From Rhodobiaceae bacterium (GTDB taxonomy: Bacteria > Pseudomonadota > Alphaproteobacteria > Parvibaculales > Parvibaculaceae): a stretch of 64,000 nucleotides of DNA. The stretch spans positions 1,736,001 to 1,800,000 of the forward strand of contig CP030277.1 in assembly GCA_003330885.1 (NCBI GenBank). The letters run 5' to 3'. Both the position numbers and the translations under genes were made by a program. A model generated the notes under the pieces. That model was not told the origin of the DNA, did not search any database, and was given only the letters and a program-made list of their open reading frames with translations. This document shows positions 1-64,000 of the stretch, piece after piece (position 1 is the stretch's first letter; each line of letters begins with the position of its first letter).

Positions 1-315
1 TTCTTGATCCCGGGCGTGGGCGAAACACTCCGCATCAACGGCAAAGCGGAAATAACCACAGAGCCGGAGCTTTGTGCGTCATTTGCCATGCAGGGTAAAA
101 ATCCAAAATCGGTGATCATCATCAAAATCGACACGGTCTACTTCCAGTGTCAAAAAGCGCTCGCCCGTTCAAAACTCTGGGACCCAAGCTCCATCGTTGA
201 TCGGTCCACCCTGCCTACAGCAGGGCAGATGGCAGAAGCCATGTCTACGGAACCCTTTGATGGCAAAGCCTATGATGAAGACTATCCAGAGCACCTGGAG
301 AAAACGATCTACTAA
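1..315 (+). CDS. PPOX-class FMN-dependent enzyme, C-terminal part
   Basis: The reading frame is open from base 1 and ends with TAA at 313-315, so only the last 104 residues are visible and the start lies left of the window. The text resembles the C-terminal half of pyridoxamine-phosphate-oxidase-like flavoproteins of the DR_2398 type: an IPGVGETLRINGKA strand, a KIDTVYFQCQKAL segment, and a tail running through LWDP. These proteins bind FMN in a split-barrel fold; substrates are mostly unknown. It converges on the oxidoreductase gene that ends 10 bases further on. Family assignment is by recognised sequence pattern only. Confidence 0.75.
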   Translation, partial: FLIPGVGETLRINGKAEITTEPELCASFAMQGKNPKSVIIIKIDTVYFQCQKALARSKLWDPSSIVDRSTLPTAGQMAEAMSTEPFDGKAYDEDYPEHLEKTIY

Positions 316-324
316 AGCGTGAGA

Positions 325-1578
325 TCAGTATTGGTCCGCGACCTGTTCCATTTCGAAGGTTAGGCCTGCGTTCTTTTCCAGCCGATCTACCAACTGATCC
401 CCCATAGCAGCCGCTGGCGTCCAGATGCCGCCGCCCGTTTGCTCAGACGTAATGTCTTTCGCGAGGCAAATCGCACATTCGCTGATGATCTTGGCCGTTG
501 ATCCGTAACCGGGATCTTTGTCACCTGTGACGCGGGAGACAAATGTCTGATCGTCTGATGTGGTCCCGATAAAGACCAGATTGTAGAAACCATTCTCTCG
601 CTGCTCTTTCGATGGCCCTTCCCCGGGCTTCGGCAGCAAGAAACGGCTCATAAGATTGCGCGTAGGCCCGAACGCAGCTGCGGCCACAAAACCACCAAGC
701 CCGCCGGCCAGGCCATAGGTCGAAAGACGACCAGTCAGGCCCTCTCCCATCATCATGGCTTCGTCATAAAGAAACTCTTCCCCATAGGCATAGTCCAGGA
801 GCGCATTCGTGCGTTGGACCACACGGGTATTGATCCCTGCCATCACGAAGGGTGCAATCCAGGTATGCGCATCCTTGTCATACTCTATCGGCGTTCCACT
901 TGGCTGCTTTGGTCCGTCGCGCAAACCGTCCGGGTTCAGCGAATATGGATCACGCATCACCTCGAGAACCTGTTTGTCGCGCCCCATCTCCTCCATCATA
1001 TTGATCATGCTGGCAATGGTACCGCCGCTCGCCCCACCCTTCATCGCCTTCACCCGCATTTTGACCCGGGTGCATGGCGCATTCGTCTTCTTCTTCACCT
1101 GGTTGTTGAGATAAAAAACGCCAAGGTCTGAAGGTACAGAGTCAAAACCGCAACAGGGCACAATCCGCGCGCCGGTCTTTTCTGCCTCTTCCTGATGCGC
1201 ATCGATCATTCGGCGGATCCATTGCGCCTCACCGGCGAGATCCACATAACCAACACCGTGCTTCACGCAGGCAGCGACGAGCTTAGACCCATATTTGGCA
1301 TAAGGGCCAACCGTGGTCAGAACAACCTTCGTCTGCTGTACAATGCTTTCGAGCGCCGCGGCATCCGACGCGTCACCGGTAATGATGGGAATGTCTTCAC
1401 CCGCAGTACCCAGGCCAGCCCGCACTTCTTCGAGCTTCGATTGGGAGCGTCCACCCATGGCCCACCGTACGCTCGGGTCACCTCCATACTGAGAGACCAG
1501 ATATTCGCATATGAGCTTGCCGACAAAGCCAGAGGCTCCCCAAACAATAATGTCGTATTTAGCTCCTGGCCCTGTCAT
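325..1578 (-). CDS. Saccharopine dehydrogenase-like NAD(P)-binding oxidoreductase
   Basis: 417 residues with an N-terminal Rossmann motif GASGFVG at residues 14-20, then a GVGYVDLAGE segment and a PCCGFDSVPSDLG segment, both typical of the SCCPDH / trans-acting enoyl reductase group. Relatives act as NAD(P)-dependent reductases, in mycobacteria on polyketide lipids. The exact substrate cannot be told here. The ATG at 1578 is preceded by AGGGGGA at good spacing. The next gene upstream on the same strand is a SAM methyltransferase 63 bases away, so the two may be co-transcribed. A hydrophobic stretch near residues 290-305 (GLAGGLGGFVAAAAFG) suggests membrane association, also seen in this family. 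Confidence 0.85.
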   Translation of the reverse strand: MTGPGAKYDIIVWGASGFVGKLICEYLVSQYGGDPSVRWAMGGRSQSKLEEVRAGLGTAGEDIPIITGDASDAAALESIVQQTKVVLTTVGPYAKYGSKLVAACVKHGVGYVDLAGEAQWIRRMIDAHQEEAEKTGARIVPCCGFDSVPSDLGVFYLNNQVKKKTNAPCTRVKMRVKAMKGGASGGTIASMINMMEEMGRDKQVLEVMRDPYSLNPDGLRDGPKQPSGTPIEYDKDAHTWIAPFVMAGINTRVVQRTNALLDYAYGEEFLYDEAMMMGEGLTGRLSTYGLAGGLGGFVAAAAFGPTRNLMSRFLLPKPGEGPSKEQRENGFYNLVFIGTTSDDQTFVSRVTGDKDPGYGSTAKIISECAICLAKDITSEQTGGGIWTPAAAMGDQLVDRLEKNAGLTFEMEQVADQY

Positions 1579-1641
1579 GGGGTCCCCCTCTGTCTGATCA
1601 GGGCCCCATGCTATCAGGTTAGCGCTATCCCCGAAACGCGC

Positions 1642-2478
1642 TTAGCCTGCTTTCGCAGTGACGATCCAGATCGCTCCTTTGAGGAAGATTCCGCCATCGG
1701 ACGGCGGCAGGGCTTCCTGGATACCTTTGATGATGGCCTGCTTGGTTTCCTCCGAGATGGAGGGATCACCGACGAATATCCGGCGCAATGGACCCCGTTC
1801 GATCAGCCCGTGAGCCGCAGCCTCCGGCGAGTCTCCCCAGGCCATGTCAAAGTCGACCGGCACAAGATCAACATCTTTCCATCCCGCTTCTTCAAGAATT
1901 GATCGCACACGCGCATCATCGGCAAAGGCAAACGGCCCCGGCGCATGAGGGTCCGGTGGCGTATCATCTTGAACGTGCTGACGCACAATAGACATGGGCA
2001 GACTGACCCAGGTGTTCTCCCGAGGCGATTTCCAACAAGCAAAACACAAGCGTCCATCGCTGGCCATCTGAGCGCGGATGTTGGCGAAAGCCGCAATCGG
2101 GTCTTCAAAAAACATGACCCCAAAGCGGGACATGGCGAGCGTTGCATCAGCCTGCAGCTTTTCGGTTTGAACGTCTCGCTGCTCAAACTGAACATTGGCA
2201 AGCCCAGCCTGCTCCGCCCGTGCTTTTGCGAGTTCTAGCATCGGACCAGAGACGTCGACACCCAGTGCTGACGCCGCATGCTTTGCGATTTCCAACGTGG
2301 TTTCGCCAGTGCCACAGCCAATATCCGTTACCCGGTCTGTCGATGTAACGGCGGCAGCCTTCAGAAGCACCTCAGTAACCGGCCGCATAGCCGCATCAAG
2401 CGTCTCCTGACCGGACACCCAAGCCTCACCGCCCGGACCGTTCCAAAATTCTTTCTGGTTCTGATTGATTTCCAACAT
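1642..2478 (-). CDS. Class I SAM-dependent methyltransferase
   Basis: Motif I of a class I methyltransferase (DIGCGTGET, residues about 52-60) is followed by a GVDVSGPML motif and an FEQRDVQ motif, the usual order for ubiE-like or arsenite-methyltransferase-like folds. I place the start at the ATG at 2478 (MLEINQNQKEFW). An in-frame ATG 42 bases upstream exists, but the extra residues are lysine/asparagine rich and the GGGGATAGGG just before 2478 is a plausible ribosome site. The substrate is unknown. The N-terminal text NQKEFWNGPGGEAWV is common in small-molecule methyltransferases next to lipid or quinone genes. It sits upstream of the saccharopine-dehydrogenase-like gene on the same strand. 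Confidence 0.85.
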   Translation of the reverse strand: MLEINQNQKEFWNGPGGEAWVSGQETLDAAMRPVTEVLLKAAAVTSTDRVTDIGCGTGETTLEIAKHAASALGVDVSGPMLELAKARAEQAGLANVQFEQRDVQTEKLQADATLAMSRFGVMFFEDPIAAFANIRAQMASDGRLCFACWKSPRENTWVSLPMSIVRQHVQDDTPPDPHAPGPFAFADDARVRSILEEAGWKDVDLVPVDFDMAWGDSPEAAAHGLIERGPLRRIFVGDPSISEETKQAIIKGIQEALPPSDGGIFLKGAIWIVTAKAG

Positions 2479-2726
2479 GACCCTATCCCCGCCTTTGTTT
2501 TTGTTCTTACCATTTCTCAAGCCCGCTCACCGGCGCTGCATTTCAGTTCCAACATATGGTGTTTAGAACGAGTCGCAAAAAGGGTCCTGAGAAGAAAAAG
2601 TCAATAATTGTCTGACACCCCACATCGCCACCCAATATTCCACATCGCGGAATCGAAATAGAAAAATGACTGAATCACTTGATGAGCATGGTACCCATTC
2701 TGAACGAATAAACGGGGGAGATGGTC

Positions 2727-4646
2727 GTGAAAACATTCAACAAAGCTCTAGCTCTTGGCGTAAGTACCAGCGTGCTGATGGGTGCATCCGCAATGGCCGC
2801 GGACACGCAGCTTCTCTGGGGCGACACGCACCTTCACACCTCCTATTCCACTGACGCCTTCATGGCAGGCAATAGAGATGCAGATCCTGACACCGCCTAT
2901 CGCCTGGCCAAAGGCGAGCCGGTGATCCACCCCTACAATCGGACGCGCGTCCAGCTCAACCGGCCTCTAGACTTCCTCGTTATTGCCGATCATGCAGAGG
3001 GTCTGGGCGTGTTGGGTCAGATCTATGCCGAAGACCCGGACCTTTCAGGGTCGTGGTTCTGGCAGAGATGGACATCCGCCTTCTTTCTGAACCGCTTTAG
3101 AGGGGCTATTGCAGACCCAGTTGAAGGCACAGCCAACTTTCAAAGCCGCATGGCACAGCCGCTCGTGTCGCCAGGCGACACTGTTGACCCCCTTTCGGTC
3201 GGACCCCGCGTTGGCTTGGTCAATGCGCTGACACAACTTATTCCGCTTGAGACGATCCACGAAATGTCCGCGAGCATGTGGGAGAAGTCAGTTGCGGCTG
3301 CGGACGCACACTATGAGCCAGGCGTCTTTACCCCAATCATCGGCTGGGAATGGACGCAGACAGCCAATGGCGTGAACTTGCACCGGGTTGTGATGTCCAC
3401 TCTCGACGGCGAAGAAGCAGCCACCATCGATCCAGTCGGGTCCGATGACAATCCCTATCCAGAAGATCTCTGGGCCGGTCTTGACGCACTCACCGAAGCG
3501 ACGAACGCACGTTTTCTCTCCATTCCGCACAACTCAAACTTGTCCAAAGGCTATATGTTCGCGGACCGAACCGTTCGGGGCGAAGATATTACAGCAGACT
3601 ATGCCCGCACCCGCATGGAGTGGGAGCCGGTCGCTGAAGTCACACAGTTTAAAGGCGACAGCGAAACCCACCCTGCACTCTCGCCTGACGATGAATTTGC
3701 TGATTTCGAACAGTTCGAGTTCTATCTCCAAGCATCCCCTCAAGGCACAAGCTATGCGCCTGCAGTTGGCGATTATGCCCGCACCGCCTTGATGCGAGGG
3801 CTTGAGATTGAGGAGCGCATCGGCGTCAACCCGTTCCAGTTTGGCATGATCGGCTCCACTGACAGCCATACCAGCGTTGCCTCCGCCGAAGAGCCCAATT
3901 TCTGGGGCAAGGTGGGTCTGGACTCAACACCAGAGACAAAACGCAACGTAGCTCCTGGTTCAGGCACCGTTGATATTAATGGATGGAACATGTCCGCCTC
4001 CGGTCTCGCTGCTGTTTGGGCAGTGGAAAACACCCGCGAGTCCATCTTCGAAGCATTCACTCGCAAAGAGGTCTATGCAACGACGGGCTCACGTATCGCC
4101 TTGCGAGTTTTCGGAGGCTGGGGGTTTGCTGAAGGTGCAGAAAGCGCGGCCAATCTCGCAGATGTTGGCTATGCCGGAGGCGTTCCCATGGGAGGCGATT
4201 TAACAGGCGCACCGGAAACAGGAGCACCTGTGCAACTGCTCATTAGGGCGACCAAAGACCCAGAAGGTGCAAACCTGGACCGGGTTCAGGTCGTAAAAGG
4301 TTGGCTGGATGCATCCGGCAAGGCCCAGGAAAAGGTCTTCGACGTTATCTGGTCAGATGACCGTGTCGCAGATGTAAATGGCAAAATCCCAGCAGTTGGC
4401 AACACCGTGGACACATCCACAGGTGACTACACAAATGATATCGGCACGGTGGAGTTATCCACCCTCTGGACTGACCCGACCTTCGATCCAGCTCAGAAAG
4501 CGTTTTACTACGTCCGGGTGCTTCAGATACCTACGATCCGCCACTCACAACTTGACGCTACGGCACTGGGCATTTCGACGCCATTTGAGGGGCCCGCAAC
4601 TATCCAGGAACGGGCCTACTCTTCCCCCATTTGGTACAAACCATAG
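2727..4646 (+). CDS. DUF3604 domain-containing exported protein
   Basis: About 640 residues with a signal peptide ending ASAMAAD, then LWGDTHLHTSYSTDAFMAGN, the PHP-like opening of DUF3604 proteins. Later histidine/aspartate motifs include DFLVIADHAEG, GWEWTQ, IPHNSN and GSTDSHTS, suggesting a metal-dependent hydrolase fold facing the periplasm. Members are common in marine and hydrocarbon-degrading bacteria and have no firm substrate. Start choice: GGGGGAG at 2714-2720 abuts the ATG at 2721 with no spacing but lies 6 bases from the in-frame GTG at 2727, so I prefer GTG. Only two residues differ. It has no obvious operon partner. Confidence 0.85.
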   Translation: MKTFNKALALGVSTSVLMGASAMAADTQLLWGDTHLHTSYSTDAFMAGNRDADPDTAYRLAKGEPVIHPYNRTRVQLNRPLDFLVIADHAEGLGVLGQIYAEDPDLSGSWFWQRWTSAFFLNRFRGAIADPVEGTANFQSRMAQPLVSPGDTVDPLSVGPRVGLVNALTQLIPLETIHEMSASMWEKSVAAADAHYEPGVFTPIIGWEWTQTANGVNLHRVVMSTLDGEEAATIDPVGSDDNPYPEDLWAGLDALTEATNARFLSIPHNSNLSKGYMFADRTVRGEDITADYARTRMEWEPVAEVTQFKGDSETHPALSPDDEFADFEQFEFYLQASPQGTSYAPAVGDYARTALMRGLEIEERIGVNPFQFGMIGSTDSHTSVASAEEPNFWGKVGLDSTPETKRNVAPGSGTVDINGWNMSASGLAAVWAVENTRESIFEAFTRKEVYATTGSRIALRVFGGWGFAEGAESAANLADVGYAGGVPMGGDLTGAPETGAPVQLLIRATKDPEGANLDRVQVVKGWLDASGKAQEKVFDVIWSDDRVADVNGKIPAVGNTVDTSTGDYTNDIGTVELSTLWTDPTFDPAQKAFYYVRVLQIPTIRHSQLDATALGISTPFEGPATIQERAYSSPIWYKP

Positions 4647-4825
4647 GCATCTCAAGGGTTTGTCTTGTTTATTCAAATAGAGAAAGGTAGTTTTACCATG
4701 CAGGAAAAACGCTGAGTCGGCCGACGTTCTTCCTATTGGAGTTTGCTGCCTATCGCTCTATGATAAAACGGTGAACTTAGAAAACAAGCCAGCCTTTCCG
4801 CTAGGCCAACGCCGGTAGAGATGAC

Positions 4826-5623
4826 ATGAACCGTTTCAAGCTCAATCTGACTGCTCTAACGACCATTCTCTTGTTGGCGTCGCCGACTATCGCAATAGCT
4901 GACGCAAGATACGATGCGCTTCCAAGCGAAGATCAAATTGAACAGGAAACCATTGAGGCTGCCAAGGATGCTCTCAATGAGACCGAGTCACTAGCAACAT
5001 CGATCTCTTTCGCATTCGATTATTTGACAACCTTCATGAGCGAAGCTCATCCACCAGATTTTCTGACACACGCGGAGTTGAAAGCCACCACTGCGCGTCT
5101 TGATGGCGTCAGGTCAATTCTTGTGATCGACAAAGACGGTATGATTAGACATGACGCATTCTCCTTCCCAGCGCCCAACATCAATGTAGCTGAGCGGCAA
5201 TATTTCCAAGGAGCCCGCTCCTCTAGCGGCCTGATTTTGGGTGAAGGCGTTATTGGCCGGACAAGCGGAGTACCTTTTGTACCTGTTTCGACCTACAAAC
5301 CCGCCCTCAATGCAGTGCTAACCGCAATCGTTGACCCAGGAAAACTCCGCAGGGTGTTGGAAAGATGCGGCAGAGCAAGGGAAGCTTGCGGCGCCGCCAT
5401 ATTGACGAATACCGGTAAGATAGTGGCCTCTTCGATGCCTGAGGTCACAATTCCGCAGGAAATTGTCGACAATATCTTAGGTGCAGAAGACAACAGCGGA
5501 ACATTCGTCTACGAACGGCAAAATTTCAAAGCTCTAGTCGCTTTCAGAAAAAGCGAGCGGTTCCCCATTGTCGCTTTCGCCTCCCACGGGATCGCATCCA
5601 ACAGCGTGCTCGCCACCCAATAA
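4826..5623 (+). CDS. Stand-alone secreted Cache (PDC)-like sensor domain
   Basis: 265 residues with a signal peptide (ends about AIADA) and one extracytoplasmic domain. VAERQYFQGA, an ILVIDKDGMIRHD strand and a GRTSGVPFVPVS segment resemble the double-Cache ligand-binding domains of chemoreceptors and sensor kinases. No second membrane segment, HAMP, kinase or GGDEF domain follows, so this is a free periplasmic sensor or binding domain. A Cys pair (RCGRAREACG) could form a disulfide. Its 3' end overlaps the opposite-strand membrane protein by 90 bases. Function inferred from fold-like motifs only. Confidence 0.6.
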   Translation: MNRFKLNLTALTTILLLASPTIAIADARYDALPSEDQIEQETIEAAKDALNETESLATSISFAFDYLTTFMSEAHPPDFLTHAELKATTARLDGVRSILVIDKDGMIRHDAFSFPAPNINVAERQYFQGARSSSGLILGEGVIGRTSGVPFVPVSTYKPALNAVLTAIVDPGKLRRVLERCGRAREACGAAILTNTGKIVASSMPEVTIPQEIVDNILGAEDNSGTFVYERQNFKALVAFRKSERFPIVAFASHGIASNSVLATQ

Positions 5624-5941
5624 ATAGTCCATCGCTGCACGGCGTTGACCGGGCGTCAGTTCTGCACCTTGTGCTCCTGCCGCTGATCGAGCTTCAAGCC
5701 ACGCCTGACCAGGTGTCCGCTCTTCACACGAAGACAGAACAGTCAAACGTCCTAGTTGCTCTTCTCCAGGAGCAGGTGGCCAGAACAGATATGCAAGGCC
5801 GGCGGATACACTGAGGAGAGCCAAACCAGACAAAATCAGTTTGCGACTAGAGTACTGGGGTTTCCCAAGCACCCTGGCCATATGAGCCTTTCCCCGCGCC
5901 TGCATGCCGGCGTCCAGCATCTTTCCTCCCAAACCGTTCAT
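5534..5941 (-). CDS. Single-pass membrane protein, hypothetical
   Basis: 135 residues with a basic N-terminus, one hydrophobic segment (about residues 35-54, LILSGLALLSVSAGLAYLFW) and an extracytoplasmic-type tail with two cysteines. Two starts are possible: ATG 5941, or ATG 5920 preceded by GGGAGG. It overlaps the end of the Cache-domain gene tail to tail by 90 bases, which lowers confidence. The clean hydrophobic segment and ribosome site argue that it is real. I do not recognise a family. Confidence 0.45.
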   Translation of the reverse strand: MNGLGGKMLDAGMQARGKAHMARVLGKPQYSSRKLILSGLALLSVSAGLAYLFWPPAPGEEQLGRLTVLSSCEERTPGQAWLEARSAAGAQGAELTPGQRRAAMDYLLGGEHAVGCDPVGGESDNGEPLAFSESD

Positions 5942-6001
5942 TTCACTCTACCATACTCCCCCATTTGCGCATTCCGCGCAATAACAACGGAGTATGACAG
6001 A

Positions 6002-6667
6002 ATGAGCTTTGACATCCGCCCAGCTACTTTAGATGACGTTGCGGCAATCACCCGCCTTCACGTAGATAGCTGGCATGACACATACACTTTTATGCCTAGT
6101 GAGGTCCACGCAAATAGATCTTACGCCTACCGCTACGAAGAATGGCTTGAGACGCTAAGCAATCAAGATCCAGATCACCTGATTCTAACAGTATGGAACG
6201 AGAAGACCATGGTCGGGTTCTGCAGCTGTAAGAGAAATGAGGATCCGGCCATTCCTGAAGCCCGTGGCGAGCTACACGCTGCATACTTCCGAAAGGAATA
6301 CCGGGGCCATGCAATTGGTGTCCCGCTTCTGGACAAAATGATCCGTTTCTTACTAAAGCGAGATCTGTGGCCAGCGTGCCTATGGGCATTTGAAGAAAAT
6401 CAGGTTCGGCACCTGTACAAAGCTGGAGGCTTCATTGAAACGCTTCACCGAAATCGAAACATCGCCGGTGTCGCTATTCCTGAAGTGGGATATCTAACGC
6501 CGGACAACCCAGCTGAGCTGTATGTGACGATCAACCGCCGCCTTCGCGAAGAAGGCGCTGGACAGCAAGTGATGCCACCTGCTCGTCCTGTTGCTCCTCT
6601 TCCTGCTGCTGCAGTTGATCAAACAGGTCCTGAAACGTCAGAGCAAAATCCTCAGGGTCGAGATTGA
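6002..6667 (+). CDS. GNAT family N-acetyltransferase
   Basis: 221 residues starting FDIRPATLDDVAAITRLHVDSW, the standard GNAT N-terminus, with the acetyl-CoA motif A around residues 97-111 (RKEYRGHAIGVPLL) and a C-terminal NQVRHLYKAGGF motif B region. Such enzymes transfer acetyl from acetyl-CoA to small amines or protein N-termini. The start ATG 6002 is preceded by GGAG at 9 bases; the longer open frame upstream to 5756 has no such support. The last 45 residues are proline/alanine rich and run antisense over the HTH gene, so the natural fold probably ends near VTINRRL. Confidence 0.8.
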   Translation: MSFDIRPATLDDVAAITRLHVDSWHDTYTFMPSEVHANRSYAYRYEEWLETLSNQDPDHLILTVWNEKTMVGFCSCKRNEDPAIPEARGELHAAYFRKEYRGHAIGVPLLDKMIRFLLKRDLWPACLWAFEENQVRHLYKAGGFIETLHRNRNIAGVAIPEVGYLTPDNPAELYVTINRRLREEGAGQQVMPPARPVAPLPAAAVDQTGPETSEQNPQGRD

Positions 6668-7043
6668 TGCGAGGGCTTTCCTGCGCAAGCAGGTAAGCAA
6701 CATTGTAGATTGCAACGCGCGTGGCCGCTGGATCTCCGGCGGTCACGCCCGCACCGGTGCCCGCGAGCGTTCCCTCGCCTGTCAGCAACCACTTGGCATT
6801 TACGCCACGTTTTACGAGGTCAATAAGGACGGTGGCCTTAGGCACGCCCTCTCCATGTTCGTAACGTTCCCAGGTTTTTCGCTCAAGTTTCCACAAAGCG
6901 GCCATTTTGGACGCGTTGGGACCCATAGCGCTTCGCACTTCTCGAAGTCGCGCTCCTAGCGCAGCAATAGATGCTTCTTCGCTCAACTGGCCAACTCCAC
7001 ATTTCTTAAGCAACAAACCTAGAGCCCATATTATCGCAAACAA
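6531..7043 (-). CDS. Phage-repressor-like HTH regulator
   Basis: Up to 170 residues. LGARLREVRSAMG, ASKMAALWKLERKTWERYEHGEGVP and LVKRGVNAKWLLTGEG form a helix-turn-helix of the XRE / CI-repressor N-terminal type, the last motif being typical of phage-repressor-like proteins. A glutamine/glutamate-rich C-terminus (LQQQEEEQQDE) may oligomerise. The start is uncertain: the first ATG gives a hydrophobic N-terminus, while an internal TTG before SEEASIAALG has GGAG 8 bases upstream and gives a cleaner domain start. It overlaps the GNAT gene 3' end by 137 bases on the opposite strand. Confidence 0.7.
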   Translation of the reverse strand: MFAIIWALGLLLKKCGVGQLSEEASIAALGARLREVRSAMGPNASKMAALWKLERKTWERYEHGEGVPKATVLIDLVKRGVNAKWLLTGEGTLAGTGAGVTAGDPAATRVAIYNVAYLLAQESPRINLDPEDFALTFQDLFDQLQQQEEEQQDEQVASLAVQRLLREGGG

Positions 7044-7368
7044 GCGTTACGCCAATAAAACGAAATATTTCTCAGCGCTGGGTAAGGCTTTCTTTCGGGA
7101 AAGCAGCAATGAAAGAGTTTCGAAATCAAGCCCAATAGCCTGAATCATTTCAAGTATTGGAATTTTATACTTGAATTATGATATAAAAATATTTCTTTTA
7201 CCAATCAGAGAATCCAAAATGAGAATTTTATCAAGTAAATTTTGACTTTTTATTTGAATAGTTCACCTCAGATTAACCAGCACCTTCGATGTTACCAAAA
7301 CGATTAAAACTAGATCGAATGGAGGACCCATCAAGGCCTGATGGTCAAAAATGGGATTTGGGGACAAA
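7044..7368. other. AT-rich intergenic region before the chemoreceptor
   Basis: No credible gene. The stretch 7140-7280 is strongly AT-rich with runs of A and T and probably holds promoters for the chemoreceptor on the right. I see no clear inverted repeat. Confidence 0.5.
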
Positions 7369-8871
7369 ATGAACATTCAAGCAATCATCCCGCCGTCTCT
7401 CGGCAAATCCAAGGCAAACATCGACACATTCAAGTCAATCGTCGAATCGCTACCTGTCGCAGTGATGACGTGCGACATGCATGACGATTTCCGTATCGAC
7501 TATTTTAACACCAACACAAGCGAAGAGCTGGCCAAGGTTGAGCATCTGCTCCCCTGCCCGGTGTCAGAGTTGATGGGGCAGTCCATCGACATCTTCCACA
7601 AGAACCCAGCGCACCAGCGCGCAATCCTGTCGGATGCGAGCAATCTGCCCCATAAGGCGCAAATCAGACTGGGTGAAGAATATCTCGACCTCTATGTCAC
7701 AGCGATTATGTCAGCCAAGGGAGAATACCTTGGTCCAGCTCTCACTTGGAGCGTGGTGACAGATAGGGTTTTGAAAGAACAGGAAACAGACCGGCTACTA
7801 CGGATGCTGGATGAGATGCCTGTTAATGTGATGATGGCCGACAAAGACACGCTGGAAATTACCTATGTGAACAAAACCAGCATCGAAACGCTGACACCGT
7901 TGGAACATCTGCTGCCGATCAAGGCTGCGGATCTCCATGGGACCTGTATTGACATATTCCACAAAGACCCAGCTCATCAGCGGGCTTTGTTAGCAGACCC
8001 AAATAATCTGCCATGGGAATCAAACATTTCATTAGGTGATGAAACCCTGTCTCTAAGGGTTTCGCGTCTCGACGATGCACACGGCAACTATTTGGCGCCT
8101 TTGTTGAGTTGGAGCGTGATCACTGACCAAATTGCAATGGCCAACAGTGTTGCCGAGGCGACAAACCTAGTTGCCTCAGCGTCAACTGAACTCGACGCAA
8201 GCGCAGGGACAATGTCGAGCGCAACAGAAGAGACAACAGCGCAGGCCTCATCAGTGGCTGCAGCAACGGAGCAACTGGAAGCAACGGTCACCGAAATCTC
8301 CCGTCAGGTGCATCAGTCTTCGGACATTGCCCGCGATGCTGTCGCTGAGGCCAAACGGTCCAATGAATCCATCAATGAACTGTCCGAAAGCGCGCAGAAG
8401 ATTGGCCAAGTCGTTACCCTCATTCAGGACATTGCAAGCCAGACCAACCTGCTTGCACTCAACGCGACAATTGAAGCGGCCCGCGCAGGTGAGGCCGGCA
8501 AAGGCTTTGCGGTCGTTGCTTCCGAAGTAAAGGCACTCGCCAATCAAACGGCGAAAGCCACAGAAGATATTTCGCTGCAGATCAGCGAAATCCAGAACAG
8601 CATGGGTGAGTCAGTAGATTCAATTCAGTCCGTAACGGCGACCATCGAAAAAATGGGCGAGATCACGGAGTCAGTCGCTGCAGCTGTTGAAGAACAAGGC
8701 GCCTCAACCAAGGAAGTCAATCAGAACATCCAGGGCGTCATGCAGGCAGCTCAAGAAACAAGCAGCGTTGCTGACCAGGTGCGCCAAGCATCAAATGAAC
8801 TCAGCGAGCAGTCAGAAAAAATGACTGGTTACGTCGATACGTTCTTGAAACAGGTCGGAGCGAAGAAGTAG
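7369..8871 (+). CDS. Soluble methyl-accepting chemotaxis protein with tandem PAS domains
   Basis: About 500 residues without a membrane segment. Two similar PAS domains come first; both carry DIFHK(N/D)PAHQRA(I/L)L and end in LSWSV(I/V)TD, so they arose by internal duplication. A methyl-accepting coiled coil follows, with the signalling tip [20 protein letters not shown] and then [18 protein letters not shown]. It should relay a cytoplasmic signal (redox, haem-bound gas or metabolite) to a CheA array. I choose ATG 7369 because TTGGGGA sits just before it; ATG 7351 has no ribosome site. No che genes are nearby. A strong terminator follows. Confidence 0.9.
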
Positions 8872-8899
8872 TCCCGGATTTCTGAGCCCGACCGAGTGT

Positions 8900-8934
8900 G
8901 ACCGCAAGATGTTCCCACATCTTGCGGTCTTTTC
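8900..8934 (+). terminator. Rho-independent terminator
   Basis: Perfect 12-bp stem (GACCGCAAGATG at 8900-8911 with CATCTTGCGGTC at 8918-8929), a 6-base loop and then TTTTCTGC. It ends the chemoreceptor transcript and may also serve the converging gene. Confidence 0.9.
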
Positions 8935-8968
8935 TGCTTTATTCACCATCAGTGTCAAAGCAGTACTC

Positions 8969-10066
8969 TTATTCAGCTGCATTGATGGTCGTAACACGGG
9001 CACTTCTCAGGTGAGAATTTTCTGGGTGTGCCGCTAACCAGGCACCATCACGCACCGCATATTCTGGTGTACGAGACATTGGATGCTCACGGGATGTCTC
9101 AAATTTTTCTCTATCCAACGGCGTTGCCGTCAAGATTTTCGCCAGAAATGAAAACGCACGTACCTTGTTGATCACAGTCTGCCGAGCGTCTGGATCGGTC
9201 TGCGCATAATGGCGGGCTATCTCATCCATCGTTTGCGGACGTCGTCCACCGACCTTTTCCACGGCATCTGTGGGGGCGCCACGAGCAAACGCATCCTGTT
9301 GATAATCAACCACATAATGCGCCAGTTGGGATTGGGCGAACTCCGGTCGCTTTTGCGCCGCCAACGCTTTCAAGAACATCTTCATCGACGCATTGTCATA
9401 CCGAACAGTCCGACCTAAGGCCCGGCCAAATGCATCAGCAATTTCCTGGGGCGTCAGAAGCTCCGGACCTGTTGGTCGGTATGTCTGCCCTGCATGGTCT
9501 TCCGGGTTGATCAGAGCTCCCACATTTACTGCCGCAATATCATCATTTGACGGCGGTGCATTCCGCCCTTCCCCAAGCGGCATAGGCATCATGCCAAGTT
9601 GTGCCATGGGCAGCATAACCAGTGCGTAATTGTCGGCGAACCATCCGGTATTATTGATCGTCACTGTCGCTCCCGGTATCCAGTCGAGGATTTGATCCAT
9701 CATCCACACTTCTCTCGTCGCAAGAGACGGATGGGACGACGCAGACAACCATTGGCTTAGATGAACAATATGCTCAACCTTTGCCTCGGCTGCTGCGATT
9801 GCGAAGAGCGACATTTTATGGAGCGGGTGCGCTTCTACGGGTGCGCACCAATAAGCCCGCTGACATCCTGTAAAAGCCTCTCTGAGGCTGTCAATGTCGT
9901 GCATATCCCCAACAACAACTTCGGCACCAGTCTTGTGTAGCAGCTGAGATCTTGCGTCTTTTCGGCGGACGAGTGCTCGCACGGGATAGTCTCTTTCGAG
10001 CAGTTGAAGCGCCGTCGACAAGCCGGTCTTGCCAGCAGCCGACGTCACGAGGGTCTTGGGTTTCAT
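8969..10066 (-). CDS. NmrA-like NAD(P)H-binding protein
   Basis: About 365 residues with a short-chain-dehydrogenase Rossmann N-terminus, VTSAAGKTG (residues 7-15), VRALVRRKDAR and VVGDMHD, as in NmrA / quinone-oxidoreductase-2-like proteins that sense or use NAD(P)H. TINNTGWFADNY and YRPTGPELLTPQEIADAFG are typical of the C-terminal part. I chose ATG 10066 because AAAGGAAA precedes it. It lies downstream of a methyltransferase on the same strand (37-base gap), so the TetR-type operator upstream of that gene may control both. Confidence 0.8.
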   Translation of the reverse strand: MKPKTLVTSAAGKTGLSTALQLLERDYPVRALVRRKDARSQLLHKTGAEVVVGDMHDIDSLREAFTGCQRAYWCAPVEAHPLHKMSLFAIAAAEAKVEHIVHLSQWLSASSHPSLATREVWMMDQILDWIPGATVTINNTGWFADNYALVMLPMAQLGMMPMPLGEGRNAPPSNDDIAAVNVGALINPEDHAGQTYRPTGPELLTPQEIADAFGRALGRTVRYDNASMKMFLKALAAQKRPEFAQSQLAHYVVDYQQDAFARGAPTDAVEKVGGRRPQTMDEIARHYAQTDPDARQTVINKVRAFSFLAKILTATPLDREKFETSREHPMSRTPEYAVRDGAWLAAHPENSHLRSARVTTINAAE

Positions 10067-10103
10067 GCTATTTCCTTTCACTGTGTACAGCGCCCGTGAA
10101 CCA

Positions 10104-10922
10104 TCAGGGCTTCTCGAACACGAAATGCAGAAGGGCGATCTTCTCGTCTTTCAGGTTTTGAAACGCATTCAGTGCAAAGGTCGGAAAGTCTGGACCCATC
10201 ACCAGATGAAGACCCAATGGAGGCGGCCCACCCATCTCGGATATGCGACTGAACGTTGCACCAAACCAGTCGATTGCCAGCGCGCTGAGGTCACTTCTCG
10301 TGTGATGTCGAAACCCTGCTCCAACAGCGAGCGCCTCTAGCTCCGCCTCGTGAAGAATATTGTCAGTGGCGGCATCCGACGCCCAGGGCACTGGATAATG
10401 GAGAGGTTCATCGGCGCATCTGATTGGGTCCAGAATGACAAGGCGGCCACCTGGCTTGAGAAGCCGAAAAGCTTCCGCAAACAGTTTCTCCGGAGTTTGA
10501 AGAAACATATGCACATGAACAGAGAGGGCGGCGTCGAAGCTCTCAGGCTTGTGCGGAACATGGCAGACATCCGCCACATCAAGCTCAACCTGACCGGCGA
10601 GCCCCACCCACTCCGACATTACATTTCCCGCCTGGGTGGTCTCAGCGCTGAGATCAACACCCACAACCCGACTGCCGGTTTCCCTCGCGACAAAGCGCGC
10701 AGGTCCCCCCAACCCCGAGCCTAGGTCAAGAGTCACATCCCCCGGACCCACATCAAGCGACCCGATAATCGGCCAAATGGTCTCAAGACCACCAACGTGA
10801 AGCTCATCCACCCCAGCTAAGTCTTCCAGCACAAGAGCATCTACCAGTTTGCCCTCTGACACGAGCGCCTGAGCAATCCGTGTTTGTAAATTCTCTTCTT
10901 GGGCGATTGCTGTATTCGTCAT
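10104..10922 (-). CDS. Class I SAM-dependent methyltransferase
   Basis: 272 residues with motif I DLGSGLGGPARF (about residues 66-77), VVGVDLSAE and a post-I ADVCHVPH acidic region, then LLKPGGRLVILDP. The pattern resembles sarcosine/dimethylglycine or sterol/tocopherol-type methyltransferases; the substrate is not evident. Start ATG 10922 has AAAGGAG 5 bases upstream. An AAGAT-N6-ATCTT inverted repeat lies 14 bases before the start and recurs before the TetR operon, so I infer TetR control. Confidence 0.85.
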   Translation of the reverse strand: MTNTAIAQEENLQTRIAQALVSEGKLVDALVLEDLAGVDELHVGGLETIWPIIGSLDVGPGDVTLDLGSGLGGPARFVARETGSRVVGVDLSAETTQAGNVMSEWVGLAGQVELDVADVCHVPHKPESFDAALSVHVHMFLQTPEKLFAEAFRLLKPGGRLVILDPIRCADEPLHYPVPWASDAATDNILHEAELEALAVGAGFRHHTRSDLSALAIDWFGATFSRISEMGGPPPLGLHLVMGPDFPTFALNAFQNLKDEKIALLHFVFEKP

Positions 10923-10935
10923 GATTACTCCTTTT

Positions 10936-10951
10936 AAGATCATTCAATCTT
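10936..10951. promoter_or_regulatory. Candidate TetR operator, copy 1
   Basis: AAGATCATTCAATCTT is an inverted repeat of AAGAT with a 6-base spacer, 14 bases upstream of the methyltransferase start. 15 of its 16 bases recur at 11804-11819 upstream of the 58-residue gene and TetR. Placement just before the ribosome sites suits repression. Confidence 0.6.
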
Positions 10952-10986
10952 TATTTGGGCAGACCTCTGACGAACCACAAGTCCTG

Positions 10987-11568
10987 TTAGTCCAATTGGG
11001 CGAGTGCCGCCTGCACCGCCCCGGTGATAATTTTTTGAGGAGCGCGAGCCCGCGCCAGTATTGACAGACCTTGAAAGCTCACCGCAAGCCCCGCTGAAAG
11101 ATGGTCTATGTCACACTCAGCAGATAGGTCCCCTGCGGCCTGAGCGTTTGCCAAAGCGTTCCTGAATGCATTGGAGAGTTTCTTCAGATTTGCATGCACA
11201 AGTTTACTAAGACGGTCATTACTGTCTCCAAACTCAACGGATGTGTTGGCCATCATGCATCCATTGTTAAACGGCGCAGCCTTCGACGCCATCCTGATAA
11301 ATTCAAAAAACTCTCGGATATCAGTCAGTCCGGCGTCATCATCCGCCAATTTGGTATAGAGCGTTTCCGACACAAGCTTCTGGTACTTTGCCAGCGCGGC
11401 GGTATAAAGCCCCTCTTTGTCGTCAAAGGCGGCGTAAAGACCGGCATGCGCAACACCGGTCGCGTCAACGAGATCCCTCACCGATGTTTCTGAATATCCT
11501 TTCTCCCAGAAAAGATGCATCGCTTTTTCGACCACATCGTCTGGGTCAAACTCTCTTTTGCGTGCCAA
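10987..11568 (-). CDS. TetR/AcrR family transcriptional regulator
   Basis: 193 residues with the TetR N-terminal DNA-binding domain: AMHLFWEKGYSETSVRDLVDATGVAHAGLYAAFDDKE spans helices 1-4, with the conserved Y-x-x-F-x-x-K-E ending. The C-terminal ligand domain resembles the YxaF/NemR-type group (NGCMMANTSVEF). It is preceded by the 58-residue gene (42-base gap) on the same strand. Two copies of an inverted repeat next to this operon and the methyltransferase operon are the probable binding sites. The ligand is unknown. Confidence 0.9.
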   Translation of the reverse strand: MARKREFDPDDVVEKAMHLFWEKGYSETSVRDLVDATGVAHAGLYAAFDDKEGLYTAALAKYQKLVSETLYTKLADDDAGLTDIREFFEFIRMASKAAPFNNGCMMANTSVEFGDSNDRLSKLVHANLKKLSNAFRNALANAQAAGDLSAECDIDHLSAGLAVSFQGLSILARARAPQKIITGAVQAALAQLD

Positions 11569-11610
11569 ACCTTCTCACTTCCTTTCGACCAATCCGCCAT
11601 TTCTTATGGT

Positions 11611-11787
11611 TCAGGTCTTTGAATTCTCCTCTAGCGCAGCAACGCGATCTCGCAGCGCATCAATCTCTGCCTGCTGACGTGCGACATTCACCGCCAGCAC
11701 CTCTTCCGGCCGCTCGTGCACAACCCTATCCAATTGTTCAATCCACAGCTTCGCCCGATTAAGACGGGAGGTGACTTCGTTCTTCAT
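11611..11787 (-). CDS. 58-residue coiled-coil protein
   Basis: A 58-codon gene with ATG at 11787 preceded by AGGCAGG, stop TGA at 11611. The predicted text starts MKNEVTSRLNRAKLWIEQLD and ends DALRDRVAALEENSKT, with a leucine/alanine heptad pattern (AEIDALRDRVAALEE) suggesting a short coiled coil. It is the first gene of the unit with TetR downstream. Function unknown; a partner or accessory subunit of neighbouring enzymes is possible. Confidence 0.65.
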   Translation of the reverse strand: MKNEVTSRLNRAKLWIEQLDRVVHERPEEVLAVNVARQQAEIDALRDRVAALEENSKT

Positions 11788-11803
11788 AGCTTACCTGCCT
11801 TTC

Positions 11804-11819
11804 TAGATCATTCAATCTT
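11804..11819. promoter_or_regulatory. Candidate TetR operator, copy 2
   Basis: TAGATCATTCAATCTT differs at one base from the copy at 10936-10951 and lies 17 bases upstream of the 58-residue gene, an almost identical position relative to the start. This suggests autoregulation of the TetR unit. Confidence 0.6.
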
Positions 11820-11936
11820 ATAAATGGTCAGGCCGATTTTTTTTACAAGAACAATTGATCTTTTATCCGAGAAAACAAAGCCGCAACCCAAATTTTTCAG
11901 GTCGCGGCCCTTACTCTTCCTTAGATAGACACCAGC

Positions 11937-12437
11937 CTACTCGGCAATAACTGTGGCCCAGTTTCCTTCAGACTTTACAATATTACCAGGAATGTCCGTT
12001 TCCCAGATAGACCGAACAACGGGCGTCTTGTTGAGGTAAAGCCGTCCATCCACAATGCTCCACGCATTAGGGTCCGTTTCGACTTTATATGTCCCGAGCG
12101 ACAATGCGTAGGCACAATACCCCCCATAGGCAGGCGCATATTTTTCAGGGTTGCTGAGAAAGATTTCGCGATTTTCTGCCGATGAAAAATGCCAGGTCGC
12201 ACCCTGATATTCAGCCGCGAACGCCGCCTTACCTTGCACCGGTTTGGCCTCGGTGAAGTAGGCGACGGCGTCCGTGCCACGAATAGCGACTCCATTCTCC
12301 GAGTAAACCGGGATGTGTTCGCTCGCATCTGCTGCGGCAAAAGTGTTCGTCCCGACGACAATCGCCGCAAAGGCAAGGACAAAAAAGCCAATCGCGCGGT
12401 TAAGGCTGCGTGTTGTTTCTCTAATCAAACGAGTCAT
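11937..12437 (-). CDS. Exported YHS-domain protein, copy A
   Basis: 166 residues with a signal peptide (AAIVVGTNTFAAADA) and one YHS-type domain: GVAIRGTDAVAYFT, AEYQGATWHFSSAENREIF, NPEKYAPAYGGYCAYALS, then VDGRLYLNKT. The cysteine in GGYCA is the conserved redox or metal position of the exported YHS (seleno)protein family. A paralogue of the same length is encoded next to it on the same strand, a tandem duplication. A role in metal or redox handling in the periplasm is likely but unproven. Confidence 0.85.
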   Translation of the reverse strand: MTRLIRETTRSLNRAIGFFVLAFAAIVVGTNTFAAADASEHIPVYSENGVAIRGTDAVAYFTEAKPVQGKAAFAAEYQGATWHFSSAENREIFLSNPEKYAPAYGGYCAYALSLGTYKVETDPNAWSIVDGRLYLNKTPVVRSIWETDIPGNIVKSEGNWATVIAE

Positions 12438-12530
12438 AAGGGCACCTCTCCAAGTGGTTGCTTGGATATTTAGGCACCCACACCTGCCTTAGCCAATAAC
12501 TGCTGTGCACAAGCCCGTGAAAAAGGGAAC

Positions 12531-12562
12531 GTCACGCAAGGTTCATATTTTCCTTGCGTGAC
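12531..12562 (-). terminator. Probable terminator after YHS copy B
   Basis: Perfect 11-bp inverted repeat (GTCACGCAAGG 12531-12541, CCTTGCGTGAC 12552-12562) with a 10-base loop. On the minus strand it lies just after the stop of the YHS gene at 12583 and is followed by GTTCCCTTTTT, a modest T run. Confidence 0.6.
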
Positions 12563-12582
12563 AAATCTGGAGAAGCAAACGT

Positions 12583-13083
12583 TCAATGAGCGGCCAATTT
12601 CACCCAATTTGCGTTCGCTTTTTCGATGCGCCCCGTTATGTCTCCCTGCCAAAGGGTGCGCATTCGAAGCGTTTTGTTGAGGTAAAGACGACCATCGACA
12701 ATGGTCCAGGCATCGGGGTCCGTTGCCACTTTATGTGCCCCGAGAGACAAAGCGTAGGCGCAATAGCCACCATAGGCCGGCGCGTATTTTTCAGGCTCTG
12801 CAACAAACAAGTCTCTGTTCTCTGCAGACGAAAATTGCCAGAGGACGCCATGATACTCCGTAGTGAACTCTGGAATGCCATCCACCCTTGCACTCTGAGT
12901 AAAATACGCAACCACGTCAGCCCCACGAATGGCCACGCCTTCGCTCACAAAAGTTGAACCACCGGAAGCTCCACCGTCTGCACCATGGACGACAGTGGGC
13001 GTCATTACACTTGCACATACCCACGCTACCGCACCAACAAGCAAAGCGAATGGGTGAGAAGACTTGATTGAGTTTTTGATCAT
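12583..13083 (-). CDS. Exported YHS-domain protein, copy B
   Basis: 166 residues, same length and layout as the neighbour at 11937: signal peptide, GVAIRGADVVAYFT, WQFSSAENRDLF, PEKYAPAYGGYCAYALSLG and VDGRLYLNKT. The conserved block is nearly identical while the signal peptide and last 25 residues differ, so the duplication is not recent. A terminator-like hairpin separates the two copies. Confidence 0.85.
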   Translation of the reverse strand: MIKNSIKSSHPFALLVGAVAWVCASVMTPTVVHGADGGASGGSTFVSEGVAIRGADVVAYFTQSARVDGIPEFTTEYHGVLWQFSSAENRDLFVAEPEKYAPAYGGYCAYALSLGAHKVATDPDAWTIVDGRLYLNKTLRMRTLWQGDITGRIEKANANWVKLAAH

Positions 13084-13204
13084 ATTGACCTCAGCTAAAA
13101 ATTGATGGTCAAACTTGATCGGGGCCTTCCCAACGGCAGGTTAATGCAGACCTCAACTTTATGTGAGGACAACCCGTCTACCAACAAAGGTCTAGAGAAC
13201 GCCG

Positions 13205-14815
13205 TCAGGCCGTGCTGAAACCCTCATACCCATTCGCAGCGACATCCTCCGCCATTGCCACATAATCCGGAAAACCAATGAACGGCATAAACACGCGGGG
13301 TTTTCCGGGAACGTTTGCACCGAGATACCAGGAATTACATTTTGGGTAGAGAGTCGCTTCTGAGCGCATATTCACGACGTCGACCCATTTGTTTTCTGCG
13401 TCGAGCGCAGGCTCAAAGCTAGAAATTTTGCGCTCATCAGCCCAGTCGATGGCACCCGCAATATATTCAGCATGCTGCTCGATGCCTGTCACCATATTGG
13501 CAAGCACCGAAGGGCTGCCTGGGCCCGTCATCATGAACAGATTTGGAAATCCAGCTGAGGCGAGCCCAAGATAGGTCCGCGGACCCGCAGACCATTTCTC
13601 TTTAAGCGACTGCCCTTCTCTGCCGTGAATGTCGATCTGCAGGAGTGCGCCCGTCATCGCATCAAAGCCCGTAGCAAAAACGACTGCATCAAACTCAAAC
13701 GATTGCCCTTTCGCCTCCAGCCCCGCGGTCGTGAAGCGCTCAATTGGTGAAGAGCTCACGTCAACCAGGTCTACGTTAGGGCGGTTATAAGTTTCAAAGT
13801 ACCCACTATCAGCGACCAGACGCTTGCATCCAATAATACTGTCCGGGCAAAGGATCTCTGCAGTCTCAGGGTCCTTCACAATCTCGCGGATCTTCTTTCG
13901 CACAAAATCAGCCGCGAATTTGTTTGTCTCCGGGCTGGCGCCAATGTCGCCAAAAGCCGACAGGAACATAAAGCCCCCATGACCCCAATATTCTTCAAAC
14001 CGCGCCTCCCGCTCCTCCGGGGTTACATCAAGAACCGAATCTTCCCGTCGTGGGAAATGCGCGCCGAAAGCGGCTGGCTGTTGATAGGCGGCAGCCCGAA
14101 ATTGCGCATAGTCTGCTTTGATGGAGGCAGCCAGGTCCCGATCAAGTGGTTTGTTGCGCGCCGGCACGCTGAAATTTGGCGTCCGCTGAAACACGGTGAG
14201 ATGTTTGGCCTGCTCAGCAATAAACGGAATGGATTGGATGCCCGAAGAACCAGTGCCAATGACCGCGACCCGCTGGCCAGAAAAATCAACACCTTCTTTA
14301 GGCCAGGCGCCGGTGTGATAGGTGGCACCGACAAAATTGTCCAACCCCTGAAAGTCAGGAGTGTTGGCAGCAGATAAACACCCTGTCGCCATTATAAGGT
14401 AGCGCGCGCGAACCTGATCGCCTGTATCGGTCTCTATCGCCCAAAGCTTGTCGGCCTCATTGTATTTTGCTGACGTGACGCTGGACTGAAAAGCAAAGTG
14501 CTGCCTGAGTTCAAACCGGTCTGCCACATGGTTGGCATAGGAGAGGATCTCTGGCTGTGGCGAATAACGCTCACTCCATTCCCACTCCTGCTGCAGCTCA
14601 TCAGAGAACTTGTAGGAATATTCCATGCTCTCAACATCGCAGCGACATCCGGGATATCGGTTCCAGTACCAAGTACCTCCAACATCATCACCGCGTTCAA
14701 AGCCTTGAACCGAAAGGCCCTTTTGCACCAGCAGATGGGTCATATACATGCCGCCAAAACCTGCCCCCACTACGATTGCATCTACCTGCTGACCTGATGA
14801 TTTTTGATCCTGCAC
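13205..14815 (-). CDS. Flavin-containing Baeyer-Villiger monooxygenase
   Basis: 536 residues. GAGFGG (17-22) is the FAD Rossmann motif, IGTGSSG (186-192) the NADPH motif, and FVGATYHTGAWP (161-172) matches the type I Baeyer-Villiger fingerprint FxGxxxHxxxW(P/D). GTWYWNRYPGCRCD is the usual cyclohexanone/steroid-monooxygenase-like segment. It should insert oxygen next to a ketone using NADPH and O2; the natural ketone is unknown. The start is a GTG with GGGAGG 8 bases upstream. It is divergent from a Coq4-like gene across a 209-base region with three inverted repeats. Confidence 0.92.
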   Translation of the reverse strand: MQDQKSSGQQVDAIVVGAGFGGMYMTHLLVQKGLSVQGFERGDDVGGTWYWNRYPGCRCDVESMEYSYKFSDELQQEWEWSERYSPQPEILSYANHVADRFELRQHFAFQSSVTSAKYNEADKLWAIETDTGDQVRARYLIMATGCLSAANTPDFQGLDNFVGATYHTGAWPKEGVDFSGQRVAVIGTGSSGIQSIPFIAEQAKHLTVFQRTPNFSVPARNKPLDRDLAASIKADYAQFRAAAYQQPAAFGAHFPRREDSVLDVTPEEREARFEEYWGHGGFMFLSAFGDIGASPETNKFAADFVRKKIREIVKDPETAEILCPDSIIGCKRLVADSGYFETYNRPNVDLVDVSSSPIERFTTAGLEAKGQSFEFDAVVFATGFDAMTGALLQIDIHGREGQSLKEKWSAGPRTYLGLASAGFPNLFMMTGPGSPSVLANMVTGIEQHAEYIAGAIDWADERKISSFEPALDAENKWVDVVNMRSEATLYPKCNSWYLGANVPGKPRVFMPFIGFPDYVAMAEDVAANGYEGFSTA

Positions 14816-14921
14816 GAACTCATCCTCCCTGGTGACATATTTTTAACGTCGTTTCTTGGCTCTTTCTTGAGCGTTTACAGGCCATTCTCGATATCGGCGC
14901 ATTAATCGGAAACGCATCTAT

Positions 14922-14998
14922 TGACATTAATGTCAGCAATAACCATCTGTCGTATTGACACAGATGTAAGTAACATCTACAAAAGTGACAGTTTGTCA
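14922..14998. promoter_or_regulatory. Divergent control region with three inverted repeats
   Basis: Between the monooxygenase and the Coq4-like gene are TGACATTAATGTCA (14922-14935, perfect palindrome), CATCTGT-N9-ACAGATG (14944-14966, enclosing TGTC-N5-GACA) and TGACA-GTT-TGTCA (14986-14998). Shared TGACA/TGTCA half-sites suggest a dimeric repressor controlling both directions. No regulator gene is adjacent. Confidence 0.55.
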
Positions 14999-15024
14999 TT
15001 ACAGAATGCGATGAGGAGCACAAT

Positions 15025-15795
15025 ATGACAAGTCCTACCCCTTTTATTGACCCTGCCCGCCAGCGCTCGCGTATCAAGCCGCTGAAAGCCTGGGGGCACA
15101 TGCAGAAGCTGATCGCGGACAAAGAAGACACAGCACAGGTCTTCCACATCATTGAAGCGCTGAACGGCAACGTGAAGCTTGCCGACTTTGAGCGCTTCAT
15201 GAAGTCAGAACAAGGCCCCGCCCTGCTCGCAAAACACGCTGACCTTCCAACCATGCTGGATAATCATGCGCCTTTGAAAAGCCTGCCAAATGGCACGGTC
15301 GGTCGTGCATATGTCGAGTTTATGGAAAGCGAAGGCTTGAGCGCTGCAGGCCTCGTGGCTGAAAGCGAAACGAACAACGCACATCGTCAACAGTTCGATG
15401 ATGATCTCACCTGGTACATGAACAGGGGTCGCGATACCCATGACCTCTATCACGTGCTCACCGGTTATGGCCGTGACGCACTTGGCGAAGCAGCCCTTCT
15501 TGGATACACCCATAGCCAGCACGGCGGACTGGGCATCAACTTCATCGCTTTTATGGGCGGACGAACGATCGCTAAGGAAGCACCACGCAACGCAAATATC
15601 AAAGCAGTCATCGCTGAGGCACGGCGCAACGGAAAGGCAGCCGCACGCATCGTTGATCAGGATATTGATGCATTGCTGCGCGAGCCAATCGCAGACGCTC
15701 GCGCGCGCCTGGGCATCAACGAACCAGTCCTCTACAAACGCGCTCTGGAGATCTTCTCAGAATATGAGCTCGACCCGGCAGCGGTGGCTGCCTGA
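15025..15795 (+). CDS. Coq4 family protein
   Basis: 256 residues. H139-D140-x-x-H143-x11-E155 is the HDxxHx11E metal motif of Coq4, followed by GYTHSQHGGLGINFIAFMGG. Eukaryotic Coq4 works in coenzyme Q assembly and oxidative decarboxylation of the ring; bacterial homologues are widespread in alphaproteobacteria and often sit beside unrelated enzymes. Here it is divergent from a Baeyer-Villiger monooxygenase with shared operator-like repeats, so a role in that catabolic pathway is as likely as ubiquinone synthesis. It is followed by a 10-bp stem terminator. Confidence 0.85.
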   Translation: MTSPTPFIDPARQRSRIKPLKAWGHMQKLIADKEDTAQVFHIIEALNGNVKLADFERFMKSEQGPALLAKHADLPTMLDNHAPLKSLPNGTVGRAYVEFMESEGLSAAGLVAESETNNAHRQQFDDDLTWYMNRGRDTHDLYHVLTGYGRDALGEAALLGYTHSQHGGLGINFIAFMGGRTIAKEAPRNANIKAVIAEARRNGKAAARIVDQDIDALLREPIADARARLGINEPVLYKRALEIFSEYELDPAAVAA

Positions 15796-15829
15796 TCTGG
15801 GTTCGAGGCTGACTTTTCAACTGTCGCAG

Positions 15830-15858
15830 AGAGGCATAGTCACCTATGCCTCTTTTTG
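15830..15858 (+). terminator. Rho-independent terminator
   Basis: AGAGGCATAG (15830-15839), 4-base loop, CTATGCCTCT (15844-15853), then TTTTTGC. It ends the Coq4-like transcript and overlaps the last codons of the converging MFS gene. Confidence 0.85.
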
Positions 15859-17213
15859 CTTGATTGGATAAAGAAGGCTGGCACCAAGCCCAGGAATGAA
15901 ATCGCCATGCCGATGACAAAGATCATCGGTAGGCCGAGATTTTCCGCTGGAACGGACAACAGCGCTCCGAAAAGACTGAGCCCGAGCGACGACCCGATCT
16001 GACTGGCAAGGCGGCTGACTCCAGACGCGGTTCCAAACATAGCGGGTGGGACTGCGGTTGCGATCACGGAGGTCAGTGGCGGCTGAGCAAATCCGTGTCC
16101 AACACCCTGTAGAACAAGTCCTGCAACCAGGACAGGGACGCTGAAGAGATAAACGCCCAGCCCTACCAGCAGCAGGCCAATTGACTGCAGGGCGGTCCCC
16201 ACAAGAGCACCAAAACGTTCGCCATAGTGCGCCGAGAGAGAGCCCCCCATGGGCGTCGCAATCGTGAGGCTCGCCGTGCGGACCAGCATCATGGCTGCTG
16301 CAACAGACACGCTATATCCAAAATGTCCGATCAACACCAAAGGCGTGGCCACAAGACCACCGAGATACGACCCCTGCAGAAGAAACGATGTCGCAACCGG
16401 CGCATTGAAATTCCGCGCCTTAAGAAGCATCGGAGGCACAATGGGATGAGCCACCTGCCGTTCGAACCTGAAGAAAGCGAGAAGTCCGACAGCACCGAGA
16501 ACAAGTGCGCTCCACTTCATCCAGGCTGCAACCCCCTCTTCCGAGATCGAGCCAACAGAGAAGAGAAGAAACAGCAGAGAGACGATAAGAGCAAAGTTCC
16601 CCAGATGATCGAACGCTGCTGGCCGTGCTTCTGTCTCCGGTAAGGCTCTGACAGCAATGACCCAGGCGATAACGCCGGAGACAATCTGAAACATAAAAAC
16701 AGATCGCCAACCGAAGAAATCTACCAACGGGCCACCCAAAATAAGCCCAAGAGCCGCAGACCCTGGTCCACCCATGGACCACCAGCCGATAACCCGCGTC
16801 CGCTCATCATCTGTGAACACATGAAAGAGCAGCGCCATGGCCGAGGGTGTCGTGGCTCCCGCCAGCAACATGGAAATCACCCGGAAGGCGATCAGTGACC
16901 AGATATCCCAGGCAAAAAAGCAGAGCGCTGCGAAAACCGTGGAGCCCGCAATGCCGAAGATGAACAACCTACGGTGGCCATACATATCTCCCAGCTTGCC
17001 AAGCAGCGGCAAACAAACTGCGCTGATCAACATTGGCGCGGAGACGGACCAGGTCGCCAACGCTTCAGTAACACCAAACTCTTCTGCGATCTGTCCAAGT
17101 GCAACCGTGAGGATGGTGAACGGAAAGCCCGTCGCCAACATGCCGATCAAGGTCACATAGAGAACCCGGCGAGATTGGACTCGCTTTTCTATGTCAGCAT
17201 CAGGCGTACTCAT
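15840..17213 (-). CDS. MFS transporter, drug exporter type
   Basis: 457 residues with about 14 hydrophobic segments, starting LYVTLIGMLATGFPFTILTVALGQIAEEFG. The motif A loop LGKLGDMYGHRRLF after segment 2 and the motif C-like WSMGGPGSAALGLILGGPLVDFFGWRSVF in segment 5 place it in the DHA2/EmrB-like drug:H+ antiporters. It probably exports small toxic compounds from the inner membrane. No regulator is adjacent. It is the last gene before the island boundary. Confidence 0.88.
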   Translation of the reverse strand: MSTPDADIEKRVQSRRVLYVTLIGMLATGFPFTILTVALGQIAEEFGVTEALATWSVSAPMLISAVCLPLLGKLGDMYGHRRLFIFGIAGSTVFAALCFFAWDIWSLIAFRVISMLLAGATTPSAMALLFHVFTDDERTRVIGWWSMGGPGSAALGLILGGPLVDFFGWRSVFMFQIVSGVIAWVIAVRALPETEARPAAFDHLGNFALIVSLLFLLFSVGSISEEGVAAWMKWSALVLGAVGLLAFFRFERQVAHPIVPPMLLKARNFNAPVATSFLLQGSYLGGLVATPLVLIGHFGYSVSVAAAMMLVRTASLTIATPMGGSLSAHYGERFGALVGTALQSIGLLLVGLGVYLFSVPVLVAGLVLQGVGHGFAQPPLTSVIATAVPPAMFGTASGVSRLASQIGSSLGLSLFGALLSVPAENLGLPMIFVIGMAISFLGLVPAFFIQSSKKRHR

Positions 17214-17336
17214 GGGGGATCAGGACTCAAATGGAAACAGGGTGAAAAAGTGCGCCCAACCTAATCGTCGAAACAGATGAGTGCAAAGACCCTGTTCACT
17301 TTGGATCGTTTGATGCGGTATAGGAAATTTTGGACT

Positions 17337-17391
17337 TGGTGGGCCGTGTAGGATTCAAACCTACGACCTAGTGATTAAGAGTCACTAACTC
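17337..17391 (-). other. tRNA-Lys(CTT) 3' half, island attachment site (attL)
   Basis: Read on the minus strand, this has a 5-bp anticodon stem (AGTGA/TCACT) around loop CTCTTAA (anticodon CTT), a variable loop, a perfect T arm (GTAGG TTTGAAT CCTAC), then ACGGCCC-A-CCA. The matching 5' acceptor strand GGGCCGT and a normal D arm are absent: the sequence upstream turns into TAGGAGCTATATGG. It is therefore a 3' fragment, not a working tRNA. The orientation and the integrase 136 bases away fit an island inserted into tRNA-Lys, with the intact tRNA expected at the far right end beyond this window. Confidence 0.8.
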
Positions 17392-17526
17392 TATATTCCA
17401 TATAGCTCCTACCTCTACGCTTTATCCTGGTTTTTAGCCGTTTCCTGAAAACTCCACCGACAGCAAACCGCGCAAATACACGACCTATCGGTATCTATTT
17501 GGTAGCTATTCTGCTATTGTCTTCGC

Positions 17527-18744
17527 ATGGCCCAGCAGAAGATAACCAAGAGAGCAGTTGAGAACCTCGCCAAAGGCGAAACGATTTTCGACACAGAGGT
17601 CCCAGGATTTTTTGTCCGTAGACAGATCAAAAGGCCTAGCTATGGCATCAAATTCCGGATCAAAGGCAGACAAGGGACTTTCGCCATCGGCGCGCATGGA
17701 GTCTTGGCACCTGATCAGGCCAGACGAAAAGCGCGCGAGCTCCTAGTCGGCATCCAAAACGGCGTTGACCCCAGAGAAGAAAAGCGGAGGCAGAAGGAAG
17801 GCCTTACCCTAACCGAAGCAATCGAAAAATTTCTCTCCATTCACACCGAGAAGAAAAGTAAACCTGAGACCCGGAAGCAATACAACCGCATACTCAAGTC
17901 CATCGTTGCACCCAAATTGGGAAAGAAAAAGCTCAAGGAGGTAACACTGAATGACATTGAGAGACTACACGCCGCATATGAAGACACCCCCTACCAAGCC
18001 AATAGAATGCTTGCGATCCTCTCCAAGCTGTTCAGTCAGGCAGAAAAATGGGGAGAACGTGATCATGGCAGCAATCCCTGCCGTCATGTTGATCGATACG
18101 CCGAGAAATCAAGAGAACGCTTCTTGAGCGGCGACGAGCTGCGAAAACTGGCATCCGCCCTAGAGAGCTCGTGGCCAGAAGAAAACAACAGTCAAAAAGA
18201 CGACATTCGTCCCCTTGCCTCCCCCTTCTGCATCGCCGCGATTTGGCTATTGCTGCTTACCGGCGCAAGGCTCAACGAAATTCTCACTATGGAATGGAAG
18301 TTTCTAAACGACGAACTCAATTCAGCGCGATTACCAGATTCCAAAACTGGCACCAAAACAATTTACTTTTCTGAAGCGGCGCAGAAAATCTTGCGACGCC
18401 TACCCAAAATTGATGGCAACCCATACGTCATCGTCGGACGAAAGGAAGGCGCACACCTGGTCAATCTTCAAAAGCCTTGGCGACGAATTTTGGAAGCGGC
18501 AGAAATCGAAGATGTGAGGCTTCACGATTTAAGACATACCTACGCCAGCTATGGCGCAATGAACGACTTAAGCCAACCATTGCTAATGAAGCTGCTCGGT
18601 CACGCGCAGCCCGCTACAACTCAAAAGTACCTGCACCTTCAAGACGCGCCCCTCCACATCGGAAATGCGCGAGTGTCCGAAGCCATGCTCAGAGAGATAA
18701 ACCAAACTGCAACAAAACAGGCGTTTGTGAAAAAGAAAGTGTGA
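17527..18744 (+). CDS. Tyrosine recombinase / island integrase
   Basis: 405 residues in the P4-like integrase layout: N-terminal DUF4102-type arm-binding domain (TKRAVENL... FFVRRQIKRPSYGIKFRIKGRQGT), a SAM-like core-binding domain (about 95-180), then the catalytic domain with R248 (TGARLNEIL), K273, H333-x-x-R336 (HDLRHTYAS), H359 (LLGHAQPATTQKY) and nucleophile Y368. All catalytic residues are present, so it could be active. It lies next to the tRNA-Lys fragment, its probable target. Confidence 0.95.
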   Translation: MAQQKITKRAVENLAKGETIFDTEVPGFFVRRQIKRPSYGIKFRIKGRQGTFAIGAHGVLAPDQARRKARELLVGIQNGVDPREEKRRQKEGLTLTEAIEKFLSIHTEKKSKPETRKQYNRILKSIVAPKLGKKKLKEVTLNDIERLHAAYEDTPYQANRMLAILSKLFSQAEKWGERDHGSNPCRHVDRYAEKSRERFLSGDELRKLASALESSWPEENNSQKDDIRPLASPFCIAAIWLLLLTGARLNEILTMEWKFLNDELNSARLPDSKTGTKTIYFSEAAQKILRRLPKIDGNPYVIVGRKEGAHLVNLQKPWRRILEAAEIEDVRLHDLRHTYASYGAMNDLSQPLLMKLLGHAQPATTQKYLHLQDAPLHIGNARVSEAMLREINQTATKQAFVKKKV

Positions 18745-19350
18745 TTTGGCGGCCTAAGAACACGAAATTCATCACAATCAAGTTTTGGCAATAAATGTCG
18801 CTTCACCCGCACCTGGAAACTTGACTCGGCTAATCAGCTCAAGCGGAATTCAAATTTGAGACCTAGCTGAGACAACCGGCTCACCGCACCCTTTTACACC
18901 TCCATACCTGCATTTTTGGAGAAATACTATCTGGATTGATCCTTTTGCGACCAAATTCCACGATTAACGACAGTCCGCAGACTCCAAGTAAAACCCTAAT
19001 ATAGATTCAGGGCGCATCCGCTGGTCGTTGTGAGAAGAACAGAAAATAGCCCCCCCACGAACACCAACAAAGAGACTTTGTTTCTCTTCAAAAACGGCAT
19101 CAAAATTCTTTGTTTATTGCCATTTCTGACTAAGCAGTGGATCAAAGTTGTGTAAGTAGTTGGGTAGCTAATTCTCCATCTAGTCATCCCGGAAAGAAAA
19201 TACAGAAGCGGCGATTGGAGAAAACCGGAGGTGGGGAGGCCTATAAGTCACTTCTATCCTTAGGTTTTACAAAAAAAATGTTTATTTATAAGAACAGAAA
19301 CATATATATGAAGTATAGAATGATTTTATCGACATAGTAATGGACGGAAA
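18745..19350. other. AT-rich region without a clear gene
   Basis: Only short unconvincing open frames. Bases 19070-19340 are rich in A/T runs and probably contain promoters for the small HTH gene. No tRNA or hairpin terminator recognised. Confidence 0.4.
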
Positions 19351-19545
19351 ATGACTAGAGACATTTATCTAACAACCGCGCAACTTGCTAAATTTGTACA
19401 CACCTCGCCGAGAACCTTGGAGCGTTGGCGCACTGAAGGACGAGGACCTCGGTTCTGCAAATGCGGACACAAAGTGCTTTATCACATTGATGATGTAACA
19501 GCTCATCTCGAGGCAAATAAACACTCTCATACGTCTCAGTATTAG
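19351..19545 (+). CDS. Small HTH protein, excisionase/AlpA-like
   Basis: 64 residues that are almost entirely one winged helix-turn-helix: YLTTAQLAKFVHTSPRTLERWRTEGRGPRFCKCGHKVLYHIDDVTAHLEANK. This is the MerR-like fold of excisionases and AlpA regulators (TxxxLA...S..TL.RWR..G.GP.F.K.G..V.Y..DDV). It probably directs integrase toward excision or regulates island genes. Its position just after the integrase supports that. Confidence 0.75.
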   Translation: MTRDIYLTTAQLAKFVHTSPRTLERWRTEGRGPRFCKCGHKVLYHIDDVTAHLEANKHSHTSQY

Positions 19546-20916
19546 AAAGTGATGTTTCCTTAGATTTGCAGCCGCCCTGCTGGGCAAATTTGGAAGCAAG
19601 AAGACTGAAACAATCGGGTGGTAAATGTTTTTATGTCGCTTAACTCCGGCCTAAAGCAAACCTGCCCAATCGAACCTAGGCGTTCAACCTTGCCCAAAAC
19701 ATGTTTCACATCTCCCGCATTCTTTGACCCCAGAAGATGATTGAAAACACCCTCTAAACTTTCCACAGAGGCCCCCGAGAGTGTTTTCCTATTGCGCCCA
19801 ACTTTTCGCCGCATAGAGATCCTCCACTGCACAGCGACGCCCTGTAAGCCGTGAAGACTAGGTCGTCCAGAATGCGCACTTATTAACCAATTTTTCAGGT
19901 CGATTTTGATCATCTTGGTATGGATTTTCAACGTGCCAATGAGACCACACTTTGGTCAGAAATGAAGGAAACTTTTATGTCCAAAATACACCGACTCGAG
20001 AGCCTCCGAACCAAGTCGAAAAGCCCAATCTATTTCGTTGAATTGATGCCATAACTGTTGGCAAAAACTGCTTCACTTTGATCGCTGTAATCTCTCACAA
20101 ACCAGCCGCATCGCGGTCCAGTATTTGACCAATAAAAATCCACAATTGAGGAAACTTCTGTTCACTTATTCCACTCAACCCAGATCAAGATTTAGCATTT
20201 ATCTTTGACCATTTGTCAGACACCAAGACCGTTCATTGCCATGAAATTTGATGAGGCCCCACCAAGGTAAGTGTTTGTTGGGCCAAGCCATTATCCCACC
20301 AAAATTTTTTGCAATCTCCAGGGTCCTAGATGAAGTTACCACAGACTTCCTCCGCAACTTGTGCGAGATTTTTACCTGAGCGGTTGAACTGATAACGAGC
20401 AGGAAAATGCCAATGTGGATTGGATTGGATTGGATTGGACTTTTTCAACTATCGCAAGTGCAACCAGTTTTCTCTTGGAGTCATTGGAGGCATTTGCTTT
20501 TCAAGCCGTGATCTCTAAGCGTCTGGTTGTAAGCATGGCTCATGAGGAGCCCTTCGCGCGCGGCTTCTGGGATGCATACGTTTAACAGGGATGATCTCAC
20601 ACGCACCCTCATAAACTCACGTATGTCTTGCGCATAAAACCTCACAAGACTCCTGCTTTGTGGTAGTCAAATAGCCATCGTCGAGCGTGGTCGGCTTTGA
20701 TGGAAGAGGTTTAGTCACACACTACTCCGTGAACTGTTCGCATTGGCGGCAAACGTTGCCCCTATAAAGTAATTAGGCCCATTCGCCGACCGGATACACA
20801 TTTTCAAAAGAAAGTGCGATCTGACGAAATGAACTTTGATTTTCGTGAGACGCAAAAGCGTTCAAAAACATAGGCCGTTTCATTCTGTATTGATGACGCA
20901 CAGGCGTTGATGCACA
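19546..20916. other. Gene-poor stretch of 1.4 kb
   Basis: No gene I can support. A 123-codon open frame on the minus strand (19560-19931) starts with TTG, has no ribosome site and matches nothing I recognise; it may be a decayed gene. The rest is broken by stops in all frames. A pentanucleotide repeat lies at 20417-20439. Confidence 0.4.
20417..20439. repeat. GGATT pentanucleotide tandem repeat
   Basis: GGATT repeated four times and followed by GGA, in noncoding sequence. Too short to assign a role. Confidence 0.7.
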
Positions 20917-21285
20917 TCACTTGCTCACCTTCTTGAAGTGCCGTTCAGCATTGACCAAGGCCTGTTTTAGAAACTGATTTCTTCTACGCTTATTACGTTC
21001 CGCTCTTCTTTTCTTCTCTGCTAGTTTGCGTCGCTTATTTTTCTTTTTGGGGGTTTGACTCACCTTGTCTTTCGATGCGCGTGGTTCTGGCTCTTCAGTT
21101 AACTCCTCGACCAAATTGCTTATAAAACTTGGCTCCTTAAGTGCTGCAATATAGGCATCAGGAAACCACCGAAAAGCGGTTCCATAATATCTTTCCGGAT
21201 TGAGCTTTGCCTTGGATCTTCTCCTAGATTTCGAGCATCCATTTTTGAGAGTTTGGGTGGGCCTCAAGGTTCTTCGTTTAGTCAT
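20917..21285 (-). CDS. Highly basic hypothetical protein
   Basis: 122 residues, about a third of them lysine or arginine, with a low-complexity basic helix (KKKNKRRKLAEKKRRAERNKRRRNQFLKQAL). The ATG at 21285 has GGAA 8 bases upstream. No catalytic motif. Basic, possibly coiled-coil and nucleic-acid binding. It stands alone in gene-poor sequence and I recognise no family. Confidence 0.45.
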   Translation of the reverse strand: MTKRRTLRPTQTLKNGCSKSRRRSKAKLNPERYYGTAFRWFPDAYIAALKEPSFISNLVEELTEEPEPRASKDKVSQTPKKKNKRRKLAEKKRRAERNKRRRNQFLKQALVNAERHFKKVSK

Positions 21286-22013
21286 TCAAATATTCCAATC
21301 GCTGATCAATGTTTCGGTCAATGCGTCGTTCGATTTCCCATTATTGAGATAGGCCTGTGTCTCGAAAAGTTTAATGAGAAATTTTCACGATGATAATTTC
21401 GCTCGGTGAATACCTGCTTCCAGGTTGGAAGCAATGAACTCAAACTAGGCTGATTGTGATTGGCTTTTTTGATGTGCATTTGAGAAAGAAATCAGTCGCG
21501 GGCACGTCGGGTTTTTCAAAGCCAAACAAGTGCATAAATCACTCTGATTTATTCATCGAAGATGTGAGCATACCGACTGGTCGTTGAGAGGTTCTTGTTC
21601 CCAAAGAGCCCCGTCCCGATCTTAAGGGATATCCGTTAGGCATGCTTATCGAGGTGAACTCAGCCCATAAACCATGAGTTGCACATCCTCACGTTCGACC
21701 GATTGCCTAGGACAATTTGGAATCAAAAACTTGGAAAGAGCAGCGGTAACAAACCATCAACGCGAAAGGGACCTTTAGCTATTGACCCATAAGGGGTTTT
21801 TGCACTTTTTCCAGGGTCCGAAAAGCCTCCGCGTTGAGGAGCTCCTACTCTATACAGTATAGGTTTCTATGTGGACAGTATATTTCGATTCTATATTTAA
21901 TAAATACAAGTGATATTGGTTTAAGTCGTCTCAGACTGTCCTATATATCAAATACCTCGTGGTCATATCAGTAGTTTTAAGACCATTATTTGGACAACCA
22001 TATTTGGTAGATT
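21286..22013. other. Noncoding stretch upstream of the Rep-like gene
   Basis: No gene. It contains a 13-base palindrome CTATACAGTATAG at 21850-21862 and very AT-rich sequence from 21840 to 22010, including CCATATTTGG just before the Rep-like start. This is the kind of place a replication origin or regulatory site would sit, but no iterons are evident. Confidence 0.35.
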
Positions 22014-22577
22014 TTGAAATTGAGACAATCTGTAGAACTTCCCAAAAGCCTTGCCTTCAATCTGAAAGAGGCTCACAGCTATGCATCAAAACTTGGTAAG
22101 GCCCTAAACCAATTCGTTTCGATCCATTGGGGTTTGGCACCGACTGACGACAGTCCTCAAAAGCGTATGGCGCGTATGCAGGAGCTCATGCGTAAATGGT
22201 TTCACTATCGCGACGAAACATTCCTGATTGTCTGGGTGCACGAACAAGGCCTGTCCAAGAGCCTTCACACTCATGCGTTGATCCATATTCCAGACCAACA
22301 TCAAGAGGCCTTTGAGGCCCAGCTTGAACGATGGGTAGGCGATGCGCTAGACCCCAAAACGATTGATATTCGCCACGGCAATAGCGGGTGCATTGGATAC
22401 ATCCTGAAAGACGTCAATCCAAAACATTATGAGGCCCTCAACATCCGACAGTGTCACGCTAGGAAGCGCTCTTCCAAGAGCACTCCCATTAAAGGCAAGC
22501 GTGCAGGCACATCACAGAACCTCGGCTCCAAGGCCCGCGCAACTTACGCAGCCTGGTGTGCGACCGCTGGGTGCTAG
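22014..22577 (+). CDS. HUH-endonuclease / rolling-circle Rep-like protein
   Basis: 187 residues from a TTG start. A hydrophobic strand (ETFLIVWVHEQG) is followed by LHTHALIHIP, which fits the HxH histidine motif of HUH nickases, and further on GYILKDV supplies a Y-x-x-K like the single catalytic tyrosine motif. A C-terminal GKRAGTSQNLGSKAR resembles a conserved tail in Rep-like proteins of alphaproteobacteria that are often annotated hypothetical. This suggests a nicking enzyme for a rolling-circle plasmid or mobile unit. Assignment is motif based; no helicase domain is present. The ribosome site is weak. Confidence 0.5.
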   Translation: MKLRQSVELPKSLAFNLKEAHSYASKLGKALNQFVSIHWGLAPTDDSPQKRMARMQELMRKWFHYRDETFLIVWVHEQGLSKSLHTHALIHIPDQHQEAFEAQLERWVGDALDPKTIDIRHGNSGCIGYILKDVNPKHYEALNIRQCHARKRSSKSTPIKGKRAGTSQNLGSKARATYAAWCATAGC

Positions 22578-22822
22578 TTAAAACCCTAGCCAACGGAGCT
22601 TCGAGCCCGGGCGTCTAGGTAAATTTCGATAAGTACGGCCACAATGGCTTTTTGGACCGAACGTTTCGTTAGCCCCAAACTCACTTACCACTCAAAGCCG
22701 ATTTTAAGCCCCACTGGCGACCCTTGATGAAATGCGAAGGGGACTTGCATGTATTCGCAGAGATCACCTCATAGGGCACGTATGAGCCTCACAGACCCCT
22801 TTTGTGATAAGCATTTTCGTTT

Positions 22823-23050
22823 CTAGGCTTTGTATAGAAAAGGTTGACCAGCAAGCATGACTGTAGCTTCTGAGACGTAGCGTTTTGACTCGCCTTCATT
22901 GAGATGGAGGACGAGAGTGCCATAGACACATCCCTGAGGTAGCTGGTTGGCCAAAGGATCGCGATAGACGACCTGAAACCAACGTCCTTCCTTCTTGAGG
23001 ATAGCAATCTCTTCGCCCGCATCCCGCTCAGACCTCAGCATCAAGGCCAT
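22823..23050 (-). CDS. Small hypothetical protein with a decayed relative nearby
   Basis: 75 residues if started at ATG 23050. The central text (VVYRDPLANQLPQGCVYGTLVLHLNEGESKRYVSEATVMLAG, positions about 28-68) recurs in a diverged, stop-interrupted copy at about 25005-25225 in the same orientation. I do not recognise the family. It abuts the IS3 transposase remnant. Confidence 0.4.
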   Translation of the reverse strand: MALMLRSERDAGEEIAILKKEGRWFQVVYRDPLANQLPQGCVYGTLVLHLNEGESKRYVSEATVMLAGQPFLYKA

Positions 23051-23094
23051 GTCTGGTCGTAAGACTTCGTTCAAGACCGCACCCATGATGGAAA

Positions 23095-23396
23095 GGTATT
23101 GCTTGATTGATGAGTACGTGCGTGACTGTCTCGCCATATGTGTGCAACGCAGGCTGAACTCGCAAATCATGGAGGAAGTCCTGTTCGAACTGTTCCTGCA
23201 CCAGGGGCCGCTGGAGCATATACGATCAGACAATGGGCCGGAGTTTATCGCAACCGCCCTAAAGGACTGGCTTGGCCGCATCGGCGTAAAAACACTCTAC
23301 GTCACACCTGCACTACCCTAGGAGAATGGATATCGCGAGAGCTTTAACTCAAAGCTCTGGGATGAGTTGCTGGCCCGCGCGAAAGAACTGCGTTCC
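23095..23396 (+). pseudogene. IS3-family transposase OrfB fragment
   Basis: Translated text runs YCLIDEYVRDCLAI, RRLNSQ, HIRSDNGPEFIATAL and GVKTLYVTP, the rve integrase core of IS3-group transposases (the D of SDNGPEF is the second catalytic acid). An in-frame TAG at 23319-23321 replaces the usual tryptophan of SPWENGY, and reading continues in frame as ENGYRESFNSKLWDELL. The N-terminus, the first catalytic acid and the IS ends are not seen, so this is a dead remnant. Confidence 0.85.
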
Positions 23397-23479
23397 TCTC
23401 CTATTTCTAACGATGATGCTCAGGCAAACATCTGTGACGTCGCTGATTGCCTGAAACATCGCTACCAACGCGAATGCTC

Positions 23480-23920
23480 TCATCTCGGAAAATGTCCTTT
23501 GCGCACGGTGAGTGAGGTAACGCCATAATTGGGGGAATACTTGCAACGATATATCATTTGCGCAGAACCACCGCGTCCATTTGGGAACCGGACCTTGTCG
23601 CCGGTGTAATAGACAGATGGCGATCCACGTTCACTCGGGTGGATATTGTCATCAAGTTTCCCGAACCTAAATACCGACCCCCACCACGAGGTCAACCACT
23701 CTACTTCACCAAAACTTGAGCGCGACCTTTCCTCAATTGCCCTAGCACAGGCATCTTCTGCGTCAGACCAGTGTCGCTCGACCCAACAGTCTTCGTTCTG
23801 CCAACACTCTCCGGCTTGGGCCCAAGCCTGGGTGACACCGAATGGCGATACGCTCTTAGGCGCGACCGCCATCAGGCATAGGAACAACAACGACGAAAAC
23901 GACCAAATCCAGAGTTTCAA
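23480..23920 (-). CDS. Secreted cysteine-containing hypothetical protein
   Basis: Best start is TTG 23920, with GGAGG exactly 5 bases upstream, giving KLWIWSFSSLLFLCLMAVA as a signal peptide and cleavage near AWAQA. The mature part of about 110 residues has CWQNEDCW, a DACARAIEERS segment and a late C in YRCKYSP, fitting a small disulfide-bonded periplasmic protein. Function not recognised. It diverges from the XRE regulator. Confidence 0.6.
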   Translation of the reverse strand: MKLWIWSFSSLLFLCLMAVAPKSVSPFGVTQAWAQAGECWQNEDCWVERHWSDAEDACARAIEERSRSSFGEVEWLTSWWGSVFRFGKLDDNIHPSERGSPSVYYTGDKVRFPNGRGGSAQMIYRCKYSPNYGVTSLTVRKGHFPR

Positions 23921-23971
23921 AATTACCTCCAAAAAGAACTTTATGTACTATATTATACCGCCGTTTCGGAC

Positions 23972-24346
23972 ATGGCCAGTTTCTCTTTAGTGCGCCAAAA
24001 ATGGCACATGAGAAATCTCGCTAAGAACCTTAAGAAACGAGCCAAAGAACTAGGGTTGAGCGATGCGGAAATCGCACGCCGCACAGGCCTCCCAACGCGC
24101 AGATACGGTCACTATGCGACTGGATATCGAGAACCCAACCTGGACACCTTGATGGCTATTTGCGAAGTCCTGGACGTGTCGCCAAACCAATTATTGGGAT
24201 GGAACAAAGAAGACATTCCGAGCCATTCGGGCACCGGCGCGGCGCAATCCAAGTTAACTTCGCTCGCGACGGCAATGTCAGCCGAGCAAATTGATATGCT
24301 CTTGGAAATTGGCTTGATAATTTCGAAAAAACAGAAAAAGACCTGA
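23972..24346 (+). CDS. XRE-family HTH regulator
   Basis: 124 residues. LAKNLKKRAKELGLSDAEIARRTGLPTRRYGHYATGYREPNLDTLMAICEVLDVSPNQLLGW spans a complete Cro/CI-type helix-turn-helix with its usual C-terminal cap. The C-terminal 45 residues form a short helical tail. A start at the internal ATG 24008 would still keep the domain. It probably regulates itself or the divergent secreted protein. Confidence 0.8.
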   Translation: MASFSLVRQKWHMRNLAKNLKKRAKELGLSDAEIARRTGLPTRRYGHYATGYREPNLDTLMAICEVLDVSPNQLLGWNKEDIPSHSGTGAAQSKLTSLATAMSAEQIDMLLEIGLIISKKQKKT

Positions 24347-24506
24347 TGTGTCTAAATCTGCTTAGAGCTTGAATTCCAGTAGAGGTATTCATGAAGAGCA
24401 GACTGGGTGGAGACATCCATAAATTTTCGGTGGTACCTATGTCGTACCTAGACCTATCTCAACGATTTTCAGAGTGTTGGAACTTGGCGCTGAGCATTGA
24501 GGGTAA

Positions 24507-24553
24507 TGGTACTGTTGGGAGGAGTTGAACCACCAACCTCCTGATCCACAAAG
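24507..24553 (-). other. tRNA-His-like 3' fragment
   Basis: Minus-strand reading gives TTTGTGG (His-type anticodon GTG in a loop-like context), ATCAGGAGGT, a near T arm (GGTGG TTCAACT CCTCC, one mismatched pair) and a terminal ACCA. The 5' half of a tRNA is missing. It resembles alphaproteobacterial tRNA-His and may be an old attachment-site scar. Confidence 0.4.
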
Positions 24554-24581
24554 AGAGCTCTGCGTCTGAAGCTTTCGAACT

Positions 24582-24665
24582 TTAGTTCAGCCGCTTTAGT
24601 CTGTCGTCAACGGCGTTGCTGACAACGTCAGCGGGGCGCTTCTGGCCTTTAGGACCTTTAGCCAT
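24582..24665 (-). CDS. 27-residue protein coupled to the upstream gene
   Basis: Starts MAKGPKGQKRPADVVSNAV and ends with TAA at 24582. Its ATG overlaps the stop of the upstream small gene (TAATG), a classic coupling arrangement. The opening KGPKGQKRPADV is a pattern I recall from longer small alphaproteobacterial proteins, so this may be a shortened member. Function unknown. Confidence 0.55.
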   Translation of the reverse strand: MAKGPKGQKRPADVVSNAVDDRLKRLN

Positions 24666-24865
24666 TATCTCTTCCACTTATCGAGTGCATCCAGCCGAAT
24701 ATACTGCTTGAAATCTTCGTTATCGATCGCCGCTGCCGTAATTGCATGGGCTAAATCCGAGCGAGCTTTCAGTTGGCTAATTTCACCGTCTCGGTAGGCG
24801 TCAAGAATCGTATTGATATATACATCCATCGCGCCATGGTCTGCGTCACTCAGTTTCAAAGCCAT
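24665..24865 (-). CDS. 66-residue hypothetical protein
   Basis: Starts MALKLSDADHG after an excellent AGGAGG 4 bases upstream of ATG 24865. The body is acidic and helical (VYINTILDAYRDGEISQLKARSDLAHAITAAAIDN) and resembles small conserved proteins common in alphaproteobacterial islands and prophages. Function unknown. It overlaps the 27-residue gene by one base. Confidence 0.7.
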   Translation of the reverse strand: MALKLSDADHGAMDVYINTILDAYRDGEISQLKARSDLAHAITAAAIDNEDFKQYIRLDALDKWKR

Positions 24866-25004
24866 GGTTCCTCCTATGCTTTGCGGTAAGCATATAGGAA
24901 ACCAGGGAGAGTTTCGATAGGTCAAGGGCGTCGGATTTCAAACTGAGACACTACCTGAAATTGACTCGGCCAAAATGCCTGGAAAGTCAGTTGGGAGAGC
25001 TGAA

Positions 25005-25225
25005 AAAGTTGACCAACAAGCATGACTGTGGCTCCGGAGACGTGGAGTATTGACTCGCCTTCATGGAGATAGATGACGAGAGTGCGATAGACCCATCCCT
25101 CAGTTAGCTGGTTCGCCAAAGGATCGCGATAGACGACCTCAAACAACATCCTTCCTGCCTAATATCAGCAATCTCGCCGCCTGCATCCGGCTCAGGCCTC
25201 AACATAAGAGCCACCCCGGGGTATC
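25005..25225 (-). repeat. Diverged second copy of the 22835-23070 sequence
   Basis: About 220 bases align along their length with 22835-23070 in the same orientation (for example GTTGACCA.CAAGCATGACTG and AAAGGATCGCGATAGACGACCT). The coding frame of the first copy is kept only in part here (VVYRDPLANQLTEGWVYRTLVI) and is broken upstream, so this copy is decayed. The remainder of 24926-25294 holds no gene. Confidence 0.7.
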
Positions 25226-25294
25226 GACCTAGGTCACCGGTTCATCAAAATTTATCACCGCCGCTCCCGATTTTCCGGACACGCACTTTCGTCT

Positions 25295-25951
25295 TCAGAC
25301 GGGAGGCGACGTGGTGTTTTGAAAGCTGGCAGTGCTAGGAATGAAGCGCGGTACTCGGTCTGCATATTGGCGATAAACATCCCCCATCTCAGCCTCAACT
25401 TCTGCTTCTTCGCTCAAGGCAAGCCGCCAGTACATCACCAGCAACACAGGGAACATGCCTAGGGTCAGCAGGGTCGGCCATTGGAGCAGAAAGCCCACCA
25501 AGATGAGGACAAACCCAACGTATTGCGGATGCCGGATGTGACTATACGGTCCGGATGTTGCGAGCGTACCCGCCCTCTGGGCTTGATAGAGAACGCGCCA
25601 CGCCGCTGACAGCAAAAGAAATCCCAATCCGATGAATACGAAACTTAGCAAATGGAACGGCCCAAAGTGCGGGTTGGTTTTCCATCCAAAGAGCATCTCG
25701 AGCAAGTGGCCTGCATCATGCGAAAACCAATCAATGTCTGGATAGCTGGTCTGCAACCAACCCGACAGAAAGTATATCGTGAGCGGAAAACCATACATCT
25801 CCGTAAACAGCGCAATGAGAAACGCACTGAAAGCGCCGAATGATTTCCAGTCTCTCCCTGTTTTCGGTTTGAAAAAACTAAACGCAAATATGATGAAAAT
25901 GGCGGAGTTTATAAAAGCCAGAAACCAAAGTCCATAAGAAGACGCGTGCAT
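25295..25951 (-). CDS. Isoprenylcysteine carboxyl methyltransferase-like membrane protein
   Basis: 218 residues with about five membrane segments and the ICMT/NnrU-type cofactor motif GPYSHIRHPQYVGF followed by SEEAEVEAEMGDVYRQYADRVPRFIP. It is an integral inner-membrane methyltransferase of unknown substrate, family members of which recur in copper and heavy-metal gene clusters. It is the last gene of the operon that begins with the copper ATPase; only 2 bases separate it from the DUF2933 gene. Confidence 0.85.
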   Translation of the reverse strand: MHASSYGLWFLAFINSAIFIIFAFSFFKPKTGRDWKSFGAFSAFLIALFTEMYGFPLTIYFLSGWLQTSYPDIDWFSHDAGHLLEMLFGWKTNPHFGPFHLLSFVFIGLGFLLLSAAWRVLYQAQRAGTLATSGPYSHIRHPQYVGFVLILVGFLLQWPTLLTLGMFPVLLVMYWRLALSEEAEVEAEMGDVYRQYADRVPRFIPSTASFQNTTSPPV

Positions 25952-25953
25952 CG

Positions 25954-26256
25954 CTAATCGCGCTCCTTGTCTGAATCATGACCACCATGACCACCATGAC
26001 CACCATGACCACCATGACCACCATGACCACCATGACCACCATGCATAAACAGATGAATGCCTACACAAGCAAACAAGAGCAAGAGAAGAAGGGCATTTCC
26101 GGTAAACAGATGCACTCGATGCTCATAGGTTAAGAGCAAGCCGACGACGATGATAAATGCGATCGCGACAAGACCGGTTTTCGACCTCCAGAAGCCCGAA
26201 CTTTGGTTTTCTCTGTCATTCATATCTTCCATGTCCTTCGTGTCTCCCTCATTCAA
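25954..26256 (-). CDS. DUF2933 membrane protein with Gly-Gly-His repeat tail
   Basis: 100 residues: acidic N-terminus, two short membrane segments (about residues 28-43 and 54-68), then a tail of seven or eight GGH units before DSDKERD. DUF2933 proteins accompany copper ATPases and cupredoxins; the histidine tail likely binds metal. The start overlaps the cupredoxin stop by 8 bases, so they are co-translated. The repeat number probably varies between strains. Confidence 0.85.
   Translation of the reverse strand: MNEGDTKDMEDMNDRENQSSGFWRSKTGLVAIAFIIVVGLLLTYEHRVHLFTGNALLLLLLFACVGIHLFMHGGHGGHGGHGGHGGHGGHGGHDSDKERD
25978..26043. repeat. 9-bp tandem repeat coding GGH units
   Basis: The nonamer CCACCATGA is repeated about seven times without interruption and encodes the glycine-glycine-histidine tail of the DUF2933 protein. 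Perfect tandem copies are prone to slippage. Confidence 0.9.
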
Positions 26257-26626
26257 CGATCAGCCGACCGCGGAACATTCCCATCGCACACGCGAATTCG
26301 TATTCACCAGGTTCGTCGGGCCTAAACTCGACAGGCACGGTCTCTCCGGTTGGCAGGTCTGCGCTTTTGTTGAAATCGGGAAAGATGACCCTCTCTGAAC
26401 ACGATGCCGTCTCCTCGCGACGAAAATTCAAGCGCACGGGTCGCCCATGTTGAACAATGATCGTGTCGGGTGTGTAGCCACCTTTTACGAGCACCATTAT
26501 TTCCTGATGCCCTTTGGAGGTTTCACTTGCGCGAACACCCTTTGTCCGTTTGAGCCAGAAAAACCAAACAATCAGCACAATGAGAAGGATACCGGCAATG
26601 AGAACGAGCCACTTGTCTGCAGTCAC
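26249..26626 (-). CDS. Membrane-anchored cupredoxin-domain protein
   Basis: 125 residues with an N-terminal membrane anchor (LVLIAGILLIVLIVWFFWL) and one cupredoxin-like domain: GYTPDTIIVQHGRPVRLNFRREE, CSERVIFPDF and EYEFACAMGMFRG. The ACAMGM segment with the earlier C supplies soft copper ligands in place of the classical His-Cys-His set. It sits in the copper ATPase operon and probably delivers or buffers copper at the outer face of the membrane. Confidence 0.85.
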   Translation of the reverse strand: MTADKWLVLIAGILLIVLIVWFFWLKRTKGVRASETSKGHQEIMVLVKGGYTPDTIIVQHGRPVRLNFRREETASCSERVIFPDFNKSADLPTGETVPVEFRPDEPGEYEFACAMGMFRGRLIVE

Positions 26627-26663
26627 GAATTTTCCTCCAATGAAAACTTCAAGAAACTCATTC

Positions 26664-27131
26664 TCACAAACCCAATCGTGTTAGGAGACGTGTCCCGGAG
26701 ACTGAAAAAAGAAGCCAGCCGCCACAAAGACCTCCAATGGCTGACATAACCACTCCGTTCCCAAGGAAGAGCGCCGCGTTGTCTTGGCCACCAAAGTACT
26801 GGAAGTAGTTTGCATCAAGTCGGTAGCAGAGGAGATTACAACCGACGCCTAGTAGCGCTATGCTCCATGCGGTCGTCGCCAAAATAGCGTTCCAGCCGGT
26901 AAGACGGTCCAGAACAAACAGATTAATTGCTGCGCCGAGAACGGCTCCCATCCCCACGCCACAGAACACGACCGTCCACAAGAACTTGGCTATCCAATCG
27001 CCCCCCGGGTACATTAGCAGCCCAAATACGAAGAAGATGCCAATCTCAATAAGCACCGCCCCAAGCAGACAAAGCACTAGAGATCGCCGATATCGTGTGG
27101 GCGCTTCAGGGTACGCAGCGATCGCTCTCAT
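26664..27131 (-). CDS. Four-segment membrane protein, hypothetical
   Basis: 155 residues with four hydrophobic segments (about 17-38, 46-72, 80-100, 120-145) and no recognisable catalytic motif. Its ATG overlaps the copper ATPase stop by 4 bases, so it is translated with the ATPase and probably contributes to copper export. I do not know the family. Confidence 0.7.
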
Positions 27132-29668
27132 GCCTTGCTCCTCGGAGCAAACAGTCGCAGCCGGTTTGAGTTGGAAACGACAGTCACTGAACTAAACGCC
27201 ATCGCGGCAGCAGCAATCAAAGGCGACAATAGAAGGCCAAAAAGCGGATAGAAGATGCCCATTGCGATGGGAATACCAAGAGCATTGTACCCAAATGCTC
27301 CGACTAGATTCTGGCGCACGTTTCTCATCGTTGCGCGGCTTATCTCTATCGCCGTCACCACACCGACTAAACTACCTTTGATGAGTGTCACATCACTTGC
27401 TTCAATCGCAACATCTGTCCCCGTGCCTATAGCGAACCCAACGTCGGCTTGCGCCAGGGCCGGGGCATCGTTGATGCCGTCCCCCACCATTCCAACTCGT
27501 TTACCCTCCAGCTGTAGCTTGCGAACTTCGTGAGCTTTATCGTCAGGAAGAACGTCTGCCAACACACGATCAACGCCGACAGATCGCGCTATCGCATCTG
27601 CCGTCCGCTGATTGTCCCCGGTCAGCATGATCACCTCAATCGCCATTCCCTTCAAAAGGTCAATGGCCTGCTTGGAGTCGTCTTTTACTGTATCAGCGAC
27701 AGCGACGAGGCCCACAGACCGGCCATCCACCGCAACGTACATGGGCGTCTTTCCCTCTGTCGCCAATCTGTCCCATTCGATTGTGAGGCTCTCAATATTG
27801 ATACTCTGATCATGCATGAGTTTCGCATTTCCGAGAAAAACCAATCTCCCGTCAACCTGGCCTGAAACTCCATGTCCAGGTATCGCTCGAAATGCGTCGG
27901 TGTTTACGAGATCGACACCGCGTGTGACAGCCCCGTTTACGATCGCCTCGCCAAGCGGATGCTCCGAACCACGCTCAAGCGATGCCGCATATCGCAGAAC
28001 CTGGTCTTCGGTCATTTCCCCGCTGGTAACGATATCAGTTAGTGACGGCTCACCTCGAGTGATGGTGCCTGTCTTGTCAACCACCAGTGCATCAAGCCTC
28101 TCGGCGCTTTGGAGTGCGTCCCCTGACCTGATCAGGACACCGTTTTCAGCCCCTTTTCCAATGCCAACAGTCAGAGATGTAGGTGTCGCTAGACCGAGGG
28201 CACACGGACAAGCAATTATGAGAGTCGTTACGAGAACGATTGTTGCGTAGATCACTCTGGGTTCGGGTCCGACTAGATACCAAACTACGAAGGAAATGAT
28301 CGCGAGTATCATTACAGCGGGGACGAAGTAGCCTGATACGAGATCGACGACCCTTTGAATGGGCGCTTTCGATCCCTGCGCATCTTTGACCATTGAAATA
28401 ATGTTGGCCAAGGCAGTGTCCTTTCCCACCTTCGTGGCCTGAAACTGAAAGCTGCCAGTCTTGTTGAGAGTGCCCCCTATGACTTCATCTCCGACCAACT
28501 TTTCGGTCGGAATTGACTCTCCCGTAATCATTGACTCATCAATCGCGCTTGATCCCTCAACGAGTTCACCGTCCACCGGTATTTTTTCACCGGGGCGGAC
28601 GATGATAATGTCTTTCACCAAGACCTCCTCGACAGGGATATCGAGCTCTTCGCCGCCCCGGACAACCCTGGCAGTTTTTGCTTGAAGGCCGATTAGTTTT
28701 TTGATTGCCTCAGACGTCCGTCCTTTTGCTTTAAGCTCAAGCGCTAGTCCCAACACGACGAGCGCGATGACTACCGACGTGACATCCCAAAACACCTCTG
28801 CAAGTTCGACTTTGGGGAACATGTCAGGATACGCAACAGCGACAACCGAATAGAGAAATGCTGCGGTAACGCCGATTGCAATAAGAGTGTGCATATTTGC
28901 GGAACGGTGCTTGAGACCGTCCCACATTCCGCTGAAAAACTGGGAGCCTGACCACAACAAAACAGGCAAAGTTAAAATACCGAGCAGCGCCCAAACGATC
29001 CGTCGGTTTTCACTTCCCATCGGCATCCAGTCGCGCAGACCAGGTATAAGATCGGGATAACTCAATCCCATTACTGGGATCGACACAATTGCAGCGAACC
29101 AGAACTTGCGCATAAGCGATCGATATTCGTTTTCGCGAGCCGCCTCCTCAAGGTCAGGCGCATCTTCTCCCGCGTCAGGCTGCGACTCGCGCCTGACGGT
29201 CTCTGGTTCTAGAATTTTGTGACCAGACGCTTCGATCGCTTGACGAATGGCAGTGAAATCCACCGAATCCGGCACATATTCGACGTCCACTGCGTTGGAA
29301 CCGACATTTGCAACCGCCGCGATGACCCCAGGCGTCGCCTTCAACGCGGTTTCGATGCGCGTCACGCAGGACGAGCAATGCATATTCTTTATCAAGAACC
29401 TAGTTTTGGCACTCCCGACACTGAACCCGGCTGCTCTTACTGTTTTTGCGAAGTCCAGAATTGAAGCCAGTTTGGCGTCGTAGCGAATTTCTACCAACTG
29501 GTTGGATAAATTGGCCCTGGCAGCTTCGACTCCCACTAAACCCTGGAGAGCTTTTTCGACTGCGGGAGGGCACTTACGACACGTCATGCCTCCGATCGAC
29601 AGCACAACTGATGCTTCTTCCACAATAGGGTCCAATTCCGGCCTAGTACTCATTTGTCCGACCACCAT
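27128..29668 (-). CDS. copA: Cu+-exporting P1B-type ATPase with two HMA domains
   Basis: 846 residues. Two N-terminal metal-binding domains: GGMTCRKC (C30, C33) and NMHCSSC (C98, C101). The membrane metal site is CPC ([13 protein letters not shown]), the phosphorylation site DKTGT, the hinge MLTGDNQRT and [14 protein letters not shown]. This is the CopA-type copper exporter of the inner membrane. It heads an operon with a membrane protein, a cupredoxin, a DUF2933 protein and an ICMT-like protein. An ECF-type promoter lies about 70 bases before its start and an ECF sigma gene is immediately upstream. A second, differently built copper ATPase is at 46321. Confidence 0.95.
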
Positions 29669-29736
29669 TTTCGTTCCGGCTTAAATTTCCAAAAGTCCAT
29701 CTCCGGCTACCGGCACGAAGAAGGAGATATGAATAA

Positions 29737-29763
29737 AGACGTCTAGCAACGACTCTTGTTACA
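29737..29763 (-). promoter_or_regulatory. ECF-type promoter before the copper ATPase
   Basis: On the minus strand TGTAAC (29763-29758), a 16-base spacer and CGTCT (29741-29737). The three bases before the -35 extend it to AACTGTAAC. The same AACTGTAAC-N16-CGTCT occurs before the CFA synthase and before the small gene ahead of PPK2. TGTAAC/CGTC is a common ECF sigma pattern. Confidence 0.8.
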
Positions 29764-29764
29764 G

Positions 29765-30448
29765 TTAAACGGCAGGTTCCGCGTCAATCTCCCAAGAATG
29801 TGTGTTCGAAACCTGCTCGACATCGCAATCAGATCGCTCACAAACAGCGCATGTGTGCTTCAGCATCTGCTTCAGTGCCATACGTCCACGGTAGAGACGT
29901 ATCCGGAGATTGCCGTCAGAGATTCCCAGCTTGGATGCTACCTCTGTCTGCGGTTCGCCCCGCAGATCGACCCAAAATACCGCCTGTGCATACTCAGGTT
30001 TGAGCTCGGAAAACTGGCTTTGAAAACAGGCATACTCCATTCCACGACGCTTCTTCATGGGAACATATGCAGGCGAAGGTGATACCTTCTCAATTTCCTG
30101 CTCAGCGGCAAAGTCGAGGAGTACACTGCGCTCCCTGTTCTTCTGGCGAAAGTAATCGGCCAGAACAGACTTGAGAACAATCCGCAGCCAACCAACCGGT
30201 GCGCGTGGATCTCGTATTTGGGCGGACTTCAAAAGCACTCTCACGCAGAAGTCTTGCAATACGTCCTCTGCATCATCGCGGTTGCCAATGTTTGTCTGCA
30301 GATACCTCAGGAATTCATCCCGGTGGAGCTCCAAAGCCTTGGACACTGATGGATCGAGCGGTCTTCCTGCCTTTACATCCTCCACTACGGAATAGGCCAC
30401 ACTCTCACAGTCGTTAGCTGCGTTGGTATTGTTGTGGTTCTCCAACAT
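29765..30448 (-). CDS. ECF RNA polymerase sigma factor with Cys-rich tail (1)
   Basis: Sigma region 2 reads EDVLQDFCVRVLL and APVGWLRIVLKSVLADYFRQKNRERS; region 4 reads LKPEYAQAVFWVDLRGEPQTEVASKLGISDGNLRIRLYRGRMALKQML. A tail follows with CAVCERSDC, resembling the metal-sensing cysteine-rich domain of CorE-type ECF factors, which work without an anti-sigma. I prefer ATG 30448 (GGGAAG upstream); an in-frame TTG at 30487 would add 13 plausible residues. It lies directly upstream of the copper ATPase operon, so copper-dependent activation of that operon is likely. Confidence 0.88.
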   Translation of the reverse strand: MLENHNNTNAANDCESVAYSVVEDVKAGRPLDPSVSKALELHRDEFLRYLQTNIGNRDDAEDVLQDFCVRVLLKSAQIRDPRAPVGWLRIVLKSVLADYFRQKNRERSVLLDFAAEQEIEKVSPSPAYVPMKKRRGMEYACFQSQFSELKPEYAQAVFWVDLRGEPQTEVASKLGISDGNLRIRLYRGRMALKQMLKHTCAVCERSDCDVEQVSNTHSWEIDAEPAV

Positions 30449-30716
30449 TTTTAAGGCTTCCCAATCCAACTCTGGAACGGCACTCAAGCGAGTACTGAAG
30501 AGCGAATTTGCTAAGTTCTATCGGGATAAACTGAACATCACATCTCTGGCATTGACCGACTTCATGCCTGGTCATTGCGGTGAGGTTCAGCTGTGAGGAG
30601 ACGCTCCTGTACTTTGCGCACGGGAAACGATCATCGACGTCCTCGCCATTAAGATGGCAAAGACTAGTGGTTTAAAGCACCGCGTCGATCATCTATCGGA
30701 AGCAAGAGCTCCGGCG

Positions 30717-31115
30717 TCAGGAAACGGCAAATTCTGGAGGATGTTGTAAAGGAAGGCTATCAACTGGATGCAATGCAGTTACCCGTCCGATACGAACGAG
30801 CAAACCCACACGGCTTTTGGGTAACGCCGATGCTTCAGGCATGATTGCAGCACACATACCAAAACCTGGCGTACAACAGGGATGGCAGTTACCGGTATCT
30901 ACCGGTGTCTGCTGCCGGTGCTCTGACGAGGCATTGTCGGCCTCATCCTGTAGATCAATTGAATGATCTCCATGATGATTGTCGGCATTCTCATCAGAGT
31001 GTGGATGTGAGGCGATGTCAAAAGACTGCGGAGTCTCAGCAGTGACGGTCTGCGGAAGCGCCAGCAAAGCCAGCACTTGAACCAACACCAACACCTTGAG
31101 GCTCATTATTCTCAT
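30717..31115 (-). CDS. Secreted His/Cys-rich small protein
   Basis: About 132 residues from ATG 31115 (AGGTGA upstream): signal peptide ending VTAE, then a histidine-rich stretch (HPHSDENADNHHGDHS), then CHPCCTPGFGMCAAIM near the middle. Proteins at 41243 and 45204 share this design (His-rich, then a CC cluster, then C-x-A-I). The layout resembles DUF2946-like exported metal-site proteins. It lies between the two ECF sigma genes. An FNR-like box lies 72 bases upstream. Confidence 0.7.
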   Translation of the reverse strand: MRIMSLKVLVLVQVLALLALPQTVTAETPQSFDIASHPHSDENADNHHGDHSIDLQDEADNASSEHRQQTPVDTGNCHPCCTPGFGMCAAIMPEASALPKSRVGLLVRIGRVTALHPVDSLPLQHPPEFAVS

Positions 31116-31186
31116 ATGACCATCACCTGTTTTCGACACAAAGCGTTTCGTCATTTTTACTATAGACTAGAAAACACTGGGTCAAA

Positions 31187-31200
31187 TTGATCAACGTCAA
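31187..31200. promoter_or_regulatory. FNR/DNR-like box
   Basis: TTGATCAACGTCAA matches the TTGAT-N4-(A/G)TCAA form recognised by FNR/CRP-type oxygen or NO regulators. Its centre is about 78 bases before the secreted protein start, which would suit an activator site. A near twin (TTGATCGACGTCAA) is at 59056. Confidence 0.45.
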
Positions 31201-31253
31201 CAATTGAGCAGCCCCTCCAGCAACGGGAAGGTTTGCGTCTCAAACACATCCTT

Positions 31254-31868
31254 CTACTGATTTTCTGGGGCGGCCGACAAACGTTTTGATCTACTCACCG
31301 TATAATCGCAATCGCAGTCAAGATACCCATGCACTGGACAAGTCCGGCAGGTCTCATCGAACCTCTCCTTCAGCGCTTGCCGCGCACGATGCAGACGAAC
31401 CCGAATATTTCCTTCAGTAGTCTTGAGATCCTTGGCAATATTTTCGCGAGTTTCGCCAACAAGATCCGCGCGCCATATAACTTCCGCATATTCCCGCTTC
31501 AGCGTGGGAAGGAGTTTGTAGAGGCAATTGCAAATTATGAGATCGAGCTCTTGACTTCCCTCTATATCTCCGCCCAATGCCTCAAGATACTGGTATTCGG
31601 TCTCAGACCGACGCCGTTTTCCCTGAGCGCGGTAATAGTCAATCAGGGTAGTCTCCAAAACGCGGCGCATCCATGGTCGTAGCTTCTCGGAGTCTCGGAC
31701 ATCATCGATCCGGGACAGAACCTTGACATAAAAGTCCTGCAGAACATCCCTCGCTTCTTCTCTGTTGCCGAGTCGGCGCGTCAAAAATCGAAGGAAATCC
31801 TGTTGGATTTCCGCCAGAACAATGTGAACTGCATCGCGCTGCGTTCCACCTTCGCTATCTTCTGACAT
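31254..31868 (-). CDS. ECF RNA polymerase sigma factor with Cys-rich tail (2)
   Basis: 204 residues. Region 2: EARDVLQDFYVKVLSRIDD and LRPWMRRVLETTLIDYYRAQGKRRR. Region 4: LKREYAEVIWRADLVGETRENIAKDLKTTEGNIRVRLHRARQAL. The tail carries C174, C177, C185 and C187 (CRTCPVHGYLDCDCDY), and another pair, C113 and C115, sits before region 4. This is the CorE-like metal-sensing layout. It diverges from the CFA synthase gene, whose promoter has the ECF motif, so this sigma or its paralogue probably drives it. No anti-sigma gene is adjacent. Confidence 0.9.
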   Translation of the reverse strand: MSEDSEGGTQRDAVHIVLAEIQQDFLRFLTRRLGNREEARDVLQDFYVKVLSRIDDVRDSEKLRPWMRRVLETTLIDYYRAQGKRRRSETEYQYLEALGGDIEGSQELDLIICNCLYKLLPTLKREYAEVIWRADLVGETRENIAKDLKTTEGNIRVRLHRARQALKERFDETCRTCPVHGYLDCDCDYTVSRSKRLSAAPENQ

Positions 31869-31957
31869 ATTTCTCCACTTTTCGGCGTCGCAACTAGGCC
31901 CAGCCCTTATCGCTGCTTTCCTCTTTTGCCGTCAACTCGAATTCCTTATCGGAAAAC

Positions 31958-31984
31958 TGTAACGCACCGACTCGACCAGCGTCT
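31958..31984 (+). promoter_or_regulatory. ECF-type promoter before CFA synthase
   Basis: TGTAAC (31958-31963), 16-base spacer, CGTCT (31980-31984), with AAC before the -35. The start codon of the CFA synthase is about 75 bases downstream. Confidence 0.8.
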
Positions 31985-32058
31985 CTTAGGTACACGCGTC
32001 TCGCGATAAACTGCGGCGCCCCACCAAGCGAAATATACTAGCTGCGAAAGAAAACACT

Positions 32059-33303
32059 ATGTGGATCAAGGCACTATCCTGTTTTTTATCAAAGTTTGTT
32101 CATCATGGTTCCTTAAACGTCTCATTTCCAGATGGAAAAGAAAGGCGGTATGGCGAACCGTCTGCTGAGCCAATCAACATACATCTGAGCGAGCCCTCGC
32201 TGCCTCGTCGAATTCTCCTTAATCCTGAGTTGGCACTTGGTGAAGCCTACATGGATGGCTCTCTGACGATTGAGAATGACGATTTGTATGGCTTTCTTGA
32301 GTTGCTCATTATGAATCAAAGACACCAACCAAATCTTCTACACTACCGTTGGTTGGCGATCTTCCGTGTCGCGATAAGGTGGTTTACCCAACTCAATCGC
32401 ATCCAAAAGTCACGAAAGAATGTCGCTCACCACTACGATCTTTCCGGTGAACTCTACGATCTCTTTCTTGATGCTGATCGTCAGTATTCCTGCGGATATT
32501 ATGAGAGTTTGACAGATACCCTTGAGACTGCTCAGGAGAACAAAAAATCACTCATTGCTAAAAAACTACTACTGTCGCCCGAGCACAAAGTTCTGGACAT
32601 CGGAAGTGGCTGGGGAGGATTAAGCCTCTTTCTCGCGCGATCATTTGGCGCCAAAGTAACCGGCGTTACACTGTCGCAAGAGCAATTCAATATCTCCCGC
32701 GCACGCGCTGCAAATCAGCATTTGGAAGCTGATGTTCAGTTCCTCCTGCAAGATTATCGAGACGTCACCGGCCAGTTTGATCGGATTGCTTCTGTGGGGA
32801 TGTTCGAGCATGTGGGCGTGCCACACCATCAGGAATACTTTGAAACGCTATCTTCCCTGCTAAAACCTGACGGCGTGGCGCTTGTACACACGATCGGCCG
32901 AACAGACGGGTCTGGTGCAACCAATCCCTGGATTGCTAAGCACATTTTCCCAGGGGGCTACAGTCCCGCGCTATCTGAAATGATGCTGGCCATCGAGAAA
33001 TCTGGACTGTGCGTTACAGACATTGAGGTCTGGCGGCTGCACTATGCGAAGACACTTCGTGATTGGCGGTCGCGGTTTGAAGTAAATTTGGATCGTGCCA
33101 GTCAGCTCTACGATGATCGGTTTTGCCGCATGTGGCGCTTCTACTTAGTCACCAGCGAATTAGCATTCCAGCTCAATGATCACGTCGTTTTCCAGGTGCA
33201 ATTGGCAAAAAAACAAGATTCTGTGCCCCTCACGAGGGAATACCTGGCTGACAAAGTTTCAGCAACGATGGCCCACGATATGGAAACCATACCTGACGCC
33301 TGA
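32059..33303 (+). CDS. cfa: Cyclopropane-fatty-acyl-phospholipid synthase family protein
   Basis: 414 residues with the CFA synthase signature set: NVAHHYDLSGELYDLFLD (121-138), YSCGYY (143-148), SAM motif DIGSGWGG (180-187) and GVTLSQEQ, plus MFEHVG near residue 254. It transfers a methylene group from SAM to unsaturated phospholipid acyl chains in the inner membrane, which stiffens the membrane under stress. The promoter matches the metal-ECF motif, which would tie membrane remodelling to copper stress. About 60 to 100 bases of leader are expected. Confidence 0.92.
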   Translation: MWIKALSCFLSKFVHHGSLNVSFPDGKERRYGEPSAEPINIHLSEPSLPRRILLNPELALGEAYMDGSLTIENDDLYGFLELLIMNQRHQPNLLHYRWLAIFRVAIRWFTQLNRIQKSRKNVAHHYDLSGELYDLFLDADRQYSCGYYESLTDTLETAQENKKSLIAKKLLLSPEHKVLDIGSGWGGLSLFLARSFGAKVTGVTLSQEQFNISRARAANQHLEADVQFLLQDYRDVTGQFDRIASVGMFEHVGVPHHQEYFETLSSLLKPDGVALVHTIGRTDGSGATNPWIAKHIFPGGYSPALSEMMLAIEKSGLCVTDIEVWRLHYAKTLRDWRSRFEVNLDRASQLYDDRFCRMWRFYLVTSELAFQLNDHVVFQVQLAKKQDSVPLTREYLADKVSATMAHDMETIPDA

Positions 33304-33356
33304 CAAAAGGACTTCTGTCAAAGTCCGTTGGTTGCAAGGTCCTTGTTATTCACAAC

Positions 33357-33383
33357 TGTAACAACTCTCCCTCCAGAGCGTCT
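33357..33383 (+). promoter_or_regulatory. ECF-type promoter before the small gene and PPK2
   Basis: TGTAAC (33357-33362), 16-base spacer, CGTCT (33379-33383), preceded by AAC. It is the third copy of the motif in 3.7 kb and lies about 100 bases before the small gene at 33484. Confidence 0.8.
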
Positions 33384-33483
33384 CTAGTATCAACAGGACG
33401 CTCATATGTCAGGAGCTTGATGACCAACCATTTTCGATCAGCCGATAGCTCCATATTCCCCGACACATAGAGGAGGACATCAG

Positions 33484-33696
33484 ATGAATACCCCCAAGCT
33501 TCGCCACCAGAACAACTTGAGCGTCACGCTCTACCTTCCAATTTTCAGAGAGAGGCTGAAGAAACTCAAAGCGAGGGGGAAGTCGAATTCTGACGAGGCT
33601 GTCCAACTGAGACGATCTCTTGAGATTGCTGACAGATGTACGAACGATCGAGAGATCGAGCAGGAAAGGCCTTTCGTTGGTTTGGTTGCTGACTAG
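33484..33696 (+). CDS. 70-residue basic hypothetical protein
   Basis: The ATG at 33484 follows GAGGAGG at a good distance. The protein (NTPKLRHQNNLSVTLYLP, then a charged helix ERLKKLKARGKSNSDEAVQLRRSLEIADRC) has no family I recognise. It is the first gene after the third ECF-type promoter, 210 bases upstream of PPK2. Confidence 0.55.
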   Translation: MNTPKLRHQNNLSVTLYLPIFRERLKKLKARGKSNSDEAVQLRRSLEIADRCTNDREIEQERPFVGLVAD

Positions 33697-33906
33697 AAGA
33701 GCTGGCATGCCAAAGATTGAATTTAGCAGCTCGTTGTCGCGAAGGTAACTCATTCATTACGGATACACTCAGGAGACGTGAGGTCTATTTCCATTTGTCC
33801 AACGCGTCCGGCCATTTGACGACAGCAGCAGGAGTTCTCCGCAATATCATTGTGAAGAATGTTTGAGTCTTGCTTTACCCGCTTTCCAGCGCCTGGAGGA
33901 AGAACC

Positions 33907-34695
33907 ATGAGCACCAAATCCGGCAAGACTTCGGACACTGCAATACCTGGATACAAGGAAACTCTGCGTACGCTTCAGGTTGAGCTCGTGAAACTGCAAC
34001 GGCATTTAATCAAGAATGATCTACAGATCGTCATTCTCCTCGAAGGGCGCGACACTGCGGGAAAAGATGGCGTTATTAAGAGGATCACTCAGCATCTGAG
34101 TCCTCGAGAGACACGGGTGGTTGCACTAGGAAAACCCTCTGAACGAGACCGGAAATCCTGGTACTTTCGCCGATATGCCGAGCACCTACCATCCAAGCAG
34201 GAAATGGTTTTTATGAACCGCAGCTGGTACAACCGCGCAGGCGTAGAGACAGTCATGGGATATTGCACCCAGCCGGAGTATGAGACTTTCATGAGGACGG
34301 TGTTGCCCTTCGAACACCTTCTAGTGACCTCCGGCATTCAGATTCTCAAATACTATTTGGACATTTCGAAGAAGGAACAGCAAGCCAGACTGAGGGACCG
34401 AAGGTCAAACCCACTCAAAACCTGGAAGACAAGTCCCGTTGACCGGGCGGCGCAGAGAAATTGGAATGCGTATAGCGAAGCGCGCAACGCAATGTTTCAT
34501 CAAACTCACAATGAAATAACACCATGGTACATCGTGAAGGCGGACAATAAGAAGTCGGCCAGATTGAATATCATCCGTCACATCATGTCGAACGTCGAAT
34601 GTCCCGACAAGGATGAGCATGTGGCAATCCCGGACGCGGACGTCGTATTCACCTACAGCAAAAAAGCGTTGAGCAATGGAGCTATTGAACCCTGA
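33907..34695 (+). CDS. ppk2: Polyphosphate kinase 2
   Basis: 262 residues from ATG 33907, preceded by GGAGGAAG. Walker A is EGRDTAGKDG (46-55), the next conserved block VVALGKPSERDRKSWYFRRYAEHLPSKQEM, then FMNRSWYNRAGVE with the second nucleotide-binding motif and DRRSNPLKTWKTSPVDRAAQRNW. PPK2 enzymes interconvert polyphosphate and nucleoside di/triphosphates in the cytoplasm. Under metal stress, polyphosphate can bind copper or be hydrolysed to help export. Here it is downstream of a metal-ECF promoter. Confidence 0.92.
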   Translation: MSTKSGKTSDTAIPGYKETLRTLQVELVKLQRHLIKNDLQIVILLEGRDTAGKDGVIKRITQHLSPRETRVVALGKPSERDRKSWYFRRYAEHLPSKQEMVFMNRSWYNRAGVETVMGYCTQPEYETFMRTVLPFEHLLVTSGIQILKYYLDISKKEQQARLRDRRSNPLKTWKTSPVDRAAQRNWNAYSEARNAMFHQTHNEITPWYIVKADNKKSARLNIIRHIMSNVECPDKDEHVAIPDADVVFTYSKKALSNGAIEP

Positions 34696-34756
34696 CTCAG
34701 GGATCGTGCCCCATAGGCGCAGAGGAAACGAATAACTAGTTCGTGGTGCGGGCTGA

Positions 34757-35215
34757 CTAACGCTTATCGCGAGTGGATGGTTCTACACAAGCCTCCCACT
34801 GCCATAGGCGGCCCATAGCGATATAGATAAACGATCCTGACCAGGCTATTAGCAGTAGGCCGTTTAGTGCTTCAATCCCCGTCAGGAAGCGCAAATGTCC
34901 AGTAGGAAATATGTCTCCAAGCCCCAGAGATGTGTAACTCACGAGCGAGAAGTAGAGATAGTCGAGCGGATGAATGACGCTCGCTCCACCAAAAGAGCCC
35001 AATCCAAGTATCCCGTCTCCAGCTGCAAATGCGGATGCATATAGGCCGACTTCTACAAGGTGAGCTGACAGCGCGACAAATATCATGACAAGCATTCGAA
35101 CTCCCGGCGTCATAGCGATCGCTGCCATCCCTTGTGACAACCAGCGCAACACTATGAAGTGAACCACGAAAGTTGAGAATACTAACGAAATTGAGAGCAC
35201 TAAAGCGGTTATCAT
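34757..35215 (-). CDS. Two-TM ion channel, K+ channel-like
   Basis: 152 residues with hydrophobic segments at both ends and a pore loop LDYLYFSLVSYTSLGLGDIFPTG, where TSLGLGD corresponds to a potassium-channel selectivity filter (TVGYGD variant). It belongs to the ion_trans_2-like bacterial channel group; the ion preference of the variant filter is uncertain. ATG 35215 follows GGATCG. It converges on PPK2 and diverges from the EamA transporter. Confidence 0.8.
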   Translation of the reverse strand: MITALVLSISLVFSTFVVHFIVLRWLSQGMAAIAMTPGVRMLVMIFVALSAHLVEVGLYASAFAAGDGILGLGSFGGASVIHPLDYLYFSLVSYTSLGLGDIFPTGHLRFLTGIEALNGLLLIAWSGSFIYIAMGRLWQWEACVEPSTRDKR

Positions 35216-35288
35216 TTGCGATCCTTCAGCGTTATCAAATCTAGACCTAAAATTTTGAACAGAACTATGAGGATTGTGTGGTGCGCTT

Positions 35289-36161
35289 ATGAAGACTGCA
35301 ACGGGTATTCAGATCGTCGTCGTAATGTTGCTTTGGGCTTCATGCTTCCCCCTCGTTACCATCGGCATTGAATATGCGCCTCACCTTACATTCGCTGCTA
35401 TGAGGGCAACAATCGCCGGTGTCGCTCTTCTAATTTTAGCGTTAGTTATGGGGCAACATTTTCCCAGAAGGCTATCGACGTGGAGTAAAATTTCTGCTGT
35501 TGGCATTGGATCAACGAGCCTCGGATTCTTTGGGATGTTCCATGCAGCCGAGTTTGTCTCGCCCGGCATCGCAACTGTCATCGCCAGCACCCAGCCCCTG
35601 CTCGCGGCACTGTTGGCAAGGATCGTATTGAAGGAACGCTTGGGTCATTGGAGCTATTTTGGTCTAGCACTAGGGTTTGTTGGGATTGCCGCCGTCGCAT
35701 CGCCCGAAATGTTGGGCAGCAAAACTTACGTACAGGGGATCGCATACATCATCCTCGCAGCTCTAGGCGTAACCGTTGGCAATGTCGCAATGAAATCGCT
35801 CGCCGACGACGTCGATGCATTGATGGGGATGGGCCTTCAGCTTCTTGTCGGAAGCGTTCCCCTTGCCTTCTTGGCATACTTCACCGAAGACATATATTCC
35901 GTTCAGTGGTCAGGTGAGTTCGTAAGCTCATTGGTGGCGCTGTCCCTCTTCGGGACTGCGCTTGTTTTTTGGTTGTGGTTCTCCGCACTCAAAAAAACAG
36001 CCCTCAGTCGGGCCAACGCGTTCAGCTTCCTGGTGCCCGTGTTTGGTTTGACGATTGCAGCGATATTCTTTGGAGAGACAATTGGGATGATTCAGGCTGC
36101 CGGAATTGCTCTAACATTGTCGGGTGTGTCGCTCGTCTTAGGCAGTAGAGAAACAACCTAA
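35289..36161 (+). CDS. DMT superfamily transporter (EamA domain)
   Basis: About 290 residues with ten hydrophobic segments and two EamA repeats (first TGIQIVVVMLLWASCFPLVTIG, second VQGIAYIILAALGVTVGN), STQPLLAALLARIVLKERLG closing the first half and FFGETIG in the second. It exports or imports small metabolites across the inner membrane; the substrate is unknown. I chose ATG 35289; an upstream TTG at 35274 after GAGGA is possible. Confidence 0.85.
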   Translation: MKTATGIQIVVVMLLWASCFPLVTIGIEYAPHLTFAAMRATIAGVALLILALVMGQHFPRRLSTWSKISAVGIGSTSLGFFGMFHAAEFVSPGIATVIASTQPLLAALLARIVLKERLGHWSYFGLALGFVGIAAVASPEMLGSKTYVQGIAYIILAALGVTVGNVAMKSLADDVDALMGMGLQLLVGSVPLAFLAYFTEDIYSVQWSGEFVSSLVALSLFGTALVFWLWFSALKKTALSRANAFSFLVPVFGLTIAAIFFGETIGMIQAAGIALTLSGVSLVLGSRETT

Positions 36162-36201
36162 GCCGCCCTAACAAGTTACCCCTCAACAAATTATGCAGTC
36201 C

Positions 36202-36975
36202 TTAGCCTAGCTCCATCTCCAACTCAACGCTGCCGTGCTTCGTCAGGTCCGAAGGAGAAATCCCGAACGTACCCCGAAAGGTTCGAGCCAAATGCGCCGA
36301 GTCTGAGAACCCTCCTGCATAAGCAGCTCCGGTCAATGAACGCTCCTTGTCGAGGTAGCGTACAGCTCTTTGCAGCTTCAACCACAACAAATATTTGCTT
36401 GGGGACATGCCAACTTGCTCTTTAAACAGGTGACGCAAACGGCTGCCCGACAATCCGACGAGCTGGGCAAATGGCGATATACTTCGTGGCAGATATTGAA
36501 GCTCGTCGAGACGCGTCAAAATCTCGCGAACGCGAGGATCGATGATATCTTGTTCAACATCCGCCGCCGCCCTCCAGAGTCGAGACGCGACTAATGCGGC
36601 TAGTCTGCTGCGTGGAATATTTGAATTTTCAGCGATCATCATTCGAATGAGCTTTGTCTGGGCCAGATCAGGACAATAGTAGGCGTCAGACCCCAATTGG
36701 CTTCGCACACCTGCCCCGACAGCTGAGCTCCCATCAATATAAATAAGCGTTGCGGGCTCCGACGAAACGTGAAGTCGGTGCAATTGATCCGCGCCCACAA
36801 CAACAATTCCACAAATCACCGGCGTTTCTTGACCTCGCAGATCAAGCACCAAGTCTGATTTGCCGGAGATGCAAATCTGCAAGGCGCTATGCCGATGGTA
36901 TTCACCATCGCCGACCGGCCCGTTGTAAATTGCCCATCCACGTCCAAGTAACAATCTGCCAGACCAATCTTTCAT
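36202..36975 (-). CDS. AraC family transcriptional regulator
   Basis: 257 residues: an N-terminal cupin-like sensor part (YHRHSALQICISGKSDLVLDL) and a C-terminal pair of AraC helix-turn-helix motifs (ISPFAQLVGLSGSRLRHLFKEQVGMSPSKYLLWLKLQRA, then SLTGAAYAGGFSDSAHLARTFRGTFGISPSDL). It may regulate the convergent EamA transporter. The effector is unknown. Confidence 0.9.
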   Translation of the reverse strand: MKDWSGRLLLGRGWAIYNGPVGDGEYHRHSALQICISGKSDLVLDLRGQETPVICGIVVVGADQLHRLHVSSEPATLIYIDGSSAVGAGVRSQLGSDAYYCPDLAQTKLIRMMIAENSNIPRSRLAALVASRLWRAAADVEQDIIDPRVREILTRLDELQYLPRSISPFAQLVGLSGSRLRHLFKEQVGMSPSKYLLWLKLQRAVRYLDKERSLTGAAYAGGFSDSAHLARTFRGTFGISPSDLTKHGSVELEMELG

Positions 36976-37036
36976 CAGCCAATATTAGCTCCGCACCCGA
37001 CTACAAGCCAAGTTCCCCTAGCTTTTGATCTCCCCA

Positions 37037-37067
37037 TTGACCTTCCACCAGGCGGAACCCTCATCAT
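37037..37067 (+). promoter_or_regulatory. CueR-type promoter before the acyltransferase
   Basis: -35 TTGACC (37037-37042), 19-base spacer holding ACCTTCC-N7-GGAA, then CATCAT at -10. The elongated 19-base spacing and the dyad match CueR/MerR-activated promoters such as E. coli copA. The right half is imperfect (GGAACCC). Confidence 0.7.
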
Positions 37068-37127
37068 CTTCGAATCAGCTAACGGCTCGCAATCTTCCGC
37101 CGTCGCTTCGATAACTTGGAGACAGGA

Positions 37128-38234
37128 ATGGTCAAAAATGGGGGTGGTTGGGTTGCGCCGTCGTTAGACGCACTCAATCAGGGTCATGACAACAATTTCA
37201 ACCTAATCCGCTTTCTAGCAGCGATTTCTGTTGCTCTGTCCCATAGTTACCTGACCGTATCCGGCGATCCGTCAGCGCGTCCGCTGATCGCCGAGACGGG
37301 TTTCACCCTCGGCTATCATGCCGTGAATGTTTTTTTTGTGATTAGCGGATTTTTGGTCACGCAATCATGGATGCGGAGCAGTTCGATTATAAGCTTCGCA
37401 ACCGCGCGGGGATTGCGGATCTATCCGGGCATCATCATCAGCACGCTGTTTGTAACGTTGGTCTTAGGTACTGCAATGACAGCACTCCCTGCAACAGAGT
37501 ACCTAACCTCGCCGGAAACATACCTGTACCTAACAATCACAGCAAGCCTAGTAGAACCAAGCGGAAGCCTGCCGGGTCTCTTTCTAGCTACACCAGACCC
37601 GATAACGGTCAATGGGTCTCTCTGGACGTTGAGGTACGAAGTGATCTGCTATGTTACCCTCGCTGTGTTCGGCATTGTTGGCATCCTCAACCGACCTAGA
37701 GTCTTCGCTGTTATTGCCATTCCTGTTGGCATAGGACTGCTGGTCTTATCTCTCTTTCCGTTTGCCCATGACAATACGATGGTCTTTGGGCATTTCGTAA
37801 GGTTTGGACTGTGTTTTGGGTTGGGTGTTGTCGCCTACCAGTACCGCGCTCATATTCCTGTTCACTGGATCGGTGTGCTCGCACTGATTGCGATTACCAG
37901 TCTCGCGTTTGACCAGGCTATTTATCCGTTTCTGCTGTATGTGACGACCGCCTATGCGACGTTCTGGGTGGCTTACGTGCCGAAGGGAAAAATTCGACTC
38001 TTCAATAAATCTGGTGATTATTCATACGGCATCTACATATATGCCTACCCCATACAACAGACGCTCATTAGTCTGGCGCCAGACATCACGCCCATCCAAA
38101 TGTTTGGTGCAGCGGTCGCTGCCTCTCTTCCTTTAGCAATTGCTTCGTGGCACTTGGTGGAACACCCAACACTTCGTTGGAAGCGGCCTCTCGCGGACTT
38201 TTTCATTAAGAAGGCTGGTTTGGCTGATTCATAA
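37128..38234 (+). CDS. Acyltransferase 3 family membrane protein
   Basis: About 368 residues with ten hydrophobic segments. NNFNLIRFLAAISVALSHSYLTVSG is the classical N-terminal block of acyltransferase-3 proteins with the active-site histidine, and HAVNVFFVISGFLVTQSW follows. They acylate surface polysaccharides or lipids at the inner membrane. The start at ATG 37128 has GGAG/AGGA upstream. The CueR-type promoter 60 bases before it suggests copper-induced envelope modification, an inference. Confidence 0.88.
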   Translation: MVKNGGGWVAPSLDALNQGHDNNFNLIRFLAAISVALSHSYLTVSGDPSARPLIAETGFTLGYHAVNVFFVISGFLVTQSWMRSSSIISFATARGLRIYPGIIISTLFVTLVLGTAMTALPATEYLTSPETYLYLTITASLVEPSGSLPGLFLATPDPITVNGSLWTLRYEVICYVTLAVFGIVGILNRPRVFAVIAIPVGIGLLVLSLFPFAHDNTMVFGHFVRFGLCFGLGVVAYQYRAHIPVHWIGVLALIAITSLAFDQAIYPFLLYVTTAYATFWVAYVPKGKIRLFNKSGDYSYGIYIYAYPIQQTLISLAPDITPIQMFGAAVAASLPLAIASWHLVEHPTLRWKRPLADFFIKKAGLADS

Positions 38235-38261
38235 GGTCAACCTGATGGACACTTTGCTCGA

Positions 38262-38729
38262 TCAGCGATTGAAGCGAACCCGCCCCTTCCAAATGAAGAA
38301 AGCAGTTGGAAGGACCAGCCACTGCACTATCGGGGAGAGTCCAATGCCAAAATCACCCATGTTGATCAACGGCATCAAGTCCGAGTACGCCCAGGATTTC
38401 CGCACGTAGACGTTCAACCATTCGCTGAAAACTGTGTAGACAAGGCCGAGCAATACTGCGCAGAACGCTACGCCTTTTGGCCGCACAGTAAGCTTTAGCG
38501 GAAGACGAGAGGTCAATCGAAAGAGCCCATAAGCTATCGCTAATGAGAACAGGCCTATCAGGACATCGCCACCCGTACAGTGGAAGACGGCAAAGACAAT
38601 CGTATCAAATGCCTGATCCCAAAGTGTGTACAGAGGAAGCTGAGCAGTCTCCCAGATCAGATTGGAAAGGCTCAGATAGGCGGCGTATGCGATCCAATAT
38701 CGCACCGTATAGGGATCATTTTTTTTCAT
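38262..38729 (-). CDS. Four-segment membrane protein, hypothetical
   Basis: 155 residues with about four membrane segments and a polar motif SNLIWETAQLPLYTLW at the first. No family recognised with confidence. Its ATG sits only 2 bases from the arm of the CueR-type palindrome, so the transcript from that promoter would be nearly leaderless. It converges on the acyltransferase and diverges from the RND permease. Confidence 0.7.
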   Translation of the reverse strand: MKKNDPYTVRYWIAYAAYLSLSNLIWETAQLPLYTLWDQAFDTIVFAVFHCTGGDVLIGLFSLAIAYGLFRLTSRLPLKLTVRPKGVAFCAVLLGLVYTVFSEWLNVYVRKSWAYSDLMPLINMGDFGIGLSPIVQWLVLPTAFFIWKGRVRFNR

Positions 38730-38730
38730 C

Positions 38731-38779
38731 GAAATTAAAGCTAGACCTTCCGCCAGCTGGAAGGTCTAGCTTTAATTTC
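38731..38779. promoter_or_regulatory. Perfectly symmetric CueR-type operator/promoter
   Basis: A 21-bp perfect inverted repeat (38731-38751 and 38759-38779) around a 7-base centre. Each strand reads TAGACC, 19 bases, TAGCTT, with ACCTTCC-N7-GGAAGGT in the middle. It can therefore serve as a two-way CueR promoter for the RND permease (+) and the membrane protein (-). The arms extend well beyond the CueR dyad. Confidence 0.8.
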
Positions 38780-38826
38780 AATCGTCCCGAAGACCTGATG
38801 GATATGGGTTGCGGAGTTAAAGGTAT

Positions 38827-41178
38827 ATGCTTGAGCAGCTTACAAAGTTCATTGTTACTCGTCCGCGCCTTGTTGTGATTCTGTCGGCATTTGTAGCGCT
38901 GTCGCTGTCCCTTCCCATGGCCCAGTTACAGATGACGTCCGACTATCGGGTATTTTTTTCGAGCGAAAACCCCGAACTTGTTGCCTCTGATCGTTTTGAG
39001 AGGACCTATACCAGCAACGATACAGCCATTATTGCCATTAAGCCCCAATCCGGTGATGTATTTCAAAAGGATGTCCTGTCGCTTTTGTCCATATTGACTG
39101 ACCGCGGTTGGAAGCTACCTCATGTGGTCCGCGTCGACTCACCAATCAATTTTCAGAGAATTGAGGCAAATGGCGACGACATAATTATTGGCGATCTTGT
39201 CTCCAAGCCCATACCCGAAGACGCTGAAGAACTCGACGGAATGCGACAAACCGCTCTCGCGCAGCCCCTTATTGTCAAAAGGCTACTCTCCGAAGACGCA
39301 ACCACGGCTGGTGTTCTCCTCACGCTCAGGTTCCCTGGTGAAGATCATTCACGCCATTTGCCTGAAGCCATCACTGCCATTCGGGATTTGGTTTCCGAAC
39401 TGAAAACCCAGCACCCCAATGTCCAGTTTGCCGTCACCGGAATGGCCCCGCTGACCTATGCTATGGACGAAATCACTTTACGAGAGCTGACACTCCTACT
39501 GCCGGGTATGCTGCTCGTTCTCACTCTTGTCCTTGCTCTGCTCCTGCGAAGTCTGTCTGCAGTCGCTGCCACCCTTATTGTTGTGGCTTTGTCTGCTGCA
39601 GGTGCCATGGGGTTTGCAGGCCTGATTGGCATCAAAGTAACAACAGTTTCTGTCGTCGCTCCAATTATCATCCTGACGGTTTCCGTCGCAGACAGCATCC
39701 ATTTGATCAGTTCGATACTTGAGGAAAGGCGCGATGGAAAAGAACTCTGCGGAGCGATTTCGGAGTCTATTCGGGTCAATGCGGAACCTATATTCCTAAC
39801 CAGCCTAACCACGATGGTCGGATTTTTAAGTCTCAATTTTTCAGAATCCCCACCATTTCGCGATCTTGGAATTATTACAGCTGCAGGTGTGTTGATTGCC
39901 TGGGTATTGTCGATGACGTTGTTACCGGCATTGCTTGTATTATGGGGAATTCGGAAACCTGGCAGAAGATCCCGAGAGTCGGATTGGTTGTTCCAATTTG
40001 CTGACTTTGTCGTCAATCGCCGCAAGCTGATCCTTATCGTCACTGCAGTGCTCGCAATCGGTTCTGTTGCGAGTGTTCCTCTAAACACTCTGGATGACAG
40101 ATTTCTACAATGGTTCGATGAAAGTATGGAACCAAGAGTCGACGCTGATTTCGTGACGGAAAACCTCACCGGCCCTTATCAGATTGAGTTCTCCCTTCAA
40201 TCGTCCCAGACGCAATCGGTCACGGATCCAAAATATCTTCAGGATGTTGAGGCATTTAGCGATTGGCTGAGTGCACAACCGGGCGTATCTCATGTGTATA
40301 GCTTGCCAGACGTGATGAAACGGCTAAACCAAGCAATGAACGCTGGCGATCCCAGTTTTTTTGTGCTTCCCGCAGAACCCGACCTCGCAGCGCAATACCT
40401 GTTGCTTTACGAGTTCTCCTTGCCATACGGGCTAGACCTGAACACACAGATCAATCTCAATAAGTCCGCGTCGCGACTAACAGCGACAACTCTCGGTATA
40501 TCATCCGCGGAAACTCGAGATCTCAAACGACGGGCTGAAGATTGGGTCGCGTCCAACGCGGTGCACATTTCACCGACCGAAGGTACAGGGACTTCTGTCA
40601 TGTTCGCCTTTGTCTCCAAACGAACCATTGACAGCATGCTTGCTGGAACCGCGTTCGCGATCTTATTGATTGGGCTCACCATCCTCGTGGCGCTCAAGAG
40701 CTTTAAAATTGGGCTCATGAGTATCTTGCCAAACATCCTGCCGGTGACTGTAACGTTTGGCGTATGGGGACTTTTGGTTGGGGAGATTGGGATTATTGGC
40801 TCAACCATCGCCGCATCAACACTCGGGCTAGTGGTTGACGACACTGTCCATTTTCTCAGCAAATATCACCGTGCGCGGCAAGAACATGGACTTTCAACCC
40901 ACGATGGGATCAGATTCGCGTTCGAACATGTTGGCCGCGCAATGATAACGACCACTCTTGTGTTAGCGGCAGGCTTTTTTGTGCTCACCTATTCAGATTT
41001 TCTTCTGAACTGGCAAATGGGCGTCTTGACGATAATGACCATTTTTTCGGCGCTGATTCTGGATTTTTTCCTTCTCCCAGCACTGCTAATGCTGATTGAT
41101 CGCGAAAAAACCTGCGATTGCTCAACATGTAGGAGCAGTGCTTGGGGCAAACCAACCATCACCAGAGATTATGCTTGA
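38827..41178 (+). CDS. RND/MMPL-superfamily permease with Cys-rich C-terminus
   Basis: 783 residues, two repeats each with one segment, a large periplasmic domain (about 40-215 and 415-600) and five further segments. SVADSIHLI and GLVVDDTVHFLSKYHRA are the proton-relay segments of MMPL/SSD-type RND proteins. The C-terminus ends with DREKTCDCSTCRSS, a C-x-C-x-x-C cluster in the cytoplasm that could bind Cu+. No adaptor or outer-membrane partner is adjacent, typical of the MMPL/hopanoid-type branch. It is transcribed from the symmetric CueR-type promoter, so a copper-linked export function is inferred. Confidence 0.85.
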   Translation: MLEQLTKFIVTRPRLVVILSAFVALSLSLPMAQLQMTSDYRVFFSSENPELVASDRFERTYTSNDTAIIAIKPQSGDVFQKDVLSLLSILTDRGWKLPHVVRVDSPINFQRIEANGDDIIIGDLVSKPIPEDAEELDGMRQTALAQPLIVKRLLSEDATTAGVLLTLRFPGEDHSRHLPEAITAIRDLVSELKTQHPNVQFAVTGMAPLTYAMDEITLRELTLLLPGMLLVLTLVLALLLRSLSAVAATLIVVALSAAGAMGFAGLIGIKVTTVSVVAPIIILTVSVADSIHLISSILEERRDGKELCGAISESIRVNAEPIFLTSLTTMVGFLSLNFSESPPFRDLGIITAAGVLIAWVLSMTLLPALLVLWGIRKPGRRSRESDWLFQFADFVVNRRKLILIVTAVLAIGSVASVPLNTLDDRFLQWFDESMEPRVDADFVTENLTGPYQIEFSLQSSQTQSVTDPKYLQDVEAFSDWLSAQPGVSHVYSLPDVMKRLNQAMNAGDPSFFVLPAEPDLAAQYLLLYEFSLPYGLDLNTQINLNKSASRLTATTLGISSAETRDLKRRAEDWVASNAVHISPTEGTGTSVMFAFVSKRTIDSMLAGTAFAILLIGLTILVALKSFKIGLMSILPNILPVTVTFGVWGLLVGEIGIIGSTIAASTLGLVVDDTVHFLSKYHRARQEHGLSTHDGIRFAFEHVGRAMITTTLVLAAGFFVLTYSDFLLNWQMGVLTIMTIFSALILDFFLLPALLMLIDREKTCDCSTCRSSAWGKPTITRDYA

Positions 41179-41205
41179 CCTTCCACCTGATGGAAGCTTC
41201 AGATT
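41175..41205 (+). promoter_or_regulatory. CueR-type promoter before the Cys/His protein and oxidase
   Basis: TTGACC (41175-41180), 19 bases with ACCTTCC-N7-GGAA, then CAGATT (41200-41205). It overlaps the stop of the RND permease and should drive the secreted protein, the multicopper oxidase and CopB. Confidence 0.78.
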
Positions 41206-41242
41206 AGCCTCCATATGCGTTTGCCACCACTTCCGAGTTGAT

Positions 41243-41647
41243 ATGCACTTACGGCGCTGGATACTCATTCTAATTTGCGTGACGTTCGTCGGCGCGCCGT
41301 TTCAGCGTGCCTATTCCCATGTCCTGACAGCTGGGGACATGCTGATGTCGGTCCAAGCCCAAACTGCGGAATTCGACACTGGTACACATGATGGCATGTC
41401 GCAGCACCATAATCACCAAAGTGATTTTGAGGCGAATGGTGACCAGAAGACGGCAGGATGTTGTCCAGTCGATCACACCCCCCAAACAGGTGGGTTCTGT
41501 TCCGACTGTCTGGCTGTCGCGATCTTGAATTCCCCGGCTGCTAACCAAACTTCCCGAATTTTGGACGTATCGACGCGCAGAACCTCTAACCAAAGCGTCG
41601 ACTTCACAGGCGACACCCCAGTTCCCAAAAACTCACCGATGAGATAG
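41243..41647 (+). CDS. Secreted His/Cys-rich small protein
   Basis: 134 residues from ATG 41243: signal peptide (WILILICVTFVGAPFQRAYS), then a histidine-rich section (HDGMSQHHNHQ) and a cysteine block (GCCPVDHTPQTGGFCSDCLAVAIL). This is the same His-then-CC design as the proteins at 30717 and 45204. It is the first gene after a CueR-type promoter and precedes the multicopper oxidase, so it is probably a periplasmic copper-binding factor. The longer open frame upstream lies inside the permease gene. Confidence 0.7.
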   Translation: MHLRRWILILICVTFVGAPFQRAYSHVLTAGDMLMSVQAQTAEFDTGTHDGMSQHHNHQSDFEANGDQKTAGCCPVDHTPQTGGFCSDCLAVAILNSPAANQTSRILDVSTRRTSNQSVDFTGDTPVPKNSPMR

Positions 41648-41717
41648 CTGGCTCCACGACAAACGGACCAGCACTTATTTGGCGCCATTGCGCCTAGGTA
41701 ATTTTTGGAGATACGGC

Positions 41718-43595
41718 ATGACCATGAAACTAAGAACATGCGCCTTCGTTGCTTTACTAGCAATGACAGGTGCTGCCAATGCTGGTGAGTATACGCTCTC
41801 GATCGATGAAACGCGCGTGAACTTCACCGGTAACGAGGCGGATGCCCTGGCGATCAACGGCACCATCCCCGCGCCCTTATTGCGTTTTACAGACGGTGAA
41901 GATGTCACCATCCATGTGAGAAACAATTTGGAGGAAACGTCTTCTATCCATTGGCACGGACTTCTTGTACCACCGGAAATGGACGGTGTTCCGGGCATCA
42001 GCTTTGATGGCATTCCGCCCGGCAAAACCTTCACCTACCGTTTCCCTATCCGACAAACTGGCACCTATTGGTATCATTCTCATTCCGGATATCAGGAGCA
42101 GGAAGGCATTTACGGCCCGATGATCATTGATCCCAAAGGGCCAGATCCAGTCGCTTACGATAGAGAGTTTGTCATTCTCCTGTCGGACTGGAAGGATGAC
42201 GACCCAGCCGATGTACACGCCAACCTCAAATCGTCGAGCGATTACTATAATTATGCGCAGCGGACAGTTTTTGACTTCTTTGACGACGTTTCCGAACGCG
42301 GCCTAGGTGCCACCGTCAATAACCGACTTGCATGGGGTGAAATGCGGATGATGCCAACGGACTTGTCCGATGTCTCCGGCTATACTTTCCTTATGAATGG
42401 CCAAACAACCGGTGTTCCCTGGGCGGAACAGTTTGTACCGGGGGAGCGTGTTCGTCTGCGTTTCATCAATGGTGCAGCGATGAGCTATTTCGACGTCCGC
42501 ATTCCAGGCCTGCAGATGGAAGTGGTGCAAACCGACGGACAGAATGTGGTTCCGGTCACTGTTGATGAATTTCGCATCGCAGTTGCAGAGACGTATGACG
42601 TTATCGTCACACCGCAGGAAGCTGGGCCCTATCAAATTCTAGCCGAATCCATTGACCGGACGGGGTTCGCAGCAGGTGTTCTCTCGTCAGAAGAAGGTGT
42701 CGCTTCCGTGACACTCCCACCATCACGTCCAAGATCGTTGCTAACAATGGCCGATATGGGCATGAACCATGGTGCAATGGCTGATGCCATGACGAAAGAA
42801 GAACCAGCGGGTCATGCGGCTATGGGCAACGAGATGCCATCGCAAGGCTCTATGGATCATGCGGCTATGGGACACGAGATGCCATCACAGGGTTCTATGG
42901 ATCAGGCGGCCATGGGTCACGAGATGCCGTCTCAGAGCACGATGGACCACGCGGCTATGGGACACGATATGCCGTCTCAGGGCACGATGGACCACGCCGC
43001 CATGGGTCACGAGATGCCGTCTCAGAGCACGATGGACCACGCGGCTATGGGACACGATATGCCGTCTCAGGGCACGATGGACCACGCCGCCATGGGACAT
43101 GGCGGACCTGTCAGCAATGACGTCTTTTCACCACCTGTTGGGGCGCCTGAAGGTGCAAAAGTTCTCACCTATGCAGACCTTGCGGCTCTTGAACCAAACA
43201 CTGACCTCAGGGAGCCCGGACGGGAAATTGTCGTTCGGCTCGGTGGCAATATGGAGCGGTACATCTGGACATTGAACGGCGAAAAATTTGCTGATGCTGA
43301 CCCTATCATGTTGCGATATGGCGAACGCGTTAAGCTCACCTTTATCAATGAGACAATGATGAACCATCCAATGCATCTGCACGGCATGTTTGTTGAGTTG
43401 GACAATGGTCAACCCACAGAAACCCAACCGCGCAAACATGTGGTGAACGTGGGGCCAGGAAGAACCTACTCCGTCGACATCACCGCCGACGAAGCGGGGG
43501 AATGGGCTTTTCACTGCCACCTCATGTACCACATGTCCTCAGGTATGTTCCGCAAAGTCGTCGTCGCCAAACTCGCAGCGGAGGCAGTCCAATGA
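41718..43595 (+). CDS. pcoA: Multicopper oxidase of the CopA/PcoA copper-resistance type
   Basis: 625 residues with signal peptide (ALLAMTGAANA) and three cupredoxin domains. Copper sites: SSIHWHGLLVP, TYWYHSHSGYQEQEG, MNHPMHLHGMFVE and AFHCHLMYHMSSGMFR. A Met/His repeat of six 15-residue units lies between domains 2 and 3 and replaces the usual methionine-rich loop. The enzyme oxidises Cu+ to Cu2+ in the periplasm. ATG 41718 follows GGAG. CopB overlaps its stop (ATGA). Confidence 0.93.
   Translation: MTMKLRTCAFVALLAMTGAANAGEYTLSIDETRVNFTGNEADALAINGTIPAPLLRFTDGEDVTIHVRNNLEETSSIHWHGLLVPPEMDGVPGISFDGIPPGKTFTYRFPIRQTGTYWYHSHSGYQEQEGIYGPMIIDPKGPDPVAYDREFVILLSDWKDDDPADVHANLKSSSDYYNYAQRTVFDFFDDVSERGLGATVNNRLAWGEMRMMPTDLSDVSGYTFLMNGQTTGVPWAEQFVPGERVRLRFINGAAMSYFDVRIPGLQMEVVQTDGQNVVPVTVDEFRIAVAETYDVIVTPQEAGPYQILAESIDRTGFAAGVLSSEEGVASVTLPPSRPRSLLTMADMGMNHGAMADAMTKEEPAGHAAMGNEMPSQGSMDHAAMGHEMPSQGSMDQAAMGHEMPSQSTMDHAAMGHDMPSQGTMDHAAMGHEMPSQSTMDHAAMGHDMPSQGTMDHAAMGHGGPVSNDVFSPPVGAPEGAKVLTYADLAALEPNTDLREPGREIVVRLGGNMERYIWTLNGEKFADADPIMLRYGERVKLTFINETMMNHPMHLHGMFVELDNGQPTETQPRKHVVNVGPGRTYSVDITADEAGEWAFHCHLMYHMSSGMFRKVVVAKLAAEAVQ
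42822..43091 (+). repeat. Six 45-bp repeats coding a Met/His copper-binding loop
   Basis: Six tandem units encode variants of MGHEMPSQGTMDHAA. The last four units form two identical 90-bp pairs (42912-43001 and 43002-43091), evidence of recent duplication by slippage or unequal exchange. A partial unit (MGHGG) follows. Confidence 0.9.
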
Positions 43596-44314
43596 ACATC
43601 GATAAGATGAGATACACATCAATTTTTGCGAGCTTCGTTCTCGGCATGACCTGGTTTAGCGGACCGGGTGTCGCTGCTGAAGCAGAACCAATGTTCAAGT
43701 ACTTTCAATTAGAAACCGATTATGCCGACTGGGGAAGCAACAAGCGTGAAGTGACCTGGGAAGGTTCTGGCTGGTACGGCGGAGACAGTGAGAAAATCTG
43801 GGTCAAGACCGAGGGAAAATGGGGTGACGGGATACTTGATGAAGCTGAGATTCAGACCCTCTACAGCCGGAACATCGCTCCTTTCTGGGACGTACAAGCA
43901 GGTATTCGCCACGACTTTCGTCCAGATCCCACGAATTATCTTGCCGCAGCCTTCGTTGGCCTCGCTCCCTACTGGTTTGAAGTGGATACCTCGCTATTCG
44001 TAAGCGACGAAGGAGATGTAAGTTTTCGGGGCAAGGCTGAAAATGATCTCTTGCTTACGCAAAAGCTTATTCTGTCGCCTTATGGCGAGGTAAATATCTT
44101 TGCGAGTGATGTACCAGAGCAAGAAGTGGGCGCAGGTATTGCTAACATCAATACAGGCATCAAGCTTAGGTATGAGATCAAACGAGAGTTCGCTCCTTAC
44201 GTAGATTTCAACTATATCGGCCTGTTTGGCGAAACCAAATCACTGGCTGAGGCAGACAACAAAGATGCGAACGACTTTACTGTTCGAGTGGGCGTCAGGT
44301 TCTGGTTTAACTGA
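43592..44314 (+). CDS. copB: Copper resistance protein B
   Basis: 240 residues: signal peptide, then the CopB family outer-membrane barrel (MFKYFQLETDYADWGS, WVKTEGKW, YSRNIAPFWDVQAGIRHDF, YEIKREFAPYVDFNY, terminal VGVRFWF). It is thought to sequester or pass copper at the outer membrane together with the multicopper oxidase. ATG overlaps the oxidase stop by 4 bases with GGAGG upstream. The usual Met/His-rich N-terminal region is short here, while the oxidase is enlarged. Confidence 0.92.
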   Translation: MNIDKMRYTSIFASFVLGMTWFSGPGVAAEAEPMFKYFQLETDYADWGSNKREVTWEGSGWYGGDSEKIWVKTEGKWGDGILDEAEIQTLYSRNIAPFWDVQAGIRHDFRPDPTNYLAAAFVGLAPYWFEVDTSLFVSDEGDVSFRGKAENDLLLTQKLILSPYGEVNIFASDVPEQEVGAGIANINTGIKLRYEIKREFAPYVDFNYIGLFGETKSLAEADNKDANDFTVRVGVRFWFN

Positions 44315-44335
44315 GCCTCATCGACCCACACAAAG

Positions 44336-44372
44336 AAGCCCCGCAACCTCACCGGTCGCGGGGCTTTGTATT
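44336..44372 (+). terminator. Rho-independent terminator
   Basis: AAGCCCCGC (44336-44344) pairs with GCGGGGCTT (44358-44366), followed by TGTATTTT. It ends the oxidase-copB unit. Confidence 0.85.
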
Positions 44373-44399
44373 TTAACGCCAGCCTCATGTTTTCGAGTA

Positions 44400-44639
44400 T
44401 CACCCCACGGGTGAATATCGGTGCGCAAAAACATAGAGCACCGCTACGTACCACCCATAAGCAATCAACTCGACAAATCCAATCGCTATGCCAGCCAATG
44501 TCACGCTAAAACCAGGCAATAAAGGCGCCCACATTTCGTGCATTGAATATTGAGGCACGAGTTGATCAAAAACGAGACAGAGTATGTAACTAACGACCAG
44601 GACAACACTTAGACTGAAACCAATACGGTTGATGGACAT
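44400..44639 (-). CDS. Small two-segment membrane protein, DUF5676-like
   Basis: 79 residues with two membrane segments (about 7-28 and 41-68) and the ending ELIAYGWYVAVLYVFAHRY, similar to DUF5676 proteins that accompany copper genes. Function unknown. It is downstream of the Met/His-rich periplasmic protein on the same strand. Confidence 0.65.
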   Translation of the reverse strand: MSINRIGFSLSVVLVVSYILCLVFDQLVPQYSMHEMWAPLLPGFSVTLAGIAIGFVELIAYGWYVAVLYVFAHRYSPVG

Positions 44640-44713
44640 CTTGCTGAACCTTTCAATCTATGGAAAGACAGCGACCGAGAGACAAACAAATAGTCCCCGA
44701 CCGCCAGTGTTTC

Positions 44714-45088
44714 CTAGTTCCCCATGCCCATACCACCTGAATGCATGTTCATCATACACTGGCTCATTCTGTCTTGCATCTGAGCGTGCATATCGGACCG
44801 ATGGCCCATAGCCATGTGTCCCGGCGACCCTGCACCGTGACGCTGACGCATCATTTTGGAACATTGGCCCGTGTTCGCCATCCCATCACTATTCATCATG
44901 GGCATTCCGGGCATCTGATGCCGGTTTCTTGGCTGCGGCACCGGCTTAGCAGCTGGCCCTCCGCTGACGTCAACGGTCTGCTGTCCGTGGCGCGGGCTTG
45001 TTGTCGATGCCATTGAGACGTTCGACACAAAAAGCCCCACGCTCAGAACCGCAGTAGCAAAGATCAAGTTTTCAGTTATCTTTTTCAT
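44714..45088 (-). CDS. Met/His-rich periplasmic protein
   Basis: 124 residues with a signal peptide (LIFATAVLSVGLFVSNVSMA) and a mature part full of methionine and histidine (HQMPGMPMMNSDGM, HMAMGHRSDMHAQMQDRMSQCMMNMHSGGMGMG). The density of soft ligands suggests a Cu+ or Ag+ binding protein. No folded-domain motif is seen. Confidence 0.75.
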   Translation of the reverse strand: MKKITENLIFATAVLSVGLFVSNVSMASTTSPRHGQQTVDVSGGPAAKPVPQPRNRHQMPGMPMMNSDGMANTGQCSKMMRQRHGAGSPGHMAMGHRSDMHAQMQDRMSQCMMNMHSGGMGMGN

Positions 45089-45203
45089 TTTTCCAACTCC
45101 AGTTTAAATTTCCTTTTTGCTCATCCAATGGAAGACAGGTCTCAATGCGCCATGGTGTGCTTCTCGCAGCCTTGAGGCATTTCCCTTGGCGCGGAAGGCG
45201 CAA

Positions 45204-45563
45204 TTAGGAGTTGTGGATTGGAGGATGTAGCAGCGTGTCGACGGACTGAGCTGACAGGCGGTGTACCAGGGGGTTTCTTTCTTGAGATAGAGTTACAAGA
45301 TCAAACATCTGCAACGGCTCGACAAGAATAGCAACGCACATGCCGCTCGCTGAACAACATGCACCACCCAAATGATCGTGCTCTGGTAGAGTATCATCGT
45401 GTTCGACTATCCGCGCATCATCATCATCCGGCTCCTCCGAATGTTGTAACTGCGAATGTGCCGCCGGATCCAAATGTGCATGTGCACCCGTGTTCGCCGC
45501 ACCAATTGATGGGAGCAGGAAGCTCGCTACGAGTGCAAATATGACAATTCGAATACGGATCAT
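45204..45563 (-). CDS. Secreted His/Cys-rich small protein
   Basis: 119 residues: signal peptide (VIFALVASFLLPSIGAANTG), histidine/aspartate-rich section (HAHLDPAAHSQLQH, HDDTLPEHDH), then GACCSASGMCVAIL. The design matches the proteins at 30717 and 41243 and suggests a shared family of exported metal-binding factors. It is downstream of the cupredoxin gene on the same strand. Confidence 0.7.
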   Translation of the reverse strand: MIRIRIVIFALVASFLLPSIGAANTGAHAHLDPAAHSQLQHSEEPDDDDARIVEHDDTLPEHDHLGGACCSASGMCVAILVEPLQMFDLVTLSQERNPLVHRLSAQSVDTLLHPPIHNS

Positions 45564-45648
45564 TAAAGGTATTGCCTATGATCAGTCAGTGTTCGACACA
45601 AAGACTAAGCTCCGACCGCTTGGCGGGAAATGACACAAATCAAGCTCA

Positions 45649-46143
45649 TCAGCTTTGAAGCTCAAATCTGCCGCGCATTCCGGCCTCAAAGTGACCTGGT
45701 ACATTGCAGCCAAATTCCAGGCTTTCACCCTCGCCAAATGTCCAAACAAGCTCTGTGGTTTCGCCCGGCGCTACCATCACGGCATTTTGAGCTTGATGAT
45801 TGTGGGCATGTCCATCTGAAACGTCAGACATCATCGCCTGCATCTCGGCTCTGTGGGCTGCCTGCGTTTCTGCGTCACCGATCGTAAAGTCGTGCTCCAA
45901 TTCACCTTCGTTGCGGATCAGAAATCGGACCGTTTCTCCAGGATTCACCTGGATTTTGTCTGTCGAGAACTCAATATCTCTGGCGATCACTTCGATCGTC
46001 CGGATCGCATCGGAATTGGACATGCCCATGTTGTGATGCGATCCAGCCCTATGACCGGCGCCCGCCAGCGCTGCCTCAAAGCTCAATAACGAAGTTACTG
46101 CCGCGCCTAACAGCGCACTGTAACGGTATATCTGCGAACTCAT
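45649..46143 (-). CDS. Periplasmic cupredoxin-domain protein
   Basis: 164 residues from ATG 46143 (AAGGAG upstream): signal peptide, a His/Met linker (HRAGSHHNMGM), then a plastocyanin-like domain with ligands in GELEHDFTIG, FGCNVPGHFEAGMRG, the type 1 His-Cys-His-Met set, and an inserted HAHNHQ loop. It resembles CopI-like copper-tolerance proteins. A CueR-type promoter lies upstream, back to back with that of the ATPase. Confidence 0.88.
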   Translation of the reverse strand: MSSQIYRYSALLGAAVTSLLSFEAALAGAGHRAGSHHNMGMSNSDAIRTIEVIARDIEFSTDKIQVNPGETVRFLIRNEGELEHDFTIGDAETQAAHRAEMQAMMSDVSDGHAHNHQAQNAVMVAPGETTELVWTFGEGESLEFGCNVPGHFEAGMRGRFELQS

Positions 46144-46184
46144 GATGTTCTCCTTTTTATTTTGAGCAAAATTGCTCGCCAACC

Positions 46185-46215
46185 ACCCTCCGGGTTCCAG
46201 CAGGGGGAAGGTCAA
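46185..46215 (-). promoter_or_regulatory. CueR-type promoter before the cupredoxin
   Basis: On the minus strand TTGACC (46215-46210), 19 bases with ACCTTCC-N7-GGAA, then GAGGGT. The -10 is weak, which fits a promoter needing an activator. Confidence 0.7.
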
Positions 46216-46249
46216 CACCGACAAAATCCAAGATTTGTGCGAATAGCGC

Positions 46250-46280
46250 TTTACCTTCCAGTTGGTGGAAGGAATACGGT
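46250..46280 (+). promoter_or_regulatory. CueR-type promoter before the second copper ATPase
   Basis: TTTACC (46250-46255), 19 bases with ACCTTCC-N7-GGAAGG, then TACGGT (46275-46280), 40 bases before the ATPase start. It lies 34 bases from the oppositely directed copy. Confidence 0.8.
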
Positions 46281-46320
46281 TTACTCCTAAAACTTACTTG
46301 CGGAAGGTTGAAGGCACTCA

Positions 46321-48774
46321 ATGGACACACAAACAACTACGAAAGCCCTGGTCGTGAGAGATCCTGTGTGTGGCATGAGCGTCGACCCGGCGACAAACAG
46401 CCACCGTGCAAAACACGAAGGACGTGAGTTCTATTTTTGCAGCGAAAGGTGCTCAAATCGGTTCACAGCCGAACCAAGCCTATTTTTGGATGCAAAAGAT
46501 CCTGTGTGTGGGATGACTGTTGACCGTGCCACCGCTGCTCACACGACAAATCATCAGGGGGATCGTTTCTATTTTTGCTCGACGGGTTGCGAGACAAAGT
46601 TCACCACCGACCCCGATAAATTTCTTGGTGATCGCCCTGCCCCTGAGCCAATGCCTGAAGGCACTGAGTATACCTGCCCCATGCATCCTGAGATCGTCCA
46701 GGAAGGACCGGGCGATTGTCCCATTTGCGGCATGGCCTTGGAGCCCATGACGCCGAGCCTGGAGAGCGGACCAAACCCGGAATTGGTAGATTTTACCAGG
46801 CGCATGTGGATCGGCACGCCCCTCGCGCTCGCTGTTCTCTTTCTAGAGATGGGCAATCACCTCGGAGTGCCCCTATCAAAACTTATGGGGCCTACTTTCT
46901 TCGTCTGGACACAAATGATCCTAACCACCCCCATCATGGTTTGGATTGCAGCACCCTTCTTTAAAAGAGGGTGGAGCTCAGTTCTCAATCGATCCCCCAA
47001 TATGTGGACGTTGATCTCGCTAGGTACCGGTGCTGCCTATCTCTACAGCATCGTAGCCGCCGTTGTTCCAACGCTTTTTCCTCCCGCATTTCGCCTCGCT
47101 GATGGCACTGTCCCCGTCTATTTCGAGGCAGCTGCGGTGATCATCATCCTTGTCCTCCTTGGCCAGGTGATGGAACTGCGCGCACGGGAAAAAACTGGAG
47201 ATGCAATCAAAGCGCTCCTGAACCTCGCCCCCAAAACAGCGCGCAGGGTGAATGCTGACGGCAGTGAGGCTGAGGTACCCCTAGATGACGTGCAGCTCGG
47301 CGATCATTTGCGAATACGTCCTGGGGAGGCTGTACCGGTTGACGGCACAGTGGTTGAAGGACGTTCTTCTGTCGACGAAAGCATGCTCACCGGCGAACCA
47401 GTTCCCGTCGAAAAGAACCAGAGCGATCCTCTGACTGGCGGCACGATAAACGGCACCGGCTCACTCATCATGGTCGCAGAGCGGGTCGGAACAGAAACGC
47501 TGCTTTCTCAAATTGTTGACATGGTTGCTTCCGCTCAGCGAAGCCGTGCACCCATTCAGGGGCTTGCTGACAAAGTGGCAGGATATTTCGTGCCTGCGGT
47601 TGTCCTAATTGCCGCAATTGCTTTTGTCATTTGGTCGGTTTTCGGACCCGAGCCTTCGTCGATCTACGCTCTTGTGGCCGCGGTTTCTGTTCTCATCATC
47701 GCCTGCCCTTGCGCTCTGGGCCTTGCGACACCTATGTCAATTATGGTTGCCACCGGTAAGGGTGCGATGAACGGTGTCCTGATTAAGGATGCTGAAGCGC
47801 TTGAGCGGTTCAGCTCTGTCGACACCCTGATTGTCGATAAAACGGGCACGTTGACGGAGGGAAAGCCCAAACTTGTGGACATCCTTTCAGTATCCCCCTT
47901 TACAGATGAAAAAGTTCTTCAACTCGCAGCCAGTCTGGAACGAGGCAGTGAACACCCTCTCGCAACAGCGATCATCGAGGGAGCAGAAAGCCGAGGGCTA
48001 GAGCTTAGATCAGTGAAGGAATTCAACGCCGCAACGGGATTGGGTGTTAGCGCAGAGTTTGAGGGAGTGTCGATCACCCTTGGCAATGCGAAAATGATGC
48101 AGGCCGCCAATATCGATCTCAGCGAACTGGTATCAAAGGCAGAGGAACGCCAATCTCAAGGTCAGACCGTAATGTATTTGAGTTTTGGCAGTCACCCAGC
48201 CGGGTTCGTCGCGGTCGAAGATCCGATTAAGGAAACAACACCCGCAGCCATACAAGCCATTCATAAACTTGGCATGAAAGTCATCATGGCGACCGGAGAC
48301 AATATTCGGACCGCAACGGCGGTTGCCAACCGACTCGATATTGACGACATACGCGCAGATGTTATGCCCGAGGACAAAGCAGCTTTGGTTGCCGAGCTAA
48401 AGGCTCAAGGACACGTTGTCGCCATGGCTGGCGATGGTGTGAATGACGCTCCGGCGCTTGCGGCGGCCGATGTGGGTATTGCCATGGGAACGGGCGCCGA
48501 CGTCGCAGTTGAAAGTGCCGGCATAACCCTTGTTAAAGGTGATCTCACCGGAATTATCAGAGCAAAAACTCTGGCGACAGGCACAATGCGCAATATCCGT
48601 CAGAACCTATTTTTCGCTTTTGTCTATAACGCCGCCGGTGTTCCAATCGCCGCCGGTATTCTTTATCCGGTTTTTGGCATTTTGCTATCGCCGATCCTGG
48701 CGGCCGCCGCCATGAGCCTTTCATCTGTCTCAGTGATTGGAAATGCCCTCAGACTGCGGAGGATCAAGCTGTGA
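46321..48774 (+). CDS. copA: Cu+-exporting P1B ATPase with YHS and HMBD domains
   Basis: 817 residues. In place of HMA domains the N-terminus has two YHS domains ([12 protein letters not shown]... FYFCSERC and [12 protein letters not shown]... FYFCSTGC) and a heavy-metal-binding domain (YTCPMHPEI... [12 protein letters not shown]). The pump core has CPC ([13 protein letters not shown]), [19 protein letters not shown]. It belongs to the CopB/CopA2-like branch with cytoplasmic YHS metal chaperone domains. It is transcribed with CueR: their frames overlap by 4 bases. Confidence 0.95.
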
Positions 48775-49172
48775 ATATCTCTAGTGCGTCGGAGCTTGTC
48801 GGTATACCGCCAAAAACAATCAGATATTACGAAGACATCGGACTGATTACCTCTCACCGATCGGAGAACGGATACCGCGTATATGATGAACGCGATCTTC
48901 ATATGCTCAATTTTCTGGGGCGAGCAAGAAGCTTGGGCTTTACGATCGAGAGTTGTCGTTCACTCCTGGCACTCTATCAGGACCCCAGTCGTGCCAGTGG
49001 GGAGGTAAAGAAAGTTGCGCGACTTCACATGGAAGAAATCGACTGCAAAATAGAAGAACTTCAGGCCATGCGCGACACTCTCTCCACGTTGATGGACAAT
49101 TGCAGTGGCGATGATCGCCCCGATTGCCCAATTCTCGAAGCCTTGTCGGCGCCCCTCAAGCAGAAAAATTGA
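48771..49172 (+). CDS. cueR: Cu(I)-responsive MerR-family activator CueR
   Basis: 133 residues from GTG 48771 with GGAGG upstream. Helix-turn-helix [24 protein letters not shown], effector loop [11 protein letters not shown] with C111 and C119, the CueR pair that binds Cu+, Ag+ or Au+. It overlaps the ATPase stop (GTGA). Five ACCTTCC-N7-GGAA promoters in this window are its likely targets. Confidence 0.94.
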
Positions 49173-49187
49173 ACGAGGTAGACTCCC

Positions 49188-50510
49188 TTGAAGGAAGAAT
49201 ACGAAGCAAACAGTTTGTCGGTAACGAGCGCTGTTTCAATGGGGACCGGCGTGATGATCGGCGCCGGAATTTTCGCCTTAACCGGACAGGTTGCTGAGCT
49301 TGCTGGGCCCTATTTCCCGCTGGCCTTTTTTGTCGCTGCGATTGTCACCGGCTTTAGCGCCTACTCCTACATAAAAATGTCCAATGCATTTCCATCAGCA
49401 GGCGGGATCGCCATGTATTTGGAAAAAGCTTACGGGCGGGGAACGCTGACGGGGGCAAGCGCGATCCTGATGGCTCTGTCCATGGTCATCAATGAAAGTC
49501 TCGTTGCACGGACCTTTGGCACTTATACGCTTCAGCTATTTGATATCCCAGCGAGCTCCGTGCTCGTTCCGACACTGGGCGTTGGGCTGATTATCTTTGC
49601 CTTCCTTGTAAACATCTCCGGCAATCGATCCGTTGGTCTTTTTTCTTTGATAATGGCCATTGCAAAAGTCGTCGGCATAGCGGTATTTGCACTTGCAAGC
49701 CTGTGGATCGCAGGTGGTATTTTTCCGCCGCCCGATCCAGCAGGCACACCTGACACAGAAATTGTTGGTTTCGTCGCCGCGCTCGCGCTTGCAATCCTGG
49801 CGTACAAAGGCTTCACAACGATCACTAATAGCGGCTCCGAACTAATAGACCCCCATAAAAACCTCGGATGGGTGATCATCTATGCGATCGGCATCTGTTT
49901 CCTCATCTATATGTTGGTGGCGTTGGCTGTGTATTCCAGCCTTCCTCTGAGCCAAATAGTCGAAGCAAAAGATTTCGCACTCGCACAGGCAGCGAGACCT
50001 TTACTCGGAAATTACGGACTTTGGTTTACAGTCATTTTGGCAATTGTCGCAACTGCATCAGGCTTGATCGCAAGCATCTTTGCAGTGTCACGCATGCTGA
50101 CCATGCTGACAGACATGAAACTCATTCCGCATAGGCATTTTGGCATGCCGGGGCCAATCAGAAGCCATTTGCTGGTGTATACGGTTGTTATAGCGATCCT
50201 GCTGACCGTCTTTTTCGATTTAAGCCGGATCGCAGCCCTTGGTGCCATTTTCTATCTCGTGATGGATGTTGCTGTTCATTGGGGTGTATTCCGCCACCTC
50301 CGCCATGAGATCGGCGCACGCGCCGCTGTGCTCTTGACGGCTATCTTTCTTGATGTGTCAATCCTTGGAGCATTTATCTGGATGAGGCTGGAGTCTGATC
50401 CATTTATCGCCGTGATCGCCTCAGCGGGCCTCCTGATTGTGTTTGTCGGTGAATGGGCCTACCTACGAACCCAATCCATTTCTGACAATAGCCCGGCGCA
50501 CAAGCACTGA
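49188..50510 (+). CDS. APC superfamily amino acid permease
   Basis: 440 residues with about 12 hydrophobic segments. MGTGVMIGAGIFALTGQVAELAGP is the first-segment signature of amino acid/polyamine/organocation permeases. The start is a TTG after GAGG. It follows CueR by 15 bases and is probably part of the same transcript. Why an amino acid permease would belong there is unclear; chelating amino acid uptake is possible. Confidence 0.85.
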   Translation: MKEEYEANSLSVTSAVSMGTGVMIGAGIFALTGQVAELAGPYFPLAFFVAAIVTGFSAYSYIKMSNAFPSAGGIAMYLEKAYGRGTLTGASAILMALSMVINESLVARTFGTYTLQLFDIPASSVLVPTLGVGLIIFAFLVNISGNRSVGLFSLIMAIAKVVGIAVFALASLWIAGGIFPPPDPAGTPDTEIVGFVAALALAILAYKGFTTITNSGSELIDPHKNLGWVIIYAIGICFLIYMLVALAVYSSLPLSQIVEAKDFALAQAARPLLGNYGLWFTVILAIVATASGLIASIFAVSRMLTMLTDMKLIPHRHFGMPGPIRSHLLVYTVVIAILLTVFFDLSRIAALGAIFYLVMDVAVHWGVFRHLRHEIGARAAVLLTAIFLDVSILGAFIWMRLESDPFIAVIASAGLLIVFVGEWAYLRTQSISDNSPAHKH

Positions 50511-50557
50511 CCCCCGTGCCTTCGTTCTGCCCAACAATACGAGAGACCTAAACGCTC

Positions 50558-50821
50558 ATGTTGGCTATACAGCGGATTGTAACCAACAGACACGCTCGCA
50601 TTGCATCGGTGGAATGGAACATCAGTCGCTCTACGCTCACTCGTTACGCTCTGGCCTGTACGATGAGCCTCAGTCTCTCCCATATTTGGCTCGGAACCTA
50701 TCGGACAGCGCTCTTTGTAACCGCCTTGTTAGTTGGCCTCAACGGATATTGGGGAGGCGTGATGGTTTACGGTCCCGAGCAACATCAATGGCCTGAAACT
50801 CCTTCCGCTCATTCCCATTGA
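50558..50821 (+). CDS. Possible membrane protein remnant (DUF2231-like end)
   Basis: The C-terminal half (TALFVTALLVGLNGYWGGVMVYGPEQHQWPE) resembles the last segment of DUF2231-type membrane proteins, but the N-terminal half is not hydrophobic as expected. It may be a truncated or frame-shifted remnant. No good ribosome site. Confidence 0.3.
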   Translation: MLAIQRIVTNRHARIASVEWNISRSTLTRYALACTMSLSLSHIWLGTYRTALFVTALLVGLNGYWGGVMVYGPEQHQWPETPSAHSH

Positions 50822-50844
50822 GTGCGTAGCAGTGCGGCTAGTTG

Positions 50845-51825
50845 TCAGGATTGCGAGAAGAAATCTGTCAACGCATCACCTATCACCTGTGGACGCTCTT
50901 GAATCACCCAGTGAGTACCCGCATCCAACTCCAAAACCTGACCGTCTTGTAGGAAGAGGGAGCTCCGTCGTCCGCGCTCTATCGAGCTGAAAGCGTCGTC
51001 AGGGGCCAGTATCATCAAAGACGGTACAGAAATGTGCCCATCCAGATGCGCCAAATTGAAACCCACATTGGCGCGATACCATGCTCCCATTGCATGAATG
51101 GCGCCATCGCGATCCCACGCTGAACGGAATTGATCCAAGTCTGCATCAGGAAAGGTACCCGGCTGAGAAGTGGCGCGCAGGTTTTTGGCCAACAATGCCC
51201 AGTTACCTACCCTGGCTACATATCCAGGCAACCAAGGCATCCGTAGGAAGGTACGATACCAACTAATCGTTTCATCACCTGTTGCATCATCAGTACGGGC
51301 ATATGGATGTGGCTTGTTGACGATCGCAAATTTGGCAATCCGGTCTGGATGAAGCATTAGGGTCCACCACGAGACGAGCCCACCAAAATCATGCCCCGCA
51401 AGAAATATTTTCTCGTAACCAAGCGCATCTGCCAACCCGACTACATCTCCAGCCAATTCATCCAGTCGGTAGTCCTCAACGTTGCTTGGTTTGTCTGATT
51501 TGTTGTAGCCCCTTTGATCAGGAACAATAACGCGAAACCCTGCTGTTGCTAAGACTCGCATCGGCCCACGCCATGCGTACCAAAACTCCGGGTAGCCATG
51601 CAGCAAAATGACTGGCCTCCCGTCCTCCGGACCTGCAAAAACAACATGGAGCCAAACGTCATCCACCAACACCATTTGGCTTTCAATCTCAATGCCAAAT
51701 TGTTTCCCCGCAGCAGCAACGGCATCGCGGTCGATCTGATTTCCCGAAAACTGCCCCCACAAGAGGCCGAGGCTGACCGACCCAGCGACAACCGCCGTCC
51801 ATGTCCACTTGCGCTCCATTTTCAC
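50845..51825 (-). CDS. Alpha/beta hydrolase, epoxide hydrolase-like
   Basis: 326 residues with an N-terminal membrane anchor, then the oxyanion motif HGYPEFW, the nucleophile elbow GHDFGG (Asp), an acidic residue in APDDAF and the catalytic His in GTHWVIQE. Asp in the elbow points to epoxide hydrolases or haloalkane dehalogenases; HGYPEFWY favours epoxide hydrolase. The start overlaps the desaturase stop (ATGA), so the two are coupled. Confidence 0.88.
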   Translation of the reverse strand: MKMERKWTWTAVVAGSVSLGLLWGQFSGNQIDRDAVAAAGKQFGIEIESQMVLVDDVWLHVVFAGPEDGRPVILLHGYPEFWYAWRGPMRVLATAGFRVIVPDQRGYNKSDKPSNVEDYRLDELAGDVVGLADALGYEKIFLAGHDFGGLVSWWTLMLHPDRIAKFAIVNKPHPYARTDDATGDETISWYRTFLRMPWLPGYVARVGNWALLAKNLRATSQPGTFPDADLDQFRSAWDRDGAIHAMGAWYRANVGFNLAHLDGHISVPSLMILAPDDAFSSIERGRRSSLFLQDGQVLELDAGTHWVIQERPQVIGDALTDFFSQS

Positions 51826-52724
51826 GACTTTCCGCCTTGGGCGTTTGGTTCGTGGTCGGTCACGATGGTCAGCTCAGGGCGCAACTTTCGAAACGGCATT
51901 ACCAGCTCTTTTAGGTACCCCACCGGGTAATCTGGCTGATCACCGATGCCCAAATCTCCGTCGCCAATGGTTCGTCTCTTGTCATAGAAATAGGTTCCGA
52001 TAAGCCAATCAGTCAGCGTAGTGAATAAGCCAAAATTGACATCTCCTTCTTCTGCCGTCTTGAGGTGATGAAATCGGTGCACCACATTGATCGCGAGAAG
52101 ATATTTGAGTGGGCCAGTAAAATAGGCGACGTTTGAATGCTGCAGGAGAAGCTGCAATACAACAGCAACAACGAACAGGGCCAGTACATCCTGCGAAATT
52201 CCCATCAGCAGAAGCGGAGTCGTTCCGGCGACCGTTTCAATAAATTGATGTAGAGGGTGCTTCATCAAACCGTTGAAACCATACATGCGTTTGACGCTGT
52301 GATGCACGGCGTGCAAGCGCCAGAGAACACCTATCCTGTGGCTCGCAAAATGGGCAAGCGTAATGCCGATGTCAGCAATGAAGATTGCCAATAGCAATTG
52401 TTGCCATAGCGGGAGTGAATCTGGCCAGACACTTGGCAATGCGATGAAACTGGCGGCAATCGGAACACTTACAATGCCGAGCACATTGGATGCTTCGTTA
52501 ACGAGAAAATGAAGGAAGTCTCTCACTCGATCACCGTGGGGTTTGTTGAACGCAGCGTCATAAGGGACTGCGCGTTCCAACAAAAAGGCGAGCACAATGA
52601 ATGCGAAAGCGACGACGAGTAGCCAAAACTTCGAGTAACCCATGGTCACGACATAAATTGCGATCCCATTTCCCCCAATCAGAAATAGTGGGAGATAAAG
52701 TAGTCTCACGAGGAATTTGAGCAT
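51822..52724 (-). CDS. Sterol desaturase / fatty acid hydroxylase family protein
   Basis: 300 residues with several membrane segments and three histidine boxes: HFASH, HAVHHSVKRMYGFNGLMKHP and HRFHH. This is the di-iron membrane oxygenase fold that hydroxylates or desaturates lipids. Paired with an epoxide-hydrolase-like enzyme, it could modify membrane lipids or detoxify them. No CueR or ECF site is seen upstream. Confidence 0.88.
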   Translation of the reverse strand: MLKFLVRLLYLPLFLIGGNGIAIYVVTMGYSKFWLLVVAFAFIVLAFLLERAVPYDAAFNKPHGDRVRDFLHFLVNEASNVLGIVSVPIAASFIALPSVWPDSLPLWQQLLLAIFIADIGITLAHFASHRIGVLWRLHAVHHSVKRMYGFNGLMKHPLHQFIETVAGTTPLLLMGISQDVLALFVVAVVLQLLLQHSNVAYFTGPLKYLLAINVVHRFHHLKTAEEGDVNFGLFTTLTDWLIGTYFYDKRRTIGDGDLGIGDQPDYPVGYLKELVMPFRKLRPELTIVTDHEPNAQGGKS

Positions 52725-52879
52725 TCTGGACCCTATCCAATTCTATGCTGATCGCACTGAATGCAATCAATCTGGTAGACTTAGATAAGTGTGATCGGCA
52801 AGTTGTGCTTGAACGCAATGGCTACTAAACGCATTTGCCAGGATTTACGTCAACCAAGCACCGGATCACAGGATAAAAC

Positions 52880-55800
52880 CTATTGGACATTTGTCTCCAG
52901 TGGTTTATGAGGCGCGAGTTCTAATGATCGACGGCGCAGTAGGAAATAGACAACCGGAACAACCACCAGCGCCAGCACAGTCGCACTGATCATTCCACCA
53001 ACCATCGGCGCTGCAATGCGACGCATCACTTCCGCGCCAGTTCCACTACCATACATAATGGGGGTGAGCCCCGCGACGATGACTGCAAATGTCATCACAA
53101 TCGGTCGTAGACGACGCAACGCACCGTTGCCGATCGCCTCACGAAGGTCATCAATGTTCAGGGAGCGCCCTTCCGTCTCTGCCTTACGGTCAGCGCCCGC
53201 CAGTTCTTGGCGAAGATACATCACCATCAACACTCCGATTTCGACTGCAACCCCGGCAAGGGCAATAAAGCCCACTGCGACCGCCACAGACATATTGAAG
53301 TCCAAGGTCCACATCAACCAAACGCCCCCAACCAACGCGAACGGGAGCGTACCCATGATGATCAGAACATCGGTTACGTTTCTAAAATTGAGAAACAAGA
53401 GCAACATGATGATGGCAATCATAACCGGGCCAACAAGAATGAAACGTTCTTGAGCTCGTTGCATATACTCATATTGACCAGACCAGGATATCGAATAGCC
53501 AGCAGGCAGATCAATCTCCTCCGCAACCACTTGTTGCGCCTCGCCGACATAGGAGCCGAGATCACGGTCCGCGATATCTACATAGACCCATCCGGTCAGG
53601 CGAGCATTTTCACTACGGATTACACCCGGCCCTTCCGCAACAGTCACGTCGGCGACCCGCCCAAGTGGAATCACCACCCCCCGTGCAGTAACTATGGGCA
53701 ACCGGCGCAACTGCTCAGGTGAATTGCGAATATCATGGGGATATCGCAAGTTGATTGGGTAGCGTTCCAGCCCCTCAACACTCTCTCCGATAGTCATTCC
53801 GCCGATCGCGGTCCGCACAACATCGTGGACATCAGCAATATTCAATCCAAAACGCGCAGCCGCTTCGCGATCAACATCAATATCGACGAAACGCCCACCT
53901 GTAACCCGTTCCGCGTAGACCGATGTGGTCCCCGACACAGATTGTAAAACCTGCTCGATATGTCGACCAACCTCGCCGATCACTGCCAAATCCGGCCCTG
54001 AAATCTTTACACCGACGGGAGTTTTGATACCCGTCGCCAACATATCCAGACGATTTTTGATCGGCATAATCCAGACGTTGGTCAGGCTTGGGAATTGCAC
54101 AAGTGCATCAAGCTCTTCTTTCAGGCGATCCATTGTCATTCCCGGTCGCCATTCTTCGCGCGGCTTGAGACGAATTGTGGTTTCAATCATCGGCAACGGA
54201 GCCGGATCAGTCGCAGTATCAGCTCGTCCTGCTTTTCCATAGACCGAGTCAACTTCTGGCACGCTGGCAATCAGTTTGTTGGTTTGCTGAAGGAGCTGAG
54301 CCATCTTGCCCGCGGAGATAGCGGGAAATGCGCTTGGCATGTAAAGGAGGTCACCCTCGTCCAGATCGGGCATAAACTCTCCCCCCAGCTGGCTGGCGGG
54401 AATCACGGCACTCACCAAGATCAAGCTCGCAACTAAAAGCGTCGCCCACGGTCGGCGCAATGCCAAGCCAATGATTGGTCGATAGCCCGCGGCAAGGACA
54501 CGATTGACGGGGTTTTGATGCTCTGGGGCAATCCGCCCGCGCACAAGCAAGCCAATAAGAACTGGCACGACAGTTATGGACAGTGCGGTTGCAGCGGCCA
54601 TTGCATAGGTCTTAGTGAACGCCAATGGTTGAAACATTCGTCCTTCTTGCGCTTCAAGGGCAAAGATGGGTGTGAAGCTCAGCGTGATAATTAGAAGTGA
54701 GAAAAACAAAGCTGGCCCCACCTCCGCACATGCATCAGCAACCATCTTCCAGCGCTCTCCCTGATCAATCTCCTTATCTTCGAGTCTCTTGTGAACATTC
54801 TCAATCATCACGATTGTCGCATCAACCATTGCGCCAACGGCGATCGCAATTCCCCCAAGTGACATGATGTTGGCATTTATCCCCTGAGCGTTCATGACAA
54901 TAAATGCTGCCGCCACGCCGAGTGGAAGACTAATCGCTACGACAAGGGCAGACCGCAGATGAAAGAGAAAAAGCGCGCAAACAAGTCCGACTATGAGGAA
55001 CTCCTCTAGCAACTTTTCCTGCAGTGTTTCGACAGCACGCTCGATCAAGCCCGACCGGTCGTAAGTTGTGATAATTTCGACGCCAGCAGGTAGACCAGAC
55101 TTGAGGGCTTCAAGTTTTTCTTTAACCCTCTCGATGGTAGCCATCGCGTTTTCTCCAGAACGCATAATGATGACACCGCCAACTGCCTCGCCCTCGCCGT
55201 TGAGTTCGCCAATCCCCCTTCGAAGCTCTGGACCAAGCCGGATGTTCGCAACATCGCGCAGGAGAAGGGGCGTACCATTCTCTGCGACTTTTAGGGGGAT
55301 GCGTTCAAGGTCATCAATCGAGTCCACATAACCGCTGGCGCGAACCATGTATTCCGCCTCAGCCATTTCGATTACACGCCCACCTGTTTCTTGGTTGCCT
55401 CTCTCGATGGCCCGTTTTACGGCAGAAAGCGGAAGTTCGTGGGCACGAAGACGATCCGGGTCGACGACGACCTGATACTGTTTGATCATGCCGCCAATCG
55501 TTGCGACTTCCGATACCCCCTCAACGGTCTGCAGCTCAAACTTCAGGAACCAATCCTGGATACCTCGCAATTGGGCTAAATCATGCTCACCAGTACGGTC
55601 CACAAGGGCGTATTGGAATACCCAGCCCACACCCGTAGCGTCAGGTCCCAAGGCCGGTTTCGCCGCATCAGGCAACCGAGGCGCGATCTGACTCAAATAT
55701 TCCAGTACACGCGACCGCGCCCAATAGAGATCGGTTCCGTCCTCAAAAATTATGTAAACAAACGAGTCGTTAAAGAAGGAGTATCCTCGTACCGTTACAG

Positions 55801-56035
55801 CGCCCGGAACCGCCAGCATGGCTGTTGTCAGTGGATAGGTGACCTGATCCTCGACCACCTGCGGTGCCTGCCCTGGATAGGTTGTTTTGATAATAACCTG
55901 CACGTCAGAAAGGTCGGGAATCGCGTCCAAAGGCGTGGAGCGCAATGACGCCAATCCAGCCGCTGCAAGAAATAGGCTCGCGATGATGACCAGAAACCGG
56001 TTAGCAATCGACCAGCGAATGAGCCATTCAATCAT
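52880..56035 (-). CDS. cusA: CusA/CzcA-type heavy-metal efflux RND permease
   Basis: 1051 residues, 12 membrane segments. N-terminus IEWLIRWSIANRFLVIIASLFLAAAG with PLDAIPDLSDVQVIIKTTYPGQAPQVVEDQVTYPLT is the HME-RND signature; AVGAMVDATIVMIENVHKRLED is the proton-relay segment. It pumps metal ions from periplasm or cytoplasm through the envelope. Cu+ or Ag+ is favoured by the neighbourhood over Co/Zn/Cd but not proven. Its ATG overlaps the adaptor stop by 4 bases. Confidence 0.94.
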   Translation of the reverse strand: MIEWLIRWSIANRFLVIIASLFLAAAGLASLRSTPLDAIPDLSDVQVIIKTTYPGQAPQVVEDQVTYPLTTAMLAVPGAVTVRGYSFFNDSFVYIIFEDGTDLYWARSRVLEYLSQIAPRLPDAAKPALGPDATGVGWVFQYALVDRTGEHDLAQLRGIQDWFLKFELQTVEGVSEVATIGGMIKQYQVVVDPDRLRAHELPLSAVKRAIERGNQETGGRVIEMAEAEYMVRASGYVDSIDDLERIPLKVAENGTPLLLRDVANIRLGPELRRGIGELNGEGEAVGGVIIMRSGENAMATIERVKEKLEALKSGLPAGVEIITTYDRSGLIERAVETLQEKLLEEFLIVGLVCALFLFHLRSALVVAISLPLGVAAAFIVMNAQGINANIMSLGGIAIAVGAMVDATIVMIENVHKRLEDKEIDQGERWKMVADACAEVGPALFFSLLIITLSFTPIFALEAQEGRMFQPLAFTKTYAMAAATALSITVVPVLIGLLVRGRIAPEHQNPVNRVLAAGYRPIIGLALRRPWATLLVASLILVSAVIPASQLGGEFMPDLDEGDLLYMPSAFPAISAGKMAQLLQQTNKLIASVPEVDSVYGKAGRADTATDPAPLPMIETTIRLKPREEWRPGMTMDRLKEELDALVQFPSLTNVWIMPIKNRLDMLATGIKTPVGVKISGPDLAVIGEVGRHIEQVLQSVSGTTSVYAERVTGGRFVDIDVDREAAARFGLNIADVHDVVRTAIGGMTIGESVEGLERYPINLRYPHDIRNSPEQLRRLPIVTARGVVIPLGRVADVTVAEGPGVIRSENARLTGWVYVDIADRDLGSYVGEAQQVVAEEIDLPAGYSISWSGQYEYMQRAQERFILVGPVMIAIIMLLLFLNFRNVTDVLIIMGTLPFALVGGVWLMWTLDFNMSVAVAVGFIALAGVAVEIGVLMVMYLRQELAGADRKAETEGRSLNIDDLREAIGNGALRRLRPIVMTFAVIVAGLTPIMYGSGTGAEVMRRIAAPMVGGMISATVLALVVVPVVYFLLRRRSLELAPHKPLETNVQ

Positions 56036-57276
56036 TGATCAGCTCCAAGCATGTCCGATGTCGTTAATCGTAAGAGCCCAGCATCAAGACTGGCCTCTGA
56101 ATCAATTAGAAACTGCCCGGACGTAACCACACGCTCACCAGCTTCCAGTCCGGACACAATTTGGACCTGGCCATCCGTTTCAATACCAGCCAATACGCTA
56201 GCGGGCCGAAACCGACCCTCTCCAAGTGCCAAAACCACACGGTCACCCGCAGAGCTGCGGATCAAAGCCGATTGTGGAATCGCCAAAACACTACTCAAGG
56301 GGGGCGCGGTAAGCACAACGTTGGCATACATGTTTGGCTTCAACCGCCCGTCAGGATTGGAGAATCTCAGACGCACCGGTACAGTGCGTGTTGAAGGGTC
56401 GACGGTCGGGTAAACATAGCCAATTTCTCCCTCCCACTTTTCCCCCGGAAAGGCCGGAAGTGTCATACTGGATCTCTGACCAGGGGCAAGCCAATCGACT
56501 TCGGTTTCAAATACATCTGCAAGAACCCAAATCTCTGCGAGGTCCGCCAAGCTCATTATCGTATTCATCGGTTGAACAAACATGCCTTCGCGTACATTGA
56601 GAGACATTACGACGCCGGACTGGGGAGCATAAACGCTTACAAGCTGCATCACCTCGCGCGATGAACGCAACCGTGCAACCTGGCCATCGCTCATGCCCAG
56701 CGCTGTCAAGCGGTCTCGAGCAGCAGCCACCAGCAATCGGTTGCTTAAACCCAAGGTCTGCAGATATTCTGATTGCGCTGCCACAAGGCTTGGTGAGTAA
56801 ATCTGAAACAACAGATCTCCTTCAGAAACAGACTCTCCTTCCGCCTTTACAGCTAATTTCTCAATCCAGCCTTCGGACCGTATGTGGACGTCTGATCGCC
56901 GCTCCTCGTCGGCCATAACATTGCCAACAGTCCTGATAGTCCGCGATAGGTCTGTTCGGATAACCAGCTCTGTGCGTATGCCAATATTGTTGACGACAGA
57001 TGGATTGATTTTAAGGGATGGGCTGTTGTCATCAACGCCCTTGTTGGCGTCGACATAGACCGGTATCAGGTCCATGCCCATAGGCGACTTGCCTGGCGTA
57101 TCGCTCCGGAAATTGGGATCCATTGGCGCCACCCAATAGGCAACTGCGGGTTCTGCTACATCAGTTTCTGCCGATGACGTGGATCCGCCATCCTGTGTAA
57201 AACGCGCAGCGAAGAACCCTATAGCTGCTGCGGCAAACAACAGGAGGGCTAAAGTCACTACCGATCTCTGGTTCAT
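56032..57276 (-). CDS. cusB: CusB-type periplasmic adaptor of RND efflux
   Basis: 414 residues: N-terminal membrane anchor, a heavy-metal-binding-like block (YWVAPMDPNFRSDTPGKSPMGMDLIPVY), then barrel-sandwich and hairpin parts (IRSEGWIEKLAVKAEGESVSEGDLLFQIYSP). The metal block lacks the usual Cys of YxCPMHP (here VAPMDP), relying on Met and Asp. It links the CusA pump to the outer-membrane channel. Start overlaps the channel gene stop. Confidence 0.92.
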   Translation of the reverse strand: MNQRSVVTLALLLFAAAAIGFFAARFTQDGGSTSSAETDVAEPAVAYWVAPMDPNFRSDTPGKSPMGMDLIPVYVDANKGVDDNSPSLKINPSVVNNIGIRTELVIRTDLSRTIRTVGNVMADEERRSDVHIRSEGWIEKLAVKAEGESVSEGDLLFQIYSPSLVAAQSEYLQTLGLSNRLLVAAARDRLTALGMSDGQVARLRSSREVMQLVSVYAPQSGVVMSLNVREGMFVQPMNTIMSLADLAEIWVLADVFETEVDWLAPGQRSSMTLPAFPGEKWEGEIGYVYPTVDPSTRTVPVRLRFSNPDGRLKPNMYANVVLTAPPLSSVLAIPQSALIRSSAGDRVVLALGEGRFRPASVLAGIETDGQVQIVSGLEAGERVVTSGQFLIDSEASLDAGLLRLTTSDMLGADQ

Positions 57277-58517
57277 TGAATATCTCCCACAAGGTAGTCG
57301 AGCCGCGCCCAGGCTTTCCCTCGTTCCGTAAGTAATTTCACACGTTTCAATTCGACCTCGAGCTGCGCCAGCTGGCTCCGGATCATTTCCGGAAAATCAG
57401 TTCGACCATTCGCGTATGTGGAAATCGACGCGCTCGCTGTTTCCCGAGCGCGCCCAATAACGGCAGCACCGTAAAGTTCCACTCGCTCTCCCAACAAGAG
57501 CCAGTCGGCATTCGCCCGCTCCAAATCGCGCCGCAGATCCAATAGTCTTGCAGCACGATCCAATCTGGCTGCACCAAGGTTCAGTGTTGCTGCGGACACA
57601 CGTCTATCCTGTCGACTGCCAACAAAAAGGGGAATCGAAAGCGTGACTCCAATAGTCGCCAAATCGGAGCGCCCACCGCCACGCGCACCATAGCCCGCCT
57701 CCAAAGCCCAGGAGGGCTCGTAGGCCTGTTCAGCCAACGCAATGTCCGTACCACCGACATCGACAATTGCATCAGCAAGAAGTACGGCAGGATGATGAAC
57801 AAGCGCTGTTTGCATATCTACCACCGTCGGTGGATCAGCAAGGTCTGGCATATTGCCGCTAAGTGGGCGGACAGCTGCTGCATCTATATACCTTGCCAGA
57901 TCAGCGCGCGTAATCGCCTCGCGTCTCTGGAGATCGGTCAGTTGATCATCAAGCAACGAGAGTTCCAGCTCTGCCCTCAAAACGTGCTGCGTTGTTAGGG
58001 CTCCTGTCGAGTACGATGCACGGAGAGAATGCATCAGTTCTGTGACAGCGGTCTGACTCTCTTGGATACTAGCTTGTGCCTGTAACCAGTAATATTGATC
58101 GAACCACGCAGTGCGGACCGCTAATTCAATCTCCCTGATTGCGAGGTCCTTCCGAGCACGCTCAATATCGGCCTCACCTCTCCTCCGCTCCCCCATTAGA
58201 GAAAGCGTCCTCCCAGCCGGAAAGGCCTGACGCAAACCGACTTGCGCCTGCGTCATGTTTTCCTGTTCGAACCGGAACGTATCGGTCGATAGGTTGGCGA
58301 GGGCGCCTCGTATCGTCGGGTCAGGCAGCTGCGAGTCTGCGACAGCCCTATCCTCAAGCGCCTCAGCCCTTACATCAAAGCGCAACAATGCCGGGTCTTC
58401 AGCCGTTACCGCAATTTTCACCGCCTCCGATAGGCTAAGCGGTGCCTCACCAGCGAACAAACCACTGGTCCATAACATGGCAAGAGCGACAGCTCCCGCG
58501 CGATAAAGATTATGCAT
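57273..58517 (-). CDS. TolC-family outer membrane channel (CusC-like)
   Basis: About 414 residues with signal peptide (GAVALAMLWTSGLFAGE) and two TolC repeats of long helices (LSLSEAVKIAVTAEDP, IRGALANLSTDTF; later YGARGGGRSDLATIGVTLSIPLF). ATG 58517 is preferred over an upstream GTG-type extension because it begins a normal signal peptide. It heads the cus-like operon: channel, adaptor, pump. Confidence 0.9.
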   Translation of the reverse strand: MHNLYRAGAVALAMLWTSGLFAGEAPLSLSEAVKIAVTAEDPALLRFDVRAEALEDRAVADSQLPDPTIRGALANLSTDTFRFEQENMTQAQVGLRQAFPAGRTLSLMGERRRGEADIERARKDLAIREIELAVRTAWFDQYYWLQAQASIQESQTAVTELMHSLRASYSTGALTTQHVLRAELELSLLDDQLTDLQRREAITRADLARYIDAAAVRPLSGNMPDLADPPTVVDMQTALVHHPAVLLADAIVDVGGTDIALAEQAYEPSWALEAGYGARGGGRSDLATIGVTLSIPLFVGSRQDRRVSAATLNLGAARLDRAARLLDLRRDLERANADWLLLGERVELYGAAVIGRARETASASISTYANGRTDFPEMIRSQLAQLEVELKRVKLLTERGKAWARLDYLVGDIQ

Positions 58518-58604
58518 GTGAATCTCGTGAGTCTGAGCAAGAACAGAACTACCTCGCGAGAACGCGAAGCAGCCTCCGGCGACGTTCAAACGAACGCAAT
58601 CTGC

Positions 58605-58910
58605 TCAAATACGAGGGGGAGGAACATCCTTGGGCACCAATACCCCCTCCACCCTATTCTGAGGGTGGGTCGTGTATGCCAGTGCCAGAGTATGAAGGTC
58701 TGTGGAATCTCGTTGCGCCGAAACCGCTAGGCTACCGTTCGACGCGCAAGGCAACTGACACAGCTTGCCACAGGAGGGGGTTCCAGAGGTGTCATCACAA
58801 TCGTCACACTCCGCGCAGTCGTCCATCATCATGACGCCCATCGTCTCATCCGCAGACATAGCCTCAGTCTGCGTCGGTATGGATGGCGCAGTGATGACTA
58901 CGAAAGCCAC
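58605..58910 (-). CDS. Small secreted Cys-rich protein before the cus-like operon
   Basis: About 101 residues with CAECDDCDDTSGTPSCGKLCQLPC, a run of seven cysteines, and MGVMMMDD before it. No ATG fits; the GTG at 58910 is used, but the reading frame is open further upstream with a more hydrophobic N-terminus, so the real start may be a rare codon upstream. It lies directly before the RND operon and probably binds metal in the periplasm. Confidence 0.55.
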   Translation of the reverse strand: MAFVVITAPSIPTQTEAMSADETMGVMMMDDCAECDDCDDTSGTPSCGKLCQLPCASNGSLAVSAQRDSTDLHTLALAYTTHPQNRVEGVLVPKDVPPPRI

Positions 58911-59372
58911 GAGAAAATTGATGATCCAGTGGTTTAAGGACTTAAACAGCGTATACGTTCCGATTCTGACAAAAAGCCATGTCGCATCATATTACCTAGT
59001 CGATGCTTAAGAATTCACAACTTCGCGATAATGGAATAACATCAAGCCACCAGGATTGATCGACGTCAACCCATTCAGTCGGTGTTGCCATGAACTCGAA
59101 TTTTAACCGTAGGGAGAAGTTTCGAGGTTTGGCTAAGCAGCAACCACCTTACGCTACAAGACAAACGCTATGACGCTATCCTTAAGTTATTCTCGTTTAA
59201 AGTTAGCTTTGCTCAGCTTTTGATGTGGTCCCCCAGCGGGTCCTCATCTGACCACCGTCAGAACGACAAATGTCAAAAAAATTTGTTTCCGTAGGATGCA
59301 TTCCCGAAAAATCAGAGCAATGTGGGCGGGAATTCAATGTGCTGCCTTGATTTTGCTGTGCGGAATAAGATT
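58911..59372. other. Intergenic region between the cus-like and mercury modules
   Basis: No gene. It contains TTGATCGACGTCAA at 59056-59069, an FNR/DNR-like box similar to the one at 31187. The rest is AT-rich. No CueR or ECF motif. Confidence 0.4.
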
Positions 59373-60350
59373 CTATTGCGGGCGCCATTTCTGAACACGA
59401 TTGTTCTGGAAATCCGTGATGAAAACATCGCCATTACCAGCGACGGCTACACCGATAGGGTGGCGGAACTGACCTGGACCGCCGCCAAATCGTCCGAAAG
59501 CAGAAAGGAAAGTACCATCGTGTGAAAATTTTTGGATGCGATGATTGTAAAAATCAGCGACGAACAGGTTTTGGTCCGAGCTAACGGTGATACTTGTTAC
59601 CGTTGCAAACCAACCCCGGAAGGGCCCGAATATGTTCATTGCAAATGGCCCCCCCCACTTATCGAGAAATATCCCTGTGGCGCTGAACGCCTGAATGCGG
59701 TCATTATATCCGTCGGCGACGAAGATTGTTCCATCGGAGGCCACGGCAACGTCGGTCGGATAATTAAACTGCCCCAGCGACGAGCTGACTTCTCCTGTCG
59801 TTCCTAACTGTTTGATAAAGCTTCCATCTTCCCGCAATTTCTGTACACGCTGATTGTAGAAATCAGCGACCAAGAGATCACCATTGTTGGCAATGCCGAT
59901 GCCACCGGGGGAGTTGAATTCTCCTCTGCCGTTTCCCGCACTGCCAATTATGCGTATCGGTGTCCCATCTAACGTAAACACCTGCACACGGTCGTTGAAA
60001 TATTCTGCGACGTAGAGCATCCCCTCATGAATTGTGAGGTTCATCGGACGACCTAGGTCGCCGACAGATTCTCCCGGCCTTCCGAATGTGCGGAGAAAAT
60101 GACCGTTCAGATCAAAGACTTGTATGCGTCCGTTCCGGGAGTCGGCCACGAATACCTCCTCATCGGAGACGGCTATACCGGTCGGGTCGTAAAATTGTCC
60201 GATCTCAGTTCCTTGCGACCCCCAGCTGGTTATAAAAATGTAGCTGGGCTCTTTGGCCGCTGGGACGAAGGCAACATAGAGAGCAGTGATAAGGACAAGG
60301 ATTGTCAGGAGTGGGATTCCGACCCATCGTTTGATTGTTTTGCGTTGCAT
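59373..60350 (-). CDS. NHL-repeat beta-propeller protein, membrane anchored
   Basis: 325 residues: N-terminal membrane segment (IPLLTILVLITALYVAFVP), then about six NHL repeats of the form G.F..P.GIAV...G.VFVAD..N.RIQ.F (for example PTGIAVSDEEVFVADSRNGRIQVF). It folds as a propeller for protein or ligand binding outside the membrane. It is the last gene of the mercury module, 11 bases after the channel-like gene. NHL proteins are not standard in mer operons, so the role is open. Confidence 0.88.
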   Translation of the reverse strand: MQRKTIKRWVGIPLLTILVLITALYVAFVPAAKEPSYIFITSWGSQGTEIGQFYDPTGIAVSDEEVFVADSRNGRIQVFDLNGHFLRTFGRPGESVGDLGRPMNLTIHEGMLYVAEYFNDRVQVFTLDGTPIRIIGSAGNGRGEFNSPGGIGIANNGDLLVADFYNQRVQKLREDGSFIKQLGTTGEVSSSLGQFNYPTDVAVASDGTIFVADGYNDRIQAFSATGIFLDKWGGPFAMNIFGPFRGWFATVTSITVSSDQNLFVADFYNHRIQKFSHDGTFLSAFGRFGGGPGQFRHPIGVAVAGNGDVFITDFQNNRVQKWRPQ

Positions 60351-60361
60351 ATGGATCTCAA

Positions 60362-61273
60362 TTAGAAGTTAACGCGAACTCCGGTTCGCACAACAAAGTC
60401 TTCTTCAAGTGCACTTCCGTTCAAATCCTGAAACAGCGGCACCTGAATGATAGTTTCGGCGATCCAGCGCTTGGTCACATATTGCACACCGGGCGAGAGG
60501 GAGAAGGACGTGCCACCGGAGTTCGTATCGTCAATGCCAGCGTTTTTGTTCTCGCTGGCATAAAGTAAGTTGCCCTCCACTACGCCGTAGAGAAATCCTG
60601 GCACCCCGGGTCCTAAGTCACGTGGCCACAATCGGTACTGCAGCGAGGCATCAAGCCGCGCCTCGTCGCCAAACGTAAAATTGTTGGCCTCAGTATTGAA
60701 TTTGTAACTTGCCTGAGCATCGATTTGATATTGCAGCGTTTGATAAGTGACGATCACGCCGCCCAACGGGTCCCAGGATCCCGAACCAAGTTGCAGCGTA
60801 GCGGGTAGGGTGCCCAGATTGTCGCTGTCATTGTCGTCGCCCGTCGGTATTTCTGCGCCTGCAAAGGGCGCGATGCGAAAGGTGCGCCCTGGCGCGTTAT
60901 CTCGAATGACTGTGTATCGGCCAAACAAACGAGCGTCGCCGATTCCAGTGGTGTTGCGCGTCACGCGGCTGCCGCTTGGCACTTGTAGATCGAGCTCTTT
61001 GTTCAAGTATGGCAAAACACCGAAGATAGAAAAATTTCCGGTCACGCCATACCCAAGAACGGATACTGACCCTACAACATCTATTTTCCGATCCGTCGAT
61101 AAAGGGTCGTTTCCTAATCTGCGGTAGAAGAATTGTTGGCGAAATACAAACTCATCTTCCGCCACGGGAAGAGCAGTGTTGAAAGTCTGTGGTGCTGCAT
61201 AAGCTCTTGTGCCGAGGCTCTGGATCAAGAGCAACGCAAAAAATAAATACTGGAATGCTTTTTGCTGTTTCAT
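60362..61273 (-). CDS. Outer-membrane transporter-like beta-barrel (MetA/phenol-type)
   Basis: 303 residues with signal peptide (LFFALLLIQSLGTRAYA), alternating amphipathic strands and a terminal VVRTGVRVNF, typical of outer-membrane barrels. It resembles the 'transporter' family linked to the meta-pathway phenol protein MetA. Its ATG follows the MerP stop with no gap (TAGATG), so it is co-translated. It probably lets the exported or imported metal complex cross the outer membrane; specificity unknown. Confidence 0.8.
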   Translation of the reverse strand: MKQQKAFQYLFFALLLIQSLGTRAYAAPQTFNTALPVAEDEFVFRQQFFYRRLGNDPLSTDRKIDVVGSVSVLGYGVTGNFSIFGVLPYLNKELDLQVPSGSRVTRNTTGIGDARLFGRYTVIRDNAPGRTFRIAPFAGAEIPTGDDNDSDNLGTLPATLQLGSGSWDPLGGVIVTYQTLQYQIDAQASYKFNTEANNFTFGDEARLDASLQYRLWPRDLGPGVPGFLYGVVEGNLLYASENKNAGIDDTNSGGTSFSLSPGVQYVTKRWIAETIIQVPLFQDLNGSALEEDFVVRTGVRVNF

Positions 61274-61597
61274 CTATCTATCTGGTTCTTGGAAACCGCG
61301 CATCGTGAAACCTGCATTGTCTACAGCCTCGGCGGCTTGTTCTTGTGTAAGCTTGGTACCCGGCTTCATTGAGATGAGAACAGTGCCACTTTCGATATCC
61401 GTTGAAACGGTATCGACGCCGTCTATTCGGCTGAGTTGTTTTTCAATCCCATAGGCACAAAAGGGACAGGCTAGACCGACTGCCTGAAGAGTATATACGG
61501 CGCGTTCCGCTGCAAAAGCAGTACCTATAATGGCGACCGATACGACCAGGATGGTAAACAAAGCGCGGGTCTTCGTGGCTAGCGTGACATATTTCAT
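61274..61597 (-). CDS. merP: MerP-like periplasmic heavy-metal-binding protein
   Basis: 107 residues with a signal peptide and one HMA-type domain: GLACPFCAYGIEKQL with C44 and C47 (GMTCxxC variant ACPFC), then VDTVSTDIESGTVLISMKPG. MerP-like proteins catch Hg2+ in the periplasm and hand it on; MerT is not seen nearby. It sits downstream of merR and a broken thioredoxin-fold gene. Confidence 0.82.
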   Translation of the reverse strand: MKYVTLATKTRALFTILVVSVAIIGTAFAAERAVYTLQAVGLACPFCAYGIEKQLSRIDGVDTVSTDIESGTVLISMKPGTKLTQEQAAEAVDNAGFTMRGFQEPDR

Positions 61598-61623
61598 CTG
61601 TGTTTCCTTTGCGGACGCGCTGC

Positions 61624-61891
61624 TCAGGTGAACGGTAGGCTGAGACCGGCTGCTTTCAGGTTATGGGTATCCGGACTCTTCCAGTACATCAATCGGCAAG
61701 TTTTCCGTTGATGACGATGGTGGGCACAGACACAACCCCGAGTCTGCAGTTTCGGTTGGCAACTTTGACATTCGGCATGTCGGGTATCTTGATATCGCCG
61801 GATGACCAAGGAACGTCGTTTACCGCGCGGCTGTGCCTTGGCACAGGGAGCATCCCATGCTGAAAATTTTTACTTTCCATTCTTTGATCAT
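61624..61891 (-). pseudogene. Frameshifted thioredoxin/glutaredoxin-fold protein
   Basis: Starting at ATG 61891 (GGAG upstream) the frame reads MIKEWKVKIFSMGCSLCQGTAAR then stops. Homologous text continues in another frame (AVNDVPWSSGDIKIPDMPNV, later LGVVSVPTIVINGKLAD) and then in a third (SPDTHNLKAAGLSLPF). C-S-L-C is the redox pair and VPTIVINGKLAD the cis-proline region of a small thioredoxin-fold family seen in metal clusters. At least two frameshifts mean it is inactive, unless they are sequencing errors. Confidence 0.75.
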
Positions 61892-61905
61892 AAATATTCG
61901 CTCCT

Positions 61906-62316
61906 TCACTTTTTTGGACCCAAATTTCCCAAAATGGTGCACCGCCCAGCGGCAGGGCCCTTTTGAGGGCAGCTAGAGATCAATTCCTTGAGCACTGAGC
62001 GGATGTCTCGAAGCTGGGCCATTTTCCGCTCAACCTCTTCGAGTTTCGCCGAGGCCCGGGTTCGCACACTGCTGCATTCGGTATTTGGGTCTGCGTGGAG
62101 TGCAAGCAATTCATGAATTTCCCGCAGCGAAAAACCCAACGCTTGTGCGTTGCGGATAAATTGGATGCGCTCTACTATTTTATTTGAATAGGATCGGTAA
62201 CCATTGTGTCGCGGCTTTGGCGGTTGTGTTATGAGGCCTTTGCGCTCATAGAATCTGATCGTTTCCACGCCGACGCCCGCTTCCCTAGCTGCGTTGCCTA
62301 TTGTTCTCTGAGTCAT
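61906..62316 (-). CDS. merR: Mercury-responsive MerR regulator
   Basis: 136 residues: helix-turn-helix TIGNAAREAGVGVETIRFYERKGLITQP and mercury ligands C81, C116, C126 (TECSS, SSCPQKGPAAGRC). Canonical MerR has three cysteines in these places; spacing between the last two is one longer here. Start ATG has GGAG upstream. Its own promoter carries a textbook mer operator, and the downstream genes are on the same strand. Confidence 0.9.
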   Translation of the reverse strand: MTQRTIGNAAREAGVGVETIRFYERKGLITQPPKPRHNGYRSYSNKIVERIQFIRNAQALGFSLREIHELLALHADPNTECSSVRTRASAKLEEVERKMAQLRDIRSVLKELISSCPQKGPAAGRCTILGNLGPKK

Positions 62317-62340
62317 TTTTGATCTCCAAGTCCAAATCTA

Positions 62341-62366
62341 CAGCCCGTACTATAGTACGGTGTCAA
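62341..62366 (-). promoter_or_regulatory. mer operator/promoter
   Basis: On the minus strand TTGACA (62366-62361) followed by the palindrome CCGTAC-TATA-GTACGG (62360-62345) inside a 19 to 20-base spacer, then a TAGATT-like -10. It closely matches the Tn21 mer operator CCGTAC-N4-GTACGG. It faces merR and the genes after it, not merA, which is transcribed from upstream. Confidence 0.88.
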
Positions 62367-62570
62367 GGCGCCGTTTAGCTGTCCCCGCCAAAAACTACAT
62401 CCGTACTAACCCGCACCCCTAAAATCTCTGGATTTAGAGGTTAGTCTGTTCCTTGATTTGGGAGACGGACGATGAAGCGATCACAGTCCAGGGAAGACCA
62501 GACGAACAAGCGAACAACCGCAAGTTGGGCAAATCTTAGTTAGAGGTTCCATTGACTCCCTCGCGCTCGC

Positions 62571-63998
62571 TCACCCCGCGCAGCAGGAGAGCTTCTTTAC
62601 ATCCTTATCAAAACTCTGAGCCGCCAGCTTCAGCCCTTCTACAGCTGTGAGATAGGGGAAGATTGTATCTCCCAACTCACGGGTTGTGAGGCCACCCTTG
62701 AGCGCCATCACGACGGTCTGAATGATGTCACCAGCTTCTGGGGCAAAGACAGATGCGCCAATCAACTTGTCAGTCGGAACATCTGCTACGATTTTGATTA
62801 AGCCTGTTGTCTCACGCGCGGCAATAAACCGTGGGACATTATCGAGCGCGATAACGCTGGTTTTCATCTCAATGCCCTTTGCCTTCGCCTCCGCTTCAGT
62901 CAGGCCGACCGTGGCGACCTGTGGATCGGTGAAAACAACAGCAGGCATGGTTGAGTTGTCATACGCGTGTTCATTTTCACTCAGGGCGTTTCGCGCTGCA
63001 AGCTTGCCGCCATAAGCGGCCATATAAACGAACATGTCTGTCCCAGTTACATCCCCTACTGCGTACACATCAGGATGCGTTGTCTGCATGAACGCGTCTA
63101 CTGCGACCCCACCATTCTTCCGCAAGTCAATGCCGACACTGTCGAGATTAAGTGTTTTGGTGTTTGGCCTCCGGCCAGCTGTAGCAAGAACCTGTTCGAC
63201 TTCAATGATCGTTTTTCCCTGGTCGGTCTCACAGAAGAGCGCAATCCCGTTACTGCTTTTCTCAATCTTTTGATAACCGACGCCTTCGCAAACGCGCACA
63301 CCTTCCCGACGCAAACTCTCAGCAAGTGCGGCGCTGATTTCTGGTTCAGTGTCCGGTAAAAGTCTGCTTCGGCAACAAATGGTCACATCGACACCTGCGC
63401 GCACGAACATGTTGCCTAGTTCGCAGCCTATGACGCCGCCACCGATAATCAGCAATGATTTAGGCAGGGAAACCAGTTCAAGAGCCGCCGTGCTATCCAG
63501 CACATCAATGCTCTGGATGCCATTGATTGGCGGCAAAGCTGAAGACGATCCCGTAGCGATTATAACCTTCTTGGGACTGTAGATCGTATCGCCAACAGCG
63601 ATTTCAGTACCGTTCCCGGTGAATTCTGCGTGTCCCACTACGTAGGAAATTGATGGATACTCCGGTATCAAGTCCTCGTATTTGGCTTTACGCAGCTCAT
63701 CAACAAGAGCTTGCTTTTGCTCAACCAATGCTCGCCAATCGACCAGCTTGGAACTCGCTTCTACGCCTGCAAACCGATCCGCAATTGTCGGTTTGTGCAG
63801 GCTCTCCGTTGCTCGGATCAAGTTTTTGGACGGCACGCAGCCAACGTTCACACAAGTTCCGCCTATCGTACCTTCACCAACAACAACAATCTCGGCTCCT
63901 GCTTCCGCTGCAGTGATCGCTGCAGAAAAGCCCCCTGATCCGCCTCCGATAACCAGGATGTCGGGCGAGGTGTTTTTCGTTTCACAGCAATCCGACAT
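62571..63998 (-). CDS. merA: Mercuric reductase MerA without N-terminal HMA domain
   Basis: 475 residues. FAD motif IGGGSGG (17-23), redox-active GGTCVNVGCVPSK with C49 and C54, NAD motif IIGGGVIGCELG, GDVTGTDMFVYMA and the C-terminal vicinal pair CC (472-473, SCCAG) that is diagnostic of mercuric reductase. It reduces Hg2+ to Hg0 with NADPH in the cytoplasm. The HMA domain found in many MerA proteins is absent. The ATG is 3 bases from the window edge, so a longer N-terminus cannot be excluded, though MSDCCETKN is a plausible start. Confidence 0.93.
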   Translation of the reverse strand: MSDCCETKNTSPDILVIGGGSGGFSAAITAAEAGAEIVVVGEGTIGGTCVNVGCVPSKNLIRATESLHKPTIADRFAGVEASSKLVDWRALVEQKQALVDELRKAKYEDLIPEYPSISYVVGHAEFTGNGTEIAVGDTIYSPKKVIIATGSSSALPPINGIQSIDVLDSTAALELVSLPKSLLIIGGGVIGCELGNMFVRAGVDVTICCRSRLLPDTEPEISAALAESLRREGVRVCEGVGYQKIEKSSNGIALFCETDQGKTIIEVEQVLATAGRRPNTKTLNLDSVGIDLRKNGGVAVDAFMQTTHPDVYAVGDVTGTDMFVYMAAYGGKLAARNALSENEHAYDNSTMPAVVFTDPQVATVGLTEAEAKAKGIEMKTSVIALDNVPRFIAARETTGLIKIVADVPTDKLIGASVFAPEAGDIIQTVVMALKGGLTTRELGDTIFPYLTAVEGLKLAAQSFDKDVKKLSCCAG

Positions 63999-64000
63999 TT

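Follow-up and report, generated by a model that had tools for sequence, protein, structure and literature searches.

A predicted CorE-like ECF sigma factor regulon for copper export, membrane cyclopropanation and polyphosphate genes in Alphaproteobacteria

In the window analyzed here, a 64-kb (64,000-nucleotide) stretch of a Rhodobiaceae genome, three copies of one motif (P1, P2, and P3) are very likely promoters recognized by a CorE-like ECF sigma factor, mainly ECF2 and probably its paralogue ECF1 as well, that would jointly drive copper export, the cyclopropane fatty acid (CFA) synthase gene cfa, and a polyphosphate unit (probability about 0.88). The comparative evidence is best read as an alphaproteobacterial regulon under a CorE-like ECF factor, in which the cyclopropane synthase is a core target, and we infer from sequence that ECF1/ECF2 initiate transcription at P1–P3. 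A literature search found no description of this CorE-like copper/CFA/polyphosphate regulon.

The Promoter Motif and Its Three Sites

As the initial annotation had claimed, the 64-kb window contains exactly three copies of AACTGTAAC-N16-CGTCT. P1 (29737..29766, minus strand) lies 68 bp upstream of copA and shares its first two bases with the TAA stop codon of ECF1. The other two sites are likewise exact matches: P2 (31955..31984, plus strand), 74 bp upstream of cfa and divergent from ECF2, and P3 (33354..33383, plus strand), 100 bp upstream of a 70-aa ORF (sORF70) and 523 bp upstream of ppk2. The initial annotation had the places right but counted them from TGTAAC, omitting the first three bases of the 9-mer, and the distance of 70 to 100 bases that it gave from site to gene holds for copA, cfa, and the 70-aa ORF but not for ppk2, which is ruled out as the direct P3 gene since sORF70 precedes it. 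The genome-wide search that it had proposed confined both TGTAAC-N16-CGTCT and TGTAAC-N16-CGTC to P1–P3 (3.86-Mb genome).

The triple by itself is unusual, not impossible, and the claim that it is far from chance is upheld instead by clustering and conservation. Some 9-N16-5 dyad occurs three times anywhere in 64 kb in 3 of 100 Markov resamples, which would favor a chance repeat of the motif; this explanation is ruled out by the cross-genus conservation at one spacing described below, and we give it almost no credence. None of 10 Markov resamples contained any 9-N14..18-5 dyad three times. In addition, the motif is the window's only 9-N(14..19)-5 dyad with at least three copies and no conserved spacer, the other dyads with at least three copies (25–28 per gap) all having a conserved spacer. 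By eye, those of the conserved-spacer dyads that were inspected look like HGG-repeat DNA.

Degenerate matches were treated with caution. At three mismatches or fewer, the window holds 6 matches in total, every non-exact one with 3 mismatches, while shuffled windows gave a mean of 3.48 and 16 of 100 shuffles reached 6; only exact matches were counted because these near-matches are not above shuffle level. Likewise, no wider regulon is claimed because the genome search at one mismatch returned fewer further sites, all scattered, than the backward control (91 vs. 398). TGTAA[AGT]-N16-CGTC gave 5 scattered sites in the source genome vs. 19 for its backward control. TGTAAC-N16-CGTCT is present in 35 of 146 relatives (source genome included; 44 sites). 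No ECF2 relative reached E ≤ 1e-15 in 30 of these 35 genomes (31 sites), and the backward control also turns up often among the 146. The remaining 13 sites lie in genomes that do have an ECF2 relative, and three of them sit off-cluster (G001:C33, G003:C2:1934992, and G133:C3:600386). Bare motif matches outside the clusters are weak evidence, and the search of the 146 relatives is mostly background.

Conservation of the Motif with ECF2 Relatives

In a set of 80 loci that carry ECF2 relatives, we counted TGTAAC-N16-CGTCT 70 times vs. 0–5 times at each other spacing from 12 to 21, and across the 42 non-redundant loci 27 times vs. 0–2 times at each other spacing from 8 to 25. In the 25 of these 42 loci without TGTAAC-N16-CGTC, TGTAAT-N16-CGTC occurs 30 times and the TGTAAG form 13 times (controls 0.25 and 0); by an eye count, one of the three forms is present in 38 of the 42. 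Because the motif at one spacing recurs in loci with ECF2 relatives, we consider P1–P3 to be sigma factor promoters. Members of the ECF2 family were found in numerous genera of Alphaproteobacteria as well as in Marinobacter and on conjugative plasmids, and the predicted regulon is not peculiar to the source genome.

The genes downstream of the sites also recur. Among 47 loci with 115 sites, the gene that follows encodes a CFA synthase in 17 loci, the ECF sigma factor in 15, and a P1B ATPase in 12; the CFA and ATPase relatives are named solely from their BLAST links to proteins of the window. The median distance from site to gene is 72 bp (84 sites before genes found in at least two loci). A Crp-family gene follows in 9 loci (one of nine scanned), and the sites or clusters of relatives accompany genes for DUF3141, FabI, CBS, DUF5676, arginine deiminase, phasin, acetate kinase, and phosphate acetyltransferase. 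Names first assigned by eye (Crp, phasin, Pit, DUF47, and acetate kinase) were checked by Pfam on one member each. The label "PHA synthase" was dropped for a roughly 600-aa target in relatives, the one scanned being DUF3141. This company of genes, the Crp-family gene included, could point to a genuine regulon whose role lies in the response to low oxygen or to envelope stress, the metal ATPase being one target among several. We find this rather unlikely, as the cysteine tail is CorE-like, the genes behind P1 are copper genes, and a TGTAAT site precedes a multicopper oxidase gene in one relative (L108).

Variation at the -35 end follows a single residue of the sigma factor helix, a candidate promoter-reading residue. 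In the 10 loci with an Arg helix, the last -35 base is C at 29 sites and T/G at none, whereas in the 37 non-Arg loci it is C at 15 sites and T/G at 69; the code is not strict, because T/G sites are absent from 5 of the 37 non-Arg loci and non-Arg loci hold 15 TGTAAC sites, and the association rests on few events, because the Arg label requires just 2–3 changes on the tree.

It is also conceivable that P1–P3 are served by another ECF sigma factor, with ECF1 and ECF2 as bystanders or targets. The genome holds 13 sigma r4_2 matches, of which 11 are above the cut-off, ECF1 and ECF2 among these, and ECF16 (Caulobacter SigF, S. meliloti RpoE7) has TGTAAC at -35, with a spacer of 16–17 in two RpoE7 promoters given in PMC6180224. 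However, ECF16 promoters have CGAA at -10 and ECF16 works with the anti-sigma factor NrsF; ECF16 (SigF/RpoE7 type) is an unlikely driver because the source genome has no NrsF match and no TGTAAC-N16/17-CGAA site, and it was rejected on these grounds. Moreover, the motif tracks ECF2 relatives across the non-redundant loci, shifts with their helix, and precedes the ECF gene itself in 15 loci, so that service by any other ECF sigma factor appears highly improbable. The conserved motif and spacing, the shared downstream genes, and the helix/promoter match thus support the earlier proposal of ECF-dependent promoters, and the same comparative evidence argues for the metal-type ECF factors as their drivers.

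Genes Behind the Three Promoters

The first gene after P1 is copA (27128..29668, minus strand), encoding a copper-type P1B ATPase with two HMA stretches. The probable P1 operon continues on the same strand with genes for a 155-aa protein (26664..27131, overlapping copA) that is conserved in the sibling locus L039 and has no family match in Pfam or NCBIfam, a cupredoxin-domain protein (26249..26626; PF13473), a DUF2933 protein with HGG repeats (25954..26256; PF11666), and a PEMT/ICMT-type membrane methyltransferase (25295..25951; PF04191, PF04140). In L080, a DUF2933 protein has a TGTAAC-N16-CGTCT site of its own. The genes behind P1, as well as those behind P3, are presumably co-transcribed.

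P2 precedes cfa (32059..33303, plus strand), which matches Pfam CMAS at 6e-84, with the NCBIfam CFA models below their cut-offs. Sibling L039 retains P1 and P2 with altered spacers, TGTAAC-N16-CGTCC standing at the P1 position in L039/L068, and P2 counterparts are found in L039/L068, L074, and L080.

The first ORF after P3, sORF70 (33484..33696, plus strand), encodes a conserved small protein (56% identity to its L039 homologue, 44% to that of L080) with no match in Pfam or NCBIfam. It is followed on the same strand by a DUF47/PhoU_div gene remnant (33750..33860), 37 codons near the gene's end with 65% identity (E 5e-15) to residues 268–304 of a 305-aa L039 ORF that is PhoU_div by Pfam, and by the polyphosphate kinase 2 gene ppk2 (33907..34695; Pfam PPK2 2.7e-89, NCBIfam TIGR03707 above cut-off), which would be reached from P3 only as a later gene of the unit. 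The polyphosphate unit is fuller in L039 and L080 and partly deleted in the source genome. A P3 counterpart lies upstream of the sORF70 homologue in L080/L081; none was visible by eye upstream of sORF70 in L039. PPK2 was found in 10 of the 42 non-redundant loci, and the full promoter-to-PPK2 operon once. The polyphosphate link is real, yet thinner. Of the coupling of copA, cfa, and ppk2 initially suggested, joint control of the copper ATPase and CFA synthase is supported, while P3 leads into a small ORF.

The Sigma Factors and a Possible Metal Sensor

ECF2 (31254..31868, minus strand; helix EGNIRVRLHR) and ECF1 (29765..30487, minus strand) both match Pfam sigma r2 and r4 (PF04542 and PF08281 above cut-off), and both helices carry Arg ahead of [VI]RL. 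ECF2 has C113-N-C115 in the linker, between Pfam r2 (22–84) and the body of r4 (114–166), and C174, C177, C185, and C187 in its tail, at the spacing (3, 8, 2) of CorE cysteines 181, 184, 192, and 194; at the spacings of CorE 189 and 206 it has no Cys, Tyr182 standing at the former. The second CorE-like paralogue, ECF1, has a reduced set: C154 alone in the linker, and C213, C216, and C221 at the spacing of 181, 184, and 189. Because it lacks the linker CXC and the four-cysteine tail, ECF1 is regarded as a CorE relative rather than a full member. By this ungapped matching over a short tail, neither factor has the full CorE cysteine set. Between the two genes lies one for a 145-aa Cys/His-rich protein (30717..31154, minus strand) that looks secreted by eye, is 59% identical in L039, and matches no family; Pfam and NCBIfam scans of the ECF neighbors showed no anti-sigma family.

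By analogy with CorE and from the target genes, copper or another thiophilic metal is the probable signal. The metal would be sensed by ECF2's own cysteine-rich tail and linker CXC, without an anti-sigma factor. ECF2 would then read TGTAAC at -35, its arginine-type recognition helix contacting the last base, and CGTCT at -10, switching on copA and the genes for the 155-aa, cupredoxin, DUF2933, and methyltransferase proteins (copper export and envelope) jointly with cfa (cyclopropanation of membrane lipids) and the unit from sORF70 to ppk2 (polyphosphate).

The two factors might also divide the labor at the same promoters, ECF1 responding to copper or being leaky and ECF2 responding to another metal or redox cue, a prospect we rate at somewhat less than even odds. 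At the 189 spacing a Cys is present in ECF1 and absent from ECF2, the 192/194 pair is absent from ECF1, and the two helices share the Arg. In CorE, C189A leaves almost no copper induction and C192A/C194A increase expression without inducer (CorE paper), and CorE2 offers a precedent for other metals (PMC8999054). On the other hand, the rapid response to copper is weakened as well by C192A and C194A (CorE paper), the division depends on the ungapped tail matching, and one sigma factor could be inactive.

A broader reading is more tentative still: a family-wide alphaproteobacterial CorE-like regulon with a one-residue -35 code, the sigma factor stop codon often inside the -35, and a split metal/redox sensor of two paralogues with complementary cysteine sets, jointly commanding copper export, membrane cyclopropanation, and polyphosphate storage. 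The code in that reading would be Arg for TGTAAC and Thr/Ala/Gly/Asn/Ser for TGTAAT, TGTAAG, or TGTAAC.

Relation to Known Systems

An ECF sigma factor controlling a CFA synthase is known in the RpoE-ChrR systems of Rhodobacter, Vibrio, and Shewanella, which differ in their zinc anti-sigma factor ChrR, singlet oxygen signal, and promoter. CorE of Myxococcus xanthus (ECF44, now placed with ECF238) resembles ECF2 in the linker CXC, the C-terminal cysteine-rich domain, and the four invariant, equally spaced tail cysteines, and its regulon, like the predicted one at P1, includes a copper ATPase. The CorE targets named in the part of the literature consulted are copB, cuoB, MXAN_3427, and, less surely, copA; the targets predicted here differ in including cfa and the polyphosphate unit. 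CorE2 of M. xanthus is CorE-like and metal-dependent, as ECF2 is predicted to be, and responds to Cd and Zn (PMC8999054). According to a 2021 review, experimental study of CorE-like sigma factors has been limited to CorE and CorE2 (PMC8103513). In E. coli, polyphosphate, Pit, and CopA have been tied to copper tolerance, and the abstract of that study names ppk, ppx, and Pit mutants and no ECF regulon (PMC3994843).

For the CorE-like family, a promoter, a partial target list, and a candidate promoter-reading residue are now derived from sequence. Sigma-based metal sensing becomes directly testable, as does the suspected link of polyphosphate and membrane composition to metal tolerance, and the helix/promoter match could aid the design of orthogonal sigma switches. 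It is worth noting that Cys189, the main residue of copper activation in CorE, is found in just 11 of the 21 members in the CorE paper and so does not define the family; these members include the alphaproteobacterial Roseovarius sp. 217, a Mesorhizobium, and Phenylobacterium zucineum. Our locus L132 is from Roseovarius sp. 217 and our hit H12 from a P. zucineum plasmid, both matched to those members by organism only.

Promoter motif and gene order in the window

The motif AACTGTAAC-N16-CGTCT is matched exactly at three places in the window, P1 (29766-29737, minus strand), P2 (31955-31984, plus strand) and P3 (33354-33383, plus strand), in agreement with the initial annotation, which had placed it exactly three times at promoter positions; the only other matches at up to three mismatches are three that each have three. 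The genome-wide search proposed at that time found TGTAAC-N16-CGTCT three times in the genome (one contig, 3,862,255 bases), only at P1-P3, and the exact TGTAAC-N16-CGTC likewise has three genome-wide matches, all in the window. Apart from this motif, no dyad of nine and five bases with a gap of 14-19 and an unconserved spacer recurs three times in the window. The view that such a triple is far from chance was borne out only in part: some dyad occurred three times in none of 10 Markov resamples at gaps 14-18, but in 3 of 100 at gap 16, and the triple occurrence therefore needs further, comparative evidence. The dyads that recur most often in the window resemble the HGG repeat of the DUF2933 protein.

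On the minus strand, ECF2 (31254-31868) is followed by a 145-aa Cys/His-rich protein (30717-31154), ECF1 (29765-30487), P1 and copA (27128-29668), and then by a 155-aa protein, a cupredoxin protein, the DUF2933 protein with tandem HGG repeats (25954-26256) and a PEMT/ICMT methyltransferase. On the plus strand, cfa (32059-33303) lies behind P2 and the 70-aa sORF70 (33484-33696) behind P3, followed by a 37-codon DUF47/PhoU_div gene remnant (33750-33860) and ppk2 (33907-34695). The predicted -10 ends lie 68 bp from copA, 74 bp from cfa and 100 bp from sORF70, close to the 70 to 100 bases initially described, but ppk2, which had been counted among the three genes, starts 523 bp from P3.

ECF1 and ECF2 as CorE-like sigma factors

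The defining features of CorE-like factors are a CXC in the linker and a cysteine-rich domain at the C-terminus (PMC8999054). Myxococcus xanthus CorE, whose targets are copper genes, has four invariant cysteines (181, 184, 192, and 194); copper induction is nearly lost in C189A, while C192A and C194A lead to higher expression without induction and to a weaker rapid response (PMC3107203). ECF2 has cysteines at 113 and 115 and, in its tail, at 174, 177, 185, and 187, spaced exactly as the four of CorE. Among 62 ECF-like ORFs in 47 loci, picked by the helix pattern plus a tail cysteine, CXC is present in 60 and the exact tail pattern in 54. The only two without CXC are ECF1 and its sibling, whose tails match the 181, 184, 189 spacing of CorE and lack 192/194. 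From these layouts and the CorE mutant effects, ECF1 may act as a partner that answers copper or is leaky, and ECF2 as a switch for another metal.

By eye, small secreted-looking Cys/His proteins adjoin ECF genes in the window (30717-31154), L061 (8606-8986) and L110 (6237-6608), and the 145-aa protein of the window has no match in Pfam or NCBIfam. Such proteins might pass metal information to the sigma factors.

Conservation of the motif among ECF2 relatives

Genome contigs were searched with ECF2 aligned to eight relatives, the best 80 of at least 365 confirmed relatives were kept, and loci sharing more than 5% of 31-mers were merged, leaving 42 non-redundant loci. Around these best 80 of at least 365 relatives (1.46 Mb), TGTAAC-N16-CGTCT occurs 70 times, against 0-5 for each of the spacings 12-15 and 17-21; in the 42 non-redundant loci it occurs 27 times, and every other spacing from 8 to 25 only 0-2 times. 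TGTAAC-N16-CGTC is absent from 25 of the 42. Among the one-letter variants compared, these 25 contain TGTAAT-N16-CGTC 30 times (control 0.25) and TGTAAG-N16-CGTC 13 times (control 0), followed by TGGAAC-N17-CGCC (9, control 2.25). Four of the 42 (L118, L120, L128, and L141) have no TGTAAC-, TGTAAT- or TGTAAG-N16-CGTC.

The exact 11-base pattern has 44 sites in 35 of the 146 relatives' genomes, the window's own included. An ECF2 relative at E<=1e-15 is found in only eight of the 146, of which five hold 13 sites and three hold none; the other 31 sites are spread across 30 genomes without such a relative. Bare matches are thus mostly background, and the evidential weight lies in the clusters.

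Sigma helix and promoter sequence

The window, the 42 non-redundant loci, and L035, L061, L062, and L063 (the last three from one genome) make up 47 loci with 115 TGTAAN-N16-CGTC sites, in which N is C in 44, T in 46, G in 23, and A in 2. In the 10 loci where all ECF genes encode an Arg before [VI]RL[HY]R in the recognition helix, 29 sites are TGTAAC and none TGTAAT or TGTAAG; the 37 loci without such an Arg have 15 TGTAAC, 46 TGTAAT, and 23 TGTAAG, although TGTAAT/TGTAAG sites are absent from five of them. Helix and promoter letter are associated by locus (Fisher, 6e-7, in a test that ignores ancestry), and the Arg label requires three changes on the tree, at least two of these being forced. 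At the level of sequence, the sigma helix residue and the end of the predicted -35 element change together across the 47 loci.

In 25 pairs, the stop codon of an ECF ORF starts within 40 bases of a same-strand site. A TAA stop lies inside TGTAA in 11 and starts 4 bases before the site in four, P1 among them, so that the sigma gene often ends within the predicted -35 of the next promoter.

Predicted target genes

Downstream ORFs were clustered with a site-to-ORF limit of 400 bp; one of the 115 sites, at a contig end, has no ORF downstream. A CFA synthase lies behind a site in 17 of the 47 loci, an ECF gene in 15, and a P1B ATPase in 12 (no more than 140 bp away in five, and at 199-361 bp in the other seven). 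Further clusters, of which Crp, phasin, YHS, DUF3141, and DUF5676 were named from Pfam on one member each, are the Crp family (nine loci), a DUF5676-like small protein (six), phasin, DUF3141, and a YHS-domain protein (three each), and sORF70 (two), leaving seven other pairs and 30 single ORFs. The 84 sites whose downstream gene recurs in at least two loci have a median distance of 72 bp, and 67 of them lie within 160 bp. By tblastn, CFA synthase is found in 24 of the 42 loci and CopA-like proteins in 22.

The Crp-family regulator follows a TGTAAT site in L086, L088, L089, L090, L095, L131, L134, L144, and L145 (one of the nine Pfam-scanned), hinting at a connection with an oxygen or NO regulator. 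In L108, a multicopper oxidase (7219-9144, minus strand), as is cuoB of the CorE regulon, lies 30 bp behind a TGTAAT-N16-CGTC site.

The polyphosphate unit

The same-genus genome G003 holds the cluster (L039) in identical gene order, with P1 as TGTAAC-N16-CGTCC, P2 as TGTAAC-N16-CGTCT, spacers that differ from the window's, and no P3 counterpart seen. Between sORF70 and ppk2, L039 has a PHO4/Pit transporter and a full DUF47 gene, where the window retains only the DUF47 remnant. In L080 (Sphingopyxis MAG) and L081 (isolate EhC05), which do not differ over 14.7 kb, a motif site lies 102 bp upstream of an sORF70 homologue; the same-strand genes after this homologue in L080 are CYTH-CHAD, PHO4/Pit, MgtC/DUF4010, and DUF47 (Pfam) and then a PPK2, 68% identical to the window's. 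PPK2 is present in 10 of the 42 non-redundant loci, and in L110 a PPK2 ORF lies directly behind a TGTAAT-N16-CGTCT site.

The copper/CFA/PPK2 combination had been put forward as lacking a known description, and we likewise recognised no ECF regulon joining copper, cyclopropane, and polyphosphate genes in a literature with few subscription papers, judged mainly on titles and abstract openings. A marine-bacteria survey with a broad model has CorE hits in every species, and its available text names no such regulon (PMC10141476); copper-polyphosphate-Pit tolerance is already known in E. coli (PMC3994843).

Mobility and unusual records

An ECF2 relative at E<=1e-25 is present in 27 plasmid records, 15 of them predicted conjugative. 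On a conjugative Roseovarius plasmid, the ECF gene neighbours a CFA synthase, a second ECF gene, a DMT transporter, DUF3141, fabI, CBS, DUF5676, arginine deiminase, and a heavy-metal ATPase. The loci L069-L072, from four records that carry the labels Rhodobiaceae MAG, Stappia MAG, Thalassospira profundimaris isolate, and Maricaulis MAG, have in common about 13.4 kb and 5.1-5.2 kb (about 5327-18790 and 1-5528) with the ECF cluster, 98.7-99.98% identical; this is an island that moved recently, unless mis-binning accounts for it in the MAGs. The contig L084, labelled as the cyanobacterium Phormidium willei, has an alphaproteobacterial-type cluster placed within that clade on the tree and is probably a co-culture contaminant of that assembly.
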